Shown here piece by piece: positions 1 through 64,000 of a stretch of 64,000 nucleotides of DNA. Each line of letters starts with the position of its first letter. Positions within the stretch are counted from its first letter, which is position 1. Both the position numbers and the translations under genes were made by a program. This stretch comes from a virus. The stretch covers positions 1 to 64,000 of IMG/VR virus record IMGVR_UViG_3300043446_001791; one strand, given 5' to 3'. Below the pieces are notes generated by a model. The model searched no databases, was not told the DNA's origin, and was given only the letters and a program-made list of their open reading frames with translations.

Positions 1-2
1 CG

Positions 3-512
3 TATACAATATTAAGAGAGCCTACAGAAAGATTTTTAAGTAATTTTTTATATAAAAGGGATAACCCTACACTAGATGATTTAGATTGTTTTATGCATGA
101 TCCCAGACAAGATAATGTTCAACATAAGCATCTTACTTGCACATTAAATATCAAAGATCTTACTGCTAATTACAATTTGTTATGTGAAAATAAAATAACA
201 TACGAAGAGTATCAAAAAAGAGCATTGTCTTATCATGATTTAGTTAGAGTTTATGACAATATAGATAATGCATTAGAAAATATTAACTGTATTGAACTTG
301 TAGAAAATCAAAAAGATTTATCAAAATTAAATACAATTATTTCAGAAAAATTTGGCGTTACCGTGCCAATACAAAAACCATTTGAAAACGTTGGTAAAAA
401 TAAAGATTTTATTAACAAAATACCTAAATCAATGATGAATCAAATAATAGAAAATCAAAATTTAGATTATGAATTGTATGAAAAAGTAAAGATGGGCTAC
501 TATAAAAAGTAA
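3..512 (+). CDS. Sulfotransferase-like protein, C-terminal part (5' end outside window)
   Basis: The open frame runs in from the left edge, so the ATG at 93 is not the true start. The first visible residues read YTILREPTERFLSNF, matching the R-x-P-x-x-R-x-x-S 3'-phosphate-binding motif with which PAPS-dependent sulfotransferases (carbohydrate type) hold their donor. The N-terminal P-loop-like PAPS site lies outside the window, so function rests on one motif. It is the only plus-strand gene and converges on the leftward operon. An APS kinase-like gene at 4009-4767 could supply PAPS, which fits a sulfation role. Target unknown: a surface glycan, lipid or small molecule. Confidence 0.6.
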   Translation, partial: YTILREPTERFLSNFLYKRDNPTLDDLDCFMHDPRQDNVQHKHLTCTLNIKDLTANYNLLCENKITYEEYQKRALSYHDLVRVYDNIDNALENINCIELVENQKDLSKLNTIISEKFGVTVPIQKPFENVGKNKDFINKIPKSMMNQIIENQNLDYELYEKVKMGYYKK

Positions 513-518
513 CCCATC
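491..518 (-). terminator. Intrinsic terminator of the leftward operon
   Basis: On the minus strand an 11-bp stem with one G-U pair (GATGGGTTACT / AGTAGCCCATC) encloses a 6-nt loop and is followed by TTTACTTTTTC. It lies just past the stop of the holin-like gene at 531 and overlaps the end of the convergent sulfotransferase. The wobble pair and the U-rich tail favour minus-strand use; the plus-strand version has a C/A mismatch and no T tract. Confidence 0.7.
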
Positions 519-530
519 TCACCTATAGCA

Positions 531-782
531 TTACTTCTTTTTTGCTGGTGCCTTTTTTGCCTTTACAGACTTAAGCGCTTCTTCAACAACAGATACTGCT
601 GGTAATCTGCCAAATGCAGTGTCATTAGGATTGATTGCTCTTAATGCAACTGGTGCAATTGCTGCCAATAGCGAGTATGCAAGAGTCTTAGGGTCTGTAA
701 CCCCAGACATATATAGTGCTAATGCAGCACCAAGAACGGATCTTCCGTATGATGCTAACATTGCTTTTAGTTTTGCGTCCAT
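531..782 (-). CDS. Small membrane protein, holin-like
   Basis: 83 residues with hydrophobic stretches at about 12-28 and 34-50 and a lysine/alanine-rich basic tail, a layout common in phage holins (short, one or two membrane spans, charged C-terminus). The start is set by a strong CCTAGGAGG site 7 nt upstream of the ATG. It is the last gene of the leftward operon, after a XapX-like membrane protein. It lies far from the endolysin at 22500, so a lysis role is inference; another membrane function is possible. Confidence 0.45.
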   Translation of the reverse strand: MDAKLKAMLASYGRSVLGAALALYMSGVTDPKTLAYSLLAAIAPVALRAINPNDTAFGRLPAVSVVEEALKSVKAKKAPAKKK

Positions 783-793
783 GTATTTTCCTC

Positions 794-952
794 CTAGGAT
801 ATGAACTTAGTTATGGCATCGTAGCCTAGCCATAATCCTATTATACCAGCAACTCCTGCAAAAACTGGTGGCGCTGGCACAGGTAATTTAAATGCAGCAA
901 ATACAATGCCACATCCAAAACCTGTTATTACCGATAACAATATATCTTTCAT
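794..952 (-). CDS. XapX-like small membrane protein
   Basis: 52 residues, starting MKDILLSVITGFGCGIVFA. It has two hydrophobic segments (about 4-20 and 31-46) separated by KLPVPAPPVFAGVAGIIG. The P-x-PAPP turn followed by a glycine-rich helix is the signature of the XapX domain, a small membrane family of unknown function found in bacteria. The ATG overlaps the stop of the upstream gene (TAATG), and the next gene's ribosome site begins at its stop. Its role in the phage is unknown. Confidence 0.6.
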   Translation of the reverse strand: MKDILLSVITGFGCGIVFAAFKLPVPAPPVFAGVAGIIGLWLGYDAITKFIS

Positions 953-1155
953 TATTCTCCTTTTATATTAGTTGGATGATCTAATGGAGTTGGGACTGTC
1001 ATTAAAGCACCACATTCGTTACATTCTCCATCTAAAAAATACATACCTATTTCATAATCTACTGGATCAAATATAACTTTAACTTTTATTATTTTTGATC
1101 CGCATAATGGACAACATGATGATGGAATACCCCTTAAATTTACATTATTCTTCAT
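952..1155 (-). CDS. Zinc-ribbon protein of unknown function
   Basis: 67 residues with C-P-L-C-G near the N-terminus and a second C-x-x-C-G (ECNECG) about 30 residues later, the two knuckles of a zinc ribbon. There are no other recognisable features. It overlaps the halogenase gene upstream by about 11 nt and the XapX-like gene downstream by TAATG, so it is translated as part of the same operon. Confidence 0.6.
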   Translation of the reverse strand: MKNNVNLRGIPSSCCPLCGSKIIKVKVIFDPVDYEIGMYFLDGECNECGALMTVPTPLDHPTNIKGE

Positions 1156-2683
1156 AAAAATTTTCTCTTAAAATCTGAAAATGTGTTTTAGAATTGTCTA
1201 TAATATTATCCCATATTTCTTTTGCTTTTGCTCTTTTCTGAAAATATATTTCCATTTTACTTTTAATATTATAATTTTGATCTGACATGCTTTCTAAAAG
1301 ACTTATGTATGTATTATAAAAAGGTCTTAAACCAAATCCAGCCTTTATCGTATCAACATTATTATTGGCCCATTGCATGTCTGATCTGAAATAATTTTTA
1401 GGATATTGTTTTGACGTAATGCTCTTCCAATATTTTGTGTCATCTCTTTGAGATAAAGCATAATGCATGCCTACAAAGTCAAACATTTTTTCTATTCTTG
1501 TTTTAGTTTTATAATTAAAATTATCTATATCATATTGGCTTACTGTATTTCTTTGAAGCGCATCTATAAGAGTAAAGCAATTTTGATGAGTAAGCAATAA
1601 ACCAGTACTTTCAAGTGGCTCTAAAAATCCTGCTGCCAATCCTACGGCAACTACATTTCCAACCCAAAATCTATCATAATATCCATTATGAATTTTTATA
1701 TTTTTAAACGTTAAAGATTTTGATCTTTCTGGGTTATGAACAACCATCTTATTAGAATCTAAATAATTTTTATATTCTTCAAGAGCATCTTCATCACTTA
1801 TAAAATCATTGCAGTACACATATCCAGATCCAATTCTATTCCAAAGAGGAATATTCCATACCCATCCATTGTTTATAGCAGTACAATTAGTAAAAGTTTG
1901 TAACTCTTTTTCTTTATCAGTATATGGAATATGGGCTGTCCATGCCCTGTTATTAGGCAAAAATTCTGCGGTTGAGATAAATTTTTCATTCATAAAATTA
2001 CCTAATAAAATACTATTAAAACCAGAGCAATCAACGAATAAGTCAGCAACTATTTCTGTTCCATCGTCCAAGACTAAAGAGTGTATGCCGATATCGCTAG
2101 GGTTAATTTTATCTACTGTACCCCAAATTCTTTTTACACCACGTGGTATGGCATAAAACTCTGCAAGCCAGTTACCTAACTTAGTAGCATCCATTTGCAA
2201 TGCTAAATCTCTGTGTGGCTGATATGGATGAATGTCTTCAATAGTATCAACTACTATTTTATTTGTTTCCATACTTTTTGCTTGTGGGAAAAAGTATCTA
2301 ACATAATCTTGATCCTCAGTATCTGGATAAAATGCTTTTTTATAATGCCAATCATCTAATCCAAAACATGTTAGTTCTTTGTCTAAATTAGGATGTCCAA
2401 AAGGATAATAAAAGGTAGGGGAATCTTTTGTTTTAAAATTAGTAAAACCAATTGCAACTTTATATGAAGCATTAGTATATTTCATAATACTTGCATAGTC
2501 AATACCCAAAAAATTAAAAAATCCATTTATTTCAAAAGTAGTACTTTCGCCAACACCAATTATTGGAATGTCTTTGCTTTCAACTAAACATATATCTTTT
2601 TCTGGATATGCTTTTATTAAAGCAGATGCTGTCATCCAACCTGCTGATCCACCGCCAACAATAACTATCTTATCAGTCTTCAC
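1145..2683 (-). CDS. Flavin-dependent halogenase (tryptophan halogenase family), copy 1
   Basis: 512 residues, the usual family length (about 500-550). In order: an N-terminal FAD-binding GGGSAGW; the GVGEST motif near residue 45; an active-site lysine in SYKVAIGF (near residue 79, the position of the catalytic lysine in PrnA/RebH); the GWVWNIP family motif near residue 276 (W-x-W-x-I-P), which keeps the enzyme a halogenase rather than a monooxygenase; and AAGFLEPLESTG near residue 350. These enzymes make HOCl/HOBr from FADH2, O2 and halide and deliver it through the lysine to an aromatic substrate; a host flavin reductase would be needed. Start is GTG at 2683. A second homologue lies at 39162. 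Confidence 0.88.
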   Translation of the reverse strand: MKTDKIVIVGGGSAGWMTASALIKAYPEKDICLVESKDIPIIGVGESTTFEINGFFNFLGIDYASIMKYTNASYKVAIGFTNFKTKDSPTFYYPFGHPNLDKELTCFGLDDWHYKKAFYPDTEDQDYVRYFFPQAKSMETNKIVVDTIEDIHPYQPHRDLALQMDATKLGNWLAEFYAIPRGVKRIWGTVDKINPSDIGIHSLVLDDGTEIVADLFVDCSGFNSILLGNFMNEKFISTAEFLPNNRAWTAHIPYTDKEKELQTFTNCTAINNGWVWNIPLWNRIGSGYVYCNDFISDEDALEEYKNYLDSNKMVVHNPERSKSLTFKNIKIHNGYYDRFWVGNVVAVGLAAGFLEPLESTGLLLTHQNCFTLIDALQRNTVSQYDIDNFNYKTKTRIEKMFDFVGMHYALSQRDDTKYWKSITSKQYPKNYFRSDMQWANNNVDTIKAGFGLRPFYNTYISLLESMSDQNYNIKSKMEIYFQKRAKAKEIWDNIIDNSKTHFQILRENFYEE

Positions 2684-3035
2684 TTGGCCTCATTTTTTCT
2701 ATTTGCTCAAAAGCCTTTTTTATTCGTGGAACTGATAGATCATTTGGTAACTCAGATTCATTGTCTAATACTTTAGCAAAAATTATTAATTCATTTTGCA
2801 AATCCTCAATATATTTATATGCCATTTCTCTTGTATCATTTAAGAATGTAATAAAATGATCTTTTTCTGTATCACTATCTTGGCTACTTATTTTATCTTT
2901 AATAGCAGTTATATCTAATGTTGACTGTGCTAATAAAAACATTAACTCAATATTTTTATTTTTTAATCTTATGTTTTCAATTACTGCACCAGTAATAATT
3001 ATTACGACAAAAATAAAAATTAATAAATCAAGCAT
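2673..3035 (-). CDS. Membrane-anchored protein with coiled-coil tail
   Basis: 120 residues. Residues 2-22 form one hydrophobic span, followed by a charged helical region rich in K, E and D. Probably anchored in the membrane with a cytoplasmic helical tail. It overlaps both neighbours by a few bases. No family recognised. Confidence 0.5.
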   Translation of the reverse strand: MLDLLIFIFVVIIITGAVIENIRLKNKNIELMFLLAQSTLDITAIKDKISSQDSDTEKDHFITFLNDTREMAYKYIEDLQNELIIFAKVLDNESELPNDLSVPRIKKAFEQIEKMRPSED

Positions 3036-3525
3036 TTAAAGCCTCATGTGTTGGCCAATAATATTTGCATGGTAATTTGCGGTCAGGACAGCAAGGAGAA
3101 TTAAAAAAACTATTTGCATGTGTTTGAAATCTTGCATAATACAATGGATCTTTATTAAACAAACTAACCCTATGCGTAGTGGTAATTCTTGATAACTTAT
3201 TATCATCAAACCAAAATGAAGGAGTATTGCTACCCCAATTATCCCAACATTGATTTTTTAATGCGTTAAGATTTGCTTCGTTATTTTCTGTCTTGATACC
3301 ACGAGATTTGGCTTCACTAATCATCGCCTGAACATAAGCCCATAAACCACGCTCAAACCCTTTCCACATCAGAACTGCTGGATGGTTTCGCCATCCGCCT
3401 GTAGGAGATTTACCAGATAATACATTAAGAATTTGATAACATTCTAGAATTTGTTTATTAAGGCGTTTTGAATCTAATATTTTAGCACACTGAATAAAAT
3501 CTTTAGATGGTAAAAATGTTTGCAT
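3028..3525 (-). CDS. Pyrimidine-dimer DNA glycosylase-like (Pyr_excise family) protein
   Basis: 165 residues from ATG 3525, which directly follows the upstream stop; a GTG at 3543 would add six residues. It has the pattern of the PF03013-type family: MQTFLPSKDF, a ...LDSKRLNKQ core, GGWRNHPAVLMWKG and a later aromatic-rich C-terminal part. The fold is that of T4 endonuclease V, which cuts at UV dimers; many phage and actinobacterial members are untested. UV repair would suit a phage of sunlit water, but activity is inference. Confidence 0.6.
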   Translation of the reverse strand: MQTFLPSKDFIQCAKILDSKRLNKQILECYQILNVLSGKSPTGGWRNHPAVLMWKGFERGLWAYVQAMISEAKSRGIKTENNEANLNALKNQCWDNWGSNTPSFWFDDNKLSRITTTHRVSLFNKDPLYYARFQTHANSFFNSPCCPDRKLPCKYYWPTHEALNA

Positions 3526-3526
3526 G

Positions 3527-3763
3527 TTACTTACCGCCTTCACGGACTAAAAGAACAACTGCGCCATTGTCCTCAAGAGCCTTTTTAACTCTTACCATAT
3601 ATTCTACAGCACGGCGCTTATCTTCGTCAAGTAAAGACATAAAAGATTTTTCTGATGCTCTTACAGTTATAAAACTATCATTGTCTACTAACTCTAATCT
3701 AAATCCTTTTGGAGCAAAATGATCTAGTGACCTAAAAGCCGTACGCATAGCATCTGTGTACAT
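3527..3763 (-). CDS. Hypothetical protein
   Basis: 78 residues, mixed alpha/beta in appearance, with no cysteines or membrane span. The ATG sits in TAATG with the upstream DUF2061-like gene. No family recognised. Confidence 0.45.
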   Translation of the reverse strand: MYTDAMRTAFRSLDHFAPKGFRLELVDNDSFITVRASEKSFMSLLDEDKRRAVEYMVRVKKALEDNGAVVLLVREGGK

Positions 3764-3966
3764 TATTTTCTACCCCATTGTACTTTATTCCATCCACGTT
3801 CATGAAAATAATAAAGTATAGTTTTTGTTAAAACTTCTAGGCTTGCTATACTTGCTGCCACAAAAGGTTTTTTAGTAACAAAATATGATACTAAAAATGT
3901 ATCTGTTGTTCCAACAATTCTCCACGTTATAGCCTTTGCTGCTGATCTAGATTTAGATACGTTCAT
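3763..3966 (-). CDS. DUF2061-family membrane protein, copy 1
   Basis: 67 residues from ATG 3966, chosen because CTGGAG lies 8 nt upstream; the GTG further up has none. The sequence follows the DUF2061 pattern: SRSAAKAITWRIVGTTDTF, two membrane segments, then a C-terminal YYFHERGWNKVQWGR. The family is of unknown function. A shorter diverged relative is at 12805. Confidence 0.7.
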   Translation of the reverse strand: MNVSKSRSAAKAITWRIVGTTDTFLVSYFVTKKPFVAASIASLEVLTKTILYYFHERGWNKVQWGRK

Positions 3967-4008
3967 GAAGGCCACTCCAGTTTATCGTTGCCTATTTTAT
4001 CTAATATC

Positions 4009-4767
4009 TTAGATACCCATTTCTTTACGTTTTTGCGTAGCCGATATAGCATGAATGTCTGCCCCCAAATCTACTTGCTCAATTTTATATCCAACATCAC
4101 GACCATAGACAATGTTTGTAATATTGGGCAGTCTTAATACAAGAGTATCTTTAAAAGGATTATCTTGTTTAATATAATTTTCTACCTCGCTATACTGTAA
4201 AGGATCTTTTTCTGATGTCTTGTATGTATTACGGACACCAACCAATACCTGATTAGTTCTTTTGTGTGCTTCTTCTTTTAATGCTTGATGCCCTTCGTGC
4301 CAAGGTTGATAGCGTCCAAGTTGCAGGGTAGTTGGAGCGGACCAATCAAACAAACCTCCAGCCTGTATTACAGTATTAACTTCTTGCTCTATTGTGTATC
4401 CATCTAATATTCTTAAATCAAAAATTCTAGGCTCTTCCCAGATCTTATTTGTATTTTCAAATCTGCTATGTTTAATTCTGTCAACCCAAACCACCAAGTC
4501 TGCGTCTCCAAAGGCTTCTCGTGTTTCTTCTGTAGGACAAATGAAATCAACAATTACTGGAGCAACATTTTGTTTTGCAATAAGACGTGCCATTTCTCCC
4601 ATGCGTCTGGCTTGTTCAATTCTATCTTCAGGTGTAAACGAAAGGTCTGAATTAACAGTAGATCTAACTTCATCTGCATTTAAATGAATAGCATTAATTC
4701 GTTCTTTAAGTGCTACAGCCAATGCTGTTTTTCCTGAACCAGGCAATCCTATAATCTGAATAATCAT
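4009..4767 (-). CDS. Adenylylsulfate (APS) kinase-like / nucleotidyltransferase fusion
   Basis: 252 residues. Residues 1-130 resemble APS kinase (CysC): Walker A GLPGSGKT at 7-14, then LNADEVRSTVNSDLSF and EDRIEQARRMGEMA, matching the family's D-x-V-R...DLGFS..DR segment. Residues about 145-252 form a second domain with GRYQPWHEGH (the HxGH nucleotide-binding motif) and a late ISATQKR, typical of the cytidylyl/adenylyltransferase superfamily that includes ATP sulfurylase and NMN adenylyltransferase. The fusion could turn sulfate into PAPS for the nearby sulfotransferase, but the second domain is much shorter than ATP sulfurylase, so its substrate is open. A decayed paralogue is at 11556. Confidence 0.7.
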   Translation of the reverse strand: MIIQIIGLPGSGKTALAVALKERINAIHLNADEVRSTVNSDLSFTPEDRIEQARRMGEMARLIAKQNVAPVIVDFICPTEETREAFGDADLVVWVDRIKHSRFENTNKIWEEPRIFDLRILDGYTIEQEVNTVIQAGGLFDWSAPTTLQLGRYQPWHEGHQALKEEAHKRTNQVLVGVRNTYKTSEKDPLQYSEVENYIKQDNPFKDTLVLRLPNITNIVYGRDVGYKIEQVDLGADIHAISATQKRKEMGI

Positions 4768-4940
4768 TCTATTTCTTCCTCGATTTCATCAATAGTTCTT
4801 TCGTCATGATTTTTACATACAGGACGAATAGAATATCCATCTGCTATTATGGTAATAGCAAATCCTTCGCAATAAAAACATTTAGACATTATTTCTTTAT
4901 TTTTTTGTCTTATAAAATCTAAATATTTGTTGTTATTCAT
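4764..4940 (-). CDS. Small zinc-binding protein
   Basis: 58 residues starting MNNNKYLDFIRQKNKEIM, then CFYC and a later CKNH, a possible Cys3His zinc site, ending in an acidic tail. Its TGA overlaps the ATG of the APS kinase-like gene (ATGA). A TATAAT box ends 6 nt before its ATG, so its mRNA may be leaderless. Confidence 0.65.
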   Translation of the reverse strand: MNNNKYLDFIRQKNKEIMSKCFYCEGFAITIIADGYSIRPVCKNHDERTIDEIEEEIE

Positions 4941-4946
4941 AATTTA

Positions 4947-4955
4947 ATTATATCA
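4947..4955 (-). promoter_or_regulatory. Extended -10 promoter, leaderless arrangement
   Basis: Minus strand reads TGATATAAT, then exactly 6 nt, then the ATG at 4940. The TAA stop of the GDPD-like gene is inside the -10 box. A poor -35 (TTGCAG) lies 17 nt upstream. The spacing puts the transcription start at or next to the A of the ATG. Confidence 0.55.
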
Positions 4956-5385
4956 GACCTACGTAGTCGCTGCAAACTCCAGCAATAAAATCTGGTATAT
5001 TGTTTTCTGGCCTATTAAGATGTACTAAAATACTTTTGTTTGTTACTGGCATGCCAGGATACGTCCAAATATAATGATTTGTTGTTATTGTATATTTGTC
5101 ATTTTCATGCCAAAATCCTTTATAATATTTTGGTTTATTGACTACATAATTCAATGCATCTAGATTTTTACAATGCAGCCATATTTTTTTTATATATGAG
5201 TCTAAAAAAAATTGATCAATTTTATATTGAGGATAGTCATGGCCCAAATATAATAAATTATCTACCACCCAAAAATCTATCTCAACATCGTAACCAGAAT
5301 TAATTGCTTGAATGATGTATTCAGGACTATTTTCTAATCCTTTATTTGGGCCGTATAGGTTTCCTCTGTGTGATATTTTAATCAT
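4948..5385 (-). CDS. Short glycerophosphodiester phosphodiesterase-like (PI-PLC fold) protein
   Basis: 145 residues against about 240 for typical GDPD. It has the conserved catalytic features: ISHRG at the N-terminus, an early ENSPEYI, V-E-I-D-F-W for metal binding, and LGHD with the second histidine. The C-terminal half of the barrel is shortened. The family cleaves glycerophosphodiesters or phosphodiester-linked head groups. It is the last gene of the RuBisCO-like/cupin/nucleotidyltransferase/GT61 operon (its start overlaps the RuBisCO-like stop), so a role in building or trimming a phosphodiester-linked glycan is plausible but inferred. Confidence 0.6.
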   Translation of the reverse strand: MIKISHRGNLYGPNKGLENSPEYIIQAINSGYDVEIDFWVVDNLLYLGHDYPQYKIDQFFLDSYIKKIWLHCKNLDALNYVVNKPKYYKGFWHENDKYTITTNHYIWTYPGMPVTNKSILVHLNRPENNIPDFIAGVCSDYVGLI

Positions 5386-6583
5386 TTACAAGGCCCCATT
5401 TTTCAATTGCCTTAATGTATTCTGATTTATAATCTCTATCTAGTGCCTGTCTCATGGCTCTGGCACCCCCTAAAGTGCCTTCAGGATGGCTGTGGATGGC
5501 TCCACCAACGTTAGCCATGTAATCTACACCAAAGCGACGTGCAATGGCTTCTACAAGCCCTGGATGCATACCACAACTTAATGCAGGCACAACATTATTA
5601 TCATTTAATAATCTTATAGACCTTTCAAGTTCCTGCTCATCATCACTTAGATACCCGCCCCACATACCAGTATGTATTGTATCTACTCCCATTAGGGCAG
5701 CAAGTTTACATATAACGTACCAATCTATCTTAAAATTATGCTGTGAGTTGGTTAATATTTTATCTCCGCTTTTCTGAAAATGCATAAATAATGGAAGGTC
5801 TAATTTACGTATAGAGTTATATGCTCCGAACCCACTCCAAAAGTTTACATGGATTCCATTTCCACCATTTTCATAAACTAACTTTGCTCTGTCTAAAATA
5901 GCATGAGGATCAGAATTAATGCAATGTGCAAAAACTACATTTCTTCCAGAATCCGAAATTATATTTGCAATATGTTCTACACGCTCTTCCAGTCTACAAA
6001 AAGAAGGATTAGATAAAATCTCATCTTCTTTTATAAAATCAACGCCACCATCCACTAATTCTTTAACTATATAGCCTAATTGCTTTACAGATATACCAGT
6101 CTTTGGTTTTACAATTCCGCCAAGCAGTGGCTTATTGTATTGGTTGGTAAACTCTCTAATTCCAGACATACCATATTTTGGTTTTAAGAAACTCTTCTTT
6201 ACAGATTCAGGGAATTCTATATCAACAACACGACATACCTTAAACACATCAATATCTAGTTGTCCACCCATTATCTGACATAATAAATGTGATACACCAT
6301 CATTATCCCAATCTGAATTTATTTTTGGAAATCCAATTTTTACAAATCCATTTAGTTTTGATTTTAAATTTTCTTCTTCATCGTATATAACACAAGATGA
6401 CATTTCAAATATGTCTTCTGTTTCCCAGTTGTTTCTCTGTTTAGGATTTCCTACACTTTGACCTATAGCAAGATCCCATGCTGCATCATTAAGTCTTCCA
6501 TGAACAGAGTTGACCTCAATATAATAGGTTACAACAACGCATCTATCTTTTTCTAGGTCATCTAACTCTCTATAAAACTTCAT
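5378..6583 (-). CDS. RuBisCO-like protein (form IV-type, large-subunit fold)
   Basis: 401 residues from ATG 6583, set by an AGGAG site 6 nt upstream. RuBisCO landmarks in order: GGIVKPKTG (K175/K177 region), GGVDFIKEDE (carbamylated K201 kept, with D203 and E204 metal ligands; residue 202 is E), one histidine in PLFMHFQKSGD where true enzymes have H-x-H-R, TIHTGMWGGYL (H327 kept), LSCGMHPG (S379 region) and a glycine loop NVGGAIHSHPEG. Loop-6 K334, needed for CO2 addition, is replaced by Y, and the phosphate-binding R295 is not apparent. These losses argue for a RuBisCO-like isomerase/enolase-type enzyme, not CO2 fixation. No small subunit or phosphoribulokinase is present. Neighbours are a cupin and a sugar nucleotidyltransferase. 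Confidence 0.88.
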   Translation of the reverse strand: MKFYRELDDLEKDRCVVVTYYIEVNSVHGRLNDAAWDLAIGQSVGNPKQRNNWETEDIFEMSSCVIYDEEENLKSKLNGFVKIGFPKINSDWDNDGVSHLLCQIMGGQLDIDVFKVCRVVDIEFPESVKKSFLKPKYGMSGIREFTNQYNKPLLGGIVKPKTGISVKQLGYIVKELVDGGVDFIKEDEILSNPSFCRLEERVEHIANIISDSGRNVVFAHCINSDPHAILDRAKLVYENGGNGIHVNFWSGFGAYNSIRKLDLPLFMHFQKSGDKILTNSQHNFKIDWYVICKLAALMGVDTIHTGMWGGYLSDDEQELERSIRLLNDNNVVPALSCGMHPGLVEAIARRFGVDYMANVGGAIHSHPEGTLGGARAMRQALDRDYKSEYIKAIEKWGLVND

Positions 6584-6893
6584 ATTTATCTCCTGGCATC
6601 GATGGAGTCTTAACAACTAAAACAGTACAGTCTTCTAAAAATATAGGATCAGCAATCTCCCCTGGTGTAAAAACAAATACATCTCCAGAGTTAAGTTCTT
6701 TATCCTGTATTATCATTTTGCCATTTACTAAAACATTATACTCAGTGCCAATCTTGTGATAATGTTTTGGCCAAACCTCTCCAGCCTTATGCTGAAGTAA
6801 ACCAACCTCAAATTTATCTGTTTTTAATAAAGATGGATCAAAGTTACCAATTATCCAGCCTCTAGTAAAATCTTCTATTCTTCTGATTTCCAT
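6570..6893 (-). CDS. Single-domain cupin
   Basis: 107 residues with a cupin beta-barrel pattern: WPKHYHKIGTEYNVLVNGK (the H-x-H...E metal ligands) and ELNSGDVFVFTPGE (the second motif). Small cupins next to sugar-nucleotide genes are often isomerases, epimerases or sugar-sensing proteins. The gene overlaps both the nucleotidyltransferase (18 nt) and the RuBisCO-like gene, so the three are probably made together. Confidence 0.7.
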   Translation of the reverse strand: MEIRRIEDFTRGWIIGNFDPSLLKTDKFEVGLLQHKAGEVWPKHYHKIGTEYNVLVNGKMIIQDKELNSGDVFVFTPGEIADPIFLEDCTVLVVKTPSMPGDKYEVL

Positions 6894-7603
6894 AATTTCT
6901 CCATATATAGTTCTAAGTCTGAGGGTACACCAACGGCATTATGTTGGTATGATGGTATATGGTATATACCAATCTTTTTCCCATCCATAATCATTGAATT
7001 ATAAGTAGGACCAACATAAAACTCGTTATTATATCTTTCATTATTATGGATCATTTTTGTTGCGCTGTCAACAAAGTCTCTTCCATGTTTCCAGTAATGA
7101 ATACCATTTAAAGATATATCACTTATAACTTCTTTTTCTTTTATTTGTACCACAAGGCCCTGTTTATTAATCTTAGCGTAACTATTTTTATCTGTATTTG
7201 ATGTATAAGTTACAATCATTCCATCATATTTAGAATTACGTGCTACCTGTAAAAATAAATCAGAGTCCCACCACATTATTTGATCTGAGTTAGCAATAAC
7301 TAGTTCGTCATCGTTATTTATATAATCTTTAGCAATAAGGCATGTCTCTGCTGGTCCATTAGTTAATTTATCTATTTTTATAATATTGCATGAACTGTCT
7401 ATGTTTTTTAATACAGAATATAGTTCGTCAAAAAATATACTATCTCTTATAACAAAATGATAATTGCCATTTATTGACAGAGATTCAATTGCATGTTCTA
7501 TCATTGTTTTACCATTTATTTTAATAAGTGGCTTTGTTGTTTTATAAGTTTCTATAGGAAATCTACTGCCGAGACCTGCTATAGGAATTAATATATTTGT
7601 CAT
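6875..7603 (-). CDS. Sugar-phosphate nucleotidyltransferase
   Basis: 242 residues with the NTP_transferase signature at the N-terminus: LIPIAGLGSRFPIE (G-x-G-x-R nucleotide loop), then TTKPLIKINGKTMIEHAI. A metal-binding aspartate sits in ANSDQIMW near residue 100. The family joins an NTP to a sugar phosphate (or phosphocholine-like group) to make an activated donor. It lies between the cupin and two GT61-like genes, as expected for donor supply to glycosyltransferases. The sugar cannot be told from sequence. Confidence 0.82.
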   Translation of the reverse strand: MTNILIPIAGLGSRFPIETYKTTKPLIKINGKTMIEHAIESLSINGNYHFVIRDSIFFDELYSVLKNIDSSCNIIKIDKLTNGPAETCLIAKDYINNDDELVIANSDQIMWWDSDLFLQVARNSKYDGMIVTYTSNTDKNSYAKINKQGLVVQIKEKEVISDISLNGIHYWKHGRDFVDSATKMIHNNERYNNEFYVGPTYNSMIMDGKKIGIYHIPSYQHNAVGVPSDLELYMEKLWKSEE

Positions 7604-8565
7604 AATAGGCCTAACATTTTTTCTAGATCGTATTCTATTTTACCATATTCTCTAGAAATATTAGGAATGGATATATATTTTTTATTAGCCCAAAGAGTTG
7701 CTATTAAGAAAAAATGATAATGAAATTCTGCTCTTTGTCTAACTATTTGAATGGTGCTCAACTCTATAACTGTGGTTTTATCTCTCATAAATAATAAATT
7801 AGTTAAGCCAGATCCAGACAGTCCAGCAACGACCTGTACCTGATCAAAAAATCTTATTTGATCTTCAACAGTTTTAAATATGTCAGTATCAACTATCTCA
7901 AATCCATGCTTTTTAAATAAATTTTCTACACTAATTTCGTCATCTATTCTTAAATCATCCTGATAAGGTAATTTTTCTATTTCTTCTTTTGTCATTTGAT
8001 GTAGTTGTGTTACAGATAAATTTTGTTTTGATCCTCTAGATATATATACTTTTTTATTATTGGGCAAAGATTTATTTCTATATTTACTTATAAGATCTTC
8101 TAAAATATTTATGTATTCTCCACACATTTCTATATTTTCATAATAATAAAAATTTGAAAAAATAGGTGGATATTTTGAATGTATTTGTGTTACAGAAAAC
8201 TTAATATTATAATTTCTTAATACTTGAACAACAAAACTTCCAGTTGAGTGGAAGGCAGAAAGTTCTTTGCTTGGATGTAATAGTATAACCTCTATGTCAG
8301 GATCTTTTTTATACTCCCATAATATTGGTGCTAGAGTGTTTAATAGACTATGAAAAAAATTTGTTTCAAATCTAACTACTATTTTTTTAAATTTTGTTTC
8401 TTCAAAAAAATTATCAGCATATTGTATTTTTTCTAAACGAAAATCTTTATTATTCCAATCTTCTTTTGAAATCTCTGTTATTATAGGCTTACCTGCATTA
8501 AAGTCATCCTCTATAGTATATATTCCTGGATAATGTACAGTATCTACTGGACTTTGCCTTATCAT
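7600..8565 (-). CDS. GT61-like glycosyltransferase, copy 1
   Basis: 321 residues. The C-terminal half carries GT61 hallmarks: VYISRGSK, an ENLFKKHGFEIV segment, then EDQIRFFDQVQVVAGLSGSGLTN (the family's 'hGaGL.N' loop) and MRDKTTVIELS. The N-terminal half is variable, as in the family. Paralogue of the next gene, with which it overlaps by ATGA. Probably transfers the sugar activated by the neighbouring nucleotidyltransferase; acceptor unknown. Confidence 0.72.
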   Translation of the reverse strand: MIRQSPVDTVHYPGIYTIEDDFNAGKPIITEISKEDWNNKDFRLEKIQYADNFFEETKFKKIVVRFETNFFHSLLNTLAPILWEYKKDPDIEVILLHPSKELSAFHSTGSFVVQVLRNYNIKFSVTQIHSKYPPIFSNFYYYENIEMCGEYINILEDLISKYRNKSLPNNKKVYISRGSKQNLSVTQLHQMTKEEIEKLPYQDDLRIDDEISVENLFKKHGFEIVDTDIFKTVEDQIRFFDQVQVVAGLSGSGLTNLLFMRDKTTVIELSTIQIVRQRAEFHYHFFLIATLWANKKYISIPNISREYGKIEYDLEKMLGLL

Positions 8566-9488
8566 AAATAATTTAAAAATCCTTTATTATTAAAATACTC
8601 TATTATTATATCAGATTTTCTTTCATGGGGTATTGCAATATATGTATGTTTTTTTGCCCAAGAGAATGCTACATAGAATGGGTGTACCTGCTGATTGCCA
8701 CCAATTAGAACTGGTGTCTGCAACTCTACAACCGTCTGGCCTGGTTGCATAAACATTAGATTTGCCATCCCAGATCCAGAAGGGCAGATCATAGTCTTTA
8801 CATTATTAAAAAATATAGCCTGTTCTTCAAAAGTTTTAAAATTTTCTGGATATACAATTTCAAACCCACGACCTTTAAAATAGTTTATTAAAACATCTTC
8901 GTCATCAATTCTTAAATCACTTTTTATTCTAAGTGTGTCCTCATCTCTACCATTTGAAATACTGACAACAGACTTAGGTGTAACTTTTGATCTTGCTAAA
9001 TATACTATTTTTTCTGGAGTATTGTTTCTGTCTATAAAAGAACTGCAATAGTCATATACTTCTGAAAATACATATGAAGAAAATGGAATTACCTTCATAT
9101 AATATGCATCGTTTACATTAATCTCTTCTTCTTTTAATTTTACTATTTCATATTTTACTCCTTTGTTATTTAACATTTCTAAAATAAATTTACCATGAGT
9201 TATCTCTAAATCGCCTTCATGAAAATCTAATCCAAACATCAAAATAAAATGTGCATCTTTATTTAAATTAAAGTAATAAAGTATGTATTGAACCATATTA
9301 CAAAAAGCATGCAAAAAGTTTTTTTGCCACATAACCAAATGAACTTCTTGCTTGTCTATAAATCTTCCAAGAGCATCTTTCTCTTCTACCTTTGTTAAAA
9401 CAGGCCAAACAGTTCCTTCTTTTGGGATAGTAACATTATATCTGCCACGTAAAACATTAGGATTGCCGTAGTCACCATAAACAAACAT
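8562..9488 (-). CDS. GT61-like glycosyltransferase, copy 2
   Basis: 308 residues with the same C-terminal layout as its neighbour: VYLARSKV, RIDDEDVLINYFKGRGFEIV, EQAIFFNNVKTMICPSGSGMAN, MFMQPGQTVVELQTP. GAAAGGTAGCAAAA precedes the ATG. The two copies are well diverged, so they may act on successive sugars or different acceptors. First gene of the RuBisCO-like operon, immediately after the WhiB-like gene. Confidence 0.72.
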   Translation of the reverse strand: MFVYGDYGNPNVLRGRYNVTIPKEGTVWPVLTKVEEKDALGRFIDKQEVHLVMWQKNFLHAFCNMVQYILYYFNLNKDAHFILMFGLDFHEGDLEITHGKFILEMLNNKGVKYEIVKLKEEEINVNDAYYMKVIPFSSYVFSEVYDYCSSFIDRNNTPEKIVYLARSKVTPKSVVSISNGRDEDTLRIKSDLRIDDEDVLINYFKGRGFEIVYPENFKTFEEQAIFFNNVKTMICPSGSGMANLMFMQPGQTVVELQTPVLIGGNQQVHPFYVAFSWAKKHTYIAIPHERKSDIIIEYFNNKGFLNYL

Positions 9489-9493
9489 TTTTG

Positions 9494-9778
9494 CTACCTT
9501 TCATTTGTTAGTCCAATCCAAACTTCGTTCCAGTCTTCTTGAGATCTGTGTGAATTAAATTCTTTAGAAACTTCTCCACTTTCTAAATATACTCCACCCC
9601 AAACACCCCATTCTTTTTGAGAAACGCCTACAGAAAAGCATGTTTTCATTACAGGGCATTCTGAACATAACTTATCTATCGCTGATCTAAAATTTTCAGA
9701 CTCTTCATATTTATCAAAAAATAAATTAGTATCATAATCTAAACAAGAGCCTTCGTCTTTCCATTTAAGTTTATGCAT
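9494..9778 (-). CDS. WhiB-family iron-sulfur transcription factor
   Basis: 94 residues. Visible: an early Cys in GSCLD, then C-S-E-C-P and a third spacing Cys in MKTCFSVG (C...CxxC...C, the 4Fe-4S ligands), followed by EWGVWGGVY (the G-[VI]-W-G-G turn) and a polar tail. WhiB proteins are confined to Actinobacteria and their phages and bind sigma factor A region 4 to steer transcription. This is the strongest single clue to the host. Phage versions can alter host septation or phage gene expression. Its start codon is inside an inverted repeat (9776-9807). Confidence 0.88.
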   Translation of the reverse strand: MHKLKWKDEGSCLDYDTNLFFDKYEESENFRSAIDKLCSECPVMKTCFSVGVSQKEWGVWGGVYLESGEVSKEFNSHRSQEDWNEVWIGLTNER

Positions 9779-9807
9779 CTAATTCACCCACGATACAGAA
9801 TTAGATG
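9776..9807 (-). promoter_or_regulatory. Perfect 10-bp inverted repeat over the whiB-like start codon
   Basis: CATCTAATTC at 9776-9785 pairs perfectly with GAATTAGATG at 9798-9807 across a 12-nt loop. On the mRNA the 3' arm ends in the ATG of the WhiB-like gene, and a weak GGGTGA ribosome site lies at the loop edge. It could hide the start codon as RNA or be a dyad operator as DNA. Confidence 0.55.
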
Positions 9808-9821
9808 TTGTTGTTTTAATA

Positions 9822-10046
9822 TTAAGACTTATTACCATCCGCCAAGATCCTGTCTGGTATATCCCAGCCATTAGGACCTGGTTTAAAGATTTTTGTCATA
9901 TGCCATCTACCATTAATAAACTTACCATACTTAGATGTTCTGGCCTTATCAGATGGATATGCATTAACAACATCCCATCCTGACCAAAAAAGACTCTTAT
10001 TTGAATTAACTACTTGTTCCATTTTTTCTAATGATTGAATATACAT
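9822..10046 (-). CDS. Hypothetical protein
   Basis: 74 residues from ATG 10046, chosen because GAGGAAAAA precedes it; a TTG at 10079 would add 11 residues without a ribosome site. The sequence has several tryptophans and a basic middle and no motif that I recognise. Confidence 0.45.
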   Translation of the reverse strand: MYIQSLEKMEQVVNSNKSLFWSGWDVVNAYPSDKARTSKYGKFINGRWHMTKIFKPGPNGWDIPDRILADGNKS

Positions 10047-10053
10047 TTTTTCC

Positions 10054-10404
10054 TCAGTATTTAAAAATTCCCACTTCAATATTATTGTTTTCTGCCTCTT
10101 TAACTATGTTGCCTTTAGGCTCATTTGGAGTCGATAAATAGGCAAAATAATTAATTGAGTTCATATTTTCAATAACCCATGAAGGTGGTACGTATCTTAG
10201 TTTTAATTTAATGCCACGTGATTTCATGCTTCTTTCTGAAACATTTACAAACTCCATGGCCATAGTGTTTGTTCTGGCTGGACCAACACTAAAGATTTCT
10301 AATTGTTTGTCTTCTTTAGGAAGACTTGATAGGGCAACACCAATGGCACGTAAAAAAACCTGATAGTCATTAAAGTTGTTGGTCCCCTGGACCACTACTA
10401 TCAT
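10054..10404 (-). CDS. Hypothetical Rossmann-like protein
   Basis: 116 residues starting MIVVVQGTNNFNDY, with a later FSVGPARTNTMAMEFV, alternating strand/helix pattern and a second strand near the end. This vaguely resembles SLOG-type nucleotide-binding proteins seen in phages, but the match is not firm. AGGAGAATTATA lies before the ATG. Confidence 0.45.
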   Translation of the reverse strand: MIVVVQGTNNFNDYQVFLRAIGVALSSLPKEDKQLEIFSVGPARTNTMAMEFVNVSERSMKSRGIKLKLRYVPPSWVIENMNSINYFAYLSTPNEPKGNIVKEAENNNIEVGIFKY

Positions 10405-10807
10405 TATAATTCTCCTCTCGTAACCTATCGATGATGAACATCATTTTATCTAATTGTACCCTACTCATGGCCATTGTGTCAACTCTTCTAGTGGTATCTT
10501 TATCAACCATGCCATCAATACTCATATCTGCCATGTAAAAAACATTATCTTTAATCCAGTATGCACTATTTTCCATAATAATAACTTTTATAGAAGTTTT
10601 TGATTCGTGTAAAACAGCCTGGCTTTTTTTCTTTCTTTTGCCAAATTTATTTTTAGGCAATAGTGGAAAAACTATAGAATGAATATGGCTTTGACTATAT
10701 TTTAATGGTTTAATTTTAGGCTCTTGAAAAATATTATTTTTACTTTGTATTTTAAAAATACAATACATCAATAAAAATGCTGAAAAAAAACCAATAAGGT
10801 ATTCCAT
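10370..10807 (-). CDS. Hypothetical protein with N-terminal membrane span
   Basis: 145 residues. Residues 4-21 are hydrophobic, followed by a basic KKKS patch and a soluble C-terminal domain. The start codon abuts a 7-bp inverted repeat that encloses a TATAAT box (10807-10832). No family recognised. Confidence 0.5.
   Translation of the reverse strand: MEYLIGFFSAFLLMYCIFKIQSKNNIFQEPKIKPLKYSQSHIHSIVFPLLPKNKFGKRKKKSQAVLHESKTSIKVIIMENSAYWIKDNVFYMADMSIDGMVDKDTTRRVDTMAMSRVQLDKMMFIIDRLREENYNDSSGPGDQQL
10452..10481 (-). promoter_or_regulatory. Candidate sigma-A-type promoter
   Basis: TTGACA, 18 nt, TACAAT on the minus strand, inside the 10370-10807 coding region and about 45 nt upstream of the 10404 start. 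Both hexamers are good, but the site is inside a gene, so it may be chance. Confidence 0.4.
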
Positions 10808-10832
10808 AACAAGACTATTATACTACTTGTTA
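10807..10832 (-). promoter_or_regulatory. Inverted repeat enclosing a -10 box, at a start codon
   Basis: TAACAAG at 10807-10813 and CTTGTTA at 10826-10832 are a perfect 7-bp dyad with a 12-nt spacer containing TATAAT (10817-10822). The ATG at 10807 starts at the end of the repeat. An operator over a promoter is the simplest reading. Confidence 0.45.
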
Positions 10833-11150
10833 GGACAAAGTTCTTTTAATTTCTTTTAAGGTATAGGCAACTTCTTCATTAAGTTCACTGATTGCATTTT
10901 CATCAAAAGCCTTTTGTGTAAGTTTAACAATAGGATTATCTTCTGTAACATCCATTTCAACCATACTCTTTCCCCACAATTCCATTATATGTATAGAAAA
11001 CATATTTTGTACTTCCCTATGAAGTATTGGACTAACTTTTTCTAACTTTTTAGTAAAGTTATAAAGCATTTCTCCCGTGTCTGGATCTATACCTGCTGGT
11101 TCAATTGCTCCAGATAATATTAGTTGGTCAAACTCATTACTTCTTTGCAT
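10830..11150 (-). CDS. Hypothetical protein
   Basis: 106 residues, acidic and mostly helical. It contains a EPAGIDPDTGEMLYNFT segment near the start, reminiscent of small phage proteins that sit between structural or nuclease genes, but I cannot name a family. It overlaps the nuclease gene by 14 nt. Confidence 0.45.
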   Translation of the reverse strand: MQRSNEFDQLILSGAIEPAGIDPDTGEMLYNFTKKLEKVSPILHREVQNMFSIHIMELWGKSMVEMDVTEDNPIVKLTQKAFDENAISELNEEVAYTLKEIKRTLS

Positions 11151-11553
11151 TTTGTGCCTTTTCTCTTTGTTGTGCTAATGCAGCAAAATCTTTTATTTTT
11201 GTTTCTCCCATATATGGCCAGGCATATCCCTCTTCTATCATATAGTCATTTACAGATATTGTATCCCCATCTACATAAAGCCATCCTAAAATTCGTCCAT
11301 ATTTTTCTGAAGAATCTGGCTTTTCTGTTTTAATGATAATATCTGTTGCATTTTTTAATTTTGACTTGAGATATTCTTTTGATTCAAGACCAAGGGCTTT
11401 TTCAAACTTATCTTTGGTGCGTGATTCTGGAGTATCAATACCAGCAAGGCGTACTCGTTGGGAGTAGGACACATTGAAGCCAAGGTCAATATCCACATCG
11501 ATAGTGTCTCCATCTACAACCCCCGTTAATTTATTTACTCTATATATATACAT
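11137..11553 (-). CDS. Staphylococcal-nuclease-type endonuclease
   Basis: 138 residues, the length of the SNase domain. Motifs: VVDGDTIDV (metal-binding aspartates), RVRLAGIDTPES (catalytic Arg and Glu) and EKYGRILGWLYV (second catalytic Arg). No signal peptide, so it acts in the cytoplasm, perhaps on host DNA or RNA. Common in actinobacteria and their phages. Confidence 0.85.
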   Translation of the reverse strand: MYIYRVNKLTGVVDGDTIDVDIDLGFNVSYSQRVRLAGIDTPESRTKDKFEKALGLESKEYLKSKLKNATDIIIKTEKPDSSEKYGRILGWLYVDGDTISVNDYMIEEGYAWPYMGETKIKDFAALAQQREKAQNAKK

Positions 11554-11555
11554 AC

Positions 11556-12251
11556 TTATACCACCTCTATGATATTAGGAAGGACAATTATATCAGCATT
11601 AGGCAAATCTTTAAAAATAATTTCCTTAATCTGATTAATAGAAAATTTATCTTCATCACTCATACCCATACAATGCCTTATGCCTATTACTACATTTCTA
11701 GTTTCAGAAAGCATATTATATTTTTTTAAATCGTCTTCAGTCCAGGGCTGGAATTTTCCAACCATCAATGTTTGTTCTGGCTTCCAGTCAAATGTTTCAT
11801 ATTTTTTAATAACGCTAAACGCTCTAGTTGGCAAAGCATCAAGATATTCATTACCAGTATTTGTTATTTTAAAGTCATATTCATTTTCGTTTGGCTCTTC
11901 CCACAAAATAGTCTTACCAAATTTATCTACAAACTCTTTCTTATCGGTAGTATCAACCCAAACTGATATGTCTGGAAACTTTACAGTGTTAGACAAATGC
12001 ATATACCCACTAATATCTCTAAACTGATCTCTCGATTCCTTGGTAGGGAAATACCCACTAACAACAATTGACGAATTATAATCTTTTGTAAAAAAAATTG
12101 ATATAGTTCTTAGCCACCTAGCATATTGGGCTTGCAACTCAGCCATTGGGAGATCGGTATCAAGAACATGCCAAGAGTTTGTTCTTTCTGCATATGCTAT
12201 AGAAACATCAGTTCTTGTTTTTTCATCCATTCCAAAAAATTGTACGATCAT
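11556..12251 (-). CDS. Degenerate paralogue of the APS kinase/nucleotidyltransferase fusion
   Basis: 231 residues that line up with the 252-residue protein at 4009 along its whole length: the same MI[VI]Q start, a W-E-E-P segment in the middle, FDWKPEQTLMVGKFQPW against FDWSAPTTLQLGRYQPW, and a shared V-[IV]-G-[IV]-R strand. The catalytic parts have gone: GLPGSGKT is GMDEKTRT, HEGH is TEDD, and the final ISAT segment is missing. The frame is intact, so it is probably a non-enzymatic partner or a repurposed protein and not a dead gene. It overlaps the next gene by ATGA. Confidence 0.65.
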   Translation of the reverse strand: MIVQFFGMDEKTRTDVSIAYAERTNSWHVLDTDLPMAELQAQYARWLRTISIFFTKDYNSSIVVSGYFPTKESRDQFRDISGYMHLSNTVKFPDISVWVDTTDKKEFVDKFGKTILWEEPNENEYDFKITNTGNEYLDALPTRAFSVIKKYETFDWKPEQTLMVGKFQPWTEDDLKKYNMLSETRNVVIGIRHCMGMSDEDKFSINQIKEIIFKDLPNADIIVLPNIIEVV

Positions 12252-12508
12252 GAATATGATTCTCCCTTAGTTCTATTTTCATCAAGCCTTAATCTTTCAT
12301 CAATTATTTCTAATGCAAACTTCATCATATTATCATAACCAATTGCATTATCCATTGCCTTGTTATAGTGATGTCCACAAAATAAAAGATCTGATGCATT
12401 TTTCCCGATTACTTTAACATACGCTTGAGCACCACAACGATCACAGCGATCTGTGGCATCAAGAAGCCAAACCTGCTCTTCTTCTTTATTTTTTAACATA
12501 CTAAACAT
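12248..12508 (-). CDS. DUF7455-like actinobacterial zinc protein
   Basis: 86 residues from ATG 12508 (AAAGG upstream). ATDRCDRCGAQAYVKV followed by DLLFCGHHYNK gives a CxxC...CxHH zinc site matching the small DUF7455 proteins common in Actinobacteria. Function unknown. It supports the actinobacterial host assignment. Confidence 0.65.
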   Translation of the reverse strand: MFSMLKNKEEEQVWLLDATDRCDRCGAQAYVKVIGKNASDLLFCGHHYNKAMDNAIGYDNMMKFALEIIDERLRLDENRTKGESYS

Positions 12509-12509
12509 A

Positions 12510-12695
12510 TTATACCTTTCTATTATCAGTTGTATAAAAACCAGAACCGTTAAAGGAAACACCTACATTAGAGTATACACGAACTAGGGGCTTATTGCAA
12601 GTTTCACACTCATACCCTGGATCTTTATCAGACATTGCTCTAACTTTTGTATATCGCACAGCACAAGCCATGCAATCGTATTCATATGAAGGCAT
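12510..12695 (-). CDS. FmdB-type zinc-ribbon protein
   Basis: 61 residues starting MPSYEYDCMACAVRYT, then CETCNKPL and a final NGSGFYTTD, the standard FmdB/'CxxC_CxxC_SSSS' layout. These small proteins are widespread, often annotated as regulatory, and poorly understood. TAATG coupling with the upstream small gene. Confidence 0.75.
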   Translation of the reverse strand: MPSYEYDCMACAVRYTKVRAMSDKDPGYECETCNKPLVRVYSNVGVSFNGSGFYTTDNRKV

Positions 12696-12805
12696 TACTT
12701 TATCTTTTTCTTAGCCTTTACTTGCCATACTGGAAGTTTTAGTTCATCTCCAGACCATTCATAGCCAAGTATCTTAACAACAAATTTAATAATTTTAATA
12801 CGCAT
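12695..12805 (-). CDS. Very small basic protein
   Basis: 36 residues, MRIKIIKFVVKILGYEWS then a lysine-rich end. It is bounded by TAATG overlaps on both sides, which supports its being translated. It could be a membrane-associated peptide; no family known. Confidence 0.5.
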   Translation of the reverse strand: MRIKIIKFVVKILGYEWSGDELKLPVWQVKAKKKIK

Positions 12806-13005
12806 TACTTTACCCCCTTGCCAAATTTAGCCCAAAGCCTTTCATGAATAAAATATCCTAATGATTCAATTACAATATAAATAATTGCACCAAGGCTTGC
12901 GTACTCCCATTCACCAGTAAATAAATAAATGATGCCAGCAAGCACTATTAGATGGAAAGCCTCCCAACTAAATGTTTTAATTGATGATCTTTTTGTTGAT
13001 TCCAT
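12805..13005 (-). CDS. DUF2061-family membrane protein, copy 2
   Basis: 66 residues, two hydrophobic segments (about 15-29 and 37-51) and the C-terminal YFIHERLWAKFG that matches YYFHERGWNKV of the copy at 3763. N-terminal TKRSSIKTFSWEAFH corresponds to the SRS..KA..WR start. AGGAGGAACT precedes the ATG. Confidence 0.65.
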   Translation of the reverse strand: MESTKRSSIKTFSWEAFHLIVLAGIIYLFTGEWEYASLGAIIYIVIESLGYFIHERLWAKFGKGVK

Positions 13006-13027
13006 AGTTCCTCCTATATATATTGTA

Positions 13028-13750
13028 TCACTTTGCTTGTGATATTACAAGCGTATAGTGTGAATAAAACATATGAATATTAGTTTTCCATCCGTATACT
13101 AGATCAAAGTTAAATGGAAACTTTCTGTAATTACTCATAATGTCTTTCATTTTTGTTGTCTTACCCCTTAATATTTTTTGAGTAGGTTTGCTAATATCAC
13201 AACAAACTGCTATTTCTCTGTCTGGGAAAACTTCTGCTATATCATCAATATATTTATCTAAAAATGGTATACATATTAAAATAATAGGGCAAGAAAGACT
13301 TTTAATATTATTTAAAAATTCTTTTGTATTCTTATCCCTAAGTCTTCCTGCAAAATAAAATTCTCCAAATTTTCCTTCAAATCCAGAAAAAAATAAAGAT
13401 TGTAATACAGAACTTGGCCCAGGTATTATGTCAATATCTATGTTCATTTTGATTAAAGCATGTAGTATTTCTGTTCCAGGATCCTGCACTGTTGGGTATC
13501 CGTCATTTGAAACAATTAATATATTTTTGTTATTATTAACACCATTAATAATAATATCCAATATTTTTTTTGTATTGTCTTTTGTTTCATATATATTTAA
13601 AATATTTGCTTCATTATCTTTACATAATTGCTCAAAAACATTTTTTGATTCAACAATTGCTATATCTGTTATTTTTAAATAATTTCTTAATGCAATAGCA
13701 ATATGAGAACTATCTCCTATTGGAGTAGCAGCAAATACTACCTTTTTCAT
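13028..13750 (-). CDS. RsmI-like SAM-dependent methyltransferase (tetrapyrrole methylase fold)
   Basis: 240 residues from ATG 13750, which overlaps the upstream stop (TAATG). Family marks: VFAATPIGDSSHIAIAL (RsmI 'VaTPIGNl.DI'), a VESKN in place of EDTR, ILIVSNDGYPTVQDPG (RsmI 'vSDaGtP.isDPG') and IIPGPSSVLQSLFFSGF. RsmI methylates the ribose of C1402 in 16S rRNA. Key EDTRH residues have diverged, so the substrate may differ. It shares an operon with the carbamoyltransferase, suggesting either ribosome modification or a tailored biosynthetic methylation. Confidence 0.72.
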   Translation of the reverse strand: MKKVVFAATPIGDSSHIAIALRNYLKITDIAIVESKNVFEQLCKDNEANILNIYETKDNTKKILDIIINGVNNNKNILIVSNDGYPTVQDPGTEILHALIKMNIDIDIIPGPSSVLQSLFFSGFEGKFGEFYFAGRLRDKNTKEFLNNIKSLSCPIILICIPFLDKYIDDIAEVFPDREIAVCCDISKPTQKILRGKTTKMKDIMSNYRKFPFNFDLVYGWKTNIHMFYSHYTLVISQAK

Positions 13751-15186
13751 TATCGGACTATCTTTGTGTTGTAGGTTTTTTCCCATTCAAATATGTCTGC
13801 CTTATCATTTAATAGTGGCTGACCTTTTATATTTAAACTTGTATTTAATAATATTGGAATTCCTGTAATAGAATACCAGTTAGATAATACAGTGTATAGT
13901 CCTGGATGCTGATCTTTATTTACAGTCTGAACTCTTGAAGTTCCGTCTTTGTGAACAACTGACGGTATCTTATCTGGTTGTAAGCATTTAACTGCATATT
14001 GCATATATGGACTTGCAAAGTTCATATCAAACCATTTGCTTGCATGTTCTTCCATAACTACTGGAGCAAAGGGCCTAAACAATTCTCTCTTTTTTATAAG
14101 GTTAACCTTATCTTTAATATTTGGATCCCTTGGGTCTGCCAAAATAGATCTGTTTCCGAGTGCTCTTGGGCCATACTCCGCTTTCCCCGTTGCAACCGCT
14201 ACGATTTTATTTCTAATTAATTCGGTAATAATTTCTGTTACAGGATATTCTCCGCCTAAATCATATCCCAAATATGGGTGCTCCCAATTAATATGACTTC
14301 CATAAGATGCTGCTGCTGCGCCTAAAGAAGATCCAGCATCTCCAGGATTAGGCATAATCCAAACATCATCAAACATTTTCCAAAGCATGGTATTTGCTGC
14401 ACAGTTTAATGCACATCCACCCATAAAAACAAGATTGCGCTTGCCCGTAAGTTTTTGTGCCATTGCCATAAAGTTAACTAATCTGTCTTCATATACTTTT
14501 TGAACTGCTGCTGCAATATCAAACTTATCTTGCTCCAATATTGGACTATTCCAATCTAATATTCCGTTATGAAATGCATATTTTTGTTCTTCTATGTTTG
14601 GGAAATATTCTTTTACCTTTAAATAGTATTTAGTCCAATCACCGTAGGCTGCCATACCCATAAAAATATACTCTTCCTCGTTTGGCTTTAGCCCTACCAG
14701 TTGCGTGAATGCTGAATAAAACAATCCAAAACTAAATGGATAATTTTTTTTATAAACTTGCTTAATATTTGATCCTTGGCCAACCCATATGGTTGAAGTG
14801 TTATATTCTCCAATTGCATCTAATACTACTATAACTGCATCGTTAAACTTACTTGTATAGTATCCTGCTGCTGCATGAGAATAATGATGGCTAAATGATT
14901 CACGTGGAATCCATTTGAGTTCTTTTTTCTGCAAATAATATGGCTTATCTCCACCAAATCCGCCACGGGTAGCAATTCTAATTTTCTTTAGCAACCTATT
15001 TTCATAGTATGCAATCTTGTTTGGCTTTCCATATGAAAGTGCATACTCTATTAATTTGTCATTAGTAAACCAATCATTTTTTTGTTTACTAAATCTTTCA
15101 GCATGTGCAGCAAATAATATTTCTCCATCTTCTATTAAAGAAATAGAAGCATCATGTGTGGTTTCATTTATTCCAAGAATTTTCAT
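13750..15186 (-). CDS. NodU/CmcH/TobZ-type O-carbamoyltransferase
   Basis: 478 residues from ATG 15186, preceded by AAGGA; the longer open frame adds an unsupported extension. Starts MKILGINETTHDASISLIEDG, followed by AERFSKQKND, HHYSHAAAGYY (metal-binding histidines), FMGGCALNCAAN and AYGPRALGNRSILADPRD, the full set of motifs of this family. The enzymes move a carbamoyl group from carbamoyl phosphate, via carbamoyl-AMP, to a hydroxyl of a sugar or other acceptor. Phage relatives can carbamoylate hydroxymethylated bases, but the acceptor here is unknown. Confidence 0.88.
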   Translation of the reverse strand: MKILGINETTHDASISLIEDGEILFAAHAERFSKQKNDWFTNDKLIEYALSYGKPNKIAYYENRLLKKIRIATRGGFGGDKPYYLQKKELKWIPRESFSHHYSHAAAGYYTSKFNDAVIVVLDAIGEYNTSTIWVGQGSNIKQVYKKNYPFSFGLFYSAFTQLVGLKPNEEEYIFMGMAAYGDWTKYYLKVKEYFPNIEEQKYAFHNGILDWNSPILEQDKFDIAAAVQKVYEDRLVNFMAMAQKLTGKRNLVFMGGCALNCAANTMLWKMFDDVWIMPNPGDAGSSLGAAAASYGSHINWEHPYLGYDLGGEYPVTEIITELIRNKIVAVATGKAEYGPRALGNRSILADPRDPNIKDKVNLIKKRELFRPFAPVVMEEHASKWFDMNFASPYMQYAVKCLQPDKIPSVVHKDGTSRVQTVNKDQHPGLYTVLSNWYSITGIPILLNTSLNIKGQPLLNDKADIFEWEKTYNTKIVR

Positions 15187-15853
15187 ATCTGTCCTTAAAT
15201 TGATTATACCAGAAAGCATGGATACTTTTGCCAGGGTGATGGTTATCGTCACCATGCAATTCTTCTCCGTAATAGTCTATTTGCTTAAAATCTGGAGCAC
15301 GAAATGTTTTAAATTGTTCAAACATCTGATAATTTTTTTTATCTGCCCATGATGTAGAAAAAAGACTTATATTATTTTTTTTACAATAATTTTCTAAAAT
15401 ATAATAATAGTTATAAACAAAGTTATTTATAAAATGTTTTTTAATATACCTTGATTCCCTGTGTATTGGAGGAAGTAAAAGAAAAATATAATTTGGTATA
15501 CCATATAACTCAATATATTTAATTGTATTTGTTATAATTTCTATTATTGATCCCCCTGGAAGTGATATATTAAAAAATCCAGATGTGTTATTAAAATCTG
15601 AATATACTTTATATGCCCAGGTGTCTTCCATATTAATGCCAATGCCAGCAGTTATTGAGCAACCATTAAACAATATATGGGTTTTTTCTTGATGATTTTT
15701 TATTAATTCATCGCATCTAAGACCATTAGAATTTAATTTGTATGTAACATTATTCTTACCTATGTGTTTTTTATAATCTGGCATCCCCTCTTCTTGCCAA
15801 AATATAGAAGCAATTTCTGGGCTATCTAATAAATATTTTTCATAAAATTGCAT
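15164..15853 (-). CDS. SGNH/GDSL-type hydrolase-like protein
   Basis: 229 residues. HILFNGCSITAGIGI gives the block-I nucleophile serine, followed by a NISLPGGS glycine block and a late DDNHHPG with the Asp-x-x-His pair. Family members remove or add acyl groups on glycans and lipids. No signal peptide is evident, so it acts inside the cell. Lies between the carbamoyltransferase and two 2OG oxygenases. The block order fits, but overall similarity to known members is modest. Confidence 0.6.
   Translation of the reverse strand: MQFYEKYLLDSPEIASIFWQEEGMPDYKKHIGKNNVTYKLNSNGLRCDELIKNHQEKTHILFNGCSITAGIGINMEDTWAYKVYSDFNNTSGFFNISLPGGSIIEIITNTIKYIELYGIPNYIFLLLPPIHRESRYIKKHFINNFVYNYYYILENYCKKNNISLFSTSWADKKNYQMFEQFKTFRAPDFKQIDYYGEELHGDDNHHPGKSIHAFWYNQFKDRYENSWNK
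15203..15211 (-). promoter_or_regulatory. Extended -10 promoter of the carbamoyltransferase
   Basis: Minus strand TGGTATAAT, about 17 nt before the ATG at 15186, with AAGGA in between. No good -35. Confidence 0.45.
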
Positions 15854-16524
15854 TATTCCTGACCAGTCGACATAATTGGAGTTTTCATATTATGGTACCA
15901 GTGTGGCATTGAATACCTAGTTCCATTTATAATAGGGGCAACCTCATGTATATATAAATAATTTGATGGAAAGTAAATTATGCTTCCAGGCTCTGGCTTC
16001 ATTCTAATATTAGAATTTGGAAAACAAATTTCTCCTCCATCATAATCATTATTTAAGTACATAACAGTTGACAAAACTCTACTGCTAACCCCATGATCTT
16101 GGTGTGCTGGTAAATATCCGCCCTTTTCATATCTTAGTAAATGTATGCTGTATTCTCTTGACTTTATGTTTCTTCCAGCAAATGGATAAATTACATTACT
16201 ATAATGATTTGTTGCAGCATCTAAAGCATCATAAAGTCTTTTGGATACATAATATTGTTCTTCATAGTAATAATCATTTGACTTAACGTCTTCTGGCTTA
16301 GGAAAAAATTTTTGCCAACAAAAGGTTTCCATAGTTCCAGCACTTTCATTTTGCCAAGCATGCCAAGGCTTTACCTCTGTAAATGATTCTGCGTGTTCAT
16401 TATTTTTATACTTGTTGTCTATAGAAGAAACAATATCAATTATTTCTTGAGGATTCTGTAGTGCATTTTTATAATATACTAAACCTAAATCTAAAATATC
16501 ATAATCATAAATAATTGAACTCAT
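15853..16524 (-). CDS. 2OG-Fe(II) oxygenase, prolyl-4-hydroxylase-like, A
   Basis: 223 residues. The double-stranded beta-helix core is clear: GGYLPAHQDHG (iron ligands H-x-D), YLNNDYDGGEICFPN, PGSIIYFPS, then YIHEVAPIINGTRYSMPHWYH with the second His ligand and the 2OG-binding Arg. All iron and 2OG residues are present, so it should be active. Such phage enzymes hydroxylate proteins or small molecules. It overlaps a second oxygenase by 20 nt. Confidence 0.85.
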   Translation of the reverse strand: MSSIIYDYDILDLGLVYYKNALQNPQEIIDIVSSIDNKYKNNEHAESFTEVKPWHAWQNESAGTMETFCWQKFFPKPEDVKSNDYYYEEQYYVSKRLYDALDAATNHYSNVIYPFAGRNIKSREYSIHLLRYEKGGYLPAHQDHGVSSRVLSTVMYLNNDYDGGEICFPNSNIRMKPEPGSIIYFPSNYLYIHEVAPIINGTRYSMPHWYHNMKTPIMSTGQE

Positions 16525-17107
16525 GCTCTGGTGCCCTCCATTTTGGATTTTTGTCTTCTCCTAAGAAATCAGGATCTGCGTGTTGCGGTAAAGAAGTATG
16601 CATATATAAGGCAGTATATCTATGACCAGAAGTTACCTCAGTAATTCCATGTATATATTCACTACCAGCGCTTGGGAAAAAAACTGCAGAATATCTTTTA
16701 GGTTGATAGATAAAGTCTTGATTTGGGAAAAATATTTTACCACCTTCATACTCTGGTGATTCATTTAAATAAATAATTGTACTCCACTCTATCCATGGCT
16801 CTGGGTCTTGTGCATCTAAATGTAGTGCGCCCTTTGTACCAGTTGTCCAATGAGACCCAAACGCCTTAAATACATAAATAGGACTCTTAAATCCATTTAA
16901 TTCTTTGTGTATTTCATTTGATTTGTCTCCATATTTTTTTAATATAGACATTATTGTTGGATTGTATGGCAAAGAAGTTCCACCAAATCTTTCTTTATAA
17001 TAATCTGGGTAAGGCAACCTAACAGCCATTGGGTCATTCTGTTGTTGAATTAAAGTTAGAGCATCTATAGGCTCTATGAAATTATCAATAATATGTATTC
17101 TATGCAT
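16505..17107 (-). CDS. 2OG-Fe(II) oxygenase, prolyl-4-hydroxylase-like, B
   Basis: 200 residues from ATG 17107, set by CCTCCT (GGAGG) 6 nt upstream. Core: KGALHLDAQDPEPW (H-x-D), IYLNESPEYEGGKIFFPN, YSAVFFPSAGSEYIHGITEV and GHRYTALYMH (second His and Arg). Catalytic set complete. Paralogue in fold of the preceding entry but with little close identity, so the two probably have different substrates. Confidence 0.82.
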   Translation of the reverse strand: MHRIHIIDNFIEPIDALTLIQQQNDPMAVRLPYPDYYKERFGGTSLPYNPTIMSILKKYGDKSNEIHKELNGFKSPIYVFKAFGSHWTTGTKGALHLDAQDPEPWIEWSTIIYLNESPEYEGGKIFFPNQDFIYQPKRYSAVFFPSAGSEYIHGITEVTSGHRYTALYMHTSLPQHADPDFLGEDKNPKWRAPEHEFNYL

Positions 17108-17134
17108 TTTTCCTCCTATTAACATTATACACTA

Positions 17135-17989
17135 TCAGTATATATAATGTAATCTGCCTATAAATTTTCTTCCATCTAGTTTATCAAATGGGTTATTATA
17201 ACAATCATATTCAACGTCATTTGTTAAAAATGGTAATGGATAAATAGAATCTTTATTTATATTATGATGATCTATAAAATTTAAAACAGATCTTTTGCTG
17301 CCAGGATCAAAATACTTAGATGGTTCATTATTTATAATTTTTATAATCTCATTATAGTTATGGGTTAAAGAGTATGGGACATATACTGTGTCAATAGAAT
17401 TAAAACCTTCAACAGAATAAAAATCAGTTGGACATGAATATATATCTACTCCTCTAGTAAACCAATAAAATGATAAATACTCAGCCTCTCCTTTATATTT
17501 TAAAAATGTTGGATAGTTTGTATTCTTAAATAATTCAGTTTTAAGAAAGATAAAATCTTTATTTACTATCTGAGATAAAGAAAAATTGTTTGATTCAACG
17601 CTATTATTATATATAAAAAAGTTATCGTTTGTTATATTTGGTATTCCCTTTCCAGATATTACTGAGTTATCTTTATAATTTTCTATTAATATACTGTCCC
17701 ATTTTTTTGAAAGAAAAATATTATCTGAAATTATTAATGTAAAATCTTCTTTAATATTTCTTGCAATTTCAAATCTGTAGTGACATTGCCCGTATGGATG
17801 GTCCCAAAACTTATGCTTATACTCCACATTTTTAATGTTATCATAATAAGTATTTTTAATTATTGGACTTTGATCTATAATGTATACATTAACTGTATGG
17901 CTACCAGATAAATTTTCATTTATTTGCCTTACAGTTTCTTTAAGCAATTTACCTTTATATGAATAAATTACAACGCCTATGCTACTCAT
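17135..17989 (-). CDS. Glycosyltransferase-like protein (GT-A, family-2 type)
   Basis: 284 residues from ATG 17989, which lies at the end of the upstream gene. MSSIGVVIYSYKGKLLKETV opens a nucleotide-binding strand-helix; HKFWDHPYGQCHYRFEIA and DFTLIISDNIFLSKKWDS match the acceptor/D-x-D region of GT-A enzymes (here ISDNIF). Resembles GlcNAc-type transferases that act on proteins or glycans. AT-rich. No signal or membrane anchor. Confidence 0.6.
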   Translation of the reverse strand: MSSIGVVIYSYKGKLLKETVRQINENLSGSHTVNVYIIDQSPIIKNTYYDNIKNVEYKHKFWDHPYGQCHYRFEIARNIKEDFTLIISDNIFLSKKWDSILIENYKDNSVISGKGIPNITNDNFFIYNNSVESNNFSLSQIVNKDFIFLKTELFKNTNYPTFLKYKGEAEYLSFYWFTRGVDIYSCPTDFYSVEGFNSIDTVYVPYSLTHNYNEIIKIINNEPSKYFDPGSKRSVLNFIDHHNINKDSIYPLPFLTNDVEYDCYNNPFDKLDGRKFIGRLHYIY

Positions 17990-18764
17990 CGTCGTGACTT
18001 GCATCCTTTGAAAATATATTCTTTATGCCATAAATTTTTTTTCTCCAAGTTGTTTTTTTATAATATCCATATAGTAAAGATCTTCTGTCTTCGGCCTTTA
18101 ATAATTTTTTATCTACAGAATCATATGACTCATCTATACTCATTTCCCAATCATCTCTTTTAAAAGGAATTATTTGCATAATTGGAGTACCCTTTGGAAT
18201 TACACCTTGAAATCCACGCTTCAAAAAGAATGCAATAAATACAGGAAGGCCCCATATATCTGATTCGACTATTCCAGACATAGTGTAAAATGGCAAATCA
18301 TGTCTATTCATTGGATGAGTAATTAAAACAGAATATCCTGGTGGAGTATCATAAAACCAATTCATTCTAAATCCGTAGTGCATGGGGTGACAGTTATCTG
18401 GAACTACTATATCATTTGTAGGCCTTTTATCTAATAACATTATGCTGCCATTCCAAGATAGTTTTGGTCTACCGTCTGGATCTAAATCAACATGTAAATC
18501 ATCTTCTAAAAGATACATATACCCTGCCGTTAAGGCATCAAAAAATGGTAAACACATTTTTGTTGCAACCTGTGCGCCGTCAGAACCTAAATGATTTACA
18601 GGATTTAAATATCTATCATCATTCCAATTATCATGTTTTGCAAGACTTTTGTACCATTCTGGAACATGACGCACTGCTGGTTCTGGTGCAACTTGACATA
18701 CTGACCAATGTGGCTGTGCATTTAATGCTGGAGTAAAAATTATGTCTAATGGCTTTTCGCTCAT
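17982..18764 (-). CDS. Conserved phage-type hypothetical protein, paralogue 1
   Basis: 260 residues. FTPALNAQPHWS, VPEWYKSL, KMCLPFFDALTAGYMYLLEDDLHV and GFQGVIPKGTPIMQIIPFKRDDWE are shared with the next gene, which shows a common family. It looks like a beta-rich soluble protein; the family occurs in other phages and has no assigned function that I can name. Overlaps the next gene by ATGA. Confidence 0.6.
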   Translation of the reverse strand: MSEKPLDIIFTPALNAQPHWSVCQVAPEPAVRHVPEWYKSLAKHDNWNDDRYLNPVNHLGSDGAQVATKMCLPFFDALTAGYMYLLEDDLHVDLDPDGRPKLSWNGSIMLLDKRPTNDIVVPDNCHPMHYGFRMNWFYDTPPGYSVLITHPMNRHDLPFYTMSGIVESDIWGLPVFIAFFLKRGFQGVIPKGTPIMQIIPFKRDDWEMSIDESYDSVDKKLLKAEDRRSLLYGYYKKTTWRKKIYGIKNIFSKDASHDDE

Positions 18765-19489
18765 TTAAATCTCTTCATGCTTCTATATTTATTTTTATAT
18801 CCATTACTAAATGTTGATCTTAAAAAAATTCGTTGATGCCCTATTTCTTTTTTAACTTGTTCATGAGAAACTATTTCTGATTCCCAATCATCTCTTTTCA
18901 TTGGTATAATCTGGACAAGAGGTGTGCCTTGTTTAATTACGCCTACAAAACCTTTTTTAATAAAAAAAGAAAAATGTCCGTCTGTTATAAACTTATCCGT
19001 ATCTACAAATCCACCTAAAGCCCTGAACGGTAAATCATCTTGATGGTTTGGATGTAGGACTAATGTGCTATATCCTTTTTCTGTTTTAAATGCCCAGAAC
19101 GGCATTATTCTAAATAATTGTTTATGATACATATCTGGATCTACAGGATAATGGTTGTATTGCTCTGCAGAATGTGTTGCAAACATATCTGTACCAAATC
19201 TTTTCATGGGGTTTGGACACTGTATGTTTAATTTGTTTGGGTCACTAGCATCTATATAAATATCCATCGGCAAAGATAAAATATAGCCAGCAGTCATTAG
19301 ATCAAAAATTGGCATACATTTTTTAACAGTTCCATTAAATGAGCCAGATGCTAGTCCTCGCTCTTCGTCTACGGTTGCTGGTTGTCTTTTATACCACTCT
19401 GGAACAAACTTTGACGCTGGTACTGGAGGAGGTGTAAAGATTGCTGCTTCTTCGCTAAATGGGTAAAATTTTATCTTTCGTGAACTCAT
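18761..19489 (-). CDS. Conserved phage-type hypothetical protein, paralogue 2
   Basis: 242 residues with the same order of motifs as its neighbour: FTPPPVPASKFVPEWYKRQP, KKCMPIFDLMTAGYILSLPMD, GFVGVIKQGTPLVQIIPMKRDDWE. A tandem duplication followed by divergence. AAGGAG lies 5 nt before the ATG and an extended -10 at 19516. Role unknown. Confidence 0.6.
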   Translation of the reverse strand: MSSRKIKFYPFSEEAAIFTPPPVPASKFVPEWYKRQPATVDEERGLASGSFNGTVKKCMPIFDLMTAGYILSLPMDIYIDASDPNKLNIQCPNPMKRFGTDMFATHSAEQYNHYPVDPDMYHKQLFRIMPFWAFKTEKGYSTLVLHPNHQDDLPFRALGGFVDTDKFITDGHFSFFIKKGFVGVIKQGTPLVQIIPMKRDDWESEIVSHEQVKKEIGHQRIFLRSTFSNGYKNKYRSMKRFK

Positions 19490-20144
19490 AAAACTCCTTA
19501 ATTTTGTCTATTAACATTATATCAGTTGTTTGAACCTCAATATCAAACATTGGAGACTGTTTTTTTATTTTGCCAAATTCATTATCTAACATATGAGATC
19601 CAGAGTTCTTAAAATGAAAATGAACAAAAGGAGGCTCTATCTCAGTTGTATTTGGGGGTATCCTATTAAATTTAATAGAATCCTCATATATAAAAAACGG
19701 ACTTTCTGGTGGTTGCTTAAAGGTAATGTTTATTTCATAATCAATTACCCAGGGAACATAAAATCTGTATATTCCGTCAAAACAGTTTTCTGGCAAACTA
19801 TATTCTTTTCCAGAACTATAATATTGTCTTATCCAGGGTCTATCTATATTATAGAACTTACCCTCTCTTCGGTAATGATCTATTAATAAAAACATTTCAG
19901 CATGATTACCCTGTCTTAAGGTAAAGCCATTATTGTTTATATTAATTAATTGAGGCGGTGGATATAGCGTAGCAGCATAGTGATTAATTGGCTTTAATAT
20001 TGAATCATTAAAAATTTTATTTTCTTTTACTGGTATATACGATAGCCATCTTTTATATGGAACTGCTATTTTATTTATATATAAAAAACTTTCATTTTTA
20101 GAATTTTCCCAAAGATCCCAGTCTTTTTGAAATCCAGTAAGCAT
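19455..20144 (-). CDS. Hypothetical protein, possibly related to the two downstream paralogues
   Basis: 229 residues from ATG 20144; a TTG at 20162 is the longer option. Rich in aromatic and proline residues (PPPQL, KQPPESPFFIYED, PPFVHFHFKNSG). Placement and beta-rich look suggest a partner of the two downstream paralogues, but I see no shared motif strong enough to call homology. Confidence 0.5.
   Translation of the reverse strand: MLTGFQKDWDLWENSKNESFLYINKIAVPYKRWLSYIPVKENKIFNDSILKPINHYAATLYPPPQLININNNGFTLRQGNHAEMFLLIDHYRREGKFYNIDRPWIRQYYSSGKEYSLPENCFDGIYRFYVPWVIDYEINITFKQPPESPFFIYEDSIKFNRIPPNTTEIEPPFVHFHFKNSGSHMLDNEFGKIKKQSPMFDIEVQTTDIMLIDKIKEFYEFTKDKILPI
19516..19524 (-). promoter_or_regulatory. 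Extended -10 promoter
   Basis: Minus strand TGATATAAT, 26 nt upstream of the ATG at 19489, inside the end of the preceding gene. AAGGAG follows in the leader. Confidence 0.45.
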
Positions 20145-20145
20145 C

Positions 20146-21714
20146 TCATCTTGTTGGCTCAACCTTTATCACATCCCCAAACTCTCCAGATTCAATAACA
20201 GTAATCTTAATTCCATTATACACTGCGCTTTCTCCTAACTTTAAAGATGCATTAGAATTATGGCCAGGAGACTTATTATCCATATTAGATGCCTGTATCA
20301 TTTTTTTATTTTCTGGCAAAATTAATCGAATTCCATCGGCGTGAGATGTTACTGACATATCAATCAAATATACAAGTGCGCCTTCAGAAATCTGTGGCAG
20401 TTTATAGTTTATACCCTCTGCTCTTTGAGACTCAACAACAATAGCCTTTTGTTTATCTATTGGGATTACGACTGCCTTATTTCTTGTGCTCTTTACTGTA
20501 GATGGTGCTATATATGCAACAGACTCACGATCTTTATCTAAACATATAACTTGTGAATCAGAAATATATCCAGCAATCCATTTATGCCATGTTAATAGAT
20601 CATATGAGGACGCCCAATTAATTAATCCCCACCATTGAGGAGAATCTTTTTGGGAATGATTGTTGTCATCAAAACCAATTCCTACATGCATTAATTCATG
20701 TATCCACCAGGTTGGGAATGAAAAATTTCTTTCTTGTGCCAGATCTCCACCACTTGGCATGACAGATATAGTTACAAAACCCTCATCTGTTCTTATTGTG
20801 CCAATACCTACTTGGTCTCCAACTATTTTATTTGTACTAGGTGGAAATAAAACTAATACTATATTTGCATTAGTAAAATTAATTTGACTATCTATTGACT
20901 TTATTAAATCAGATGAAAATCTTTCTGCATCAAATTGTTTTCTTTCATGAATTAAATTATAAGAAGATATGTTACCTGGAAAATATAAATATTTATCTGG
21001 TACTTTTATTTGTATGTTTGATCCATTGTCGGATGCTTGCTTTGTCCAATCAATAAGAAAATCAAAATACTTCTTAAAATCTTCAGATGGCTTTGTATTT
21101 GAGTTTGGAATATCATTAGAATATAAGGGAACTACTTGGTATACAGTATTTGGTGATGGATGCTTTAGGTAATCTATCCAAAACTTATCGTTATTTTTGA
21201 ACCCTAATGTATTTTGTTTTTGTGGATTTTGATTTAATTTACACTCTAAAATATTTTTTGTAACAAAATTATTTTGTATTTTAGGAAGAGATGTAAGTTC
21301 TGATGTTTTTGGAACCCTAAACGGACTTAGACATCCTCCACCATTTATATGTTTCTTTTCAAACTGCTTCCATTCGCTAGGGGTATCGGGATCTAATTCA
21401 CACGGACTTAAAAAGTATTTTTTATTTGATGTTGGTAACTCTGTTTTAGTTTGTGTTGCTGTAGGCGTAGGTGTTGGTGTAGGCTGAACAACAACAGGCT
21501 TTTTGACAGCCCATCTATAAACTGTTCCACTTTTTAAGCAAATACGATTATTTTCAATTTTATTTACCTTTGATTTAGGACACGCTGTTGTAGTAACTGT
21601 ATAGTCGCTTACACTATTTTGTGCAACTGGTGTTGGTGTGGGTGCTAATAAAGATGCTACAGTAACCGTAGAAATACAAACAATACACATTTTAAATAAA
21701 GATCCTAACGACAT
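20146..21714 (-). CDS. Secreted M6-like metalloprotease
   Basis: 522 residues. Residues 1-25 form a signal peptide or anchor, followed by a P/T-rich linker (PTPTPTPTATQT) near residues 75-90. The catalytic HELMH zinc motif lies in WWIHELMHVGIGFDD, followed by an H/D-bearing stretch and DLLTWHKWIAGYI, the segment that follows the active site in immune-inhibitor-A/M6 peptidases. A later EGALVYLIDMS also fits that family. An exported phage protease could cut host surface layers or other extracellular proteins. Its operon starts with the strong promoter at 21902-21930. Confidence 0.7.
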   Translation of the reverse strand: MSLGSLFKMCIVCISTVTVASLLAPTPTPVAQNSVSDYTVTTTACPKSKVNKIENNRICLKSGTVYRWAVKKPVVVQPTPTPTPTATQTKTELPTSNKKYFLSPCELDPDTPSEWKQFEKKHINGGGCLSPFRVPKTSELTSLPKIQNNFVTKNILECKLNQNPQKQNTLGFKNNDKFWIDYLKHPSPNTVYQVVPLYSNDIPNSNTKPSEDFKKYFDFLIDWTKQASDNGSNIQIKVPDKYLYFPGNISSYNLIHERKQFDAERFSSDLIKSIDSQINFTNANIVLVLFPPSTNKIVGDQVGIGTIRTDEGFVTISVMPSGGDLAQERNFSFPTWWIHELMHVGIGFDDNNHSQKDSPQWWGLINWASSYDLLTWHKWIAGYISDSQVICLDKDRESVAYIAPSTVKSTRNKAVVIPIDKQKAIVVESQRAEGINYKLPQISEGALVYLIDMSVTSHADGIRLILPENKKMIQASNMDNKSPGHNSNASLKLGESAVYNGIKITVIESGEFGDVIKVEPTR

Positions 21715-21895
21715 GTTCGCATGGGTCGCCTCCTGCTTCCCATTCCTCTATTTCTTCTTCACTCATATACTCATAGCCACCATCGTGTGTGTGACAATAA
21801 GGGTCGCTAATCCAGCCTCTTTCAATACCGTTTTGCAGCCAAATACCAAATTCTTGTTCCTCTGGAGACAAGTCTTCCATACCCATATGATTCAT
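21692..21895 (-). CDS. Acidic hypothetical protein
   Basis: 67 residues, strongly acidic (EEEIEEWE), with HTHDGG and two cysteines. A promoter with TTGACA/17/TATACT ends 6 nt before its ATG, so it is probably the first, leaderless gene of an operon that continues into the metalloprotease, which it overlaps by 23 nt. Function unknown. Confidence 0.55.
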   Translation of the reverse strand: MNHMGMEDLSPEEQEFGIWLQNGIERGWISDPYCHTHDGGYEYMSEEEIEEWEAGGDPCEHVVRIFI

Positions 21896-21901
21896 ATATT
21901 T

Positions 21902-21930
21902 AGTATACTCCTAAATGCTTAGGATGTCAA
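21902..21930 (-). promoter_or_regulatory. Strong sigma-A promoter, leaderless
   Basis: TTGACA at 21925-21930, 17-nt spacer, TATACT at 21902-21907, then AAATAT and the ATG at 21895. Near-consensus hexamers at ideal spacing, inside the 3' end of the proteasome-like gene. A 6-bp dyad (ATTTAG/CTAAAT, 21898-21916) covers the -10 box. Confidence 0.75.
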
Positions 21931-22444
21931 TAGGACCTTTACAAGATGTAGAATGAGTAATAGCAGCGTTTACTGCAAGCACAGCCCTTTTTCTTGCGTC
22001 CTTTTGTTTTTGTGTTGAATACAATGAGCCTAATGCTAAGTCTCCGCCAGAACCCATTGCTAGATAATCCTGTTCATATTGTGTTAATGACATATCTGCT
22101 GCATTGTGTTCATATATTTTTCCACGTACACAAATTATCATTCCAAAATCTGATGATGTAGATGTGTCTACCCACCAACCTTCATAAAAATTACGCAAGG
22201 CTTTTAAAAATTTACTATACATAAACTTATCAATACTTCCACGACCTTCAAATTGTGGGGGTACAAATAAATGTCTGATTCTATCCCCATCCATTGATCC
22301 AGCATATCCAAATAGATAGCCTTCTTTTTTCCATATCTTAGGACTTGAAGATATATTTACTGTATTATCATCTGAGATAGCACGATCACCAGCCATCCAT
22401 ATTTTATTATTTACTTTGTCACGAACGACTGCGATACAAGTCAT
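21911..22444 (-). CDS. Proteasome beta/HslV-like Ntn hydrolase
   Basis: 177 residues starting MTCIAVVRDK. Removal of Met would expose Thr1, the Ntn-hydrolase nucleophile. AGDRAISDD supplies the family Asp (about residue 19, D17 in HslV) and SSSPKIWKK a Lys near 35 (K33 in HslV). GSGGDLALGS matches the late GSG.....A motif. Length fits HslV (about 175). No ATPase partner is seen, so it may self-assemble or use a host regulator. Phage roles could include protein turnover or processing. Driven by a strong promoter at 22471-22499. Confidence 0.75.
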   Translation of the reverse strand: MTCIAVVRDKVNNKIWMAGDRAISDDNTVNISSSPKIWKKEGYLFGYAGSMDGDRIRHLFVPPQFEGRGSIDKFMYSKFLKALRNFYEGWWVDTSTSSDFGMIICVRGKIYEHNAADMSLTQYEQDYLAMGSGGDLALGSLYSTQKQKDARKRAVLAVNAAITHSTSCKGPIDILSI

Positions 22445-22470
22445 TGCATACCCTTCTGTGTTTAGTATTT

Positions 22471-22499
22471 AGTATAGCATTGAACTAAAAATGTGTCAA
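22471..22499 (-). promoter_or_regulatory. Strong extended -10 sigma-A promoter
   Basis: TTGACA at 22494-22499, 17-nt spacer, TATACT at 22471-22476 preceded by TGC (extended -10). About 26 nt from the -10 to the ATG at 22444; AGAAGG is the ribosome site. Lies between the endolysin and the proteasome-like gene. Confidence 0.8.
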
Positions 22500-23093
22500 C
22501 TATTTAATAGTTTGTCCACATTCTGGACATGTTTTAGATTTTTTAGCAGTCTTATTAGGCTTTGCAGGCTCATCAGATTTCTTTGCAACTGCCCCGCCAA
22601 ACTTAGGGCGACCAAACCCTACAATTGAAATCAAAACATTTTTCTTATTTTTCTTATAAGCACGAAGTTTTTTACAAACCTCTCCACCATTTCTTTGGCT
22701 ACCTTTATTATCTCCAGATGTATTACCTTCAATGCACCAAACTGTTCCGTCTCCGTTGTCTTCAATAACAATTCCAACATGAGATATTCTATCTACCCCG
22801 TCAGATGGAAAATCAAAATAAGCAATGTCCCCTGGTTCTGGATCTGCTACATCTCCATCAATCCACGCTCCTGCTTTTTTAAATGCTGCTGCTCCACCTG
22901 GAGTATAAACTGTATTAGGAACCTTTACTCCTGCCTGATCGGCACACCACATAACAAATGAACCGCACCATGGTTGAAAGTTAGCCTTGGTAAACTTACC
23001 GTACTTGGTTTCATTGTCTTTTGGACCTTCAATAGTTCCAACTTCGCCTTTGGCTACTTCAATTAATTTTTCTGCCGTTCCCATTTCTGCCAT
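22500..23093 (-). CDS. CHAP-domain endolysin with C-terminal zinc ribbon-like tail
   Basis: 197 residues from ATG 23093, set by AAGGA 6 nt upstream. The CHAP core runs from about 10 to 150: NFQPWCGSFVMWCADQAG holds the catalytic Cys, DRISHVGIVIEDNG the His, and WCIEGNTS the third polar residue. The C-terminus, a lysine-rich stretch ending KTCPECGQTIK, is a half zinc ribbon, possibly a wall-binding or dimer element. CHAP enzymes cut peptidoglycan as amidase or endopeptidase. It leads the lysis cassette together with the next three genes. Confidence 0.88.
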   Translation of the reverse strand: MAEMGTAEKLIEVAKGEVGTIEGPKDNETKYGKFTKANFQPWCGSFVMWCADQAGVKVPNTVYTPGGAAAFKKAGAWIDGDVADPEPGDIAYFDFPSDGVDRISHVGIVIEDNGDGTVWCIEGNTSGDNKGSQRNGGEVCKKLRAYKKNKKNVLISIVGFGRPKFGGAVAKKSDEPAKPNKTAKKSKTCPECGQTIK

Positions 23094-23095
23094 GA

Positions 23096-23539
23096 TTAAT
23101 CCTTGTCCCACTCTGTATCAACTGGTTGTTCTTCTGGCATTGCGCCGTCTGGCTTCTTTGCAAGTCTTGCTCTTATCTCGTCAAGTTCTGCATCAAGTTT
23201 ATCTTCAGCCATTTTAATTTCAGACTCTAACTTTTTATCTGCTTGAGTATTCTTAGCATCCATTTCCTTATTAGATAGTTGTGCAGCCATTATATCTTTT
23301 GCACCAGACTGTCCAATTAATAAACCTGCTAATGTTCCTGTAATAAATGTTGCAACTGAGCCAAGCACATTGAAAAACATTTTATCATTTTCTGATTGTG
23401 CTCCTATTGGCTGAGTTACAAATATCAGAGCATATAAAATACCCAATGCTGTAAATAATAAAATTGCTCCTAATGTACAACCAAGAATAAACTTAAGTCG
23501 TGCATCAAGATCTTGTGGTGTCAATCTTTGCTTGCTCAT
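23096..23539 (-). CDS. Membrane protein with C-terminal coiled coil
   Basis: 147 residues. Two membrane spans (about 17-42 and 56-77, the second ending in GTLAGLLIGQSG) and a long charged helix (about 85-130) before an acidic tail. Located directly before the endolysin, so a holin or holin-partner is plausible; a membrane-linked coiled coil could also span the envelope. It overlaps the lipoprotein gene by ATGA. Confidence 0.55.
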   Translation of the reverse strand: MSKQRLTPQDLDARLKFILGCTLGAILLFTALGILYALIFVTQPIGAQSENDKMFFNVLGSVATFITGTLAGLLIGQSGAKDIMAAQLSNKEMDAKNTQADKKLESEIKMAEDKLDAELDEIRARLAKKPDGAMPEEQPVDTEWDKD

Positions 23540-23751
23540 TTATTGCCTTTCGTTTTTTGATACTCATCCCAAGCATCTTTTCCAATTATATCTCTTGTAC
23601 ATGTGCCAGTTGTCTCACAGACAGGAACATTACATTCCTTATTATCCCAGTTTGCTGGATCCTGACAAGGATAGCGATAGTGACCGTCATACCCGCAGCC
23701 ACTAAGGCCTAATACAAGTATACACGATAATAAAATATGACGAATCTTCAT
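23536..23751 (-). CDS. Small lipoprotein
   Basis: 71 residues. A signal peptide ends in the lipobox LSGC at residues 16-19; the mature part has four further cysteines, probably two disulfides. In phages such small lipoproteins often block superinfection, or act like Rz1-type lysis proteins in Gram-negatives. For an actinobacterial host the former, or a wall/membrane lysis role, is more likely. TATAAT ends 6 nt before the ATG, suggesting a separate leaderless transcript. Confidence 0.7.
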   Translation of the reverse strand: MKIRHILLSCILVLGLSGCGYDGHYRYPCQDPANWDNKECNVPVCETTGTCTRDIIGKDAWDEYQKTKGNK

Positions 23752-23757
23752 ATCGAC

Positions 23758-23763
23758 ATTATA
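23758..23763 (-). promoter_or_regulatory. -10 box, leaderless arrangement, for the lipoprotein
   Basis: TATAAT, 6 nt (GTCGAT), ATG at 23751. No clear -35. Confidence 0.45.
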
Positions 23764-23973
23764 CTATTCTTTTTCTTCACGAAGCGGGATGGTAATAAGC
23801 CATAGGGCTATTGATATTAATGTGGCTACTCCCACTACCTGCTGGGCGGTACCTGTAAGGGTAAGCCAAGCAATAAAGAAGCCAAGGATGGTAAATACTT
23901 GGGCTATGCTCTCAACTACAGCAGCCTTAAGCCACTTTAAGAATCCCTTAACTACCTTCTTAATCATGTTCAT
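23764..23973 (-). CDS. Holin-like small membrane protein
   Basis: 69 residues with a basic N-terminus (KKVVKGFLKWLK), two hydrophobic segments (about 19-38 and 43-61) separated by a short TGTAQQ turn, and a charged REEKE end. The ribosome site is TAAGGAGGT, a full match to the 16S tail, 7 nt from the ATG. Length, topology and its place two genes upstream of the CHAP endolysin make it the best holin candidate here. Confidence 0.6.
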   Translation of the reverse strand: MNMIKKVVKGFLKWLKAAVVESIAQVFTILGFFIAWLTLTGTAQQVVGVATLISIALWLITIPLREEKE

Positions 23974-23974
23974 A

Positions 23975-25576
23975 TTATAACCTCCTTAGTGACATAACTG
24001 AACTAACTATATTTCCTACCAAAATAACAGGGATCACAACCTCTTGAACTTTTTCTCTCTGATCATCTGTCATATCTTTACCCCATTCTGTTGGGCTTAA
24101 CAACTTTTCAAAATCTATGTCTGTCAATACGCCAAGCGGATCTGCTAAGAATGCCTCTGTTTGTATTTCTGTTACAGCATCTGCTAAGGTATATGGCATG
24201 GGAGCATTTTCATTTTGTGCTGCCTTTTCAGCAAATTGAACTACGGCTGCTGCTACTACAGGATTTTCTTTTGCTACCTCTGCAATAAGGGCAACTTCTT
24301 CTGCCTTAATACCAAGATCTTTTGCCAACTCTTTCTTAGCCTCTGGATTTAATTCAGTTAAAAAGTTTGATACGGCTGACATTAATTTAGAATCATTAAC
24401 ACTAATTAGTTTATTTAACTTCTTAAGTTCCTCGTCAGAAATAGGACTGCTATTTGTGTTATCATTATCTGGTGCTACTACAGGATCTTCGTCAGCAGGT
24501 TGCTCAGGTTCAGGCTCTTGAGTTGGATCTGTATCCGTTGGCTGAGGTGAAGGCTCTTGTGAAGGCTCTGGAGTTGCATCAGTCTCTTCGTCTACCCCAC
24601 CTGTTGTATCAGGGCTTGGAGTTGGATTGGGAGCGTCTGGTTCAGTTTGCTCTTCATCATCAGGGAATCTTGGATCATCTGGAGTAATTATCTCTGGATC
24701 AACCTCAACATCAGGGTCAGGCAAATCTGGTTCATTTGTAGACTCAGGACTTGGCTCTGGAGAAGGGTCTGTGGTAGGTTCTGGCTCTGGGTTATTTACC
24801 TCTTCACCATTAATAGATGCAATAAGATTATTTAAATCTGATATTTCTGAAGCCAACTGTGCTGCCTCTGCCACCTGCTCTTGTTGCTCTGCTGGTGTTA
24901 TAGGGGCTTCTGTGGGCGTTGGAGAAGGTTCTGGGATAGGTTCTGGAGCAAGAGTAGGTGTTGGACTACCAGCCTGTACTTGGGTGGCTCCCCAAGCCTC
25001 TAAAGAAACAATGTCTCCATTATGAAGTCTAACTCCTGTTCTAAGATTTTGATATTCTGGACCTTGATAACTATAGGACACCGCTAAACCGCCAGTATTA
25101 GTAATAGCCACTAATATATTTACTGTACTTGGTTGTGCCCCATAGTTACCGTATGGGACCATATTTAGATTTAATTGAAATCCGCCCTCTGAATAATATA
25201 TATCCAAACCAGATGTACCGCTTGCTCCTGGAAACCAGTCCATTGAATATAAGGAGATAGATGGTGTATTAGGATATGCCCAATATGTGGGATCAGGTTG
25301 ACCAAATGTAATTACTGAGTTAGTTGTTGCATAAATGTTTTCATACTGTACCCCGTCAAAAGTAACTGTGCTTGCAATAGGAATTTGATAAGAAACATCG
25401 TCTCCAGAACAAGTATCCATTGTGTGTACTGTTGGTTCTGTATCACCATTGTATGCTGCTGCTATGGTTTGTGATTGTATAAAGTTTACACAAGTGGCAT
25501 TAGCGTTTTCTGGAAGCCATAGGTTAAAACCAAATGCTAATAAAGTTGCTGTTAATATTCTGGTTAATTTCTTAAT
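23975..25576 (-). CDS. Secreted surface-type protein with P/E/T-rich linker and C-terminal anchor
   Basis: 533 residues if started at an unusual ATT at 25576, preceded by GGAGGCAGAAAGG. From there the frame reads a good signal peptide (KKLTR, hydrophobic LTATLLAFGF, then ENANA before TCVNF). The first ATG, at 25420, would lose this signal. The body has a beta-rich domain (about residues 60-205), a long linker of TPSPEP-type repeats (about 205-385), a helical domain and a final hydrophobic PVILVGNIVSSVMSL with RRL, like a membrane anchor. The GC content looks higher than its neighbours. Possible roles: cell-surface modification or superinfection exclusion. Confidence 0.55.
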   Translation of the reverse strand: MKKLTRILTATLLAFGFNLWLPENANATCVNFIQSQTIAAAYNGDTEPTVHTMDTCSGDDVSYQIPIASTVTFDGVQYENIYATTNSVITFGQPDPTYWAYPNTPSISLYSMDWFPGASGTSGLDIYYSEGGFQLNLNMVPYGNYGAQPSTVNILVAITNTGGLAVSYSYQGPEYQNLRTGVRLHNGDIVSLEAWGATQVQAGSPTPTLAPEPIPEPSPTPTEAPITPAEQQEQVAEAAQLASEISDLNNLIASINGEEVNNPEPEPTTDPSPEPSPESTNEPDLPDPDVEVDPEIITPDDPRFPDDEEQTEPDAPNPTPSPDTTGGVDEETDATPEPSQEPSPQPTDTDPTQEPEPEQPADEDPVVAPDNDNTNSSPISDEELKKLNKLISVNDSKLMSAVSNFLTELNPEAKKELAKDLGIKAEEVALIAEVAKENPVVAAAVVQFAEKAAQNENAPMPYTLADAVTEIQTEAFLADPLGVLTDIDFEKLLSPTEWGKDMTDDQREKVQEVVIPVILVGNIVSSVMSLRRL

Positions 25577-25607
25577 AGTCCTTTCTGCCTCCAGATTTAA
25601 TAAGACT

Positions 25608-25616
25608 ATTATAACA
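25608..25616 (-). promoter_or_regulatory. Extended -10 promoter
   Basis: Minus strand TGTTATAAT, about 31 nt before the proposed ATT start and directly after the terminator at 25623-25658. This supports translation starting upstream of the ATG at 25420. Confidence 0.45.
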
Positions 25617-25622
25617 TTTTAT

Positions 25623-25658
25623 TTAAAAAAGAAAAGGGAGCCAGTTTCCTGACTCCCC
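25623..25658 (-). terminator. Strong intrinsic terminator
   Basis: Minus strand: GGGAGTCAG, GAAA tetraloop, CTGGCTCCC, then TTTTCTTTTTT. A 9-bp stem with one G-U pair, stable loop and U tract, placed just past the stop of the secreted alanine-rich protein at 25676. Confidence 0.9.
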
Positions 25659-25675
25659 ATCTTTTAATTTGTTAA

Positions 25676-26824
25676 TTACTTAACAAGTGTAACCTTTGCC
25701 TTTGGATTCTTTGCGTTCCACTTCTTGGCAAGATCATTAAATGCCTTCTTCATTGCAGCGATAGCAGCAGCATTATCTGCCTTTACCTTTGCAAGTTCAG
25801 CATCTGCAGCAACCTTTGCATCAGCAAGAGCCTTATCAGCAGCAACCTTAGCGGTTACAGCATTAGCCTTTAGTGTTGCAATTTCAGCAGCAGCAGTAAT
25901 AGCAGCAGCATCAGCAGCAGCCTTAGCAGCAGCAGCATCAGTTGCAGCCTTTGCTACAGCAGCAGCGAGAGCAGCATCTGCAGTTACCTTATCAGCAGCA
26001 CGAGCAGCCTTTTCTGCAGCGAGTGCAGCATTGGCAGTAGCAAGTGCTCCAGCAAGATCAGATACTGTTACGATTGCAGTCTGAGAAGTTGTTGCCAACT
26101 TGATTGTTGGAACAGATGTTGGTGCAGTAATAGATGCTCCAACAGCAACAGTTCCAGCAGTTGCAGGAAGTGTGATGTCTGATGTGTAACGACCTGTTAC
26201 AAGAGCATCAGCAGTTACTGTTCCAGCAGTTGCGCCACCAAGAGTAGTAACAGTTACTGTATCAGCAACAGCGTTGCCGAAAATATCTGCTACATCAAGA
26301 GTTGCAGTTACCTTGCCAGAAATATTTCCTGAAGCAGGGATTGACATCTTAAGTTCATATGCAGGACCTGCAACACCCTTAAGATAAATTGTAGTGCTTG
26401 CACCGACTACAGAAACTGTAACCGCAGATGCAGCAGTACTTGTTGTATATGCATAGACAGTCGCTGTTGTTGAAGCAGGTGTGACTGTGATTGATGAGGA
26501 TCCAGCAGATGCATTAACTGTTGAACCAATTGCAGAAACGAGGCGTGTGTTAGCACCAACTGCGGTAAATGTTACTGGTGTTCCAGAAACAACTGTAGCG
26601 GTGATAAGAAGTGCTTCGTTATTTGTGACAGTTGTGGTATCTGCAACGCTTACTACGTTGTCAGATGGAACCTTAACTGTGAATGGTGAGGCTGCAGTAC
26701 CTGCGCCAGCAATTTCAGTTGTTACGTCAACAGAAACGGTATTGGCACTTGCAGGTGTCACTACGAGTGTGCTCATAGTCATGGCTGCAACCACGGCAAG
26801 AGCAATCTTCTTAAATGAATTCAT
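25676..26824 (-). CDS. Secreted S-layer-like protein with alanine-rich helical tail
   Basis: 382 residues from ATG 26824, set by AAAAGGAG 4 nt upstream. Residues 1-27 are a classical signal peptide (KKIALAVVAAM..., cleavage after TPASA). Then about 230 residues of T/V/A/S-rich beta domains resembling bacterial surface or S-layer repeats, and from about 265 a long K/A/D-rich helix (repeats of the AAADAA, DAKVAADAEL type), ending NPKAKVTLVK. Clearly higher GC and a different codon choice from its neighbours, as if taken from the host. It has its own promoter and terminator. Likely displayed on or released from the infected cell. Confidence 0.65.
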   Translation of the reverse strand: MNSFKKIALAVVAAMTMSTLVVTPASANTVSVDVTTEIAGAGTAASPFTVKVPSDNVVSVADTTTVTNNEALLITATVVSGTPVTFTAVGANTRLVSAIGSTVNASAGSSSITVTPASTTATVYAYTTSTAASAVTVSVVGASTTIYLKGVAGPAYELKMSIPASGNISGKVTATLDVADIFGNAVADTVTVTTLGGATAGTVTADALVTGRYTSDITLPATAGTVAVGASITAPTSVPTIKLATTSQTAIVTVSDLAGALATANAALAAEKAARAADKVTADAALAAAVAKAATDAAAAKAAADAAAITAAAEIATLKANAVTAKVAADKALADAKVAADAELAKVKADNAAAIAAMKKAFNDLAKKWNAKNPKAKVTLVK

Positions 26825-26851
26825 TTTTCTCCTTTTATTATTCATTTTGGT

Positions 26852-28630
26852 TTATATTGTTTTTAATCTATCCAAATAGTCTTGAATATCTTCTATTTGA
26901 CTAGGTTTATATTGTATCACGTTCTCAGGGAGCGTGTCAACTCTACGTGGTTTGTCTCTAAATGTATGAACTTCAACTTCAAGGTTTTGATCTTTTGGGG
27001 TATATGATATCGCCCCAAAAATAGACCCGCAAACTGCATCTGCTAAGTCTTTAGATAATTTTCTTGGGTGATCAACATTTTTACCATTTTTTGTTATTTT
27101 TAATTCTGTAAGTTCTTCAAACAAAAGTTCTATAGACGGCATGACAAGACGTTCTTCATATACTAACATTGCCATATCTTCGTATTGTTTTTTAGACACA
27201 GACACTGTATCGGTTTTCATTCCTACGGACTTAAGTTCATTTTGAATATCAAATGATTGCCATCTATCAAAAGTAACCATTCCTATATTAAAGCCTAATC
27301 TTCTTAAATTTTGAATCCATTGTTTAACTTCAGATAAATTAACTGGACCTTCTACTTTTGGTTCCCACCAAGCAACGGCATCAACAACTACAATTGGTGA
27401 TATTTCTTCATAATTTTTAATAACTTGAACGCTTACCCATTTATCTACGTGTGCAATAGCAACAGCACATTTGTCATGTCTTTGTGCAAGGTCAGCATGA
27501 ACATAATAAACTTTATCTGGATCAGGCTTAAAACTTGTTTCAAATCTTCTAAATTGATCAAGTGGATTTCTTATTGTCATACAAGCACGAACCTTATCTG
27601 CTTGTTTAAAAAAAGCATCAGATGCATAAGTTGGTACGCAAGCAAAACGCATCATTGCATCACCTAGGTCTGTCATAAAAGCAATTTTAAAATCATCAAC
27701 TTTTCTAGTTGGATTAACTTCCCAAGTTGCTCTTTTTAACGCAAAAACTCCAGGATATTTATAAGAACTTATCTCATCATAATCCCAAGATATCTCAAAC
27801 CAATTATCTGCATCATCTTCTGGAAGCAAAGGATTAATTATATATCTATGTGTTTTAGTTATAGTTTCTTTTTCTGCAATTACAGAATCATATCTTTCTG
27901 AAATAAAATCTCCATTATAGCGGGGGAATGAAAGAAGAACTACCTTTCCAAGATCTGGAAAACGAGAATCAACAGAGCCACGGAAGGCCTTATAGATATT
28001 ATCAGCAGTCTTACCTTGTTCATTTCCTGTCATTACTTCAGAAGCAAATCCAGAAATCTCATCAAGAACAGCAAGCAATAGGTTTAAACCTTCATGAGAC
28101 TCTCTTTCTGAGTGCCCAGAGTACACTGTAATTGATTTGTTAAATCCAATCGAATCCACCTTGGCTTCATACTTGCCAGCAAACCATGGTGATCTTTCAA
28201 TCTTAGTTTTAAATCCTTTAAAGAAAACATTCTTAGCCTGTTGTGCGTTAATAGCAACATTGATAAGGTCTATGGCATCTCCAGAGGGTTTGCCGAAATA
28301 TCTGGCTGGATCCTTAAGGCATAGTAACTTATACACAATGTAAGCACAAGCAACAGTAGAAGTAAAATCTTTTCCACTACCCTTGCCAAGTTGGAGGATA
28401 ATTTCATTCTTAGTATATTTTTCATAATATTCTTCTCCTTCTTTTTCTCCCATCAGTTCTTGCAAATCTTCTTTGCGATATATCTGACTCATTGCTTGAA
28501 CAATATCATACTGAATATCAGACAAAGGTGGTTGCCCTAAATATTCTGGAGACTCTACAAATGTTTTTGCATCTACTGGATTTTCTTCAAAATAATTATC
28601 CTTAAGTGCTTCAATAAAATCATCAAACAT
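26852..28630 (-). CDS. Terminase large subunit
   Basis: 592 residues from ATG 28630. N-terminal ATPase: LQLGKGSGKDFTS (Walker A) near residue 80, LLLAVLDEISG (Walker B) near residue 185 and a downstream LLSFPR coupling motif. C-terminal nuclease: YYVHADLAQRHDKCAVAI with a metal aspartate near residue 375, then MVTFDRWQS and a final DLADAV segment. The motor packs DNA into the prohead. It lies about 35 kb from the neck genes, next to recombination nucleases instead of the portal. Confidence 0.88.
   Translation of the reverse strand: MFDDFIEALKDNYFEENPVDAKTFVESPEYLGQPPLSDIQYDIVQAMSQIYRKEDLQELMGEKEGEEYYEKYTKNEIILQLGKGSGKDFTSTVACAYIVYKLLCLKDPARYFGKPSGDAIDLINVAINAQQAKNVFFKGFKTKIERSPWFAGKYEAKVDSIGFNKSITVYSGHSERESHEGLNLLLAVLDEISGFASEVMTGNEQGKTADNIYKAFRGSVDSRFPDLGKVVLLSFPRYNGDFISERYDSVIAEKETITKTHRYIINPLLPEDDADNWFEISWDYDEISSYKYPGVFALKRATWEVNPTRKVDDFKIAFMTDLGDAMMRFACVPTYASDAFFKQADKVRACMTIRNPLDQFRRFETSFKPDPDKVYYVHADLAQRHDKCAVAIAHVDKWVSVQVIKNYEEISPIVVVDAVAWWEPKVEGPVNLSEVKQWIQNLRRLGFNIGMVTFDRWQSFDIQNELKSVGMKTDTVSVSKKQYEDMAMLVYEERLVMPSIELLFEELTELKITKNGKNVDHPRKLSKDLADAVCGSIFGAISYTPKDQNLEVEVHTFRDKPRRVDTLPENVIQYKPSQIEDIQDYLDRLKTI
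26911..26940 (-). promoter_or_regulatory. Sigma-A promoter of the secreted S-layer-like gene
   Basis: TTGACA at 26935-26940, 18-nt spacer, TACAAT at 26911-26916, preceded by TGA (extended -10). Sits in the 3' end of the terminase gene, giving a leader of about 80 nt before the ATG at 26824. Confidence 0.65.
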
Positions 28631-29156
28631 CGTGGACAATTGTAATCACTTCATCTCTTTTAGCAATATCAGAAAGCCTACGCATAATTTCATCACGAAC
28701 TTCTGGATACTCAGCAGCAATATCACGAAGAATTGACATCAAAACGTCTTGTCTTCTTTCTATCTGTATCATTTCTTCTGCTAATTCTTTGTTTTCAAGA
28801 AGACCTGCTTTTTGTAGCATATCAATTCTTTTTGCTTCAATATCCATTACTAGTTTAATTGCCTGTGTTTTTGCACCCAAATTATTTGTTAGGGTTGCTT
28901 CAGATATAACTTCGTGTGCTAATAATTTTAAATTATCATAATGTGTATCTGCAATCGCAAGTGCTTCTTTTGCTCTGCCACGAATAGCGTCATTAGCAGA
29001 TGCCATTACCTTCCACTCATTTATATGCTGCACAACCTTATTTCTTGGAATAGAAAGATCTTTAGAAATTTTTGTAGGATCATTTCCCTTTAAATATTCT
29101 GCAACAACATTATTTATTTCATCTAAGTGTTTTACTAAATCTTCTTCAGTTGACAT
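28623..29156 (-). CDS. Terminase small subunit-like DNA-binding protein
   Basis: 177 residues. TKISKDLSIPRNKVVQHINEWK at about 27-48 is a helix-turn-helix, followed by long amphipathic helices for oligomerisation. Position directly before the large subunit, with an 8-nt overlap, supports the assignment. AAGGATAAAG precedes the ATG. Confidence 0.6.
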   Translation of the reverse strand: MSTEEDLVKHLDEINNVVAEYLKGNDPTKISKDLSIPRNKVVQHINEWKVMASANDAIRGRAKEALAIADTHYDNLKLLAHEVISEATLTNNLGAKTQAIKLVMDIEAKRIDMLQKAGLLENKELAEEMIQIERRQDVLMSILRDIAAEYPEVRDEIMRRLSDIAKRDEVITIVHDV

Positions 29157-29475
29157 CTTTATCCTTTGCTATCTTTAATAATACCAAATATCCAATTAGA
29201 TCATCAATGTCGTTGTCGCCTATATATTCTGTGCCACGCATAATTCTACTTAACTTATCATCAATACGGACATGCAGTTGTTCTCTGGCATCAGCCTTGC
29301 TAAAAATACGAATTGGATCAAGAGCAGAATTTCCATATGCTATATTTTTTCTAATAAGCATATGAGCAATCTCATGTGTTGTTTCCCATATTTTATAACC
29401 TGCAGATGTTCCCACAGTTAATAAATATAAATCCTCACAATTAAATCTTTTAGAATCGGGAAATACTGGGTTCAT
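29146..29475 (-). CDS. Nmad1/DUF1599-like protein
   Basis: 109 residues from ATG 29475, which makes an ATGA overlap with the small HTH gene upstream; the longer frame from 29541 runs over that gene. Contains IAYGNSALDPIRIF, REQLHVRIDDKLSRIM and DNDIDDLIGYLVLL, the pattern of the nucleotide-modification-associated domain 1 family (all-helical, MazG-like look). Such proteins are tied to nucleotide metabolism or DNA modification in phages; substrate not known. Confidence 0.6.
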   Translation of the reverse strand: MNPVFPDSKRFNCEDLYLLTVGTSAGYKIWETTHEIAHMLIRKNIAYGNSALDPIRIFSKADAREQLHVRIDDKLSRIMRGTEYIGDNDIDDLIGYLVLLKIAKDKDVN

Positions 29476-29627
29476 CTTTTTGACTTCCTTAATCCAAATT
29501 TTGCAAGATATACGTATATTGTTTCCACAGTTACACCGCACTCCTTTGCAATATCTTCTGGAGATTTCTTGTCAAGATGATATCTCTTTTTAAGCCATAA
29601 TTCATTTGAATATAGTTTAGCACTCAT
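29472..29627 (-). CDS. Small helix-turn-helix protein
   Basis: 51 residues starting MSAKLYSNELWLKKRYH. SPEDIAKECGVTVETIYVYLAKFGL is a well-formed HTH of the type found in small phage repressors or resolvase tails. Its TGA overlaps the next ATG, which supports it being real. May bind DNA near the packaging or replication genes. Confidence 0.65.
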   Translation of the reverse strand: MSAKLYSNELWLKKRYHLDKKSPEDIAKECGVTVETIYVYLAKFGLRKSKR

Positions 29628-29629
29628 AG

Positions 29630-30244
29630 TTATTCCTTGTCAACTCCAATAGCCTTTTCCCAATTATTTATAGACCAATGTCCGATTCCGCATGCGTCTG
29701 CGACATCATTATCTGTTATTTTTTTGTCATAAATAACATCTAATAATTTTATTGTTCTTTGCTTTCTAAAATCTCTTTCATATGATTTATACCATGAATC
29801 TGATTTGCCTGGATTTGATAATCTTATTTTTATTTGTTCTTCTTTTGTTAATCTTTTATTTCCAATATAGTTTTGCCACGTTATTGGAGAAACCTTGCCT
29901 ATTATTTTTATACCAGATAATCCTGCTCCTCCAAGTATTCCACCTTGGATTAGGGCAAGATCTGCTGCAGTTTTTGGAGAATTCATAAAAACTGTATGCT
30001 CAATAACTATTGCTTCAACTAGGTTATAATGATCAAACAATGCTTTAGATTTCTTACAAGCATCTGTTATTTTTTCATATATATCTTTACCGCTAAATGT
30101 TATTTTCCCATAGCAGTCTAACTTTTTATATGAGTAAATTGCAAAAGCAAGATTATTGGTACTGGCATCAATAGAACAAATCACCCCAGGGATTTTTGGT
30201 AAAACGCTGTTTGCGTATCTATCTGTTTCTTTTGCTTTTGTCAT
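29630..30244 (-). CDS. RuvC-like Holliday junction resolvase
   Basis: 204 residues. RNase H-fold marks: ICSIDASTNNLAFAI (first Asp), AIVIEHTVFMNS (Glu), KVSPITWQNYIG and DNDVADACGIGHW (the last two Asp). This is the arrangement of RuvC-type phage resolvases, which cut branched DNA before packaging. Location beside the terminase fits that task. Confidence 0.78.
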   Translation of the reverse strand: MTKAKETDRYANSVLPKIPGVICSIDASTNNLAFAIYSYKKLDCYGKITFSGKDIYEKITDACKKSKALFDHYNLVEAIVIEHTVFMNSPKTAADLALIQGGILGGAGLSGIKIIGKVSPITWQNYIGNKRLTKEEQIKIRLSNPGKSDSWYKSYERDFRKQRTIKLLDVIYDKKITDNDVADACGIGHWSINNWEKAIGVDKE

Positions 30245-30515
30245 TTGATAAACCTTTAATCTCTTTAATTGCTTTTTTTACATCTCCAGGATTTATAGAG
30301 CATTTTGTACATAATGGATCATCATTATATATTGATAACTTAGATCCACAGTCTTTACATGTTCTATTTTTTCCTTTTCTTTTTTGTCTTCTCGTTTGTA
30401 TATATCTTTGTGCAATTTTTTCTTTAGTAGCAGACTCTCTACATTGTTCTGAACAATATATTTGATATGAAACTACTGATTCAAAGTTATGATCACACCA
30501 TTTACAGTTCTTCAT
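30219..30515 (-). CDS. Zinc-finger protein with basic middle
   Basis: 98 residues. MKNCKWCDHNFE...YCSEQC forms one four-Cys finger, CKDCGS...LCTKC a second, separated by a TRRQKRKGKN basic stretch. Probably nucleic-acid binding. Overlaps both the resolvase and the Cas4-like gene. Confidence 0.6.
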   Translation of the reverse strand: MKNCKWCDHNFESVVSYQIYCSEQCRESATKEKIAQRYIQTRRQKRKGKNRTCKDCGSKLSIYNDDPLCTKCSINPGDVKKAIKEIKGLSNDKSKRNR

Positions 30516-31359
30516 TTTCTAATAACTCCAGAGGTTTAATTTTAATTACCCCTGTCCCTGCTTCGGCACATGCTTTTTGAATTGGACAAACTTTACATAT
30601 CTTAGAATTAGATCGATAAGGCTTCTGAGGAAGTTGATTATCTTTCCAATTTTTATATACATCTTTCATCCAATCAAATGCCTGGTCTACCCACCGACGG
30701 TAATGATCGTTTACTACTATTGGTAAAGTCAACAACTCATGATTATTTTTATTTTCATAAATCATTACACCCTTGCCGACTTTCCAAACTTTCATATAGA
30801 TAAGCAATTGCATAAGATGTCCCATCTTTGGCTTTCTGCTATTCTTTTTATACTCAAATCCTTCATTTGAGATTGTTTTAATTTCACCAATTACTCTTTC
30901 GTTATTTATATTAAGCATAACATCTCCATAGCCATCAAATGGAGGATCTTCTGTCTTTACTCTAAACTCCATTGCTGGATGTGTTTGCTTATTATATTTT
31001 CTTGGTAATGGATCCATCTCCATTGTCTCATCCAAAAGACCAGAAGCCTCTATTGCTTCTTGAATTCTTCCGTGACCTAATGTTCCATTAGTTCTATTTG
31101 CTACACCGTGTGCGTCAGAATTGTCATGAAATACAGCGCCGTCAAAAGCAAGGTGCCAAAATCTTGGACACTCTCCAGCACCATACGTTAATGTGGATGC
31201 AGAAAAATTATTCTTTTTACTAAACTTTGGTTTAGTTTTAGTTAAATATCCAGACTCAATTTTTTCTATTAAGCCATCTATAAAACTTGTATCTTCTGTA
31301 GATACTTTATTTTTACTATTTCCTTTTAGCATTACCTGTTGTAATAAATTTTTAGCCAT
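30502..31359 (-). CDS. Cas4/RecB-like PD-(D/E)XK nuclease with iron-sulfur cysteines
   Basis: 285 residues. One Cys in GECPRFWHL near residue 70, then FDGYGDVML (Asp) and ERVIGEIKTIS (E-x-K) at the nuclease site, and CKVCPIQKAC near the end, giving the four Cys of a 4Fe-4S-bound Cas4/AddB-type exonuclease. No CRISPR genes are nearby, so it belongs to phage recombination or DNA processing. Preceded by an extended -10 and AAAGGA. Confidence 0.78.
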   Translation of the reverse strand: MAKNLLQQVMLKGNSKNKVSTEDTSFIDGLIEKIESGYLTKTKPKFSKKNNFSASTLTYGAGECPRFWHLAFDGAVFHDNSDAHGVANRTNGTLGHGRIQEAIEASGLLDETMEMDPLPRKYNKQTHPAMEFRVKTEDPPFDGYGDVMLNINNERVIGEIKTISNEGFEYKKNSRKPKMGHLMQLLIYMKVWKVGKGVMIYENKNNHELLTLPIVVNDHYRRWVDQAFDWMKDVYKNWKDNQLPQKPYRSNSKICKVCPIQKACAEAGTGVIKIKPLELLENEEL

Positions 31360-31379
31360 GTTTTCCTTTGTTTAAACTA

Positions 31380-31388
31380 ATTATATCA
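31380..31388 (-). promoter_or_regulatory. Extended -10 promoter of the Cas4-like gene
   Basis: Minus strand TGATATAAT, 20 nt before the ATG at 31359, with AAAGGA in the leader. Confidence 0.45.
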
Positions 31389-31392
31389 GATC

Positions 31393-31698
31393 TCATCTAG
31401 TTATATATTTTAATGCTGACACTAAATTGTTAATTGATTCTGCTGCCGTGTAGTATATATTTTTTTGACTACGATTAGACTTATCCACGTTGGCCATCCA
31501 AGTTGCACGTAGTGCCATTTTAGATGCTATTGCCTGAAGTCTAACAATTTCTAAAGTAGCAACATTCATTGGAATGTCTGGCTTTAGTATTAATTTTGCA
31601 ATTACAGTAAGTGCTGTAGTAAGTTCTTCATCCTTCATGTACTCTGATATTTCTGAGAGTCCATTTATCATTTCTAGTGTAGTTTGTTGTTGTTCCAT
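31393..31698 (-). CDS. Hypothetical helical protein
   Basis: 101 residues from ATG 31698, which overlaps the upstream stop (TAATG); the longer frame from 31749 would lie inside the previous gene. Almost wholly helical, no motif known. Confidence 0.5.
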   Translation of the reverse strand: MEQQQTTLEMINGLSEISEYMKDEELTTALTVIAKLILKPDIPMNVATLEIVRLQAIASKMALRATWMANVDKSNRSQKNIYYTAAESINNLVSALKYITR

Positions 31699-32486
31699 TA
31701 CCCCATCGATTCTGTTGGTATTCCATCTCGCAAACCATCTTCCGCCCATAATTTAAAAGCAGCCTGCATATCTGATCTTGATTGTAATTTATCTAAATAC
31801 TCTCTTCTTTTCTCTGGATATTTTTCTGGATCTATTGGATTTTCTTCATTAGTAAATCTGTAACTATTTGTAGGGCAATAATCCATACTAATAATCTCAC
31901 AAAACTCTCCATCTTTAAATTTACGTTTTGGCCTCCAATGTATTTGATTTACTGCACTAAATACTATGGTTTGTCCTGGGCCAAGGGTATACCTGGTAAA
32001 GTTTCCAGTATCATTCCAGTTTCCAACATATAAGTCCCACTCTATGTTTGTATCTGGACAATAATTAATTGTTACCAAGTTTTCATCTGCATCTAAATGT
32101 GGTGGTAATGCTGGACTGTTGTCCCCATAACCATATTTTAAGTTATAGTCTATATAGTTCCAATGGCATAGTGCTATATCTTTTTTGTATAATGGTTTTG
32201 CAATTTTATCTAGTACGGCTTCACAATCTTCTGGCATATCAAATTCAATTAAAACTCTTGACATGTTTTTTGCTATTTTAGGCTGAAACCTACTTTTAAA
32301 TGGAGAATTTCTAATATATCCATCTTCTATTCTATCTCCTATAACAAATGGTTCAAGTTTACGATTTTCTTGAATTAAATTCATTATTCTTGACTTTTGA
32401 TCTTCTGTAAATAAATTATCTACATAAAATGGCAAGGGCTTATTATATTTATCAAACCCAGTTAAATAATCATGAAGTTGAGCCAT
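31698..32486 (-). CDS. 2OG-Fe(II) oxygenase-like protein, tandem copy 1
   Basis: 262 residues from ATG 32486 (GGGGGA upstream). PPHLDADENLVTINY has the H-x-D iron ligands; GPGQTIVFSAVNQIHWRPKRKF the second His followed by an Arg. GEFCEIISMDYCP closes the sheet. The two following genes share the H-x-D ... HWR order. The substrate is unknown; the HWR version differs from the prolyl-hydroxylase pair at 15853-17107. Confidence 0.68.
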   Translation of the reverse strand: MAQLHDYLTGFDKYNKPLPFYVDNLFTEDQKSRIMNLIQENRKLEPFVIGDRIEDGYIRNSPFKSRFQPKIAKNMSRVLIEFDMPEDCEAVLDKIAKPLYKKDIALCHWNYIDYNLKYGYGDNSPALPPHLDADENLVTINYCPDTNIEWDLYVGNWNDTGNFTRYTLGPGQTIVFSAVNQIHWRPKRKFKDGEFCEIISMDYCPTNSYRFTNEENPIDPEKYPEKRREYLDKLQSRSDMQAAFKLWAEDGLRDGIPTESMG

Positions 32487-33087
32487 TTGTCCATCCCCCT
32501 GCATCAAAATATGCTTTGCGATAAGCATTAACCTTTTCATCCATAATCTTATTTAAGCCTTCTTCTTTTGGCCCAGAAGTTGGATCTGAGAAGTGGCAAA
32601 AAATCATCTCTACAAAATCACCATCTTTAAATAGGGTTGGTTTTCTCCAATGCACTTGGTGAGTTCCACTAAAGGTTACAGCCTGATTATCTTTTAAAAC
32701 AAACTCCTTATCTGGCTCAACTACAAGTGGCCAACTAATGTTTGAACTTAATTGATAGTCAAATGTAAATCTGGGTTCCTTAAATGTTTCATCATAATGC
32801 GGAAATAATGATGGCTTAAAATGAAATTTTCCACAATTACTTGTTACATTTTCATATCTAGCAAAACAGTGTTCTGTTAATACTAAATTATCGTTTCCAC
32901 TAACGAGACGGGCTACTTTGGTAAACTTTTTTACAACCTCTACTTCAAGTTGTATAAATAGGTTAGCCTGACAATGTTCCTGAACAAAGTTACCGCCAGT
33001 ACTTCTAGAAATAGAGGCCCTTACAGAATCTATCCCATCCTGATTTAGTATATCGTCTACTATTACATTATTTTCATTATATTTCAT
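32470..33087 (-). CDS. 2OG-Fe(II) oxygenase-like protein, tandem copy 2
   Basis: 205 residues. LFPHYDETFKEPRFTFDYQL (H-x-D), LKDNQAVTFSGTHQVHWRKPTLFKDGDFVEMIF: the same core as its neighbours. CGGAGGTATAAA precedes the ATG. Sequence identity to the sister copies is low outside the core, so each may have its own substrate. Confidence 0.68.
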   Translation of the reverse strand: MKYNENNVIVDDILNQDGIDSVRASISRSTGGNFVQEHCQANLFIQLEVEVVKKFTKVARLVSGNDNLVLTEHCFARYENVTSNCGKFHFKPSLFPHYDETFKEPRFTFDYQLSSNISWPLVVEPDKEFVLKDNQAVTFSGTHQVHWRKPTLFKDGDFVEMIFCHFSDPTSGPKEEGLNKIMDEKVNAYRKAYFDAGGWTNGSTS

Positions 33088-33713
33088 TTTATACCTCCGT
33101 TATAGTTTTCTATAAAATCATAAATTTCTTTTTCTGAATATGCTGTATGCTCTATGTTTCTATTTTCTAATGCTATATGAAAAAACAACATTTTTACATA
33201 TTCATCATCGTTCCATTGCTTCTTTTGTCTCCAATGATAATTTTTAGTTGTTATTATTCCTAAAGCGTCATTATTATTTAACTCATATAAATCTTTGTTA
33301 ATTCCTATAGCCCAAGATGTATTTGCGTCTAGTTGATAGTCTAAGACAAAATCACTTTCACCTGGAGCATCTTTGTGTGGATTAAGATACGGATTACCAC
33401 CGTATTTTTTATTATATTCAACATATGTCACACCAACAACGGATCTAACGTTTATTCCAAAATTAGATAAAATATCAGTTGCACATTTCTTTGCAGATAA
33501 AATAATATCATCATCAAGTTCTAATCTATCAATATCTAGTCTAGACAATAGTTCTTTTTTGATTGCAATAAATTTTTTATCACTTGGATATTGGTGGCCC
33601 ATTTTTGAATCATACCATTCCACTATTTCACGATTTTCAAATTCTTTATTTATACTTTTATATATTCTTAAAATTTGCTCATCAGAAAAAATATTAGATT
33701 TAACAAGTGTCAT
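33084..33713 (-). CDS. 2OG-Fe(II) oxygenase-like protein, tandem copy 3
   Basis: 209 residues from ATG 33713; the longer frame starts at a TTG. YLNPHKDAPGESDFVLDYQL and NDALGIITTKNYHWRQKKQWNDDEYVKMLFFH show the same H-x-D ... HWR pattern. A TATAAT box ends 6 nt before the ATG, so the mRNA is probably leaderless and starts the oxygenase run. Confidence 0.68.
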   Translation of the reverse strand: MTLVKSNIFSDEQILRIYKSINKEFENREIVEWYDSKMGHQYPSDKKFIAIKKELLSRLDIDRLELDDDIILSAKKCATDILSNFGINVRSVVGVTYVEYNKKYGGNPYLNPHKDAPGESDFVLDYQLDANTSWAIGINKDLYELNNNDALGIITTKNYHWRQKKQWNDDEYVKMLFFHIALENRNIEHTAYSEKEIYDFIENYNGGIK

Positions 33714-33719
33714 ATATAT

Positions 33720-33725
33720 ATTATA
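33720..33725 (-). promoter_or_regulatory. -10 box, leaderless arrangement
   Basis: TATAAT, 6 nt (ATATAT), ATG at 33713. The TAA stop of the preceding nuclease-like gene is inside the box. Confidence 0.45.
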
Positions 33726-34005
33726 CCCTATCAACCAAGGACTCTAATAGGTCGAACTCTAATATTACTAACCTAGTCTTTTTATTGCCTTCACCTAAAA
33801 CAACAACTATTGCTGGGTCATTATTATTCCTAATGGCATCTGTAGTTGCCTTAGCCCATACATCTTGATTTAATGTAAATGACTTTTTATTTTCTTTAAA
33901 ATCTATAGTAAAGTTATTCCAGGTAGCGTCTCCCTTTTTAATACCACGCCCAGAATTTTTATGTTGTTTAGCACCAATTCTTTTACTTTCATTCTTTTCG
34001 CTCAT
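33721..34005 (-). CDS. Small PD-(D/E)XK nuclease-like protein (Hjc-type)
   Basis: 94 residues. RIGAKQHKNSGRGIKKGDATWNNF, then TIDFKENKKSF: a GD aspartate followed by an acidic-x-K pair, the spacing of small archaeal-type Holliday junction and VRR nucleases. Only the core is present. Lies beside RecA, so a recombination role is likely. Confidence 0.5.
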   Translation of the reverse strand: MSEKNESKRIGAKQHKNSGRGIKKGDATWNNFTIDFKENKKSFTLNQDVWAKATTDAIRNNNDPAIVVVLGEGNKKTRLVILEFDLLESLVDRV

Positions 34006-34174
34006 GGACCCTCTTTTTTTTATATCCTACCTTAAATAATTCAACCTCAGATAAATGTTTATCAGAACACATCCAAGATGCCATTCCAGTTGTAATATAT
34101 ATACGAATAGTCTTTACTTCTTTTTTGCATACTTTACAAGGAAATTTTCCTTCATAAATACTATACTTATCCAC
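33989..34174 (-). CDS. Small zinc-binding protein
   Basis: 61 residues, FPCKVCKKE then WMCSDKH, a possible Cys3His zinc site, with a basic tail. Overlaps RecA's end and the nuclease-like gene's start. Confidence 0.55.
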   Translation of the reverse strand: MDKYSIYEGKFPCKVCKKEVKTIRIYITTGMASWMCSDKHLSEVELFKVGYKKKRVHERKE

Positions 34175-35180
34175 TAATCTTGGCCTTAATCATTTCTTGT
34201 AGATCTAAGTCCTCTCTTACTCTATTAACAAAACCATCTCTGCCTTGTACCTTTGTGCCGTCTGGCAATAAGTACCATGCTCCAGTTCTTTCAACTATTC
34301 CCATTAGTTCAGCAGTGTCAACAAGATCAGCGATAGCATCAATACCCAAAGTATCGCCTCTAAAATAGAAATCATATTCACCAGACTGAAAAGCAGGAGA
34401 AGTTTTAGAAAACTGTAACTCCCATCTAATCTTTCTACCAACTTTTTCTTCAATAGCCTTGTCACCAACATATATTTTTCCTTTCAATGCTTGATTTTCT
34501 GATTCAGAAGAAAATAATTTAATTACAGTAGATGAGTAAAACTTTGTTGCTTGTCCGCCAGTTGGCTGTTGACTTGTATACATTGCATTAATATTATTTC
34601 TTGACTGACTAATTAAAAGCAATAACGTAGGCTTAACTTTATTATTTGCATAGTTAAGCATTTTCCATGCATTACTAAAATCACGAGACTCTGCTCCAAT
34701 TTGTTTAGTATTCTCTAATTGTTTTAACTCAGTAGAATCTTTTTCAAAATAGATAGCAGGAAGCAAAGAAGTAATTGAATCAACCACAATAATATCAACA
34801 CCAGCCTCTATTAGATTTACTCCTACATCTACCATCTCATTGATTGTTCTAGCCTGAGACACTATTAATTTAGATGTGTCTACACCTAACTTAGCAGCCC
34901 ATTCTTTATCATAAGACATTTCTGCATCTATCCAAGCACAGATCTTTCCTTCTTTCTGTGCCAAGGCAATTGTTTGTAAGCATAATGATGATTTAGCACT
35001 TGACTTGCTCCCCCAAACTAATACCTGCCTACCATATGGAAGTCCTCCATTAAGTGCACGATTAAGTCCATAACTTGGTGTTGCCGCATATTCTGTTTTT
35101 GGTACTTCGTCTCCAACTAAAATACTTTTTCTTAATTTAGGGTTTAGTTGTGCTATCACATCTTCAATACTAACCGACAT
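34167..35180 (-). CDS. RecA/UvsX-type recombinase
   Basis: 337 residues, the bacterial RecA length. VLVWGSKSSAKSSLCLQT is the Walker A, with Ala where nearly all RecA have Gly (GPESSGKT). ICAWIDAEMSYDKEWA, VDIIVVDSITSLLP (Walker B) and LLLLISQSRNNINAMY follow in order, then TGGQATKFYSS in loop 2. Recombination and fork repair in phage replication. Overlaps the polymerase gene. Confidence 0.88.
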   Translation of the reverse strand: MSVSIEDVIAQLNPKLRKSILVGDEVPKTEYAATPSYGLNRALNGGLPYGRQVLVWGSKSSAKSSLCLQTIALAQKEGKICAWIDAEMSYDKEWAAKLGVDTSKLIVSQARTINEMVDVGVNLIEAGVDIIVVDSITSLLPAIYFEKDSTELKQLENTKQIGAESRDFSNAWKMLNYANNKVKPTLLLLISQSRNNINAMYTSQQPTGGQATKFYSSTVIKLFSSESENQALKGKIYVGDKAIEEKVGRKIRWELQFSKTSPAFQSGEYDFYFRGDTLGIDAIADLVDTAELMGIVERTGAWYLLPDGTKVQGRDGFVNRVREDLDLQEMIKAKISG

Positions 35181-38100
35181 TTATATCCTCCAATATAACA
35201 GTTCCGTCTTTTGTTTTTCCAAATTCAAATTTGTAAGCATGGCCTTCTTCAATTTTCATGTATGCCTTTGCGAATGCAGTAGGAAATACTGTTACCGAAT
35301 GTAGTTCTCTAGATGTATCTGCAAGGGTTAAAGATGCCATCTTTTTCCCTGCCTTTGTTATTCTTGGTTTAAAAGAAACAACAAATAACTCTTCATCTTT
35401 ATATGGTAACATTCTATAATTTAAAAATTTAATTAATGCTGCATCAGAATTCTTTATCTCGTCTACAGGAATAGCAGAAACAATTCTATTATCAGTACAC
35501 AGTGCAATATAACTTCTTCCAGCCTCAATGGTAGTCTGTTCTTCATCAAATACACCTATGCTGCCAGTCTTATCTAAAATTTCTACACGACTCCAACCTT
35601 TGCCACGCTTAATGCCCTTTACCATTCCCATTAAAATGAAAGATCCCTTTTCTTCAAAATCTTCTACAGAATTTATAAAGGCATGATAATGCGATGGAAC
35701 AGTTTGTGTAAATTCTGGCAATCCCAAATACTCATAAAGATTTTCACGAAGTTCGTTATCGTTTCTTGGATTGTCTGGAAATGTTGCAGCACCAATAATT
35801 CTTAATGCCTCAAGTGCTCGACTATTTACTCCATTGCCTTTGGTAAATGTAAAATCTCTAACTTCCTGAAAAGACTTAAAAGGTCGTGCCGATATATATC
35901 GTTCTGCAATTTTATCAGAGATAAACTTGATCCCCGACAATCCAAACCGAATACCCTTACCCTCAATTTTAAAATCAATATCCGAATCGTTAATGTGAGG
36001 TAGTTTAATGCTAATCCCCATTCTTTTCGCTTCAATAAGATATTCAGTTCTCGCATCTTTGTCCCTTTCATTTTTAAGCAATGAGTACATAAACTCAATT
36101 GGATAATAATATTTTAGCCATGCCGTCCAATACGAGAGCGTAGAATAAGCAACCGCATGAGACTTGTTGAACGAATAGCCCGCATGCGCCTCAAAGTCAT
36201 GCCATAAATCACGAGCCTGATTAGGGCTAATAAACTTAGAAGCCCCATCAACGAAACGATCACGAAACGCATCAAACTCTCTAGCATCTTTCTTTTTACC
36301 AATGATCTTACGAACTTTATCGGCCTCAGACCAAGACATTCCTCCTAGTTGAACGCAGGCCTGCATAACCTGCTCTTGGTATAGGATACACCCATATGTT
36401 TCTTCGGTGAATGGTTTCATAGTTTGATGTAGATAATTTACTGCTTGTCTGCCGTGCTTTCTTTCAATATAGTCTTTGCCAATGGTATTCATAGCGCCTG
36501 GACGCACAAGAGCATTTGAGGCGGATAACTCTGCTAGATTTTTTACACCCATCTTTATAAGAAGGTTTGTATATGGGGTTGCTTCACATTGAAATACACC
36601 CTTTGTATATCCCTCAGAAAGCATCTGATATACTTTTTGATCTTCCATATCAATTTTTAGCAAATCAATCTCAGTACCTTCTCGCTCTTTAATTATTTTA
36701 ATAGTGTCATTAATAACACTTAATGTTTTAAGTCCAAGTGCGTCAATTTTGATGAGTCCAATTTTTTCAGCCTCTTCCATGTCCACTGCCACAACAGGAA
36801 TGCGCTCATCGGAACCAGGAGAATTACGTGTCTCCATCGGTGCGTACCTAAAAATAGGATTTTTACTAGTGACAACACCAGCAGCGTGTATGCCAGTACC
36901 TCTAATGCGACCACGAAGTTGTTCGCCATATTGTTCTACCTCTGGATATTTCTCTCTAAACCATGCAGTGGTTTTTGAAGTACAATACTCATCCCAAGTA
37001 TCTACCAACTTCAAAACTTTATTTACATCTGCCAATGGAATATTTAATGCACGAGCAACATCTCGTACTACGCCTTTATCTTTAAATTCTAAGAATGTTG
37101 CTATAGATGCAACATGCTTGTATTGTCTAACAAGATAGTCTTTAACTTCATCACGACGAGAATCTTGAATATCTGTATCAATATCTGGAAAGTCATTACG
37201 CTCAGGATTAATAAAGCGGAAGAACAAAAGACCATGCTTTAGTGGATCAATATCGGTAATTCCTAGTGCATAGCAAAGCAGTGAGCCAGCAGAGGATCCA
37301 CGGCCTGGCCCAACCATGATGCCTTCTTTCTTTGCCCAGGAGATCATACTTTGTACGACAAGAAAGTACGGACCAAACTTTTTATCTTGAATTACTTTTA
37401 GTTCTTCTTCAAGTCTGTCTAAATATTCCTGATTATTATTAAGGCCTTTTTCTGCCAAACCAGTCATAGCCAATTCTTTTAATTGTTTATCTGGATTTTT
37501 GTATTGTACTGGAAGAAGATTTAAACCATCTTTAATATCATAGTCTTCAATCTTATTAGCAAGTTCAATAGTATTTTCATAAATATCAGTTCTAAAAATT
37601 GCCTGCTTTTCCATAGCAGCCTGAATTTCTTCATATGAAAGAAGATGAATATCAAACTTATTAAATGACATTTGTCTATCTGCGCCGTATAGGTAATCAA
37701 GACGCTTCATTAGGTCCCCTTGCTTTTTGGACTTTTCATATGTAGCATCTTTTTGAATTTTATTTGAATATGTATTAAGAATAAGTTTTAGTTCTTGGAT
37801 TTCTTTTTGTGATGGATCTACGTGATGGCAGTCTGGAGTTACAATAGGCTTAACCTTAAACTCATCTGCTAACTGTAAAATTGTTTGGTTGATTGATTCA
37901 TCATTATGTGGCATTACTTCAAGATAATAGTCATCGCCAAATTCTTCTTTAAACCATTTAATATATTTCTTTGCCATGCCAAGTTCGCCAAGTTCAATAG
38001 ACTTAGCAATAATACCGCTTGGGCATGCGGAAGAAACAATAATGCCTTCTTTATATTTAGAAAGAACTTCAAAGTCTATTCTCGGCTTTTTATAATAACC

Positions 38101-38448
38101 TTCTGTCCAAGCAATTTCATTTAACCTATTTAAATTTTCTAAACCTACCTTGTTCTTGGCTAGAAGAATTATGTGGTTGTAAACCATATCTAATGGGGTG
38201 GTTCGATCTTCTTTGTCTCTTCTATCAAATCGATCCTCACACATATATCCTTCTATGCCAAGAATAGGCTTAATACCACTTGACTTAGCAGCACGATACA
38301 TTTCTCTGTGGCCAGAAAGGGAGCCATGGTCTGTAATCGATATTGCTGGCATACCCAATTTTGTAGCACGATCTACATATTCAGACGGCAACCCAATGCC
38401 ATCGAATAATGAAAAGTGGGTGTGTAAATGCAGTGGTACGTAATTCAT
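35170..38448 (-). CDS. dnaE: DNA polymerase III alpha subunit (DnaE type)
   Basis: 1092 residues. N-terminal PHP domain with LHLHTHFSLFDG and AISITDHGSLSG; the polymerase palm has PDIDTDIQD, the catalytic Asp pair; GSSAGSLLCYALGITDIDPL and AAGVVTSK follow the DnaE plan, as do GYTKGVFQCEA and SFNKSHAVAYS. The C-terminus has an OB-fold-like stretch (ILMGMVKGIKRGKGW). Phage-coded replicative polymerase, which should work with the helicase, primase and SSB-like protein of this operon. Confidence 0.93.
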   Translation of the reverse strand: MNYVPLHLHTHFSLFDGIGLPSEYVDRATKLGMPAISITDHGSLSGHREMYRAAKSSGIKPILGIEGYMCEDRFDRRDKEDRTTPLDMVYNHIILLAKNKVGLENLNRLNEIAWTEGYYKKPRIDFEVLSKYKEGIIVSSACPSGIIAKSIELGELGMAKKYIKWFKEEFGDDYYLEVMPHNDESINQTILQLADEFKVKPIVTPDCHHVDPSQKEIQELKLILNTYSNKIQKDATYEKSKKQGDLMKRLDYLYGADRQMSFNKFDIHLLSYEEIQAAMEKQAIFRTDIYENTIELANKIEDYDIKDGLNLLPVQYKNPDKQLKELAMTGLAEKGLNNNQEYLDRLEEELKVIQDKKFGPYFLVVQSMISWAKKEGIMVGPGRGSSAGSLLCYALGITDIDPLKHGLLFFRFINPERNDFPDIDTDIQDSRRDEVKDYLVRQYKHVASIATFLEFKDKGVVRDVARALNIPLADVNKVLKLVDTWDEYCTSKTTAWFREKYPEVEQYGEQLRGRIRGTGIHAAGVVTSKNPIFRYAPMETRNSPGSDERIPVVAVDMEEAEKIGLIKIDALGLKTLSVINDTIKIIKEREGTEIDLLKIDMEDQKVYQMLSEGYTKGVFQCEATPYTNLLIKMGVKNLAELSASNALVRPGAMNTIGKDYIERKHGRQAVNYLHQTMKPFTEETYGCILYQEQVMQACVQLGGMSWSEADKVRKIIGKKKDAREFDAFRDRFVDGASKFISPNQARDLWHDFEAHAGYSFNKSHAVAYSTLSYWTAWLKYYYPIEFMYSLLKNERDKDARTEYLIEAKRMGISIKLPHINDSDIDFKIEGKGIRFGLSGIKFISDKIAERYISARPFKSFQEVRDFTFTKGNGVNSRALEALRIIGAATFPDNPRNDNELRENLYEYLGLPEFTQTVPSHYHAFINSVEDFEEKGSFILMGMVKGIKRGKGWSRVEILDKTGSIGVFDEEQTTIEAGRSYIALCTDNRIVSAIPVDEIKNSDAALIKFLNYRMLPYKDEELFVVSFKPRITKAGKKMASLTLADTSRELHSVTVFPTAFAKAYMKIEEGHAYKFEFGKTKDGTVILEDINVG

Positions 38449-38451
38449 CTA

Positions 38452-39114
38452 CTACCAGTCGATGTTTGTCGCTGAGGTAGAAGATGGAGAATCAAAGCCT
38501 AAGTAAAATGCCTCTTGTTCCGCATATGGAACACGACGCAATGCTTTCTCCAATGGGTATGGCTCGATGCCCTCCCAATTAAAAGGCTCTTTATCTGGGG
38601 CCGATGGAATCAAAGTATATGATGTTTCAGTTCCCTGACCATTACGCTTTAACTTCCATGTTAGGTTTGAGATGCTTCCTGTTTCAAGTGCATACTCACG
38701 AATAGTATTAAACGAAGATTGCTTGCTTACGCCCATAGACCAGATAGCAACATAAGGCTTATCTTCAATGCCATCATCTACAAGCACATTGCAATAGAAA
38801 CGTAGACGGCCACGCCACCCACTGTTACCTTTTGGATCCTTACGATACATTTCTTCTGCCCAGTCACGGCCCTCTGTATCTAGAGTATCTACAGCCTTAC
38901 GCTTATAGTCTTTTGGATTTGTATGTTCTTTAACAACAAGTGCTAGTCCACGCTTGTCGTTATAGTTTGCTGAGTCTTCATCTAATTCTTCAATGAATCT
39001 GATCTTAACTGCTTGTCCATCTGCCAACTTTAGCCAACGGACCTTTGGTGCGCTTTCATCTGTTTTCTTGTCGAGCAGGGCATTAATGTTTTTGAGTCCC
39101 TTAATAACGCTCAT
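38452..39114 (-). CDS. Single-stranded DNA-binding-like protein
   Basis: 220 residues. VRWLKLADGQAVKIRFIEELDE and RLRFYCNVLVDDGIEDKPYVAIWSMG form a likely OB-type beta core, as in gp32-like phage proteins. The C-terminus ends in SATNIDW, a short acidic-aromatic tail of the kind SSBs use to call partners. First gene behind the best promoter in the window (39137-39165), then DnaE and RecA. Confidence 0.55.
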   Translation of the reverse strand: MSVIKGLKNINALLDKKTDESAPKVRWLKLADGQAVKIRFIEELDEDSANYNDKRGLALVVKEHTNPKDYKRKAVDTLDTEGRDWAEEMYRKDPKGNSGWRGRLRFYCNVLVDDGIEDKPYVAIWSMGVSKQSSFNTIREYALETGSISNLTWKLKRNGQGTETSYTLIPSAPDKEPFNWEGIEPYPLEKALRRVPYAEQEAFYLGFDSPSSTSATNIDW

Positions 39115-39136
39115 AGTTTTCTCCTTTGTTTATTAT

Positions 39137-39165
39137 ATTATATACTAGCAAATTTTGTTTGTCAA
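39137..39165 (-). promoter_or_regulatory. Consensus sigma-A promoter of the SSB-like/DnaE/RecA operon
   Basis: TTGACA at 39160-39165, 17-nt spacer, TATAAT at 39137-39142: a perfect match at ideal spacing. The stop codon of the upstream halogenase lies in the -35. About 15 nt of leader precede AAAGGAG and the ATG at 39114. Confidence 0.93.
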
Positions 39166-40613
39166 GTAATTGAGTTATATTTATTAAAATACTCTTCTAT
39201 CTCTATTCCTTTAAACTCTTTTGCTTCTTTATACAGTTTATCATATGCTTCTCTTGTTTGCAAATTAGAAACTGTATTATTTTTATTAAATTGTCCTGTT
39301 CCAACATAGGTTGTCATCCAAGACTGATATCCAAATGTTTTATTATTATTTTTAATAATAAAATCAGATATACAATTATCATCTAATTCAGATAACACTA
39401 TTTTGGCATATTCTGGAATAACATTTTTTTGTTTAAAGTTTTTCCAAAAGTCTGTGTCGTCTCTATCAGTTAAATAATGAATATATATAAAACCTAATAA
39501 TTCTTTATTTTTTTCTAGTATTTTATTGTTATATTTTTCTATTACTGAATAATCTTTTTCTTCTATAAATTTATTTAAAAATTCATCAGATATAAAAAGA
39601 CTCATCATATAAATTGTTAGCATAATTGAGGTTGCATGTAATGGTTCAAAAAATCCAGATGCCAGTCCTACCGATAAACAATTTTTAATCCATGGTTGTT
39701 TATAATATCCTGAATTAAAATCAAAATGATTTACTATTTTTATATCTTCTTTTTTAAATAATTGATATATTTCTTCTTCTGCTTGCTCTTTATTTATATA
39801 TGAGGGATCATAAACATATCCACATCCATACCTATGCTTTAATGGCGTCTTCCAAACCCAGCCATATTTCATTGCAATTATTTCAGTACATAAGGAATAA
39901 TTTTCATCTTGTGGTAAAAAGAATGCCAATGCTTTTGTGCACGGTAAACTTTCAGACGTATCTACCCATTCTGATTGCAAATGTTTTCCAACAACTAAAT
40001 TTTTAAAGCCTGTTGCATCTATTACAAAGTTACAGTCGTAGGCTCCTTTTTCTGTATGCACCACACTTATGTTGCCATCAAATTCTCCAAAATATGTAAA
40101 TACATCATCAACAACCTTTATTCCACGTAACTCGGAATGTTTTCTAAAAAATTCAGCAAGTTTAATTGCATCTAAATGCCATCCTATATAAGGCCAGGTC
40201 AATGTATTTTTTTCTGTGGCAGCCAAGCCTTTATTTATTTCATCAAGTGTTTTACCGTTAAACATTAACTCCATGGAAGCATTTTTAAAATTTGTTAAAA
40301 TTATTTCTCTATTGTCTTGAGTATCGGCAACATAGTTTGTTAATGGATGGAAGTATGATTTATTGCTTTTAGACCATCCTGTAAATCTTATTCCATTTTT
40401 TAATGTTGCCCCTGTATGCTCTATAAATTCATCTAGTGGCAACTCTAACTCATCAAAGATATATTTAAAATTTGAAGTTGTTCCTTCTCCAGCACCTAAA
40501 ACACCTATTTTAGAACTATCAATTATTGTAATGTCAGAGTTCTTATATTTATGCTTAATAGTAAGTGCTGCTAAATATCCAGCAGTACCGCCACCAATAA
40601 CTACTATCTTCAT
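39162..40613 (-). CDS. Flavin-dependent halogenase (tryptophan halogenase family), copy 2
   Basis: 483 residues. GGGTAGYLAAL (FAD), GAGEGTTSNFKY, ATLKNGIRFTGW with the catalytic-lysine position, GWVWKTPL near residue 254 (W-x-W-x-x-P; Thr replaces Ile) and ASGFFEPLHATS near residue 333. Compared with the copy at 1145, the EPLEST motif has become EPLHAT, so substrate choice or rate may differ. Sits among replication genes, overlapping the small membrane protein upstream by 4 nt. Confidence 0.82.
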   Translation of the reverse strand: MKIVVIGGGTAGYLAALTIKHKYKNSDITIIDSSKIGVLGAGEGTTSNFKYIFDELELPLDEFIEHTGATLKNGIRFTGWSKSNKSYFHPLTNYVADTQDNREIILTNFKNASMELMFNGKTLDEINKGLAATEKNTLTWPYIGWHLDAIKLAEFFRKHSELRGIKVVDDVFTYFGEFDGNISVVHTEKGAYDCNFVIDATGFKNLVVGKHLQSEWVDTSESLPCTKALAFFLPQDENYSLCTEIIAMKYGWVWKTPLKHRYGCGYVYDPSYINKEQAEEEIYQLFKKEDIKIVNHFDFNSGYYKQPWIKNCLSVGLASGFFEPLHATSIMLTIYMMSLFISDEFLNKFIEEKDYSVIEKYNNKILEKNKELLGFIYIHYLTDRDDTDFWKNFKQKNVIPEYAKIVLSELDDNCISDFIIKNNNKTFGYQSWMTTYVGTGQFNKNNTVSNLQTREAYDKLYKEAKEFKGIEIEEYFNKYNSIT

Positions 40614-40906
40614 AGAATTAAGCCGAAATACTTAGCAATATAAATAATAGCAAGTATAGACCACAATATATTAAACCATATGAGGGTTGGTATTGTTTTT
40701 ACTGTTGAAGACCAGATCAAGCCGATGCTTGAAACTAAAGCAAAAATATACAGCCACCAAATCTCTTTGCCGAATAACAATCCAGGAAATATAATTGATG
40801 CTTTTGCAACAAATGCAAAAAATTCTACAGTATTTGCTTTTGTCCAATATTCTTTATGGCCCATTGTTTTTAATGCTTGTAGCCATTCCATATTATTTTT
40901 TTTCAT
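40610..40906 (-). CDS. Small polytopic membrane protein
   Basis: 98 residues with up to three or four hydrophobic segments (about 28-46, 49-64, 69-80 and 82-96). ATGA overlap with the halogenase, so they may work together, for instance in transport or in membrane placement of the halogenase, but no family is recognised. Confidence 0.5.
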   Translation of the reverse strand: MKKNNMEWLQALKTMGHKEYWTKANTVEFFAFVAKASIIFPGLLFGKEIWWLYIFALVSSIGLIWSSTVKTIPTLIWFNILWSILAIIYIAKYFGLIL

Positions 40907-40907
40907 T

Positions 40908-41852
40908 TTAATTTAAAAGAGAGAGGATAGATTTATCAAAATCATGATTTAATTTCATTATCTCTTCATCCTCCATTTCTCCGATATCCTTATATCTAGA
41001 ATCTATATTAATGATAGAAATACTAGAGCCAAATCTTTTAATAAGTCTATCTTTCATATTTGAACCAGCCTCGTCATTGTCTGCAATAACAATTATATCA
41101 GAAAAATATTTTTCAAGTAGGTCTAACTGCTTAGTAGATACATTAGCACCTAAAGTTGCTACTGCTGGAAACCCTACCTGATCTAATCTTATTGCATCAA
41201 AAGAAGATTCAACTACATAAACCTTAGATGCAGTCTTTACTCTATTTAAATTAAACAATAACTTTGACTTAGGAAGTTTTGGAGTATTTTTAAAGTCTTT
41301 GCCTTCTATAGATCTTGCAACAAATCCTACACATAATCCTTCATGATTATGCACTGGAATAGATATCATATCTTGTGTTTCAGAATATCCCAATTTAAAC
41401 TTTATTACAGAGTCCTTTGTAATTTTTCTTTTAACAAAATATTCTTTTGCTCTTTCAGAAACAAGAGCCTGTTCATGTAATCTTTGAACTATAGAAAAAT
41501 CAAACTCTGTCCACTCTTCTTTTTCTACTAATTTAGAATTTATCTCAGATAAAATATCTACCTCAACTTCTTTACTTTTGATAAATCTAACAGATTCAAA
41601 ATATGTCCTGTTTGAAAAATGCATTACCAACTCTATTAGGTCTGCAGTTTTTCCACAAGAAAAACAAAAAAATAAACCACTATACTTATTTATTTCTCCA
41701 GCAGGGGTTCGATGGTTTGCATGAAATGGACAAAATACTATATACTCAGACTCTGATTCTTTTTCTACAGTTACGCCAGACCCTGAGAGTACTCTTTTAA
41801 CTTGGCTGGCTGTGTATAAATTGGTCTGGTTCCGTCTATCCCTAGTATCCAT
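40908..41852 (-). CDS. DnaG-type primase
   Basis: 314 residues. N-terminal CHC2-type zinc finger (FCPFHANHRTPAG...FFCFSCGKTADLIEL), then a Toprim core: VYVVESSFDAIRLDQVG (Glu), IIVIADNDEAGSNM (D-x-D). Shorter than DnaG (about 600), lacking the helicase-binding C-terminus, as common in phages. Confidence 0.85.
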   Translation of the reverse strand: MDTRDRRNQTNLYTASQVKRVLSGSGVTVEKESESEYIVFCPFHANHRTPAGEINKYSGLFFCFSCGKTADLIELVMHFSNRTYFESVRFIKSKEVEVDILSEINSKLVEKEEWTEFDFSIVQRLHEQALVSERAKEYFVKRKITKDSVIKFKLGYSETQDMISIPVHNHEGLCVGFVARSIEGKDFKNTPKLPKSKLLFNLNRVKTASKVYVVESSFDAIRLDQVGFPAVATLGANVSTKQLDLLEKYFSDIIVIADNDEAGSNMKDRLIKRFGSSISIINIDSRYKDIGEMEDEEIMKLNHDFDKSILSLLN

Positions 41853-42097
41853 TCTGCCTTTTTTCTCCCTATATATATTCCATATACGCTTAATGCAAAT
41901 TCAAAATAATTTTTTTGTTCATTATAAGATAATGTAAATTCTGGATCAATATCAAATCTTGGAGCATATCCAGATAGGCGCATTTCTGATACCAGTAATC
42001 TGATATATTCTTGCTGCAGTCTGTATATGGCTGAGTCATCTGCTATGATTCCGTCTAGCCCAAACCGCTTTATCGCCTTGTGCGGAAATGTTTCCAT
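41771..42097 (-). CDS. Hypothetical protein
   Basis: 108 residues, overlapping the primase start by 82 nt, which is more than usual here. Features an IADDSAIYRLQQEYIRLLV helix and an FALSVYGIYIG strand. TATAAT ends 7 nt before its ATG. Possibly a replication accessory protein. Confidence 0.5.
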   Translation of the reverse strand: METFPHKAIKRFGLDGIIADDSAIYRLQQEYIRLLVSEMRLSGYAPRFDIDPEFTLSYNEQKNYFEFALSVYGIYIGRKKAEWILGIDGTRPIYTQPAKLKEYSQGLA

Positions 42098-42104
42098 GTT
42101 GCAT

Positions 42105-42110
42105 ATTATA
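42105..42110 (-). promoter_or_regulatory. -10 box, leaderless arrangement
   Basis: TATAAT, 7 nt (ATGCAAC), ATG at 42097. Includes the TAA of the helicase gene. Confidence 0.4.
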
Positions 42111-43332
42111 CTGACTTATCTTCATAATCCTTATACCTATAATATCCCTTGTCAAAATCAGCCTGAACTAAGAATTCTCCCATAAAACCGTTACGATTCT
42201 TACGGAATACACATTCAATAATATCGCTATTATTCCCTCTACCCAACGCAAGCACCCAGTCGGCATCATAAGCAATTTGGCGTGACCATGCGGTTTGACC
42301 AAGGGTTGGTACGGTTTCAAGTTTAGTAACGTCATCTGGAGTAGCAGAGGAAATAGCAATAATTGGTACCTCTTCTGCAATTGCCATTAATTTTAATTCA
42401 CGAGATAGATTTTTCATACGAATAGTTTCGTTATCAGACTTTTGATTTGGAGACATTAACTGCAAATAGTCAACAATAACAAAGTCTGGTTTATATTGAT
42501 CAATCTTTCCTCGTAAAACTAATGGCGTAATATCGCCGCCAGTATCATTAGATATAATATGAAACTCTGGTTTACCGCTAACATGTTTAGTATGCCAAGA
42601 CTTTAACATATCCATCTCAACCTGTCCAGCACTTAACTTTCTATGAGACCATACTCCCTCGCCCATAATTGCAAATACACGATTGCGAACTTCTACTTCA
42701 GACATTTCAAGACTTATGATCATTGGGCTACGACCCTGTTTCCAAGCCTGTACGGCGAAATAGAGAGACAACCATGACTTTCCTATGCCTGGATATGCAA
42801 GAAAGACTCCTAACTGCCCTGGCATGATCCCAGACGGTAAATAATTATCAAATCCTGGAAGTCCAGTTTTAATTCCTAGTGCTCCAGCCTCTTGCTGCTT
42901 CTTTAAATTTTCAAAATATGCAACAGCAGAATCTAAATCTGTCACATCAATATCACGAATTGCTGCTGTATTTTTCCTTAGTTCTGCAGTTTTTGTAATT
43001 AAAGATTCAAGTGCATCAATGCCTTGTCCGCCCTGCACATCTGTTGCAGCAGATCTAATAATATCTTTAAGACTATTTGTAAGGTATTCTGCCTGTAGTT
43101 CTTCTAAATGATGCTTAGTAGATCCTATATTATCAACTAATTCAAAATCTCTAAATTTTTCTATAACTAATTCTGTTGGAGGCACTGTGGCATTGTGCTC
43201 ATAATACTTTCTAATAAACTGCCATACATCTACGTGTGTAATTAAAATGTTTTCTATATTTGCTTGTAGTAAAACATGGGCTTGCTTATCTTTTAATACG
43301 GCTGAAATTAATTTGGATTCTGTATTATTCAT
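42106..43332 (-). CDS. DnaB-type replicative helicase
   Basis: 408 residues. An N-terminal helical domain, then LGVFLAYPGIGKSWLS (Walker A), PMIISLEMSEVEVRNRV, PDFVIVDYLQLMSPN (Walker B) and ETIRMKNLSRELKLMA, the RecA-like core of DnaB. Arg finger near GRGNNS. Unwinds the fork ahead of the DnaE polymerase and primase. Confidence 0.9.
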   Translation of the reverse strand: MNNTESKLISAVLKDKQAHVLLQANIENILITHVDVWQFIRKYYEHNATVPPTELVIEKFRDFELVDNIGSTKHHLEELQAEYLTNSLKDIIRSAATDVQGGQGIDALESLITKTAELRKNTAAIRDIDVTDLDSAVAYFENLKKQQEAGALGIKTGLPGFDNYLPSGIMPGQLGVFLAYPGIGKSWLSLYFAVQAWKQGRSPMIISLEMSEVEVRNRVFAIMGEGVWSHRKLSAGQVEMDMLKSWHTKHVSGKPEFHIISNDTGGDITPLVLRGKIDQYKPDFVIVDYLQLMSPNQKSDNETIRMKNLSRELKLMAIAEEVPIIAISSATPDDVTKLETVPTLGQTAWSRQIAYDADWVLALGRGNNSDIIECVFRKNRNGFMGEFLVQADFDKGYYRYKDYEDKSV

Positions 43333-43633
43333 CCAACCACTCCTTAGCCTTTTTCCTGCGCTCTGCTCTATCTTCTATATCTTTTACATATTGCTGCTTT
43401 GCTTCTAGTATATCATGTGCTATGTATGCAAAATGATTCCATGTTGGATTTTCTGTTACATCAAAATAATACTCTAGTAGTTCATAGCAAAGATCAAGTC
43501 CATAGGACTCGATAAGTGCATCAGCAGACCACTGCTCAACCCACTTATTGTATTGTGGCTTCTGTCCTAGTTTAAACTTATAGTGTTTATCAAACCTACT
43601 TAACAGAGCCAGTCGCTTCTGTTTGTCTGTCAC
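43325..43633 (-). CDS. Hypothetical protein upstream of the helicase, possible helicase loader
   Basis: 102 residues, acidic/basic helices. WVEQWSADALIESYGLDLCYELLEYYF and NHFAYIAHDILEAKQQY. Overlaps the DnaB-like gene. The position suggests a helicase loader or replisome organiser, but no motif proves it. Confidence 0.4.
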   Translation of the reverse strand: MTDKQKRLALLSRFDKHYKFKLGQKPQYNKWVEQWSADALIESYGLDLCYELLEYYFDVTENPTWNHFAYIAHDILEAKQQYVKDIEDRAERRKKAKEWLDE

Positions 43634-43634
43634 A

Positions 43635-43841
43635 CTAATTGCTTTCTTCTAGTTCAACCTTTGCTTCTGAGATTTTTTCTGTTAATTTGTCTTCAACAAA
43701 TTTGTATACACGTTCAAAAGCCTGATCTGTATTTTCTCCATCACGCTTTGAATCTACAACGCCTAAATCTAATCTTAATGATTGAAAGTTTCCAAGATTG
43801 ATTGTATAGCCAAGCGTTACTGATACTTTAGTATCGTCCAT
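43635..43841 (-). CDS. Hypothetical small protein
   Basis: 68 residues from ATG 43841, set by GAAGGG 6 nt upstream; the longer frame begins within the previous gene. Beta strand-rich, then an acidic helix. Family unknown. Confidence 0.5.
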   Translation of the reverse strand: MDDTKVSVTLGYTINLGNFQSLRLDLGVVDSKRDGENTDQAFERVYKFVEDKLTEKISEAKVELEESN

Positions 43842-43855
43842 TTCATACCCTTCTG

Positions 43856-44398
43856 TTATATTGACTCTGACCAAATTGGTATAAACCTACCGTCTTCGGT
43901 CTTCGTATATGTAAGTATACCATCTCCCATTCGTCTGGTCAACTCAGCCTTTGTTGGAGTGATATCATTTGTTATTAAATTATCTTTTCTTGGTCTACCA
44001 ATATGGTACGTAGCCAGTATATCACGAATCTCTCTAACTTGCGATTCAGAGTAATAAGATCTTACTTGCCATCCACGCTTACCGTCTTTTTGTGCTCCAA
44101 TAGGATTTGGAATAATTCCACGTTTCATTAATGTCGGCATATATTTTCTATGTCTATTGACAAGATCTGCAGTTTCTGATACAGTATATGCTCTTTCTCT
44201 TTTATTTTTAAATTCTTTTATTAAACAACTTTCAGTTTTATCTTTTGTTATATTATAAATTGACATTATGCCATTTGATCTGTTATAATGAATAACCCTA
44301 ACTAAATTTTTATTTAAAAACCAAATTTTTTTACTTCCTACAATTACAGGGGAGAGGTTGTAATCTTCGCTCGATCTAATTCCTTTTTTAATAGCCAT
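43856..44398 (-). CDS. MerR-like winged-helix DNA-binding protein
   Basis: 180 residues. RAYTVSETADLVNRHRKYMPTLMKRGIIPNPIG is a MerR-type winged HTH, followed by YYSESQVREIRDILA and a basic GRPRKDN patch. May regulate the adjacent operon or act in DNA processing. Overlaps the zinc-ribbon gene. Confidence 0.55.
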   Translation of the reverse strand: MAIKKGIRSSEDYNLSPVIVGSKKIWFLNKNLVRVIHYNRSNGIMSIYNITKDKTESCLIKEFKNKRERAYTVSETADLVNRHRKYMPTLMKRGIIPNPIGAQKDGKRGWQVRSYYSESQVREIRDILATYHIGRPRKDNLITNDITPTKAELTRRMGDGILTYTKTEDGRFIPIWSESI

Positions 44399-44535
44399 CT
44401 GCCTTCCTCTGTCTCAGACGGTGGATGAAAAAATCTTCTTGATCCACAAATAAAACAATATATTTCTACATGAGAAAGAGAAGTAAAAACTCTGTCTATC
44501 ATCATATATCTTGAACATTTTTTACATCTAATCAT
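44344..44535 (-). CDS. Zinc-ribbon protein
   Basis: 63 residues: CKKCSRY...CFICGSR, a paired-Cys ribbon, with an acidic/basic tail. It overlaps the next gene by over 50 nt. Function unknown. Confidence 0.55.
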   Translation of the reverse strand: MIRCKKCSRYMMIDRVFTSLSHVEIYCFICGSRRFFHPPSETEEGRWLLKKELDRAKITTSPL

Positions 44536-44978
44536 TAATTGGGCATACCGACGATAATTAAATTAACGCCAATAGAAACATCTCCGCTAGAGTTAAAGTT
44601 AACAACGCCATCTACCTTTGATGTTGTAATACTTTTTATTACAACTGAAACATTTTTACCTGCTTCTGTTCCGCCAATATTTATTGGAGTAGCAGTTACT
44701 ATTGGAGCAAACTTAAAGTCTGCTGCAAAACTATAAGAAAATGGTTGCTGACTTCCTACACTTTGATTTGAACTTTTAATAACATCTGTATATCCTGCAA
44801 TAATTCTAGTTTCAGAAGCCTTAGCATTTTGAGATACGCCTCCAGGAACATCTACTGTGACATATTTATATATTGCTGGTGAAACCTGAAGTGATAACTC
44901 ATTAATTGCATTAGCAATTTGATAAATATATGAAACATCAAGTGGTTGACCTAATTCTGGTAATGGTATTTTTGCCAT
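44535..44978 (-). CDS. Tail appendage / small structural protein
   Basis: 147 residues, beta-rich, starting MAKIPLPELGQPLDVSYIYQ; the later APIVTATPINIGG resembles the H-type-lectin-like knob proteins common at phage tail ends. Placement next to the tail-fibre genes supports a structural role. Confidence 0.5.
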   Translation of the reverse strand: MAKIPLPELGQPLDVSYIYQIANAINELSLQVSPAIYKYVTVDVPGGVSQNAKASETRIIAGYTDVIKSSNQSVGSQQPFSYSFAADFKFAPIVTATPINIGGTEAGKNVSVVIKSITTSKVDGVVNFNSSGDVSIGVNLIIVGMPN

Positions 44979-44993
44979 GATTCCTCCTGTCTA

Positions 44994-45002
44994 ATTATAT
45001 CA
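44994..45002 (-). promoter_or_regulatory. Extended -10 promoter
   Basis: Minus strand TGATATAAT with a TTGAAA 15 nt upstream; GGAGGA and the ATG at 44978 follow. The TAA stop of the Fn3-like gene is inside the box. Confidence 0.45.
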
Positions 45003-45435
45003 GACTTCCCTCATTTTCAAATAATGTTGCATTGCTAAATTTTTGTAGAGGAATTGTCTTTGTTTGAATTGCAACATTTATATATTCTTTGTCTGGTGAA
45101 TATACTATAGAATAATTTGTTTGAGATGTTTTTGAATAATAATTCCAGTTTCCGTTGTTCCATTTAACATATATATAGTATTCCTCAATATTTGTTTGAG
45201 GTTCCCATGTTAAATTAATAACACGATTAGTTGTATCAATTATTAAACTATTTAAAATTTCTACTGGAGTATCTTCAGCAATTATTTTATATACTGGAGA
45301 CCAGTGGGAAGTTCTATTTTTATCTTCAGAAATAAACCTATACTTTAAAATATATGTTTTATTATCTCCAAAAAATCCTGGCAACTTAGATTTAGGTATG
45401 ATAATTTTTTTAATACCTTGATCTGGTGTCGACAT
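44995..45435 (-). CDS. Fibronectin-III-like tail protein
   Basis: 146 residues with two beta-sandwich-like parts; NLTWEPQTNIEEYYIYVKW is a typical Fn3 B-C strand pattern. Probably decorates the tail tip or fibre. Confidence 0.5.
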   Translation of the reverse strand: MSTPDQGIKKIIIPKSKLPGFFGDNKTYILKYRFISEDKNRTSHWSPVYKIIAEDTPVEILNSLIIDTTNRVINLTWEPQTNIEEYYIYVKWNNGNWNYYSKTSQTNYSIVYSPDKEYINVAIQTKTIPLQKFSNATLFENEGSLI

Positions 45436-46544
45436 TATTGCACATCCATTGCAAATCTAAACTCTATATAGTTTGTAGTATTTGCAGCCTTAATGATAGT
45501 TGCTGCATTAGCATTTTTTAAAACAGTATACCCAGTTAATCCATAAACTGGATTTGTTGTAGAAATATTTTCAAACCTAATTGCATCTAATCCAACATAA
45601 AAATCTGAAGACGGTGCGTTATTATTAATTATTGTTGTATATATTTTTACAATACTAACATTATTCCATGTGAAACCTGTACTTTTGTATAGTTCTTGTA
45701 ACTCTTTTGTTATTACATAATATCTATTATTTGCAAAATCATAATCATTTGCATTCATTACTACCTCAAATCTAGCCCACTGACCAGAGCCAGACTCGTC
45801 TGTTTCAGAAAACTCTAATAATATACGTACTTCATCTGGAATAATTGATGGATCTGGATCTTTATTTATTATACTAAATGCTAATTTAATTTGATCGGTT
45901 GGTATATTTTTATTAAAATCCAAGGATGTTCCCAATAAATGTATATGATCTGATTCAGAATTTATTTGTAAATGATTGTCCGATACCGTTAAATTTGCTG
46001 AATCACCCCTCATCATAACTATATTATTAAAGAATCTTGCTCGTTCATATCTAGATGTCCTATTGGAATCAGTAAATACAACATTGTCTGAGTTTGTCTG
46101 AAATGCTTTAAGAGTTTGGTCTATAGTATTGTTTGCTCCTAAAGGCTCATAAATCACATCTAATTTAGTAGAAGATGTTTGATTATGATATTCCCAGTTT
46201 TCATTTACAGTAAAAGCAAACAAAGATCTAGAATCATACGCTCCAGCAGATGGATTGGCTCCAGCAGAATATATTCCAACTTCTGATATTTCATATCTTT
46301 CGTCAGTAGGCAACTCTGCAGTCAACACAATTTTTTCTACTCCGCCGTCATTAACATATCCTCTTGAAACAATAGGAACTCTAAACATTTCAAAATCTAA
46401 ACTTTCTTTATTTGAATAATCTGCAAATGGCTGAGTAGTATTTAGTGGTTTTGCTCCGCATCCTACTGCAATATAAGACGCATAGGCAGGGGCCTGCCCT
46501 ATAAGATATTTGGCTAAAATGCCTTTTCCAATGTTAGTAATCAT
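45435..46544 (-). CDS. Tail fibre or baseplate appendage protein
   Basis: 369 residues. MITNIGKGILAKYLIGQAP followed by ASYIAVGCGAKP is the entry of many phage tail-fibre/'tail-collar' proteins; EISEVGIYS is a frequent companion. The rest is beta-rich with FENISTTN near the C-terminus. Likely host contact. Confidence 0.55.
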   Translation of the reverse strand: MITNIGKGILAKYLIGQAPAYASYIAVGCGAKPLNTTQPFADYSNKESLDFEMFRVPIVSRGYVNDGGVEKIVLTAELPTDERYEISEVGIYSAGANPSAGAYDSRSLFAFTVNENWEYHNQTSSTKLDVIYEPLGANNTIDQTLKAFQTNSDNVVFTDSNRTSRYERARFFNNIVMMRGDSANLTVSDNHLQINSESDHIHLLGTSLDFNKNIPTDQIKLAFSIINKDPDPSIIPDEVRILLEFSETDESGSGQWARFEVVMNANDYDFANNRYYVITKELQELYKSTGFTWNNVSIVKIYTTIINNNAPSSDFYVGLDAIRFENISTTNPVYGLTGYTVLKNANAATIIKAANTTNYIEFRFAMDVQ

Positions 46545-46546
46545 AT

Positions 46547-47185
46547 TTACACCTCATATATTGTATCATCTAATACTATCCCGTCAGATATGATAGAGAC
46601 CTCTACTTGTTCATCTTTGGCTAAATTAATAACATTAATTATTAAATCACCAGTTTCTTCATCAATATATACTATAGAGCAGTTTGGACCAGTGCCACAT
46701 TCTGGTATTTTGCTAGAAAAATTGATTGGAAATTGTTTGAAATAGTTTGAATCTATATCTTGTAAGCCTAAAATATTTTGTGGATTGTATTGAAAATATA
46801 CACTACTTAAATTTTTAATTGGCTGATATAAAATGTTCTGTCCGTTAACCAAATCTGATCTTACTATATTAATTAATTCTTGGCCTCCTATATTTTCAAA
46901 TATAAGATCTGTCATTATATCTACTGGAAGGGTATCATCTTTAAATAAGATTAGGTCAGTTGTTGCAGGCTTTACACTTCCATCTACTGTGCCATTTGGG
47001 TATAATACAGTTGGGTCATCTGGTATTGCATTTAATCCACTTATATAGTCTGCAAACTCTTGAAGTTGTGCAGCACTAGTTACCCTTTTTGCACTGCCAT
47101 TTTTCCAAGACATCTTTTCTTCGTGCGTAGGGGCAATTGGATAATCATCATAAACTATTTTTCCGTCGCCAGTAAAATATACCAT
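46547..47185 (-). CDS. Minor tail protein
   Basis: 212 residues from ATG 47185, with GAGGTGTAGG upstream. MVYFTGDGKIVYDDYP, WKNGSAKRVTSAAQLQEFAD and later beta-rich sequence; position suggests a tail-tip component. No catalytic motif. Confidence 0.5.
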   Translation of the reverse strand: MVYFTGDGKIVYDDYPIAPTHEEKMSWKNGSAKRVTSAAQLQEFADYISGLNAIPDDPTVLYPNGTVDGSVKPATTDLILFKDDTLPVDIMTDLIFENIGGQELINIVRSDLVNGQNILYQPIKNLSSVYFQYNPQNILGLQDIDSNYFKQFPINFSSKIPECGTGPNCSIVYIDEETGDLIINVINLAKDEQVEVSIISDGIVLDDTIYEV

Positions 47186-47186
47186 C

Positions 47187-50100
47187 CTACACCTCACTTA
47201 AATATAGTGTCATATTGGGACCACCTATATCCTTTTGATAGTCTATATTATAAACTACGAACTTTGACTCTGGAGAAACAATAACATCTAGATTATTTTC
47301 ATTTTTATATTCTATATTAACTATATCTCCTAATTGTATAATTGGCAAATTAAATACTTTAAGCCCTACACTTTTTCTTGGTTTCATAATTTTTTGTATG
47401 ATCCAAGACATTAGGTCTTTTGCGTCGTCTTCAGATTGGATATATGGTGGCTCTATAGAAAATTCTTTTTTACCATATGTTAATCTACTTGTTTTTATTT
47501 TATCAAAATCTTGTTGTGTTTTAATTGGTGAAATAATTAAACCATCTTTACCAATTTCTGGATCAGAAAAGTTACTATTTTTAGCAAAATAATTATCTAC
47601 CGTTAACTCATTTTCTGATTGTTGTGTAAATGTTATTCCCTGTATTCTCAAATAGTTTCCGCTAGTTTCATCTAAATTAATTGCAGTATCTGTAGAATTA
47701 AATATTAAGAATTCTGCTCCGTATGAACCAGCCCTAAAACCAGATACAGTATATCCTTTAATTCTATTAAATGTAGGAGATAGTTGTGCGTATAATGCTG
47801 GAAATGCCTTATCATATCTAATTTTTAAATACGCTGCTTCTCTCATTATGCTTCCAAACTCTTCAAAATAAATATTAAACTTAGGAGGTTGGCTTGGACT
47901 GATTCCAGAAAGATACGTTGATTGAATAATTCCAGACATTGCATATTTTCTAAATGACTCATTTGCATTAATTTCGTTATCTCCAAACGCTGCTGACACT
48001 GGAGTGTCTAATGAAAAAACAGTGTTTTGACTATAGTTATTAGTTAATGCATATATATTTTCAAACATACATTTTGACCCGCCACGTACAAATAAAGCCA
48101 TATTATTATAAATTGGAGTGGGTGCCTCGTCATCTATAATTCCTACTATTTGATTATTAATATATAAGTAAAATTTTCTAATAGATCCAACATCTTGATA
48201 TTCTACTGCTAAATCATATACTGTTGGATTGTCTTCGCCCATTAATCTTGACTGTCCAGTAAAATTACCGTCGTCCACAATTATATTTGTAAATCCGCCC
48301 CAAAGTTTTATTGGTATTGCCTTACCTTCTGGATCAGACAAAACTTTATAGAAAACTACATTATGAAGATTTTCTGCTGCAGTTGAGTATTCACTAACAT
48401 TCTTTTCTGTTAAAGATATAATTTCAAAATAATATCCAACATTAGTGTTTGGGTTTAGTAAAACAGCAATACCCCCAGAACCACCAGATATATTAAGGCT
48501 TTGATTAGGCTGTGATCCAGGAAGTACATAATACGGTGTGGAATTTAATGGTGTCTGTCCACGTGTCTCACTTGATTCAATTTTGCCAACAATTCTCATT
48601 CTTGTTCCAAAATGCTTATATCTATTATCTAATGCTTTGTATTGATATGATAAAAAGTCAATTGGTTGTTCTGTATTTGGAAATGACGGGCCAGACATTA
48701 CTAATGCTGAGGACTGAACGGACCCAGTTTGTGTAGACTTTATGGTATTATTTTGTGTTTCTTTTGTAAAGGATGTAGATAAAAAGTTTTTAATAACTCC
48801 AGTTCTTTTGTTTTCTTTAGATCTAATATTATTTACTCCAGCAGGACCCTCTCCTAATACTATCTGTTCTCCTAAACTATTTACTAATTCATCTTTTCCT
48901 TTTGCTATATATTCTAAGCCAAAAAGATATTTGCTATCCATGTCCATTCCACGTACATACAGATCATTACTCCAGTATGAATCTAGTCCAGCCTTGTGAG
49001 AAAGTATTGGCGTTCCAAACTGACCTCTTCCATGTCTGGAAACATTGCCATTTTTCATAACAGTTCTTCCGTTTATATCTTCATATTTTGGTTCAGAATA
49101 AATACGAACCAATCCAGTAGGATATATTTTTCCATTAAATGTTAGTTTACCCATATAGTTTTGATATTCTTGATTACTGCTAATCCAAACGTTTCCAACA
49201 GCACCTACTGTTGTTGTTGTAAAATTAATTTTTCCATTACTATCTTCTGTTGTGATTATTTTTTCTGCTCCAGGAATACTGTATTGAACTGCATCAAATC
49301 TTATAATTTCTCCATTTGCATAAAAATATCCTGCGTGTCTACCTAGCCAATAAACTGCCTCTCCAAGATCTATTGTATTGTTTGTTATTTGATTTCCAAC
49401 TACGAATGGAACATTTTCAGATAAATCAGAGTTTAATGGAATAGCAGATAGGCTATAGGCAGATTGACTTTGAGCCTCTCCATTGATTGATCTTAATGGC
49501 GTATCCCCAGTTACCTCCCATAAGAGAACTGGTTTGTATATCCAATTTTTTGCTGCAGCCTCATTGTCTATCATGCTTGCTTGTTTAATTGTTCCATACG
49601 ATCTTTGAATATATCTTGACTTATAGTTAATTTTTCCATCATTAAAAACATTTTTATCGCTAGAGGCTATGTCTACAATATTAGTTAATTTAATATTTTT
49701 ATTTTTATTTCTTATTTCATTATCTTTAATGAAATCGTTTGATCCATAAAAAGTAAATTGTATATCTCTTTCAGAGTCTGAGGGAAGCATATAATTTTTA
49801 CTCATCATAACAAAATTATTATATTCATCAAAAAACATTGCCGTTTGTGTAGATACTGCTAAATCATTTAAAACTTCGGCTACAGTTTTGTCTGGACCAA
49901 TATAAAAAAATGGAATTATTAATTCTTTTTCTCCAGAAACTCTTTTAAAGGTATAGTTAGAAAATCCTACAGAGTCTAAAAGAAGTGATACAGCATAACT
50001 TAGTGAGACATTAGTAACAAGTATTTGTGGTGCAAGAATTGATTCAAAATAAAAGTATAAATCTCTTAACTCTAAAGTTACCTTTCTATCGTTTGGATTA

Positions 50101-51593
50101 TATTTTGGAAATGCATCACAATATAATGTTTTTATTGGAACCATATAGTCATATCCATTAACATCAACTATGATGTCATAAAATTTTAATTGTATATTAT
50201 TAGACAAATATTTATATATAATGCTTCCAGTATTATTCTCATTAAAAGCATCATCATAGTCAAATATAGATAATGATCCTACAGATGCCAACAATTGACC
50301 TACTGGCATTCCACTGTTGCCTAAATCAGATGCTGATTTTTTAACTGAAAAGCCAGTTACCTTGTCAGAAATATCTGCTACTAGTCTTGGAGACATTTCT
50401 ATTAAATCAAATGTAGAGTTAACTTTATTCATTGTATCAAGTACAACCCTTATTCCTTTTATATTTTCAAATTCTCTATATACTTGTCTATTGTCTGTAT
50501 TTGATTTAAAAGATATGGGGTTTGTTAAGTCAGTTACAAAGTTAGTTAATCTAGTTACAGTTTCTTCTTCTAAGTACCAGCCATAAGTGGGGGTGAATGT
50601 TTCCCATCCACCATTAAACCAAATGTGGTACAGTCCCAAATCGTCATCATTATTTTTAACTAAATAAGCATATCCATTGATAGACTCTTTAGGTAAGAAT
50701 GATTCGCTATAATATTCTTCTGCACGAATAAATACTTCTTTGTATTTTTGTGGCACCTTTAATCCATATGCTAACTCTACGTATCCGTCATCTTTTATTA
50801 TTGATGTACCGTCACTTCTTCTAGAGTTAGCATCAAACTTAATTGCATCAATCCATTCATTTTGTTTTAGATATTGAATTTTCCATTGAACTGGTGTTGT
50901 TTTATTATTGTCTCCATACAGTGGGTCAGGGAAAGATCCAGCCTTTCCTGAAAAAGGACCTAAATCTACTGACCCAACATTTGTTTGCATTTTAATTACT
51001 ATTCTGTTTGCTGGCACAGGATCTGAATAAACAACAAATGGACAGGCATCATCTATAAAGTATTGACCGCCTACTTGCTTATTTGCTATGCCAAAAACTG
51101 AGCCTGATTCAGTTCTGTATGAAGTCCAATATTTAAAGTTATCATTTTTATCTGCCATATAATATCTAGGTCTATTGGACATGTTTAAATTTGAATGATG
51201 TAATCTTTTCCCTGGAATATAAGAGGCTTTATTTATACCAGATCTTGGCCTAAACTTTTTAAAACAATCTTCTAACGAATACAACATTTTATTTTTTGTG
51301 TTTTGTGCCAATAAAAACCATGGTTGTTCGTTGTCTTCTGGATCAATTCCTCCATCAATTTTTATATCGGCATCTGTTGCACCTGTATAAAAATTTCCTA
51401 TATCATTTACATCAAATGTATTTGGAATAAGTTTATATTTTTCAGAATTAGAAAGTGTTGGTCTATATCTATAGTTACCAATTCTAAAAATATTATTAGC
51501 AATATTCATATTCCATTCTAGAATAATTGCAGATTGTGTTTTAACTGTACTTGAAGATTCAAGATGATTTTTTAATTCTTCGTTTTGAAACAT
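47187..51593 (-). CDS. Giant tail-tip protein (Tal-like minor tail protein)
   Basis: 1468 residues from ATG 51593, overlapping the upstream stop (TAATG). An N-terminal part of beta domains (about 1-450), a section that reads like a baseplate hub (DVNGYDYMVPIKTL, KVTLELRDLYFYFES), a lectin-like middle-to-late region (about 1060-1180; KLWGGFTNIIVDDGNF) and a C-terminal beta domain. Size and order after the distal tail protein fit a central tail-tip protein that contacts the cell. Confidence 0.65.
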   Translation of the reverse strand: MFQNEELKNHLESSSTVKTQSAIILEWNMNIANNIFRIGNYRYRPTLSNSEKYKLIPNTFDVNDIGNFYTGATDADIKIDGGIDPEDNEQPWFLLAQNTKNKMLYSLEDCFKKFRPRSGINKASYIPGKRLHHSNLNMSNRPRYYMADKNDNFKYWTSYRTESGSVFGIANKQVGGQYFIDDACPFVVYSDPVPANRIVIKMQTNVGSVDLGPFSGKAGSFPDPLYGDNNKTTPVQWKIQYLKQNEWIDAIKFDANSRRSDGTSIIKDDGYVELAYGLKVPQKYKEVFIRAEEYYSESFLPKESINGYAYLVKNNDDDLGLYHIWFNGGWETFTPTYGWYLEEETVTRLTNFVTDLTNPISFKSNTDNRQVYREFENIKGIRVVLDTMNKVNSTFDLIEMSPRLVADISDKVTGFSVKKSASDLGNSGMPVGQLLASVGSLSIFDYDDAFNENNTGSIIYKYLSNNIQLKFYDIIVDVNGYDYMVPIKTLYCDAFPKYNPNDRKVTLELRDLYFYFESILAPQILVTNVSLSYAVSLLLDSVGFSNYTFKRVSGEKELIIPFFYIGPDKTVAEVLNDLAVSTQTAMFFDEYNNFVMMSKNYMLPSDSERDIQFTFYGSNDFIKDNEIRNKNKNIKLTNIVDIASSDKNVFNDGKINYKSRYIQRSYGTIKQASMIDNEAAAKNWIYKPVLLWEVTGDTPLRSINGEAQSQSAYSLSAIPLNSDLSENVPFVVGNQITNNTIDLGEAVYWLGRHAGYFYANGEIIRFDAVQYSIPGAEKIITTEDSNGKINFTTTTVGAVGNVWISSNQEYQNYMGKLTFNGKIYPTGLVRIYSEPKYEDINGRTVMKNGNVSRHGRGQFGTPILSHKAGLDSYWSNDLYVRGMDMDSKYLFGLEYIAKGKDELVNSLGEQIVLGEGPAGVNNIRSKENKRTGVIKNFLSTSFTKETQNNTIKSTQTGSVQSSALVMSGPSFPNTEQPIDFLSYQYKALDNRYKHFGTRMRIVGKIESSETRGQTPLNSTPYYVLPGSQPNQSLNISGGSGGIAVLLNPNTNVGYYFEIISLTEKNVSEYSTAAENLHNVVFYKVLSDPEGKAIPIKLWGGFTNIIVDDGNFTGQSRLMGEDNPTVYDLAVEYQDVGSIRKFYLYINNQIVGIIDDEAPTPIYNNMALFVRGGSKCMFENIYALTNNYSQNTVFSLDTPVSAAFGDNEINANESFRKYAMSGIIQSTYLSGISPSQPPKFNIYFEEFGSIMREAAYLKIRYDKAFPALYAQLSPTFNRIKGYTVSGFRAGSYGAEFLIFNSTDTAINLDETSGNYLRIQGITFTQQSENELTVDNYFAKNSNFSDPEIGKDGLIISPIKTQQDFDKIKTSRLTYGKKEFSIEPPYIQSEDDAKDLMSWIIQKIMKPRKSVGLKVFNLPIIQLGDIVNIEYKNENNLDVIVSPESKFVVYNIDYQKDIGGPNMTLYLSEV

Positions 51594-52267
51594 TATACTT
51601 CTTCCAATGTAAGGTTTATATTCCAAAAATCAAAATTGGTTCCGCCTCTTTTAATTACAGAATAGGTAAAATCTGTAAAATACATCTGTATTAATTGACT
51701 ATATTGTGGTAAATGTGCGTATGAATTATTATCAATAAGTCCCTCATCGTTTTTAAAATTTTTATAATTATCATATGATAAATAAACCCAAAATGGTCCT
51801 TGATGATTCTCATACCAGTCTAATATTTCTACCCCGCCTGCACCGCCGTCAGTTGTAAACTCTAAATTATTATCATTGAAGTGCGGTGATTTTCCAGTCG
51901 TTGGATTAAACTCTGGCGTTTGAAAATAAGATCTAGAAGGAAGCATTTCCCATGATGTAGTTATTTGTAACTTATCTGCTATATGATAAGACCTCATTCG
52001 GCCATTAATCATTCTTTCTCTTTTTTCAATTCTGGTAGGCTTAAAATTAATTTCTCCTCTATTGTCATCAGATAAAATTAAAAATTGATCATATAATCCT
52101 GTGTCAGTTTCACTACCTACATCTTGACCAATTTCTAATCCATTTGGTACATATATCTTATTTCCTCCAGGAGTTAATTCTACTAGCGTTCCAGAATTTT
52201 CAGACCATAACATTCCTTGTGGTCTTTGATATCTTCTTCTGCCTGTTATATAACTTGCTGTAGCCAT
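51593..52267 (-). CDS. Distal tail protein (Dit-like)
   Basis: 224 residues, beta-rich; ends FWNINLTLEEV, as many Dit N-terminal domains end in a beta strand. Placed between tape measure and tail-tip gene, the usual place for Dit. An atypical basic start (TGRRRYQRPQG). Confidence 0.6.
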   Translation of the reverse strand: MATASYITGRRRYQRPQGMLWSENSGTLVELTPGGNKIYVPNGLEIGQDVGSETDTGLYDQFLILSDDNRGEINFKPTRIEKRERMINGRMRSYHIADKLQITTSWEMLPSRSYFQTPEFNPTTGKSPHFNDNNLEFTTDGGAGGVEILDWYENHQGPFWVYLSYDNYKNFKNDEGLIDNNSYAHLPQYSQLIQMYFTDFTYSVIKRGGTNFDFWNINLTLEEV

Positions 52268-55200
52268 TATCCTGCTATACTCCTAATTCTCTTTGAATCT
52301 ACCTGACGAATCTGAGTCATAACTGCTCTTGCAATTTCATCAGGGTTTGCATCAGATCTTACATTAACTGCAATACTATAATTATACACTGAAGCATCAG
52401 AAATATCTCCATTATTAATTGCTCTCATTTTATCTACACCGTACGCATTAACTGCATACTTGCTCATAATAAATTCTCCAGGAGTTAGCATAGATGGAAC
52501 AACATCAGTTCCTATTACTGGTCCGCCAACAGCAAATCTTTTAATTAATCCTCCAGAAGATTTTCCTCCAGGCCAATTAGCAAATTGATTAGCAGCAGTA
52601 GCATTTCCGCCAAATTTCTTTATATCTGCTGCTGCCTTAGCCTTTGCTGCTGCATCTGCTGCTGCCTTAGCCTTTGCTGCTGCTGCGGCTGCTGCTGGTG
52701 AAGATGCCATAACCTTAGTTGCTAAATCAACAACCTTTTTGTCTTGTGCTGCAAGACTATGTCCAAAATCACTAGGAGTTAAATTCTTTTTACTATCATT
52801 AATAACTTTTTGACTTGCTGCTGCTAAGGCTCCACCAAAGTCACTAGGAGTTGCTCCAGCAGTTTTTGATTGTGCAACTATCTTATCATAGGCAGCCTTT
52901 GCTGCTGCTCCAGGGTTAGCAATTTCTGCTACCATAGAGTTATATTTATTTTTTTCATCAACTAGATTAATTGCATTAATAACTTGTTGATCTCTTGCTG
53001 CAAGTAAGTGTCCAAAGTCGCTTGGCGTTGCTCCAGGCTGTAATGATTTAGCAACTGCAGAATCATATAATCCCTTTGCCTCATCTAAATACTGAGTAAA
53101 TCCATTTTTAGGTCTTCCAGTATAGTCTGTTCCAGAGTCGGTTCCTGCTCCAGTTGCCTTTGGTTTTCCATTATTATTACCCGATCCATCTGAACCGTCT
53201 GAACCATCTGAACCGTCTGGGTTGCCATCTCCACCGTCTGGAGTGCCGTCTGGGGTGCCATCTGGAGTGCCGTCTGGAGTGCCGTCTGGAGTGCCTCCAG
53301 TTGAACCTCCAGTAGATCCTCCATTTTCATAAATAGTTATAATTTTATGCGTCGTTGTTATTATTTTCCCATCAAGTGACAACCAATACTTAATAATATC
53401 TTCAACAACATCGAGTGCAGCCTGTATGGCTTGCATATATTCAGCACTAGAAGTTCTTGCTAAATCAATTCTATTTTTTATTTCTTCCCATTCTAATTTA
53501 GACTTACCGAGAACTGTTAAAGATTGTATTAATTCTCTCTTTTTTGCCTCTTCAATACGAACTCTTTCTTGCGCTGGCTCAAGTTCTTCTTCTTCAATTT
53601 TAAATATTTCGGCACGTAGTTTTTTAATTTGATCTTCAATTTGTGCACGAGTATATCCTTTATCATTTCTTACCTGTGCTAATTCATTTTCTTTGGCAGC
53701 CTCAAGTAATTTTTGTTGATCGTCTAATGCTTGAGTTGCTTGTTCTGCTCTTAAATCTTGTGCTGCTCTTGCTGCTGCTGCAATATCTCCTTGAGAAAGA
53801 GCATCAGCAATTGTCAGTTGTCCTTTTTGTTGTTTTGATATTCTTTCATTAATTGCACGTATCTCATCTAATGCCTTAAATTTAGCATCATACTTTTCAT
53901 TAATTTTTTCTTCTTGATCTTCAATACCCTTAAGGCTTGCTTCCCAATCATCAATTTCGTAATTAATTCCAGCAATTTTGTCTTGTGCTTTTTCTATAAT
54001 ATCTTGATCTTTTAATGTTGTAAATTGAAAACCTAACTCTATCTTTGTTTCCATAACAGAGAATTTTTCCATAGCCTTATCGTAGCCTTTTTGGAAAACT
54101 GACTCTTTAAACTCTATTGAATTAAGAACTTGGTTTAATCTTGTTTTAAATTCTTCAAAAAGTTTTGGATCATTAATAACTGAATCCCATCTTGACATTG
54201 CATCTCTTAATGTATCATCGCTTAATATAGCATCTGCCTCAAGCCAACTCCAATTTTGACTGGTTGCAGCCTTTGCCAAATTACTTCTTGCAAGATCTTC
54301 TTGATTTTTAGAATCAATATCTTGTTGAATTGCTGTTTTTTGTTCAGCATTTTTAGACAATGTCTTAACTTGTTTTAATAATTTAATTAATTTTTTTGCT
54401 GCTTCAGTATTACCTTCTGCAGCAATCATTGCAGCAAAGGCTTTATCTGCAATTAATTCTTGCGTGTCTGCATAACTTAGGCCAGCATCTCTTAGTATTT
54501 TGTATGCGTCAGATTGATCTTGAAGTTCTTGTTTTTGTTGTTGTAGTTTAGATGAATAGTCTCCAGCAACTATACCATTTAATACTTCTTGTATTGTTTT
54601 TGCATCTCTTTTTAGAGCAATAATGTTTCCTTTATTATCAAATTCAAATAATGACTTCTTTCTTTTTTCATATTCTTTAGGGTCCATTCCTACAATAAAC
54701 TCTATAAGATTTCCTTTGCCACCAAGTCTAGCGATGTCCTGCTCTATACCGCTAAACATTTCTAATCTCTTCTTTCCGCCAAATAACTGATCTAGTGTTT
54801 TCATGGAGGCAGACCAGCCTTCTGTTACCTTAATCTGGTTCTTACGAACATCTCTTAGTTTTTTAACTAGTTCATCTAATGGAGATGTTTCTGTTTTACC
54901 ACCACCAGAGCCTTTTGGAACAGGCGGTGCAGTATTATCTGCAGCAGTAACAGTTACACGTTGTGCGTTCCATTGTGCATATTCCTGAAGTTGTGTTCCT
55001 GGAGGAGAGTTTGCCCATTGAGAACCTTCTGCCTTAAGCCAGGACTGTAGTGCTGGGTCATTCGGGGAAACAGTTGTTATGGTTTGAACCAAAGTCTGCA
55101 GATATACTTTCTTTAATTCATCAGTTTTAATACTATTAAAATAATCTAAATCATCATTTAATATTTTTAATTGATCTGCATTTAAAACTTTGCTTGCAAC

Positions 55201-58200
55201 TGTAAAATCAATTTTGCCTTTAAGCGCCTCAATTTGCTCTGTTTGTTTCATTAATCTTTCTGCAACTTCTGGATTTTTTAATAAAAAGTCAGTAATAATT
55301 GTTGTATTTAAAACGTTTCCAGTTTTAGCAACCATGGAATAAAAACTTCTAAGTCTTTCTGCTTCTTCTGCATTTCCAGCACTTTCTATTTTTGCAATAA
55401 ATCTAGTTTGAACATCCTTTACTGGATTTCCATCTTTGTCTACAAATAATGATGCAGTAGACATAATTTGATTACCAAATGCTCCGCCAAACTTAGTTAT
55501 AATATTTAATACCTTTGTCATTGCTTCTTTGTTGTCACCAAAAGATTCTAAAAGATTTATCATTTGCATAGGATCTATTTCTCCAGATGCAAGTTCCATT
55601 TTTAAAAGATATCTCTGCTCTCCAGTTAAATTTTTATTATCATTAAGATTTGTTTTTGCTAATTTGGCAACATCCTCCATTGCAGTACCCTTATATTTAT
55701 TTGTTATGGCTTTATCTGCTCCTGTATCAAGTGCTTTTCGTGTTGCGCCTTCAGCACTAGAATATGATGTTGCAATATCTTTTAATAATTTACCATTTTC
55801 TTCAAGTAATGCTGCTCTATCCTTAATATGCTTGTTTGTTAATTCATCAACTTTTGCAGTATCCCCTGCTGCTTTTGCCTCAGCAATTCTTTTCTCGTAT
55901 GCTATATCTAAAGAGTCTACCATTTCTTGTTGTTGTTCTAATGCCATTTTTTGCATGGCAATTGATGCACCTGATGCGGTACCTATTCTTTCGGCACGAT
56001 CTTTTCTTGAGAATAGATTTCCTGCCACTGTACCTATTCCTGTTCCAATAGTTGCTCCTATAGCAGCACCAACTCCAGGAATTGGAATTAAAATTTGACC
56101 AGCAATTGCACCTGCTGCAGCACCAAGTCCAGCCCCTAATGCAGTTTTTCCTCCAACATTTAGCATATCTTTTCCAGTCCATTTTCCAGCCTGCTTTGCC
56201 TGATCTCCAAAAGACTGAACATTTTTTCTTGTTTCTTCAACTAATTTAACACGAATTGCCAATGGATCTGTCAAAAGATTTTCTCCATTAACACCAATCA
56301 ACTCTATAAGTTTTGCATTAACTTGAATTCCAAAACTATAATCTCCAAGTTCTTTTCCAATATTTGCTGCAACGCTTCTTGCTTGTGCTGCTGTCATTGC
56401 ACCAGACGATACTGCAGTTGCAAGTTGATTTACCATTCTATTTTGTGCGCCTGAACGACCCATTCCCTCAATATTTTGCCCAGTTGCTTTTACTAAATCC
56501 TTACCCTCTTTACTTGCAACATAAGACTCTCCAAATGTTGTTTTTCCTGTTTGAATAGCGAATGGATTTACTGCTGCTTCTCTACGCTTATCCATTACTT
56601 CACCAGCAGTTACTCCTCCAGCAAATTTTGCCAAACCTCTAATTGCATCTTGTCCAGATCCTGTAGCCAATGCTAGTTTCATAGCAGAGTCTTGTGCTTT
56701 ATCAAAAGCCATTCTTAACCTTACTGCTGCTGCAACAACTAAACCAATACCGACTGCAAGCACTCCCATTTTAGTTTGAAGTAATGGAAGTATCATAGTT
56801 AAAGCCATAAGTGGCATCATTATTTTTTGTGCCATGTCTCCTATTGCACCAGGCATCATTGCTGCACCCATTGTTATTGCAGAAGCAGCCATCATTGCTC
56901 CTCCTGCGCCCATACCAGGTTTTGGATTATTTGGATCTGCTGGAGTTCTTCTAAAACCTCCGAAGAATCTTCCTCCACCTTTTCCTCCAGAACCACCAGA
57001 TCCTCCTGCTGCATTGGCAGCAACCATTCCAGTAACTTGTGATTGTGTAACTAATCTTTTTTCTGCCAAAGCCTTTAGCCTTGCCTGTTTCTCTAACTGC
57101 CTTCTTAATGATTTTTGTGCTGGATCAATTGGTCCCGCTCCATATAATGCTGCTCTGGATGCTGCTGCTTGTTGTGCTTGAGACATTGCTCCTTGAGTTA
57201 CTGCAGTTCCTATTTGTTGACCAGCAACTCTTGCGTCATCTACATATTCTTTCATTCCAACAACTGCGCCTACTGCAATATCTGCACCTATTTTTTTAGT
57301 AACTTTAGAAGGAGATGCAACTTGTGCTCTCTCCATCATTCCTTCTACCATGCTCTTTTCTGCAAAATCTACAAGGCTAAATCCTGTCTTCTTATAAAAT
57401 GTAAATCTATCTCCGCCACGACGAATCTTCATTCCGCCTACATCTACCGCACCTTTACTTCCTCCGCCAGCAGCAGTTGGCAATCCTGCCATTCTCTGTG
57501 CTGCTTGAGAAATATTAATTCTTGCTTCTCCAGCAGTTACTGCTAACTGATCAAATGCTTTAATAAGTCTATTTTCTGCGCCCATCTTTCTGCGACTATA
57601 TTCATATGCTTCTTTTACATGTGTGTCAGTTATTCTAGTATTTGCATCAAGACTTGTCAGATAATCTTTCATATGAGTATCTAAAATAGAAAGATCTGCA
57701 GCAACATCTTGCATTTTCATTCCACCATTTTTTAATGCAATCTTCCATCTTGATAAACCTCTTTGATCCCAGTCTTGCATAAATTCGCCTTTAGCAACAC
57801 CACGTCCGCCTGGCTTCATTAGGTTGTTCATCGACACTTGTCGTCCATCTACATTAGACATACCAGTTGTTATGCCAAGTTTTCCATAAAGATTAATCTT
57901 TAGTGTATTTGCAAACTTCATAGCAACTGCTTCGATGGCTTGCATTGCTCTTGCACTAATAATTCCAGCAGGTAATGCCTTTAACTTATTAACTAAATCT
58001 AATGCTCCAACTGTCCTAGGATTTCCTATATGAGAGAAATCTCCAGCACCTTTTGTACCTGTAGAAAATTGTGACATTACTCCACCCGCAATCATATGTG
58101 AGATCGCTGGCTTATTTCTTGGATCTTGTGCTGGTCCTGCTGGAATTACTGCTTCACCAGGCGTAAGCATTGCAGGAACTGAATCAGTACCAGTAGCGAA

Positions 58201-60216
58201 ATAAAATGGTTTTACTTTTTTAGTTCCTTCTGCAAAACCTTTTCTACCTTTACCAACAATTGGTCCTCCAAAACCTCTTTGTGCTGCAATTGCTCTTTGA
58301 TATGCTTGTGTTAATGCGTTAAGTGCAGCAACCTCAGACGTAAAGGTTTGTTGTAATTTTACGTGTACCTGTTCTAATGATGCTGCTACGGCAGTTGCTT
58401 GTGCTTGTTCAGCAGTTAAAAATTGTGTTTGATTTCCTAATACAGTAGAAGATTGTCCAGCCCTATTAAATACAGACTTCATGCTTACAAATAGTTTAAT
58501 AATATTAGCCAAACCGTTAGCCAATAAACCAAATGTCATAAGTAATACTGGACCTATTCCACCTAAAAGAGTTGTTAATATAACAACAAATTTCTTTGTA
58601 CCGTCTCCTAAATTATTAAATTTATCTAATATCTTGCTAACAAACTCTACAATTGGAGTTATTGCTTTTAGGAACTGCTCTCCTACTGGAGCAAGAGTTA
58701 CCTTTAAATCTTCTATTGTTTTCTTAAACTTATATGTGGTAGACTCTTCAACTCTAGACAATTCTCGTTCAGATAATATAGCAAGTTCTTCTGTAGTTGC
58801 TTTAGTTAATGTTAAAACACGGTTTGCTTGATTTCCTTCAGCAACCACATTGTTAAATAATGTAGACAAACGTGAAAATTGGAATTTACCAAATAGTTGT
58901 TCAATTGCACGGGCACGGTTTAATGGATCAAGAGTATTTAATGCATTAGCAAAATCAACAACAATGCCTTTAACGTTTCCCTTATTTGCTTCAACAATCC
59001 CTTGTATGTTTATACCCATACCACCAAGCATTTTTGATGCTTTTTCTGTTGGATTAATTAATGATGCTAAACCAGATTTTAATGCGTTAGCACCTTCTGA
59101 AGCATTAATTCCGCCTTCTTTCATAGCAGTTAAGAAGAACGCTAAGTCTTCAACATCTCCACCTAATTGCTTAACAACTGGACCTGCTTTTGGAATGGCA
59201 ATAGTTAAATCTTCAATAGAAACAACTGTTTGGTTTTCTACTGCGTTTAAGAAGTTAATCTTTTTTGCAAGATCTTCTGATGCTAAACCAAAAGCGTTTG
59301 TTAATGATATAGTGGTTTCTAATGCCTGTTCTTGTTCTACTCCGCCCAAAACTGAAAGTCTGGTTGCCTCATTTACTTGTGCTAAAAGATCTGCACCCAT
59401 CTTACCGCTTGCAGCAGCAGTGGCAGCCATCTCCATTGTCTTTTCAACAGCAACTCCATATTTGGTAAACTCTTTGGCAAGTAATTGAATTTCCTTAAGC
59501 ATTTTATCTGTTTCTTCGCCAGTTGTAAACATTTCACCGTAAACACGTTTAAATCTAATTGCCTGTTCTTCTAACTTCATAAATGTTTTTGCTGCTGCAG
59601 TTCCAAGATATGCCAATGGTATTGTAAAACCAACCATTAACTGACGACCAGCCCACTGAGTATTTTTACCAAAATTGAGCATATTTGTAGCGCCCTGCTT
59701 TAATAATTGATTAAGCAGTGCCTGTCTTTGTGCAGCAACAGCAGTTTGTGTTCCAAGGTTTTTCATATCGAGTGCCAGTGGTCTAACGGCAATTGCTTTC
59801 ATTGCTCCGTTGGCATCTCTACCTAATTTAATATATTGAGTTTGTAAATCTTTTACACGTTCTCTTGCAACTTTATTTATCGTATCAAATTCTGATCTAA
59901 AAAACCTTCCAAATGTTTTTGTTGCACCCATTGAATAGCGGTAATAATCCCGCATAGATAATTTATTTTTTTCTAATGCATTTGTAAAAGACTCTGTAGT
60001 AGTTCTAACAGTCCGCATAGAAGCAGACCATTTGCCTGTAGCATTAAGAGAGTTGATTAAGTTTTGTTGCATATTGGCGGAGATGGCTGCTGCTGCAGCA
60101 CCGCTCTTCGCCATTGATGTATGGAAGGCTGATATTTGCTTTTGTAATGCTTTTATGCTGGCTAATGCTTCAGACGTATCTATATTTACATGAATATTAG
60201 ATTGAACATCAGCCAT
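52267..60216 (-). CDS. Tape measure protein
   Basis: 2649 residues, by the usual 0.15 nm per residue a tail of about 400 nm. Helical N-terminus; a phage-tail tape-measure core (about 190-460) with EQEQALETTISLTNAFGLAS; hydrophobic runs near 540-580, 1150-1210 and 1360-1400; a long coiled-coil region (about 1850-2220); a T-P-D-G repeat tract near 2300; three PSDFG repeats near 2390-2510; and a C-terminal alanine-rich part. The motif GTD-x-VP-x-MLTPGE occurs twice, mid-protein (DSVPAMLTPGEAVIP) and at the C-terminus (DVVPSMLTPGEFIMS). ATG 60216 is supported by AGAGGTG. Confidence 0.92.
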   Translation of the reverse strand: MADVQSNIHVNIDTSEALASIKALQKQISAFHTSMAKSGAAAAAISANMQQNLINSLNATGKWSASMRTVRTTTESFTNALEKNKLSMRDYYRYSMGATKTFGRFFRSEFDTINKVARERVKDLQTQYIKLGRDANGAMKAIAVRPLALDMKNLGTQTAVAAQRQALLNQLLKQGATNMLNFGKNTQWAGRQLMVGFTIPLAYLGTAAAKTFMKLEEQAIRFKRVYGEMFTTGEETDKMLKEIQLLAKEFTKYGVAVEKTMEMAATAAASGKMGADLLAQVNEATRLSVLGGVEQEQALETTISLTNAFGLASEDLAKKINFLNAVENQTVVSIEDLTIAIPKAGPVVKQLGGDVEDLAFFLTAMKEGGINASEGANALKSGLASLINPTEKASKMLGGMGINIQGIVEANKGNVKGIVVDFANALNTLDPLNRARAIEQLFGKFQFSRLSTLFNNVVAEGNQANRVLTLTKATTEELAILSERELSRVEESTTYKFKKTIEDLKVTLAPVGEQFLKAITPIVEFVSKILDKFNNLGDGTKKFVVILTTLLGGIGPVLLMTFGLLANGLANIIKLFVSMKSVFNRAGQSSTVLGNQTQFLTAEQAQATAVAASLEQVHVKLQQTFTSEVAALNALTQAYQRAIAAQRGFGGPIVGKGRKGFAEGTKKVKPFYFATGTDSVPAMLTPGEAVIPAGPAQDPRNKPAISHMIAGGVMSQFSTGTKGAGDFSHIGNPRTVGALDLVNKLKALPAGIISARAMQAIEAVAMKFANTLKINLYGKLGITTGMSNVDGRQVSMNNLMKPGGRGVAKGEFMQDWDQRGLSRWKIALKNGGMKMQDVAADLSILDTHMKDYLTSLDANTRITDTHVKEAYEYSRRKMGAENRLIKAFDQLAVTAGEARINISQAAQRMAGLPTAAGGGSKGAVDVGGMKIRRGGDRFTFYKKTGFSLVDFAEKSMVEGMMERAQVASPSKVTKKIGADIAVGAVVGMKEYVDDARVAGQQIGTAVTQGAMSQAQQAAASRAALYGAGPIDPAQKSLRRQLEKQARLKALAEKRLVTQSQVTGMVAANAAGGSGGSGGKGGGRFFGGFRRTPADPNNPKPGMGAGGAMMAASAITMGAAMMPGAIGDMAQKIMMPLMALTMILPLLQTKMGVLAVGIGLVVAAAVRLRMAFDKAQDSAMKLALATGSGQDAIRGLAKFAGGVTAGEVMDKRREAAVNPFAIQTGKTTFGESYVASKEGKDLVKATGQNIEGMGRSGAQNRMVNQLATAVSSGAMTAAQARSVAANIGKELGDYSFGIQVNAKLIELIGVNGENLLTDPLAIRVKLVEETRKNVQSFGDQAKQAGKWTGKDMLNVGGKTALGAGLGAAAGAIAGQILIPIPGVGAAIGATIGTGIGTVAGNLFSRKDRAERIGTASGASIAMQKMALEQQQEMVDSLDIAYEKRIAEAKAAGDTAKVDELTNKHIKDRAALLEENGKLLKDIATSYSSAEGATRKALDTGADKAITNKYKGTAMEDVAKLAKTNLNDNKNLTGEQRYLLKMELASGEIDPMQMINLLESFGDNKEAMTKVLNIITKFGGAFGNQIMSTASLFVDKDGNPVKDVQTRFIAKIESAGNAEEAERLRSFYSMVAKTGNVLNTTIITDFLLKNPEVAERLMKQTEQIEALKGKIDFTVASKVLNADQLKILNDDLDYFNSIKTDELKKVYLQTLVQTITTVSPNDPALQSWLKAEGSQWANSPPGTQLQEYAQWNAQRVTVTAADNTAPPVPKGSGGGKTETSPLDELVKKLRDVRKNQIKVTEGWSASMKTLDQLFGGKKRLEMFSGIEQDIARLGGKGNLIEFIVGMDPKEYEKRKKSLFEFDNKGNIIALKRDAKTIQEVLNGIVAGDYSSKLQQQKQELQDQSDAYKILRDAGLSYADTQELIADKAFAAMIAAEGNTEAAKKLIKLLKQVKTLSKNAEQKTAIQQDIDSKNQEDLARSNLAKAATSQNWSWLEADAILSDDTLRDAMSRWDSVINDPKLFEEFKTRLNQVLNSIEFKESVFQKGYDKAMEKFSVMETKIELGFQFTTLKDQDIIEKAQDKIAGINYEIDDWEASLKGIEDQEEKINEKYDAKFKALDEIRAINERISKQQKGQLTIADALSQGDIAAAARAAQDLRAEQATQALDDQQKLLEAAKENELAQVRNDKGYTRAQIEDQIKKLRAEIFKIEEEELEPAQERVRIEEAKKRELIQSLTVLGKSKLEWEEIKNRIDLARTSSAEYMQAIQAALDVVEDIIKYWLSLDGKIITTTHKIITIYENGGSTGGSTGGTPDGTPDGTPDGTPDGTPDGGDGNPDGSDGSDGSDGSGNNNGKPKATGAGTDSGTDYTGRPKNGFTQYLDEAKGLYDSAVAKSLQPGATPSDFGHLLAARDQQVINAINLVDEKNKYNSMVAEIANPGAAAKAAYDKIVAQSKTAGATPSDFGGALAAASQKVINDSKKNLTPSDFGHSLAAQDKKVVDLATKVMASSPAAAAAAAKAKAAADAAAKAKAAADIKKFGGNATAANQFANWPGGKSSGGLIKRFAVGGPVIGTDVVPSMLTPGEFIMSKYAVNAYGVDKMRAINNGDISDASVYNYSIAVNVRSDANPDEIARAVMTQIRQVDSKRIRSIAG
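52700..53300 (-). repeat. Tandem repeats in the tape measure C-terminus
   Basis: At the protein level: five T-P-D-G units followed by S-D-G repeats (about 53180-53290), then three copies of a roughly 15-residue PSDFG-x-x-LAA unit (52745-53035). In DNA the units are visible as near-identical TCACTAGGAGTT-type blocks. Probably flexible linkers made by repeat expansion. Confidence 0.75.
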
Positions 60217-60242
60217 TCCATAACACCTCTATATTATTAAGT

Positions 60243-60569
60243 TTATACGTTTGCAAGACCGCTAATTAGCGAAGCATCTGTTAATTTGATTCCAGAAGCC
60301 TCTTCTACGATCTTATAAACGGTTGGAAGATCAAGGTTCTCTTCAAGAGCAGTCAAATCTTCCGCTAACTCTGGCTTATATTGTTGCATAGCAATTGCTA
60401 CACATTCCATAAGCAGAGTCATTGACTTTTCATTATCATCAGCCACTGCTGCAATACCCTCAAACTTCTTCATAAATGGACGAAGTAGAGAGATTTTAAG
60501 TGGTCTTACTTTAATTTTTGTGCCGTCGATTAATACGATTTCTTTTGGTTCGTGCACAGTTGTAGCCAT
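60243..60569 (-). CDS. Tail assembly chaperone-like protein, short form
   Basis: 108 residues homologous to the first half of the next entry: KEIVLIDGTKIKVRPLKISLLRPFMKKFE against DYISLIDGTQIYITPLKIKYLRQFMKQFE, and later LPTVYKIVEEASGIKL against LSTIYKILDIAAGIKI. Located directly before the tape measure, where phages code their G/GT chaperones. Here it is a separate gene, not a frameshift product. GGAGG and TGGTATAAT lie upstream. Confidence 0.72.
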   Translation of the reverse strand: MATTVHEPKEIVLIDGTKIKVRPLKISLLRPFMKKFEGIAAVADDNEKSMTLLMECVAIAMQQYKPELAEDLTALEENLDLPTVYKIVEEASGIKLTDASLISGLANV

Positions 60570-60595
60570 TAATTCCTCCTTATAAGGTTGAATTA

Positions 60596-60604
60596 ATTAT
60601 ACCA
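60596..60604 (-). promoter_or_regulatory. Extended -10 promoter
   Basis: Minus strand TGGTATAAT, 26 nt before the ATG at 60569; GGAGGAATTA is the ribosome site. Confidence 0.45.
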
Positions 60605-60620
60605 TAACCCCATTTTATTT

Positions 60621-61304
60621 TTAATCTGAAATTTCTTCATACTCTAACCCCATGCCTATTCCAAAACCAGCCTTTTGAGCATTTGCTCCTTGCAATGAAA
60701 CAATATCGTTTGAGTCTTTGGCCTTGCCACGGCTAAATACTCTAGCCTTCATATCTTCCCAGGCATTTGATTTATTTGTATTTTTATCTAAATCTACTCC
60801 CTGAATTGCTGCATAAAATTTTTTATCTGCATAATCTAATTCTCTTTTAATATTTAGCGTAGCAGTTAACTCTGGCATTGACATTGAAGTTTCTAATTCT
60901 TCATAATCTTTCCATATGCCAAGAAGAAATACCTCTGACTCTAACTTAACAATGTCTAGTTTTTCCCATGGAGATCCGCTATCTACAGCCTGATCTTTGA
61001 CTTTTTCTTTTGAATCTTTATCTATTTTAATACCTGCAGCAATATCTAATATTTTATAAATTGTTGACAAGTCTATGCTATCTTCTAATTGTTCAATTGT
61101 TTTTATAGTAGGATAATATTGTTGCATTGTAATTAAAGCACATTTTGCTAATTCCCCAATTGCCTGGTCATCTCCCTTTGCCTTACCAACATTTTCAAAC
61201 TGTTTCATAAATTGACGAAGATATTTTATTTTTAATGGGGTTATATATATTTGCGTTCCATCAATTAAACTAATGTAATCGCTTTCATATATTTCCGTGG
61301 CCAT
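60621..61304 (-). CDS. Tail assembly chaperone-like protein, long form
   Basis: 227 residues. Residues 1-100 match the short paralogue; residues 110-227 are an extra domain (ELTATLNIKRELDYADKKFYAAIQGVD) as in the long, T-domain-bearing form of lambda-like tail chaperones. A TATAAT ends 6 nt before the ATG, so it is probably leaderless. Would bind the tape measure and tube protein during tail assembly. Confidence 0.7.
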   Translation of the reverse strand: MATEIYESDYISLIDGTQIYITPLKIKYLRQFMKQFENVGKAKGDDQAIGELAKCALITMQQYYPTIKTIEQLEDSIDLSTIYKILDIAAGIKIDKDSKEKVKDQAVDSGSPWEKLDIVKLESEVFLLGIWKDYEELETSMSMPELTATLNIKRELDYADKKFYAAIQGVDLDKNTNKSNAWEDMKARVFSRGKAKDSNDIVSLQGANAQKAGFGIGMGLEYEEISD

Positions 61305-61310
61305 GTATTC

Positions 61311-61319
61311 ATTATATCA
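61311..61319 (-). promoter_or_regulatory. Extended -10 promoter, leaderless arrangement
   Basis: Minus strand TGATATAAT, 6 nt (GAATAC), ATG at 61304. Directly downstream of the tail-tube terminator, so the chaperone genes start a new transcript. Confidence 0.6.
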
Positions 61320-61320
61320 A

Positions 61321-61352
61321 ACAGAAAAGCCCAGACTTTCAAGGGTCTGGGC
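61321..61352 (-). terminator. Intrinsic terminator after the tail tube gene
   Basis: GCCCAGAC / GTCTGGGC perfect 8-bp GC-rich stem with an 8-nt loop, followed on the minus strand by TTTTCTGTTT. It isolates the strongly needed tail tube transcript from the chaperone genes. Confidence 0.85.
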
Positions 61353-61372
61353 CATCTGATTATTAAGTTGTA

Positions 61373-62005
61373 TTATGATGCTGGTGTTACAGTGCGATCA
61401 ATGATCTTACCGTATGAGCCTGTTGTATCATCTGGAAGAAGACGGAATGAAACTTCAAACATTGTAGCCTCATCACGCTTTGCTGATACTGTTACATTTT
61501 CAATTGAAAGTGCACGGTATGCAACATAAATTCTTTCCTTGTTAGATCCCTCATCACAGTCACCAGTTCCTGGACCGACAGCAACCAAACCACGCTCTAC
61601 TGGGCATTCGCCAAGATTACCTGATTTGATATTAAATGTCTGGCCATTAGAAGAACTTGCGCTGCCCGAAAGATCACTAGGATCTCCCGCAACTGCAACA
61701 AGTAGATTTTCTAATGTGGATTCAGCAAAAGTAGTATTGAGGTTTACTTGCATGCCTTGCTTAAACAACTTAGCAACGTCAAGAACCTGGTCAACCTGAA
61801 CTTCACCGAAATCTGGCTGGAACTGTAGTTCCAAACCATTCATAGTATATCCGACTGAACGGAAATCTGGTGTTTCACCATCCATGGTTACTGAATACTT
61901 TTCACCTGAAACAGGAGCGGGATTTCCGCCAACTGCTAAAGGAGCATCAGCAATCCATAACTGGGCTGCACCAACGATAATATTATTACTATTACCTAGA
62001 GCCAT
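61373..62005 (-). CDS. Major tail (tube) protein
   Basis: 210 residues, beta-rich, balanced composition and more GC-rich codons than its neighbours, as for a highly expressed gene. MALGNSNNIIVGAAQLWIADAP, MDGETPDFRSVGYTMNGLELQFQPD and VTVSAKRDEATMFEVSFRLLPD fit a siphophage tube fold. GAGGTG precedes the ATG. Flanked by its own promoter candidate and terminator. Confidence 0.72.
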   Translation of the reverse strand: MALGNSNNIIVGAAQLWIADAPLAVGGNPAPVSGEKYSVTMDGETPDFRSVGYTMNGLELQFQPDFGEVQVDQVLDVAKLFKQGMQVNLNTTFAESTLENLLVAVAGDPSDLSGSASSSNGQTFNIKSGNLGECPVERGLVAVGPGTGDCDEGSNKERIYVAYRALSIENVTVSAKRDEATMFEVSFRLLPDDTTGSYGKIIDRTVTPAS

Positions 62006-62038
62006 ATTTATTTCACCTCTTTTTTTTCTATAGAAATT

Positions 62039-62077
62039 AAAAGGCGTGTTTCCTCATTGATAAGTATACAGCCTTTT
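62039..62077 (-). promoter_or_regulatory. Candidate promoter region of the tail tube gene within an inverted repeat
   Basis: TATACT at 62063-62068 (minus strand) sits inside a 7-bp dyad (AAAAGGC / GCCTTTT, 62039-62045 and 62071-62077). Leader of about 55 nt to GAGGTG and the ATG. No good -35. Could be a stabilising 5' stem or regulatory hairpin instead. Confidence 0.35.
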
Positions 62078-62079
62078 TA

Positions 62080-62613
62080 TTAATTTATTGAATCGATTAT
62101 ATCCTGCATTTGATGGTAGTCGTAGTCAATAATTATCTTATTACCCGCATAGGTTCGGGCTGTTCCGAAGTCGACTATATCCCGTGCCTCTTCTAATTGG
62201 TATATCTTGAAGTTATGGAAGTAGAATTTGCAATCCATGCCGTCAAAAGTCTTTCCCTTGGTCCAAGCATTGAGTTCTTTAGCACTTTCATCCCCACGAT
62301 CTAAAAGTCTTAAAACAGATTCTTGTATTTTAAGCATTTTAATTGTTGGCTGACTTGCCTGTGCATAAAAATAATATAATACCTGTTCACATTTAATATG
62401 TGGGAAAGGACCCCTACGCATTCTAAACATTCTGTCAAAAACACAAAATGCTCCGCCTCCGTCTGGAAATGTTTCTGTTAACTGATCTATTGTTGATGGT
62501 GATGTGGGGAAAAATGGAACAGGCTCTCCATCTAACAAACCTATCAACTTTTCTTGTAAGTATTTATTAATCCATAACACTGGTGTATTTAATACTGATG
62601 TTGATTCTGTCAT
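62080..62613 (-). CDS. Tail terminator-like neck protein
   Basis: 177 residues, mixed alpha/beta, ending in IDYDYHQMQDIIDSIN. FPDGGGAFCVFDRMFRMRRGPFPH and a helical LKIQESVLRLLDR fit minor tail/terminator proteins placed just before the tube gene. Overlaps upstream by ATGA. Confidence 0.5.
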   Translation of the reverse strand: MTESTSVLNTPVLWINKYLQEKLIGLLDGEPVPFFPTSPSTIDQLTETFPDGGGAFCVFDRMFRMRRGPFPHIKCEQVLYYFYAQASQPTIKMLKIQESVLRLLDRGDESAKELNAWTKGKTFDGMDCKFYFHNFKIYQLEEARDIVDFGTARTYAGNKIIIDYDYHQMQDIIDSIN

Positions 62614-63284
62614 CTTCCAACTCCTGCGTTTGCTATCCAGCGATATCCTGTTTGATAGCCTTTAACCTTTCCGCTCTTTTTGCCAGCAGACAAATTCTTT
62701 TTATATGCAATTGGATTTTCTAAATATTTTGCCACTCCGCTTGCTCTTAAAAATGCTTGAGTAAAATATCTTTTAAAGAATGAATCAAAAGTTTTTTCAA
62801 AACTACCCTGAACTTCATTTCCTCCAGGATTAGAAACCTCTACTGGTTGCTTAGTAAAAATTTCTTCTCCATTTATATCAAACATTAAAGCCTGTGCTCT
62901 TTTAGGAACTATTGTTACTGGAATTCCTTCTTCCATAATTCTAGCCTTATCATAAAAAGGAACTCTAGATCCATTTTTAATTGATGTTGACTGTTTAAAA
63001 GTTGAATTAAAAGATAGTCCTAGATTACTAGAAGTGTAATGTATGTCATATAGTCTAGCATCTGGACTTCCAACTCTATTCCATTCATAAACGTGATGTA
63101 GCATGGCTGGATTTACTCTAGCATTTGAATCAATATATTCTTTCATTAACTCCACTGTTTCCATTCCTAGCATATTTAAGAATGCCTTTTTACCGCCTTG
63201 AACCCCATCTAAAAATCCTATTGAATAATCGATAATATTTTTCATATCTTTTTTAAACATTGTATTATTAAATTTAACTATCAT
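62610..63284 (-). CDS. HK97 gp10-like neck/tail completion protein
   Basis: 224 residues. An N-terminal helical part (DMKNIIDYSIGFLDGV), beta middle, and a basic C-terminus (KKNLSAGKKSGKVKGY). Position third in the neck set fits the gp10-like/tail completion family. Confidence 0.5.
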   Translation of the reverse strand: MIVKFNNTMFKKDMKNIIDYSIGFLDGVQGGKKAFLNMLGMETVELMKEYIDSNARVNPAMLHHVYEWNRVGSPDARLYDIHYTSSNLGLSFNSTFKQSTSIKNGSRVPFYDKARIMEEGIPVTIVPKRAQALMFDINGEEIFTKQPVEVSNPGGNEVQGSFEKTFDSFFKRYFTQAFLRASGVAKYLENPIAYKKNLSAGKKSGKVKGYQTGYRWIANAGVGR

Positions 63285-63727
63285 ACATCAACCGCCTGGT
63301 TTTCAGATCTGCGAATAATTATTTTATAGTATTCAATGTTACCAAATGGACCTACATATGGATCCTGAGTTGCTATTTCAAATATTGTTGATTTTCCTGC
63401 ACGTGGTCCAGATGTTTCTTTATAAATTTCATTACAATTTTTATCTTTGATATTAGTTATAATTACATTAGTTATAGAATTTTGTGCTTCCATGCTAGAA
63501 ACTCTTACATCTGTTTTACAGCGACCAAGCAATAATTTTTCTTGTGTAATATTAATATTTGGAACAACCTCTTCTTTAAAAGCAGTTCCTGCTGGTGCAA
63601 AAGAACAAGCAATTGTTCTATCTAAAATCCAAGTTTTTTTAACTTCTCCATATACGCCCTGTTCAACTATTGGATGGTATATATCTGCTTGCATAGGGAA
63701 TGCGAAGTCTGGTTCTTCGCAAATCAT
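63281..63727 (-). CDS. Head-closure-like connector protein
   Basis: 148 residues, mainly beta: MICEEPDFAFPMQADIYHPI, CSFAPAGTAFKEE, DVRVSSME. Resembles the small beta-barrel stopper of siphophage necks. Overlaps both neighbours. Confidence 0.5.
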   Translation of the reverse strand: MICEEPDFAFPMQADIYHPIVEQGVYGEVKKTWILDRTIACSFAPAGTAFKEEVVPNINITQEKLLLGRCKTDVRVSSMEAQNSITNVIITNIKDKNCNEIYKETSGPRAGKSTIFEIATQDPYVGPFGNIEYYKIIIRRSENQAVDV

Positions 63728-64000
63728 TATAGAACTCCTGGCTTAGTTATTGATTTAATATACTTTTCTAATATTTTATCTACAAGAAGATTTCCAGTTC
63801 CAGACATCATTCCTTTATCAAATTGAATTCTAAATTGATCTGTATTGTATGCTGAAATATATCTCTTATAATAATCTAACTTACCGCACTTAATGTCTTC
63901 AATTAACATCTTTGTTGCTACTTCAACGTCTGCTGGCACTGCACGATACCCAACATCTAAAATAAAAGTGTAGTCTGTTCCTTTAGGAAAATCTGTTGGA
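63727..64000 (-). CDS. Head-tail connector (adaptor)-like protein, 5' end outside window
   Basis: The frame stays open to the right edge (codons from PTDFPKGTDYTFILDVGYRAV on), so the GTG at 63939 is not the true start. Helical DVEVATKMLIEDIK and a late KYIKSITKPGVL fit the small adaptor that joins portal and tail. Only about 90 residues are visible. Confidence 0.45.
   Translation of the reverse strand, partial: PTDFPKGTDYTFILDVGYRAVPADVEVATKMLIEDIKCGKLDYYKRYISAYNTDQFRIQFDKGMMSGTGNLLVDKILEKYIKSITKPGVL

Follow-up and report, generated by a model that had tools for sequence, protein, structure and literature searches.

A class III O-carbamoyltransferase that recurs with 2OG oxygenases and an SGNH-type protein in freshwater phages

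A carbamoyltransferase (CT), 2OG oxygenases and an SGNH-type protein form a real recurrent set of genes in phages whose source habitat is freshwater, and the CT is widespread in the contigs of these phages, where it is found at variable sites. The set is described here in a stretch of 64,000 bases, hereafter the window, from a viral record of 66,136 bases; genes for a DNA polymerase, a primase, a helicase and minor-tail proteins are also found in the window. The host is probably an actinobacterium, since the phage carries a gene for a WhiB-type regulator (9494-9778, minus strand). We propose that the CT cassette decorates a glycan or glycoprotein carried by the virion or by the host surface, a reading to which we give slightly less than an even chance.

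The open reading frame of the CT spans positions 13750-15255 of the minus strand. The biological start is almost certainly the ATG at 15186, about 6 nt downstream of an AAGGA ribosome-binding site, and the predicted product has 478 aa. Both class III domains are matched well over the Pfam cut-offs (Carbam_trans_C, 4.5e-53, 180 bits against 27; Carbam_trans_N, 1.6e-40, 140 bits against 24), and PHROG 1601, "Nol-like carbamoyltransferase", is matched over almost the whole length (8.7e-111). The nearest solved structures are those of NovN, GdmN and TobZ. For GdmN, H133, H137, D156 and D333 are named as the iron ligands and H27 as the base (PMC9633730). Mapped through the printed alignment, allowing for a tag of 20 residues that offsets chain 7vzq, these residues correspond in the phage protein to H100, H104, D123, D283 and H11, and they are also present in the aligned cyanophage and cellular CTs, with the exception of one truncated marine ORF that has no H11 region. 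From its domains and aligned residues, the protein is assigned to the class III O-carbamoyltransferases of the TobZ/GdmN/NovN type, and the complete O-carbamoyltransferase reported in the earlier note is borne out, with both domains, the iron ligands and the base in place. Against the NodU equivalog model NF041651 it scores 184 bits, the curated cut-off being 1000. V331 of the phage CT stands in the alignment where cellular homologs commonly have a Trp. The TobZ residues W408, G421 and R423 are the differential residues of an eLife study, the text of which gives no residue-group assignment (PMC8670742), and the same sites in the phage CT are most likely V, G and R. No conclusion on DNA-type CTs is drawn from this combination, because the text gives no such assignment and V, I, M or L at the site of TobZ W408 is common among the phage CTs examined.

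The CT belongs to a series of minus-strand genes, from 21714 to 13028, that mostly overlap by 1-35 nt or lie about 10 nt apart (Table 1). This arrangement agrees with the single operon that had been suggested for the CT and its companions, which is retained here as a putative operon. The start of the RsmI-like gene overlaps the stop of the CT as TAATG at 13750, and this gene therefore runs from 13028 to 13750.

Table 1. Genes of the carbamoyltransferase cassette and of its upstream flank (positions in the window).
Position	Strand	Product	Basis
13028..13750	-	RsmI-like (tetrapyrrole methylase family) methyltransferase	PF00590 4.5e-15
13750..15186	-	Class III O-carbamoyltransferase, 478 aa, complete	Pfam, PHROG, aligned residues
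15164..15853	-	SGNH-fold hydrolase or acyltransferase-like protein, 229 aa	Structure model, Foldseek, invariant columns
15853..16524	-	2OG-Fe(II) oxygenase, P4H-like	PF13640 6.2e-16; HxD 141/143, H193, R203
16505..17125	-	2OG-Fe(II) oxygenase	PF13640 9.6e-8; HxD 102/104, H159, R169
17135..18004	-	Glycosyltransferase-like protein	Window copy E 0.0024, weak
17982..18764	-	DUF6065/phrog_7084-like protein	DUF6065 9e-5, below cut-off; phrog_7084 2.5e-33
18761..19489	-	DUF6065/phrog_7084-like protein	phrog_7084 4e-48; modelled
19455..20162	-	Cassette member of no recognised family; found together with the block of DUF6065-like, glycosyltransferase-like, 2OG and CT genes	
20146..21714	-	Upstream gene, weak match to M6-type metalloproteases	TIGR03296 0.0022, below cut-off

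The two 2OG oxygenases read earlier from the open reading frames are both matched by PF13640 over the cut-off, with the HxD...H iron triad and the 2OG Arg intact. The gene product at 15164-15853, initially seen as acyl-hydrolase-like, has no Pfam or PHROG match in its window copy, and no informative Pfam match was obtained for 41 of its relatives. Its predicted SGNH fold was confirmed by an AF2 model (pLDDT 86.8, pTM 0.87), which matches TesA (E 2.8e-7) and other SGNH/GDSL hydrolases in a Foldseek search of the PDB. In this protein GCS66 is block I and D203xxH206 is block V: S66 and H206 are invariant among the relatives, and D203 is present in the window copy, with DxxH in the consensus. As for block III (GxND), no invariant Asn is found in the expected region of the relatives' alignment, and a variant block III is possible. 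A search of phage records with the SGNH protein gave no match.

Relatives of the glycosyltransferase-like protein match the GlcNAc family PF11397 over the cut-off (1.6e-8 and 7.8e-6). The two DUF6065-like proteins are tandem paralogues; the model of the one at 18761-19489 (pLDDT 77) is tentatively similar to the dUTPase fold (Foldseek E 3.4e-4, target TM 0.76), and a search of PDB sequences with the family profile returned nothing. Members of this family are also found in haloarchaeal tailed viruses and, in HSTV-4, lie near ribonucleotide reductase and tail-fibre genes. The RsmI-like protein, so described in the earlier note, falls within the PF00590 superfamily, and its best NCBIfam match, TIGR00096, reaches 68.4 bits against a cut-off of 167.9; it is therefore considered family-like and not an RsmI equivalog. 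The upstream gene at 20146-21714 flanks the cassette and is rarely shared (four of the best 80 of 131 CT loci).

Relatives of the CT are encoded in 131 candidate stretches of viral contigs, of which the best 80, with identities of 73-93%, were kept. The gene neighbours vary strongly among these 80 loci, which indicates that the CT is mobile, both from site to site and from one lineage to another. When the loci were reduced to 36 nonredundant ones, an SGNH or 2OG gene was found within three genes of the CT in 33 (shuffled mean 14.5); the SGNH gene satisfied this interval in 25 (shuffled mean 5.4) and a 2OG oxygenase in 19 (shuffled mean 10.8). The three remaining sites, L132, L150 and L155, have neither in the scored interval. 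A reciprocal search with the oxygenase at 16505-17125 retrieved a CT in the same stretch at 18 of 23 loci, and the CT was present in all ten of the records from this search that were checked. Also recurrent beside the CT is a block composed of the 19455-type protein, one or two DUF6065-like proteins and the glycosyltransferase-like protein. The modification pathway that the earlier note had read from this neighbourhood is partly supported: the CT, the oxygenases and the SGNH protein do recur together, as the search that it proposed shows, and hydroxylation before carbamoylation would be the suggested order of steps. The methyltransferase is found beside the CT only occasionally, in four of the best 80 of 131 loci, and was discarded as a core partner.

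At the site flanked by the genes at 21911 and 12510, 20 distinct CT-less variants could be compared with 24 CT-bearing ones. SGNH, DUF6065-like, glycosyltransferase-like and 19455-type genes are all absent from the 20 CT-less variants, and are found in 13, 13, 12 and 12-13, respectively, of the 24 CT-bearing ones (Fisher P 5e-5 to 1e-4, for loci sampled by their CT, with relatedness partly removed and with shorter CT-less intervals). In these freshwater phages, the hosts of which are probably actinobacteria, the CT is carried as cargo at a variable site. In another lineage, the CT is located downstream of tail-type genes, accompanied by genes for an NAD-dependent epimerase and for a protein weakly similar to fucosyltransferases, and in a further one it adjoins a DXD glycosyltransferase. 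A CT-SGNH pair is also present in a distant marine phage, the CT of which is 42% identical.

A second cassette (1145-9488, minus strand), common to several phages, is present in the window and includes two GT61 glycosyltransferases, an NTP transferase, an APS-kinase/nucleotidyltransferase-like gene, a tryptophan halogenase (1145-2683) and a gene for a RuBisCO large-chain-like protein (5378-6616, minus strand; PF00016 5.6e-42). The latter keeps the KPK and KxDE motif residues, and its loop-6 Lys appears to be replaced, pointing to a phage-borne RuBisCO-like protein of form IV; close copies (85-95%) are found in six other viral loci and a 53% copy in one more. A second gene of the tryptophan-halogenase family (39162-40613, minus strand) lies among the replication genes. 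The product of 11556-12251 (minus strand), judged by eye, seems to be related to the kinase/nucleotidyltransferase protein at 4009-4767 and to have degraded, and some relatives cluster together.

Pairs of CT and SGNH genes are also a feature of cellular genomes. Among the best 80 cellular CT loci, iterated profiles detected an SGNH-type gene at 200 bases or less from the CT in 20, the pairs occurring among loci L196-L270. All seven of the CT-adjacent genes tested carry GDSL or AlgX-type Pfam domains, five of them over the curated cut-off. As in the phage, an SGNH/GDSL or AlgX-like gene directly adjoins a class III CT, the cellular proteins being longer than the phage SGNH protein. This shared pairing suggests a general two-enzyme unit, and no description of its function in cells was found in the literature searched. 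The closest cellular CTs (45-47%) belong to a Deltaproteobacteria MAG, a Gammaproteobacteria MAG contig, Streptomyces and Plantactinospora. Proteins similar to the kinase/nucleotidyltransferase at 4009-4767 are encoded on the Gammaproteobacteria contig. From open reading frames read by eye, the Streptomyces CT adjoins aminotransferase and radical-SAM genes and that of Plantactinospora adjoins LanKC-like and ABC transporter genes.

From homology, the C-terminal YrdC-like domain of the CT would convert carbamoyl phosphate and ATP into carbamoyl-AMP, and the iron-bearing N-terminal Kae1-like domain would hand the carbamoyl group to a hydroxyl. The CT would act together with the 2OG oxygenases, the SGNH hydrolase or acyltransferase and the glycosyltransferase-like protein: the oxygenases may supply or alter hydroxyls, one of which would be carbamoylated, and the SGNH protein may act on acyl groups of the same polymer, either removing or transferring them. 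The phage could benefit through altered adsorption, escape from receptor recognition or control of superinfection. A glycan target fits the neighbouring genes better than a nucleobase, and it is favoured by the tail-type, epimerase, fucosyltransferase-like and DXD glycosyltransferase neighbours of the other lineages, by the cellular CT-SGNH pairs and by the location of the CT of cyanophage S-SSM7 near heptose and nucleotide-sugar genes. Against it are the weak glycosyltransferase match of the window's own copy, the three sites with no scored partner, the natural-product-like neighbourhoods of some cellular CTs and the possible dUTPase fold of the DUF6065-like partner, which could point to nucleotides.

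The neighbourhoods of the Streptomyces and Plantactinospora CTs make a small-molecule target possible: as in antibiotic or RiPP clusters, the CT, the halogenases and the oxygenases may tailor a peptide or a diffusible metabolite that is produced in the course of infection. The best-characterised class III CTs, GdmN, NovN and TobZ, do act on natural products, the two named cellular relatives are among the closest, and the phage has two tryptophan-halogenase genes; yet the annotation of the window revealed no NRPS, PKS or precursor peptide, and the glycosyltransferase-like partners, together with the tail-type genes near the CT in another lineage, speak against it, so that we hold this to be unlikely. 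The oxygenases lead to a different proposal, in which they hydroxylate side chains of a structural protein of the phage and the CT or the glycosyltransferase acts on these hydroxyls or on an attached sugar. Peptides are the classical substrates of P4H-like 2OG enzymes, and the 16505-type oxygenase has a CT in its company in nearly every case. However, a 2OG gene is near the CT in only the 19 nonredundant loci given above, and since the CT often has no oxygenase close by, these enzymes are not needed in general for its acceptor; modification of a protein is judged quite unlikely.

A nucleobase had been named as one of the possible targets, and a real precedent exists in a sewage phage CT that acts on 5-hydroxymethylcytosine (5hmC; eLife 2021, PMC8670742). 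For that enzyme, co-occurrence with a thymidylate-synthase-family gene is confined to modified contigs, while on unmodified contigs CTs adjoin genes such as glycosyltransferases (PMC8670742). No gene of the thymidylate-synthase/dCMP-hydroxymethylase family was found in the phage's own record, in 34 further records with a CT or in additional near relatives, in a search that included records of 98-123 kb, most of the records being possibly incomplete. The search does detect the family in its positive control, Stenotrophomonas phage RAS14, a jumbo phage with a CT and a thymidylate synthase, and the contigs of six RAS14 relatives gave no thymidylate synthase. The TET/JBP family PF12851 was not matched over the cut-off in any of 35 records, the best 2OG protein of the window scoring 13.2 bits against 34.9. 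With neither a thymidylate-synthase-like hydroxymethylase nor a Tet/JBP protein over the cut-off, a nucleobase target is disfavoured, and carbamoylation of a 5-hydroxymethylpyrimidine in hypermodified DNA is regarded as very improbable; it is chiefly the tentative dUTPase fold modelled for the DUF6065-like partner that could bring a nucleotide-related role back into consideration. Pyrimidine supply has also been proposed for a phage carbamoyltransferase, that of cyanophage S-SZBM1 (PMC9146016), and one published note even assigns a gene of the class III CT type to pyrimidine synthesis. The protein described here matches no aspartate or ornithine carbamoyltransferase family and belongs to the Carbam_trans_N/C (class III) family; this role is ruled out at the family level and its probability is negligible.

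Among the glycan or glycoprotein readings, a bolder version, which we think improbable, is that the dUTPase-fold DUF6065-like, 2OG, SGNH and CT proteins assemble, on the virion or the host surface, a conjugate that is hydroxylated, carbamoylated and acylated. Such a pathway, if true, would be exchangeable and unlike the known glycan or DNA-modification systems of phages, and its product would be an anti-recognition or receptor-altering coat. Class III CTs are common in marine and freshwater phages, and their acceptor is mostly unproven. The recurrence of the cassette, the CT-less versions of the same site and the specific partners make it testable which hydroxyl is carbamoylated by the phage and with what effect on adsorption or defence.

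Among known systems, GdmN, NovN and TobZ have the two-domain class III architecture in common with the phage CT, which keeps the iron ligands and the catalytic His of GdmN; the phage enzyme differs in being phage-encoded, shorter (478 aa) and devoid of the GdmN-type C-terminal dimerisation domain. The 5hmC carbamoyltransferase (PMC8670742) shares the Pfam domain pair and the phage origin, but it pairs with a thymidylate-synthase-family hydroxymethylase that is not found here; the two are set apart by description and not by sequence. The literature searched contained no report of carbamoylated phage glycans and no description of the freshwater cassette with its specific members. The "Nol-like" CTs of cyanophages (PHROG 1601; S-SSM7, P-RSM4, S-CAM8) belong to the phage CT's own protein family and likewise cluster with 2OG oxygenases. 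In S-SSM7, the CT genes lie beside 2OG, tryptophan halogenase and heptose genes and a nucleotide-sugar epimerase, in a region that belongs to the LPS clusters described in PMC3037559, and a phage CT with oxygenases is therefore not new. Nevertheless, the cyanophage CTs are only about 30-33% identical to that of the freshwater phage, their carriers are T4-like myoviruses of cyanobacteria, and their partner genes are mostly of other families.
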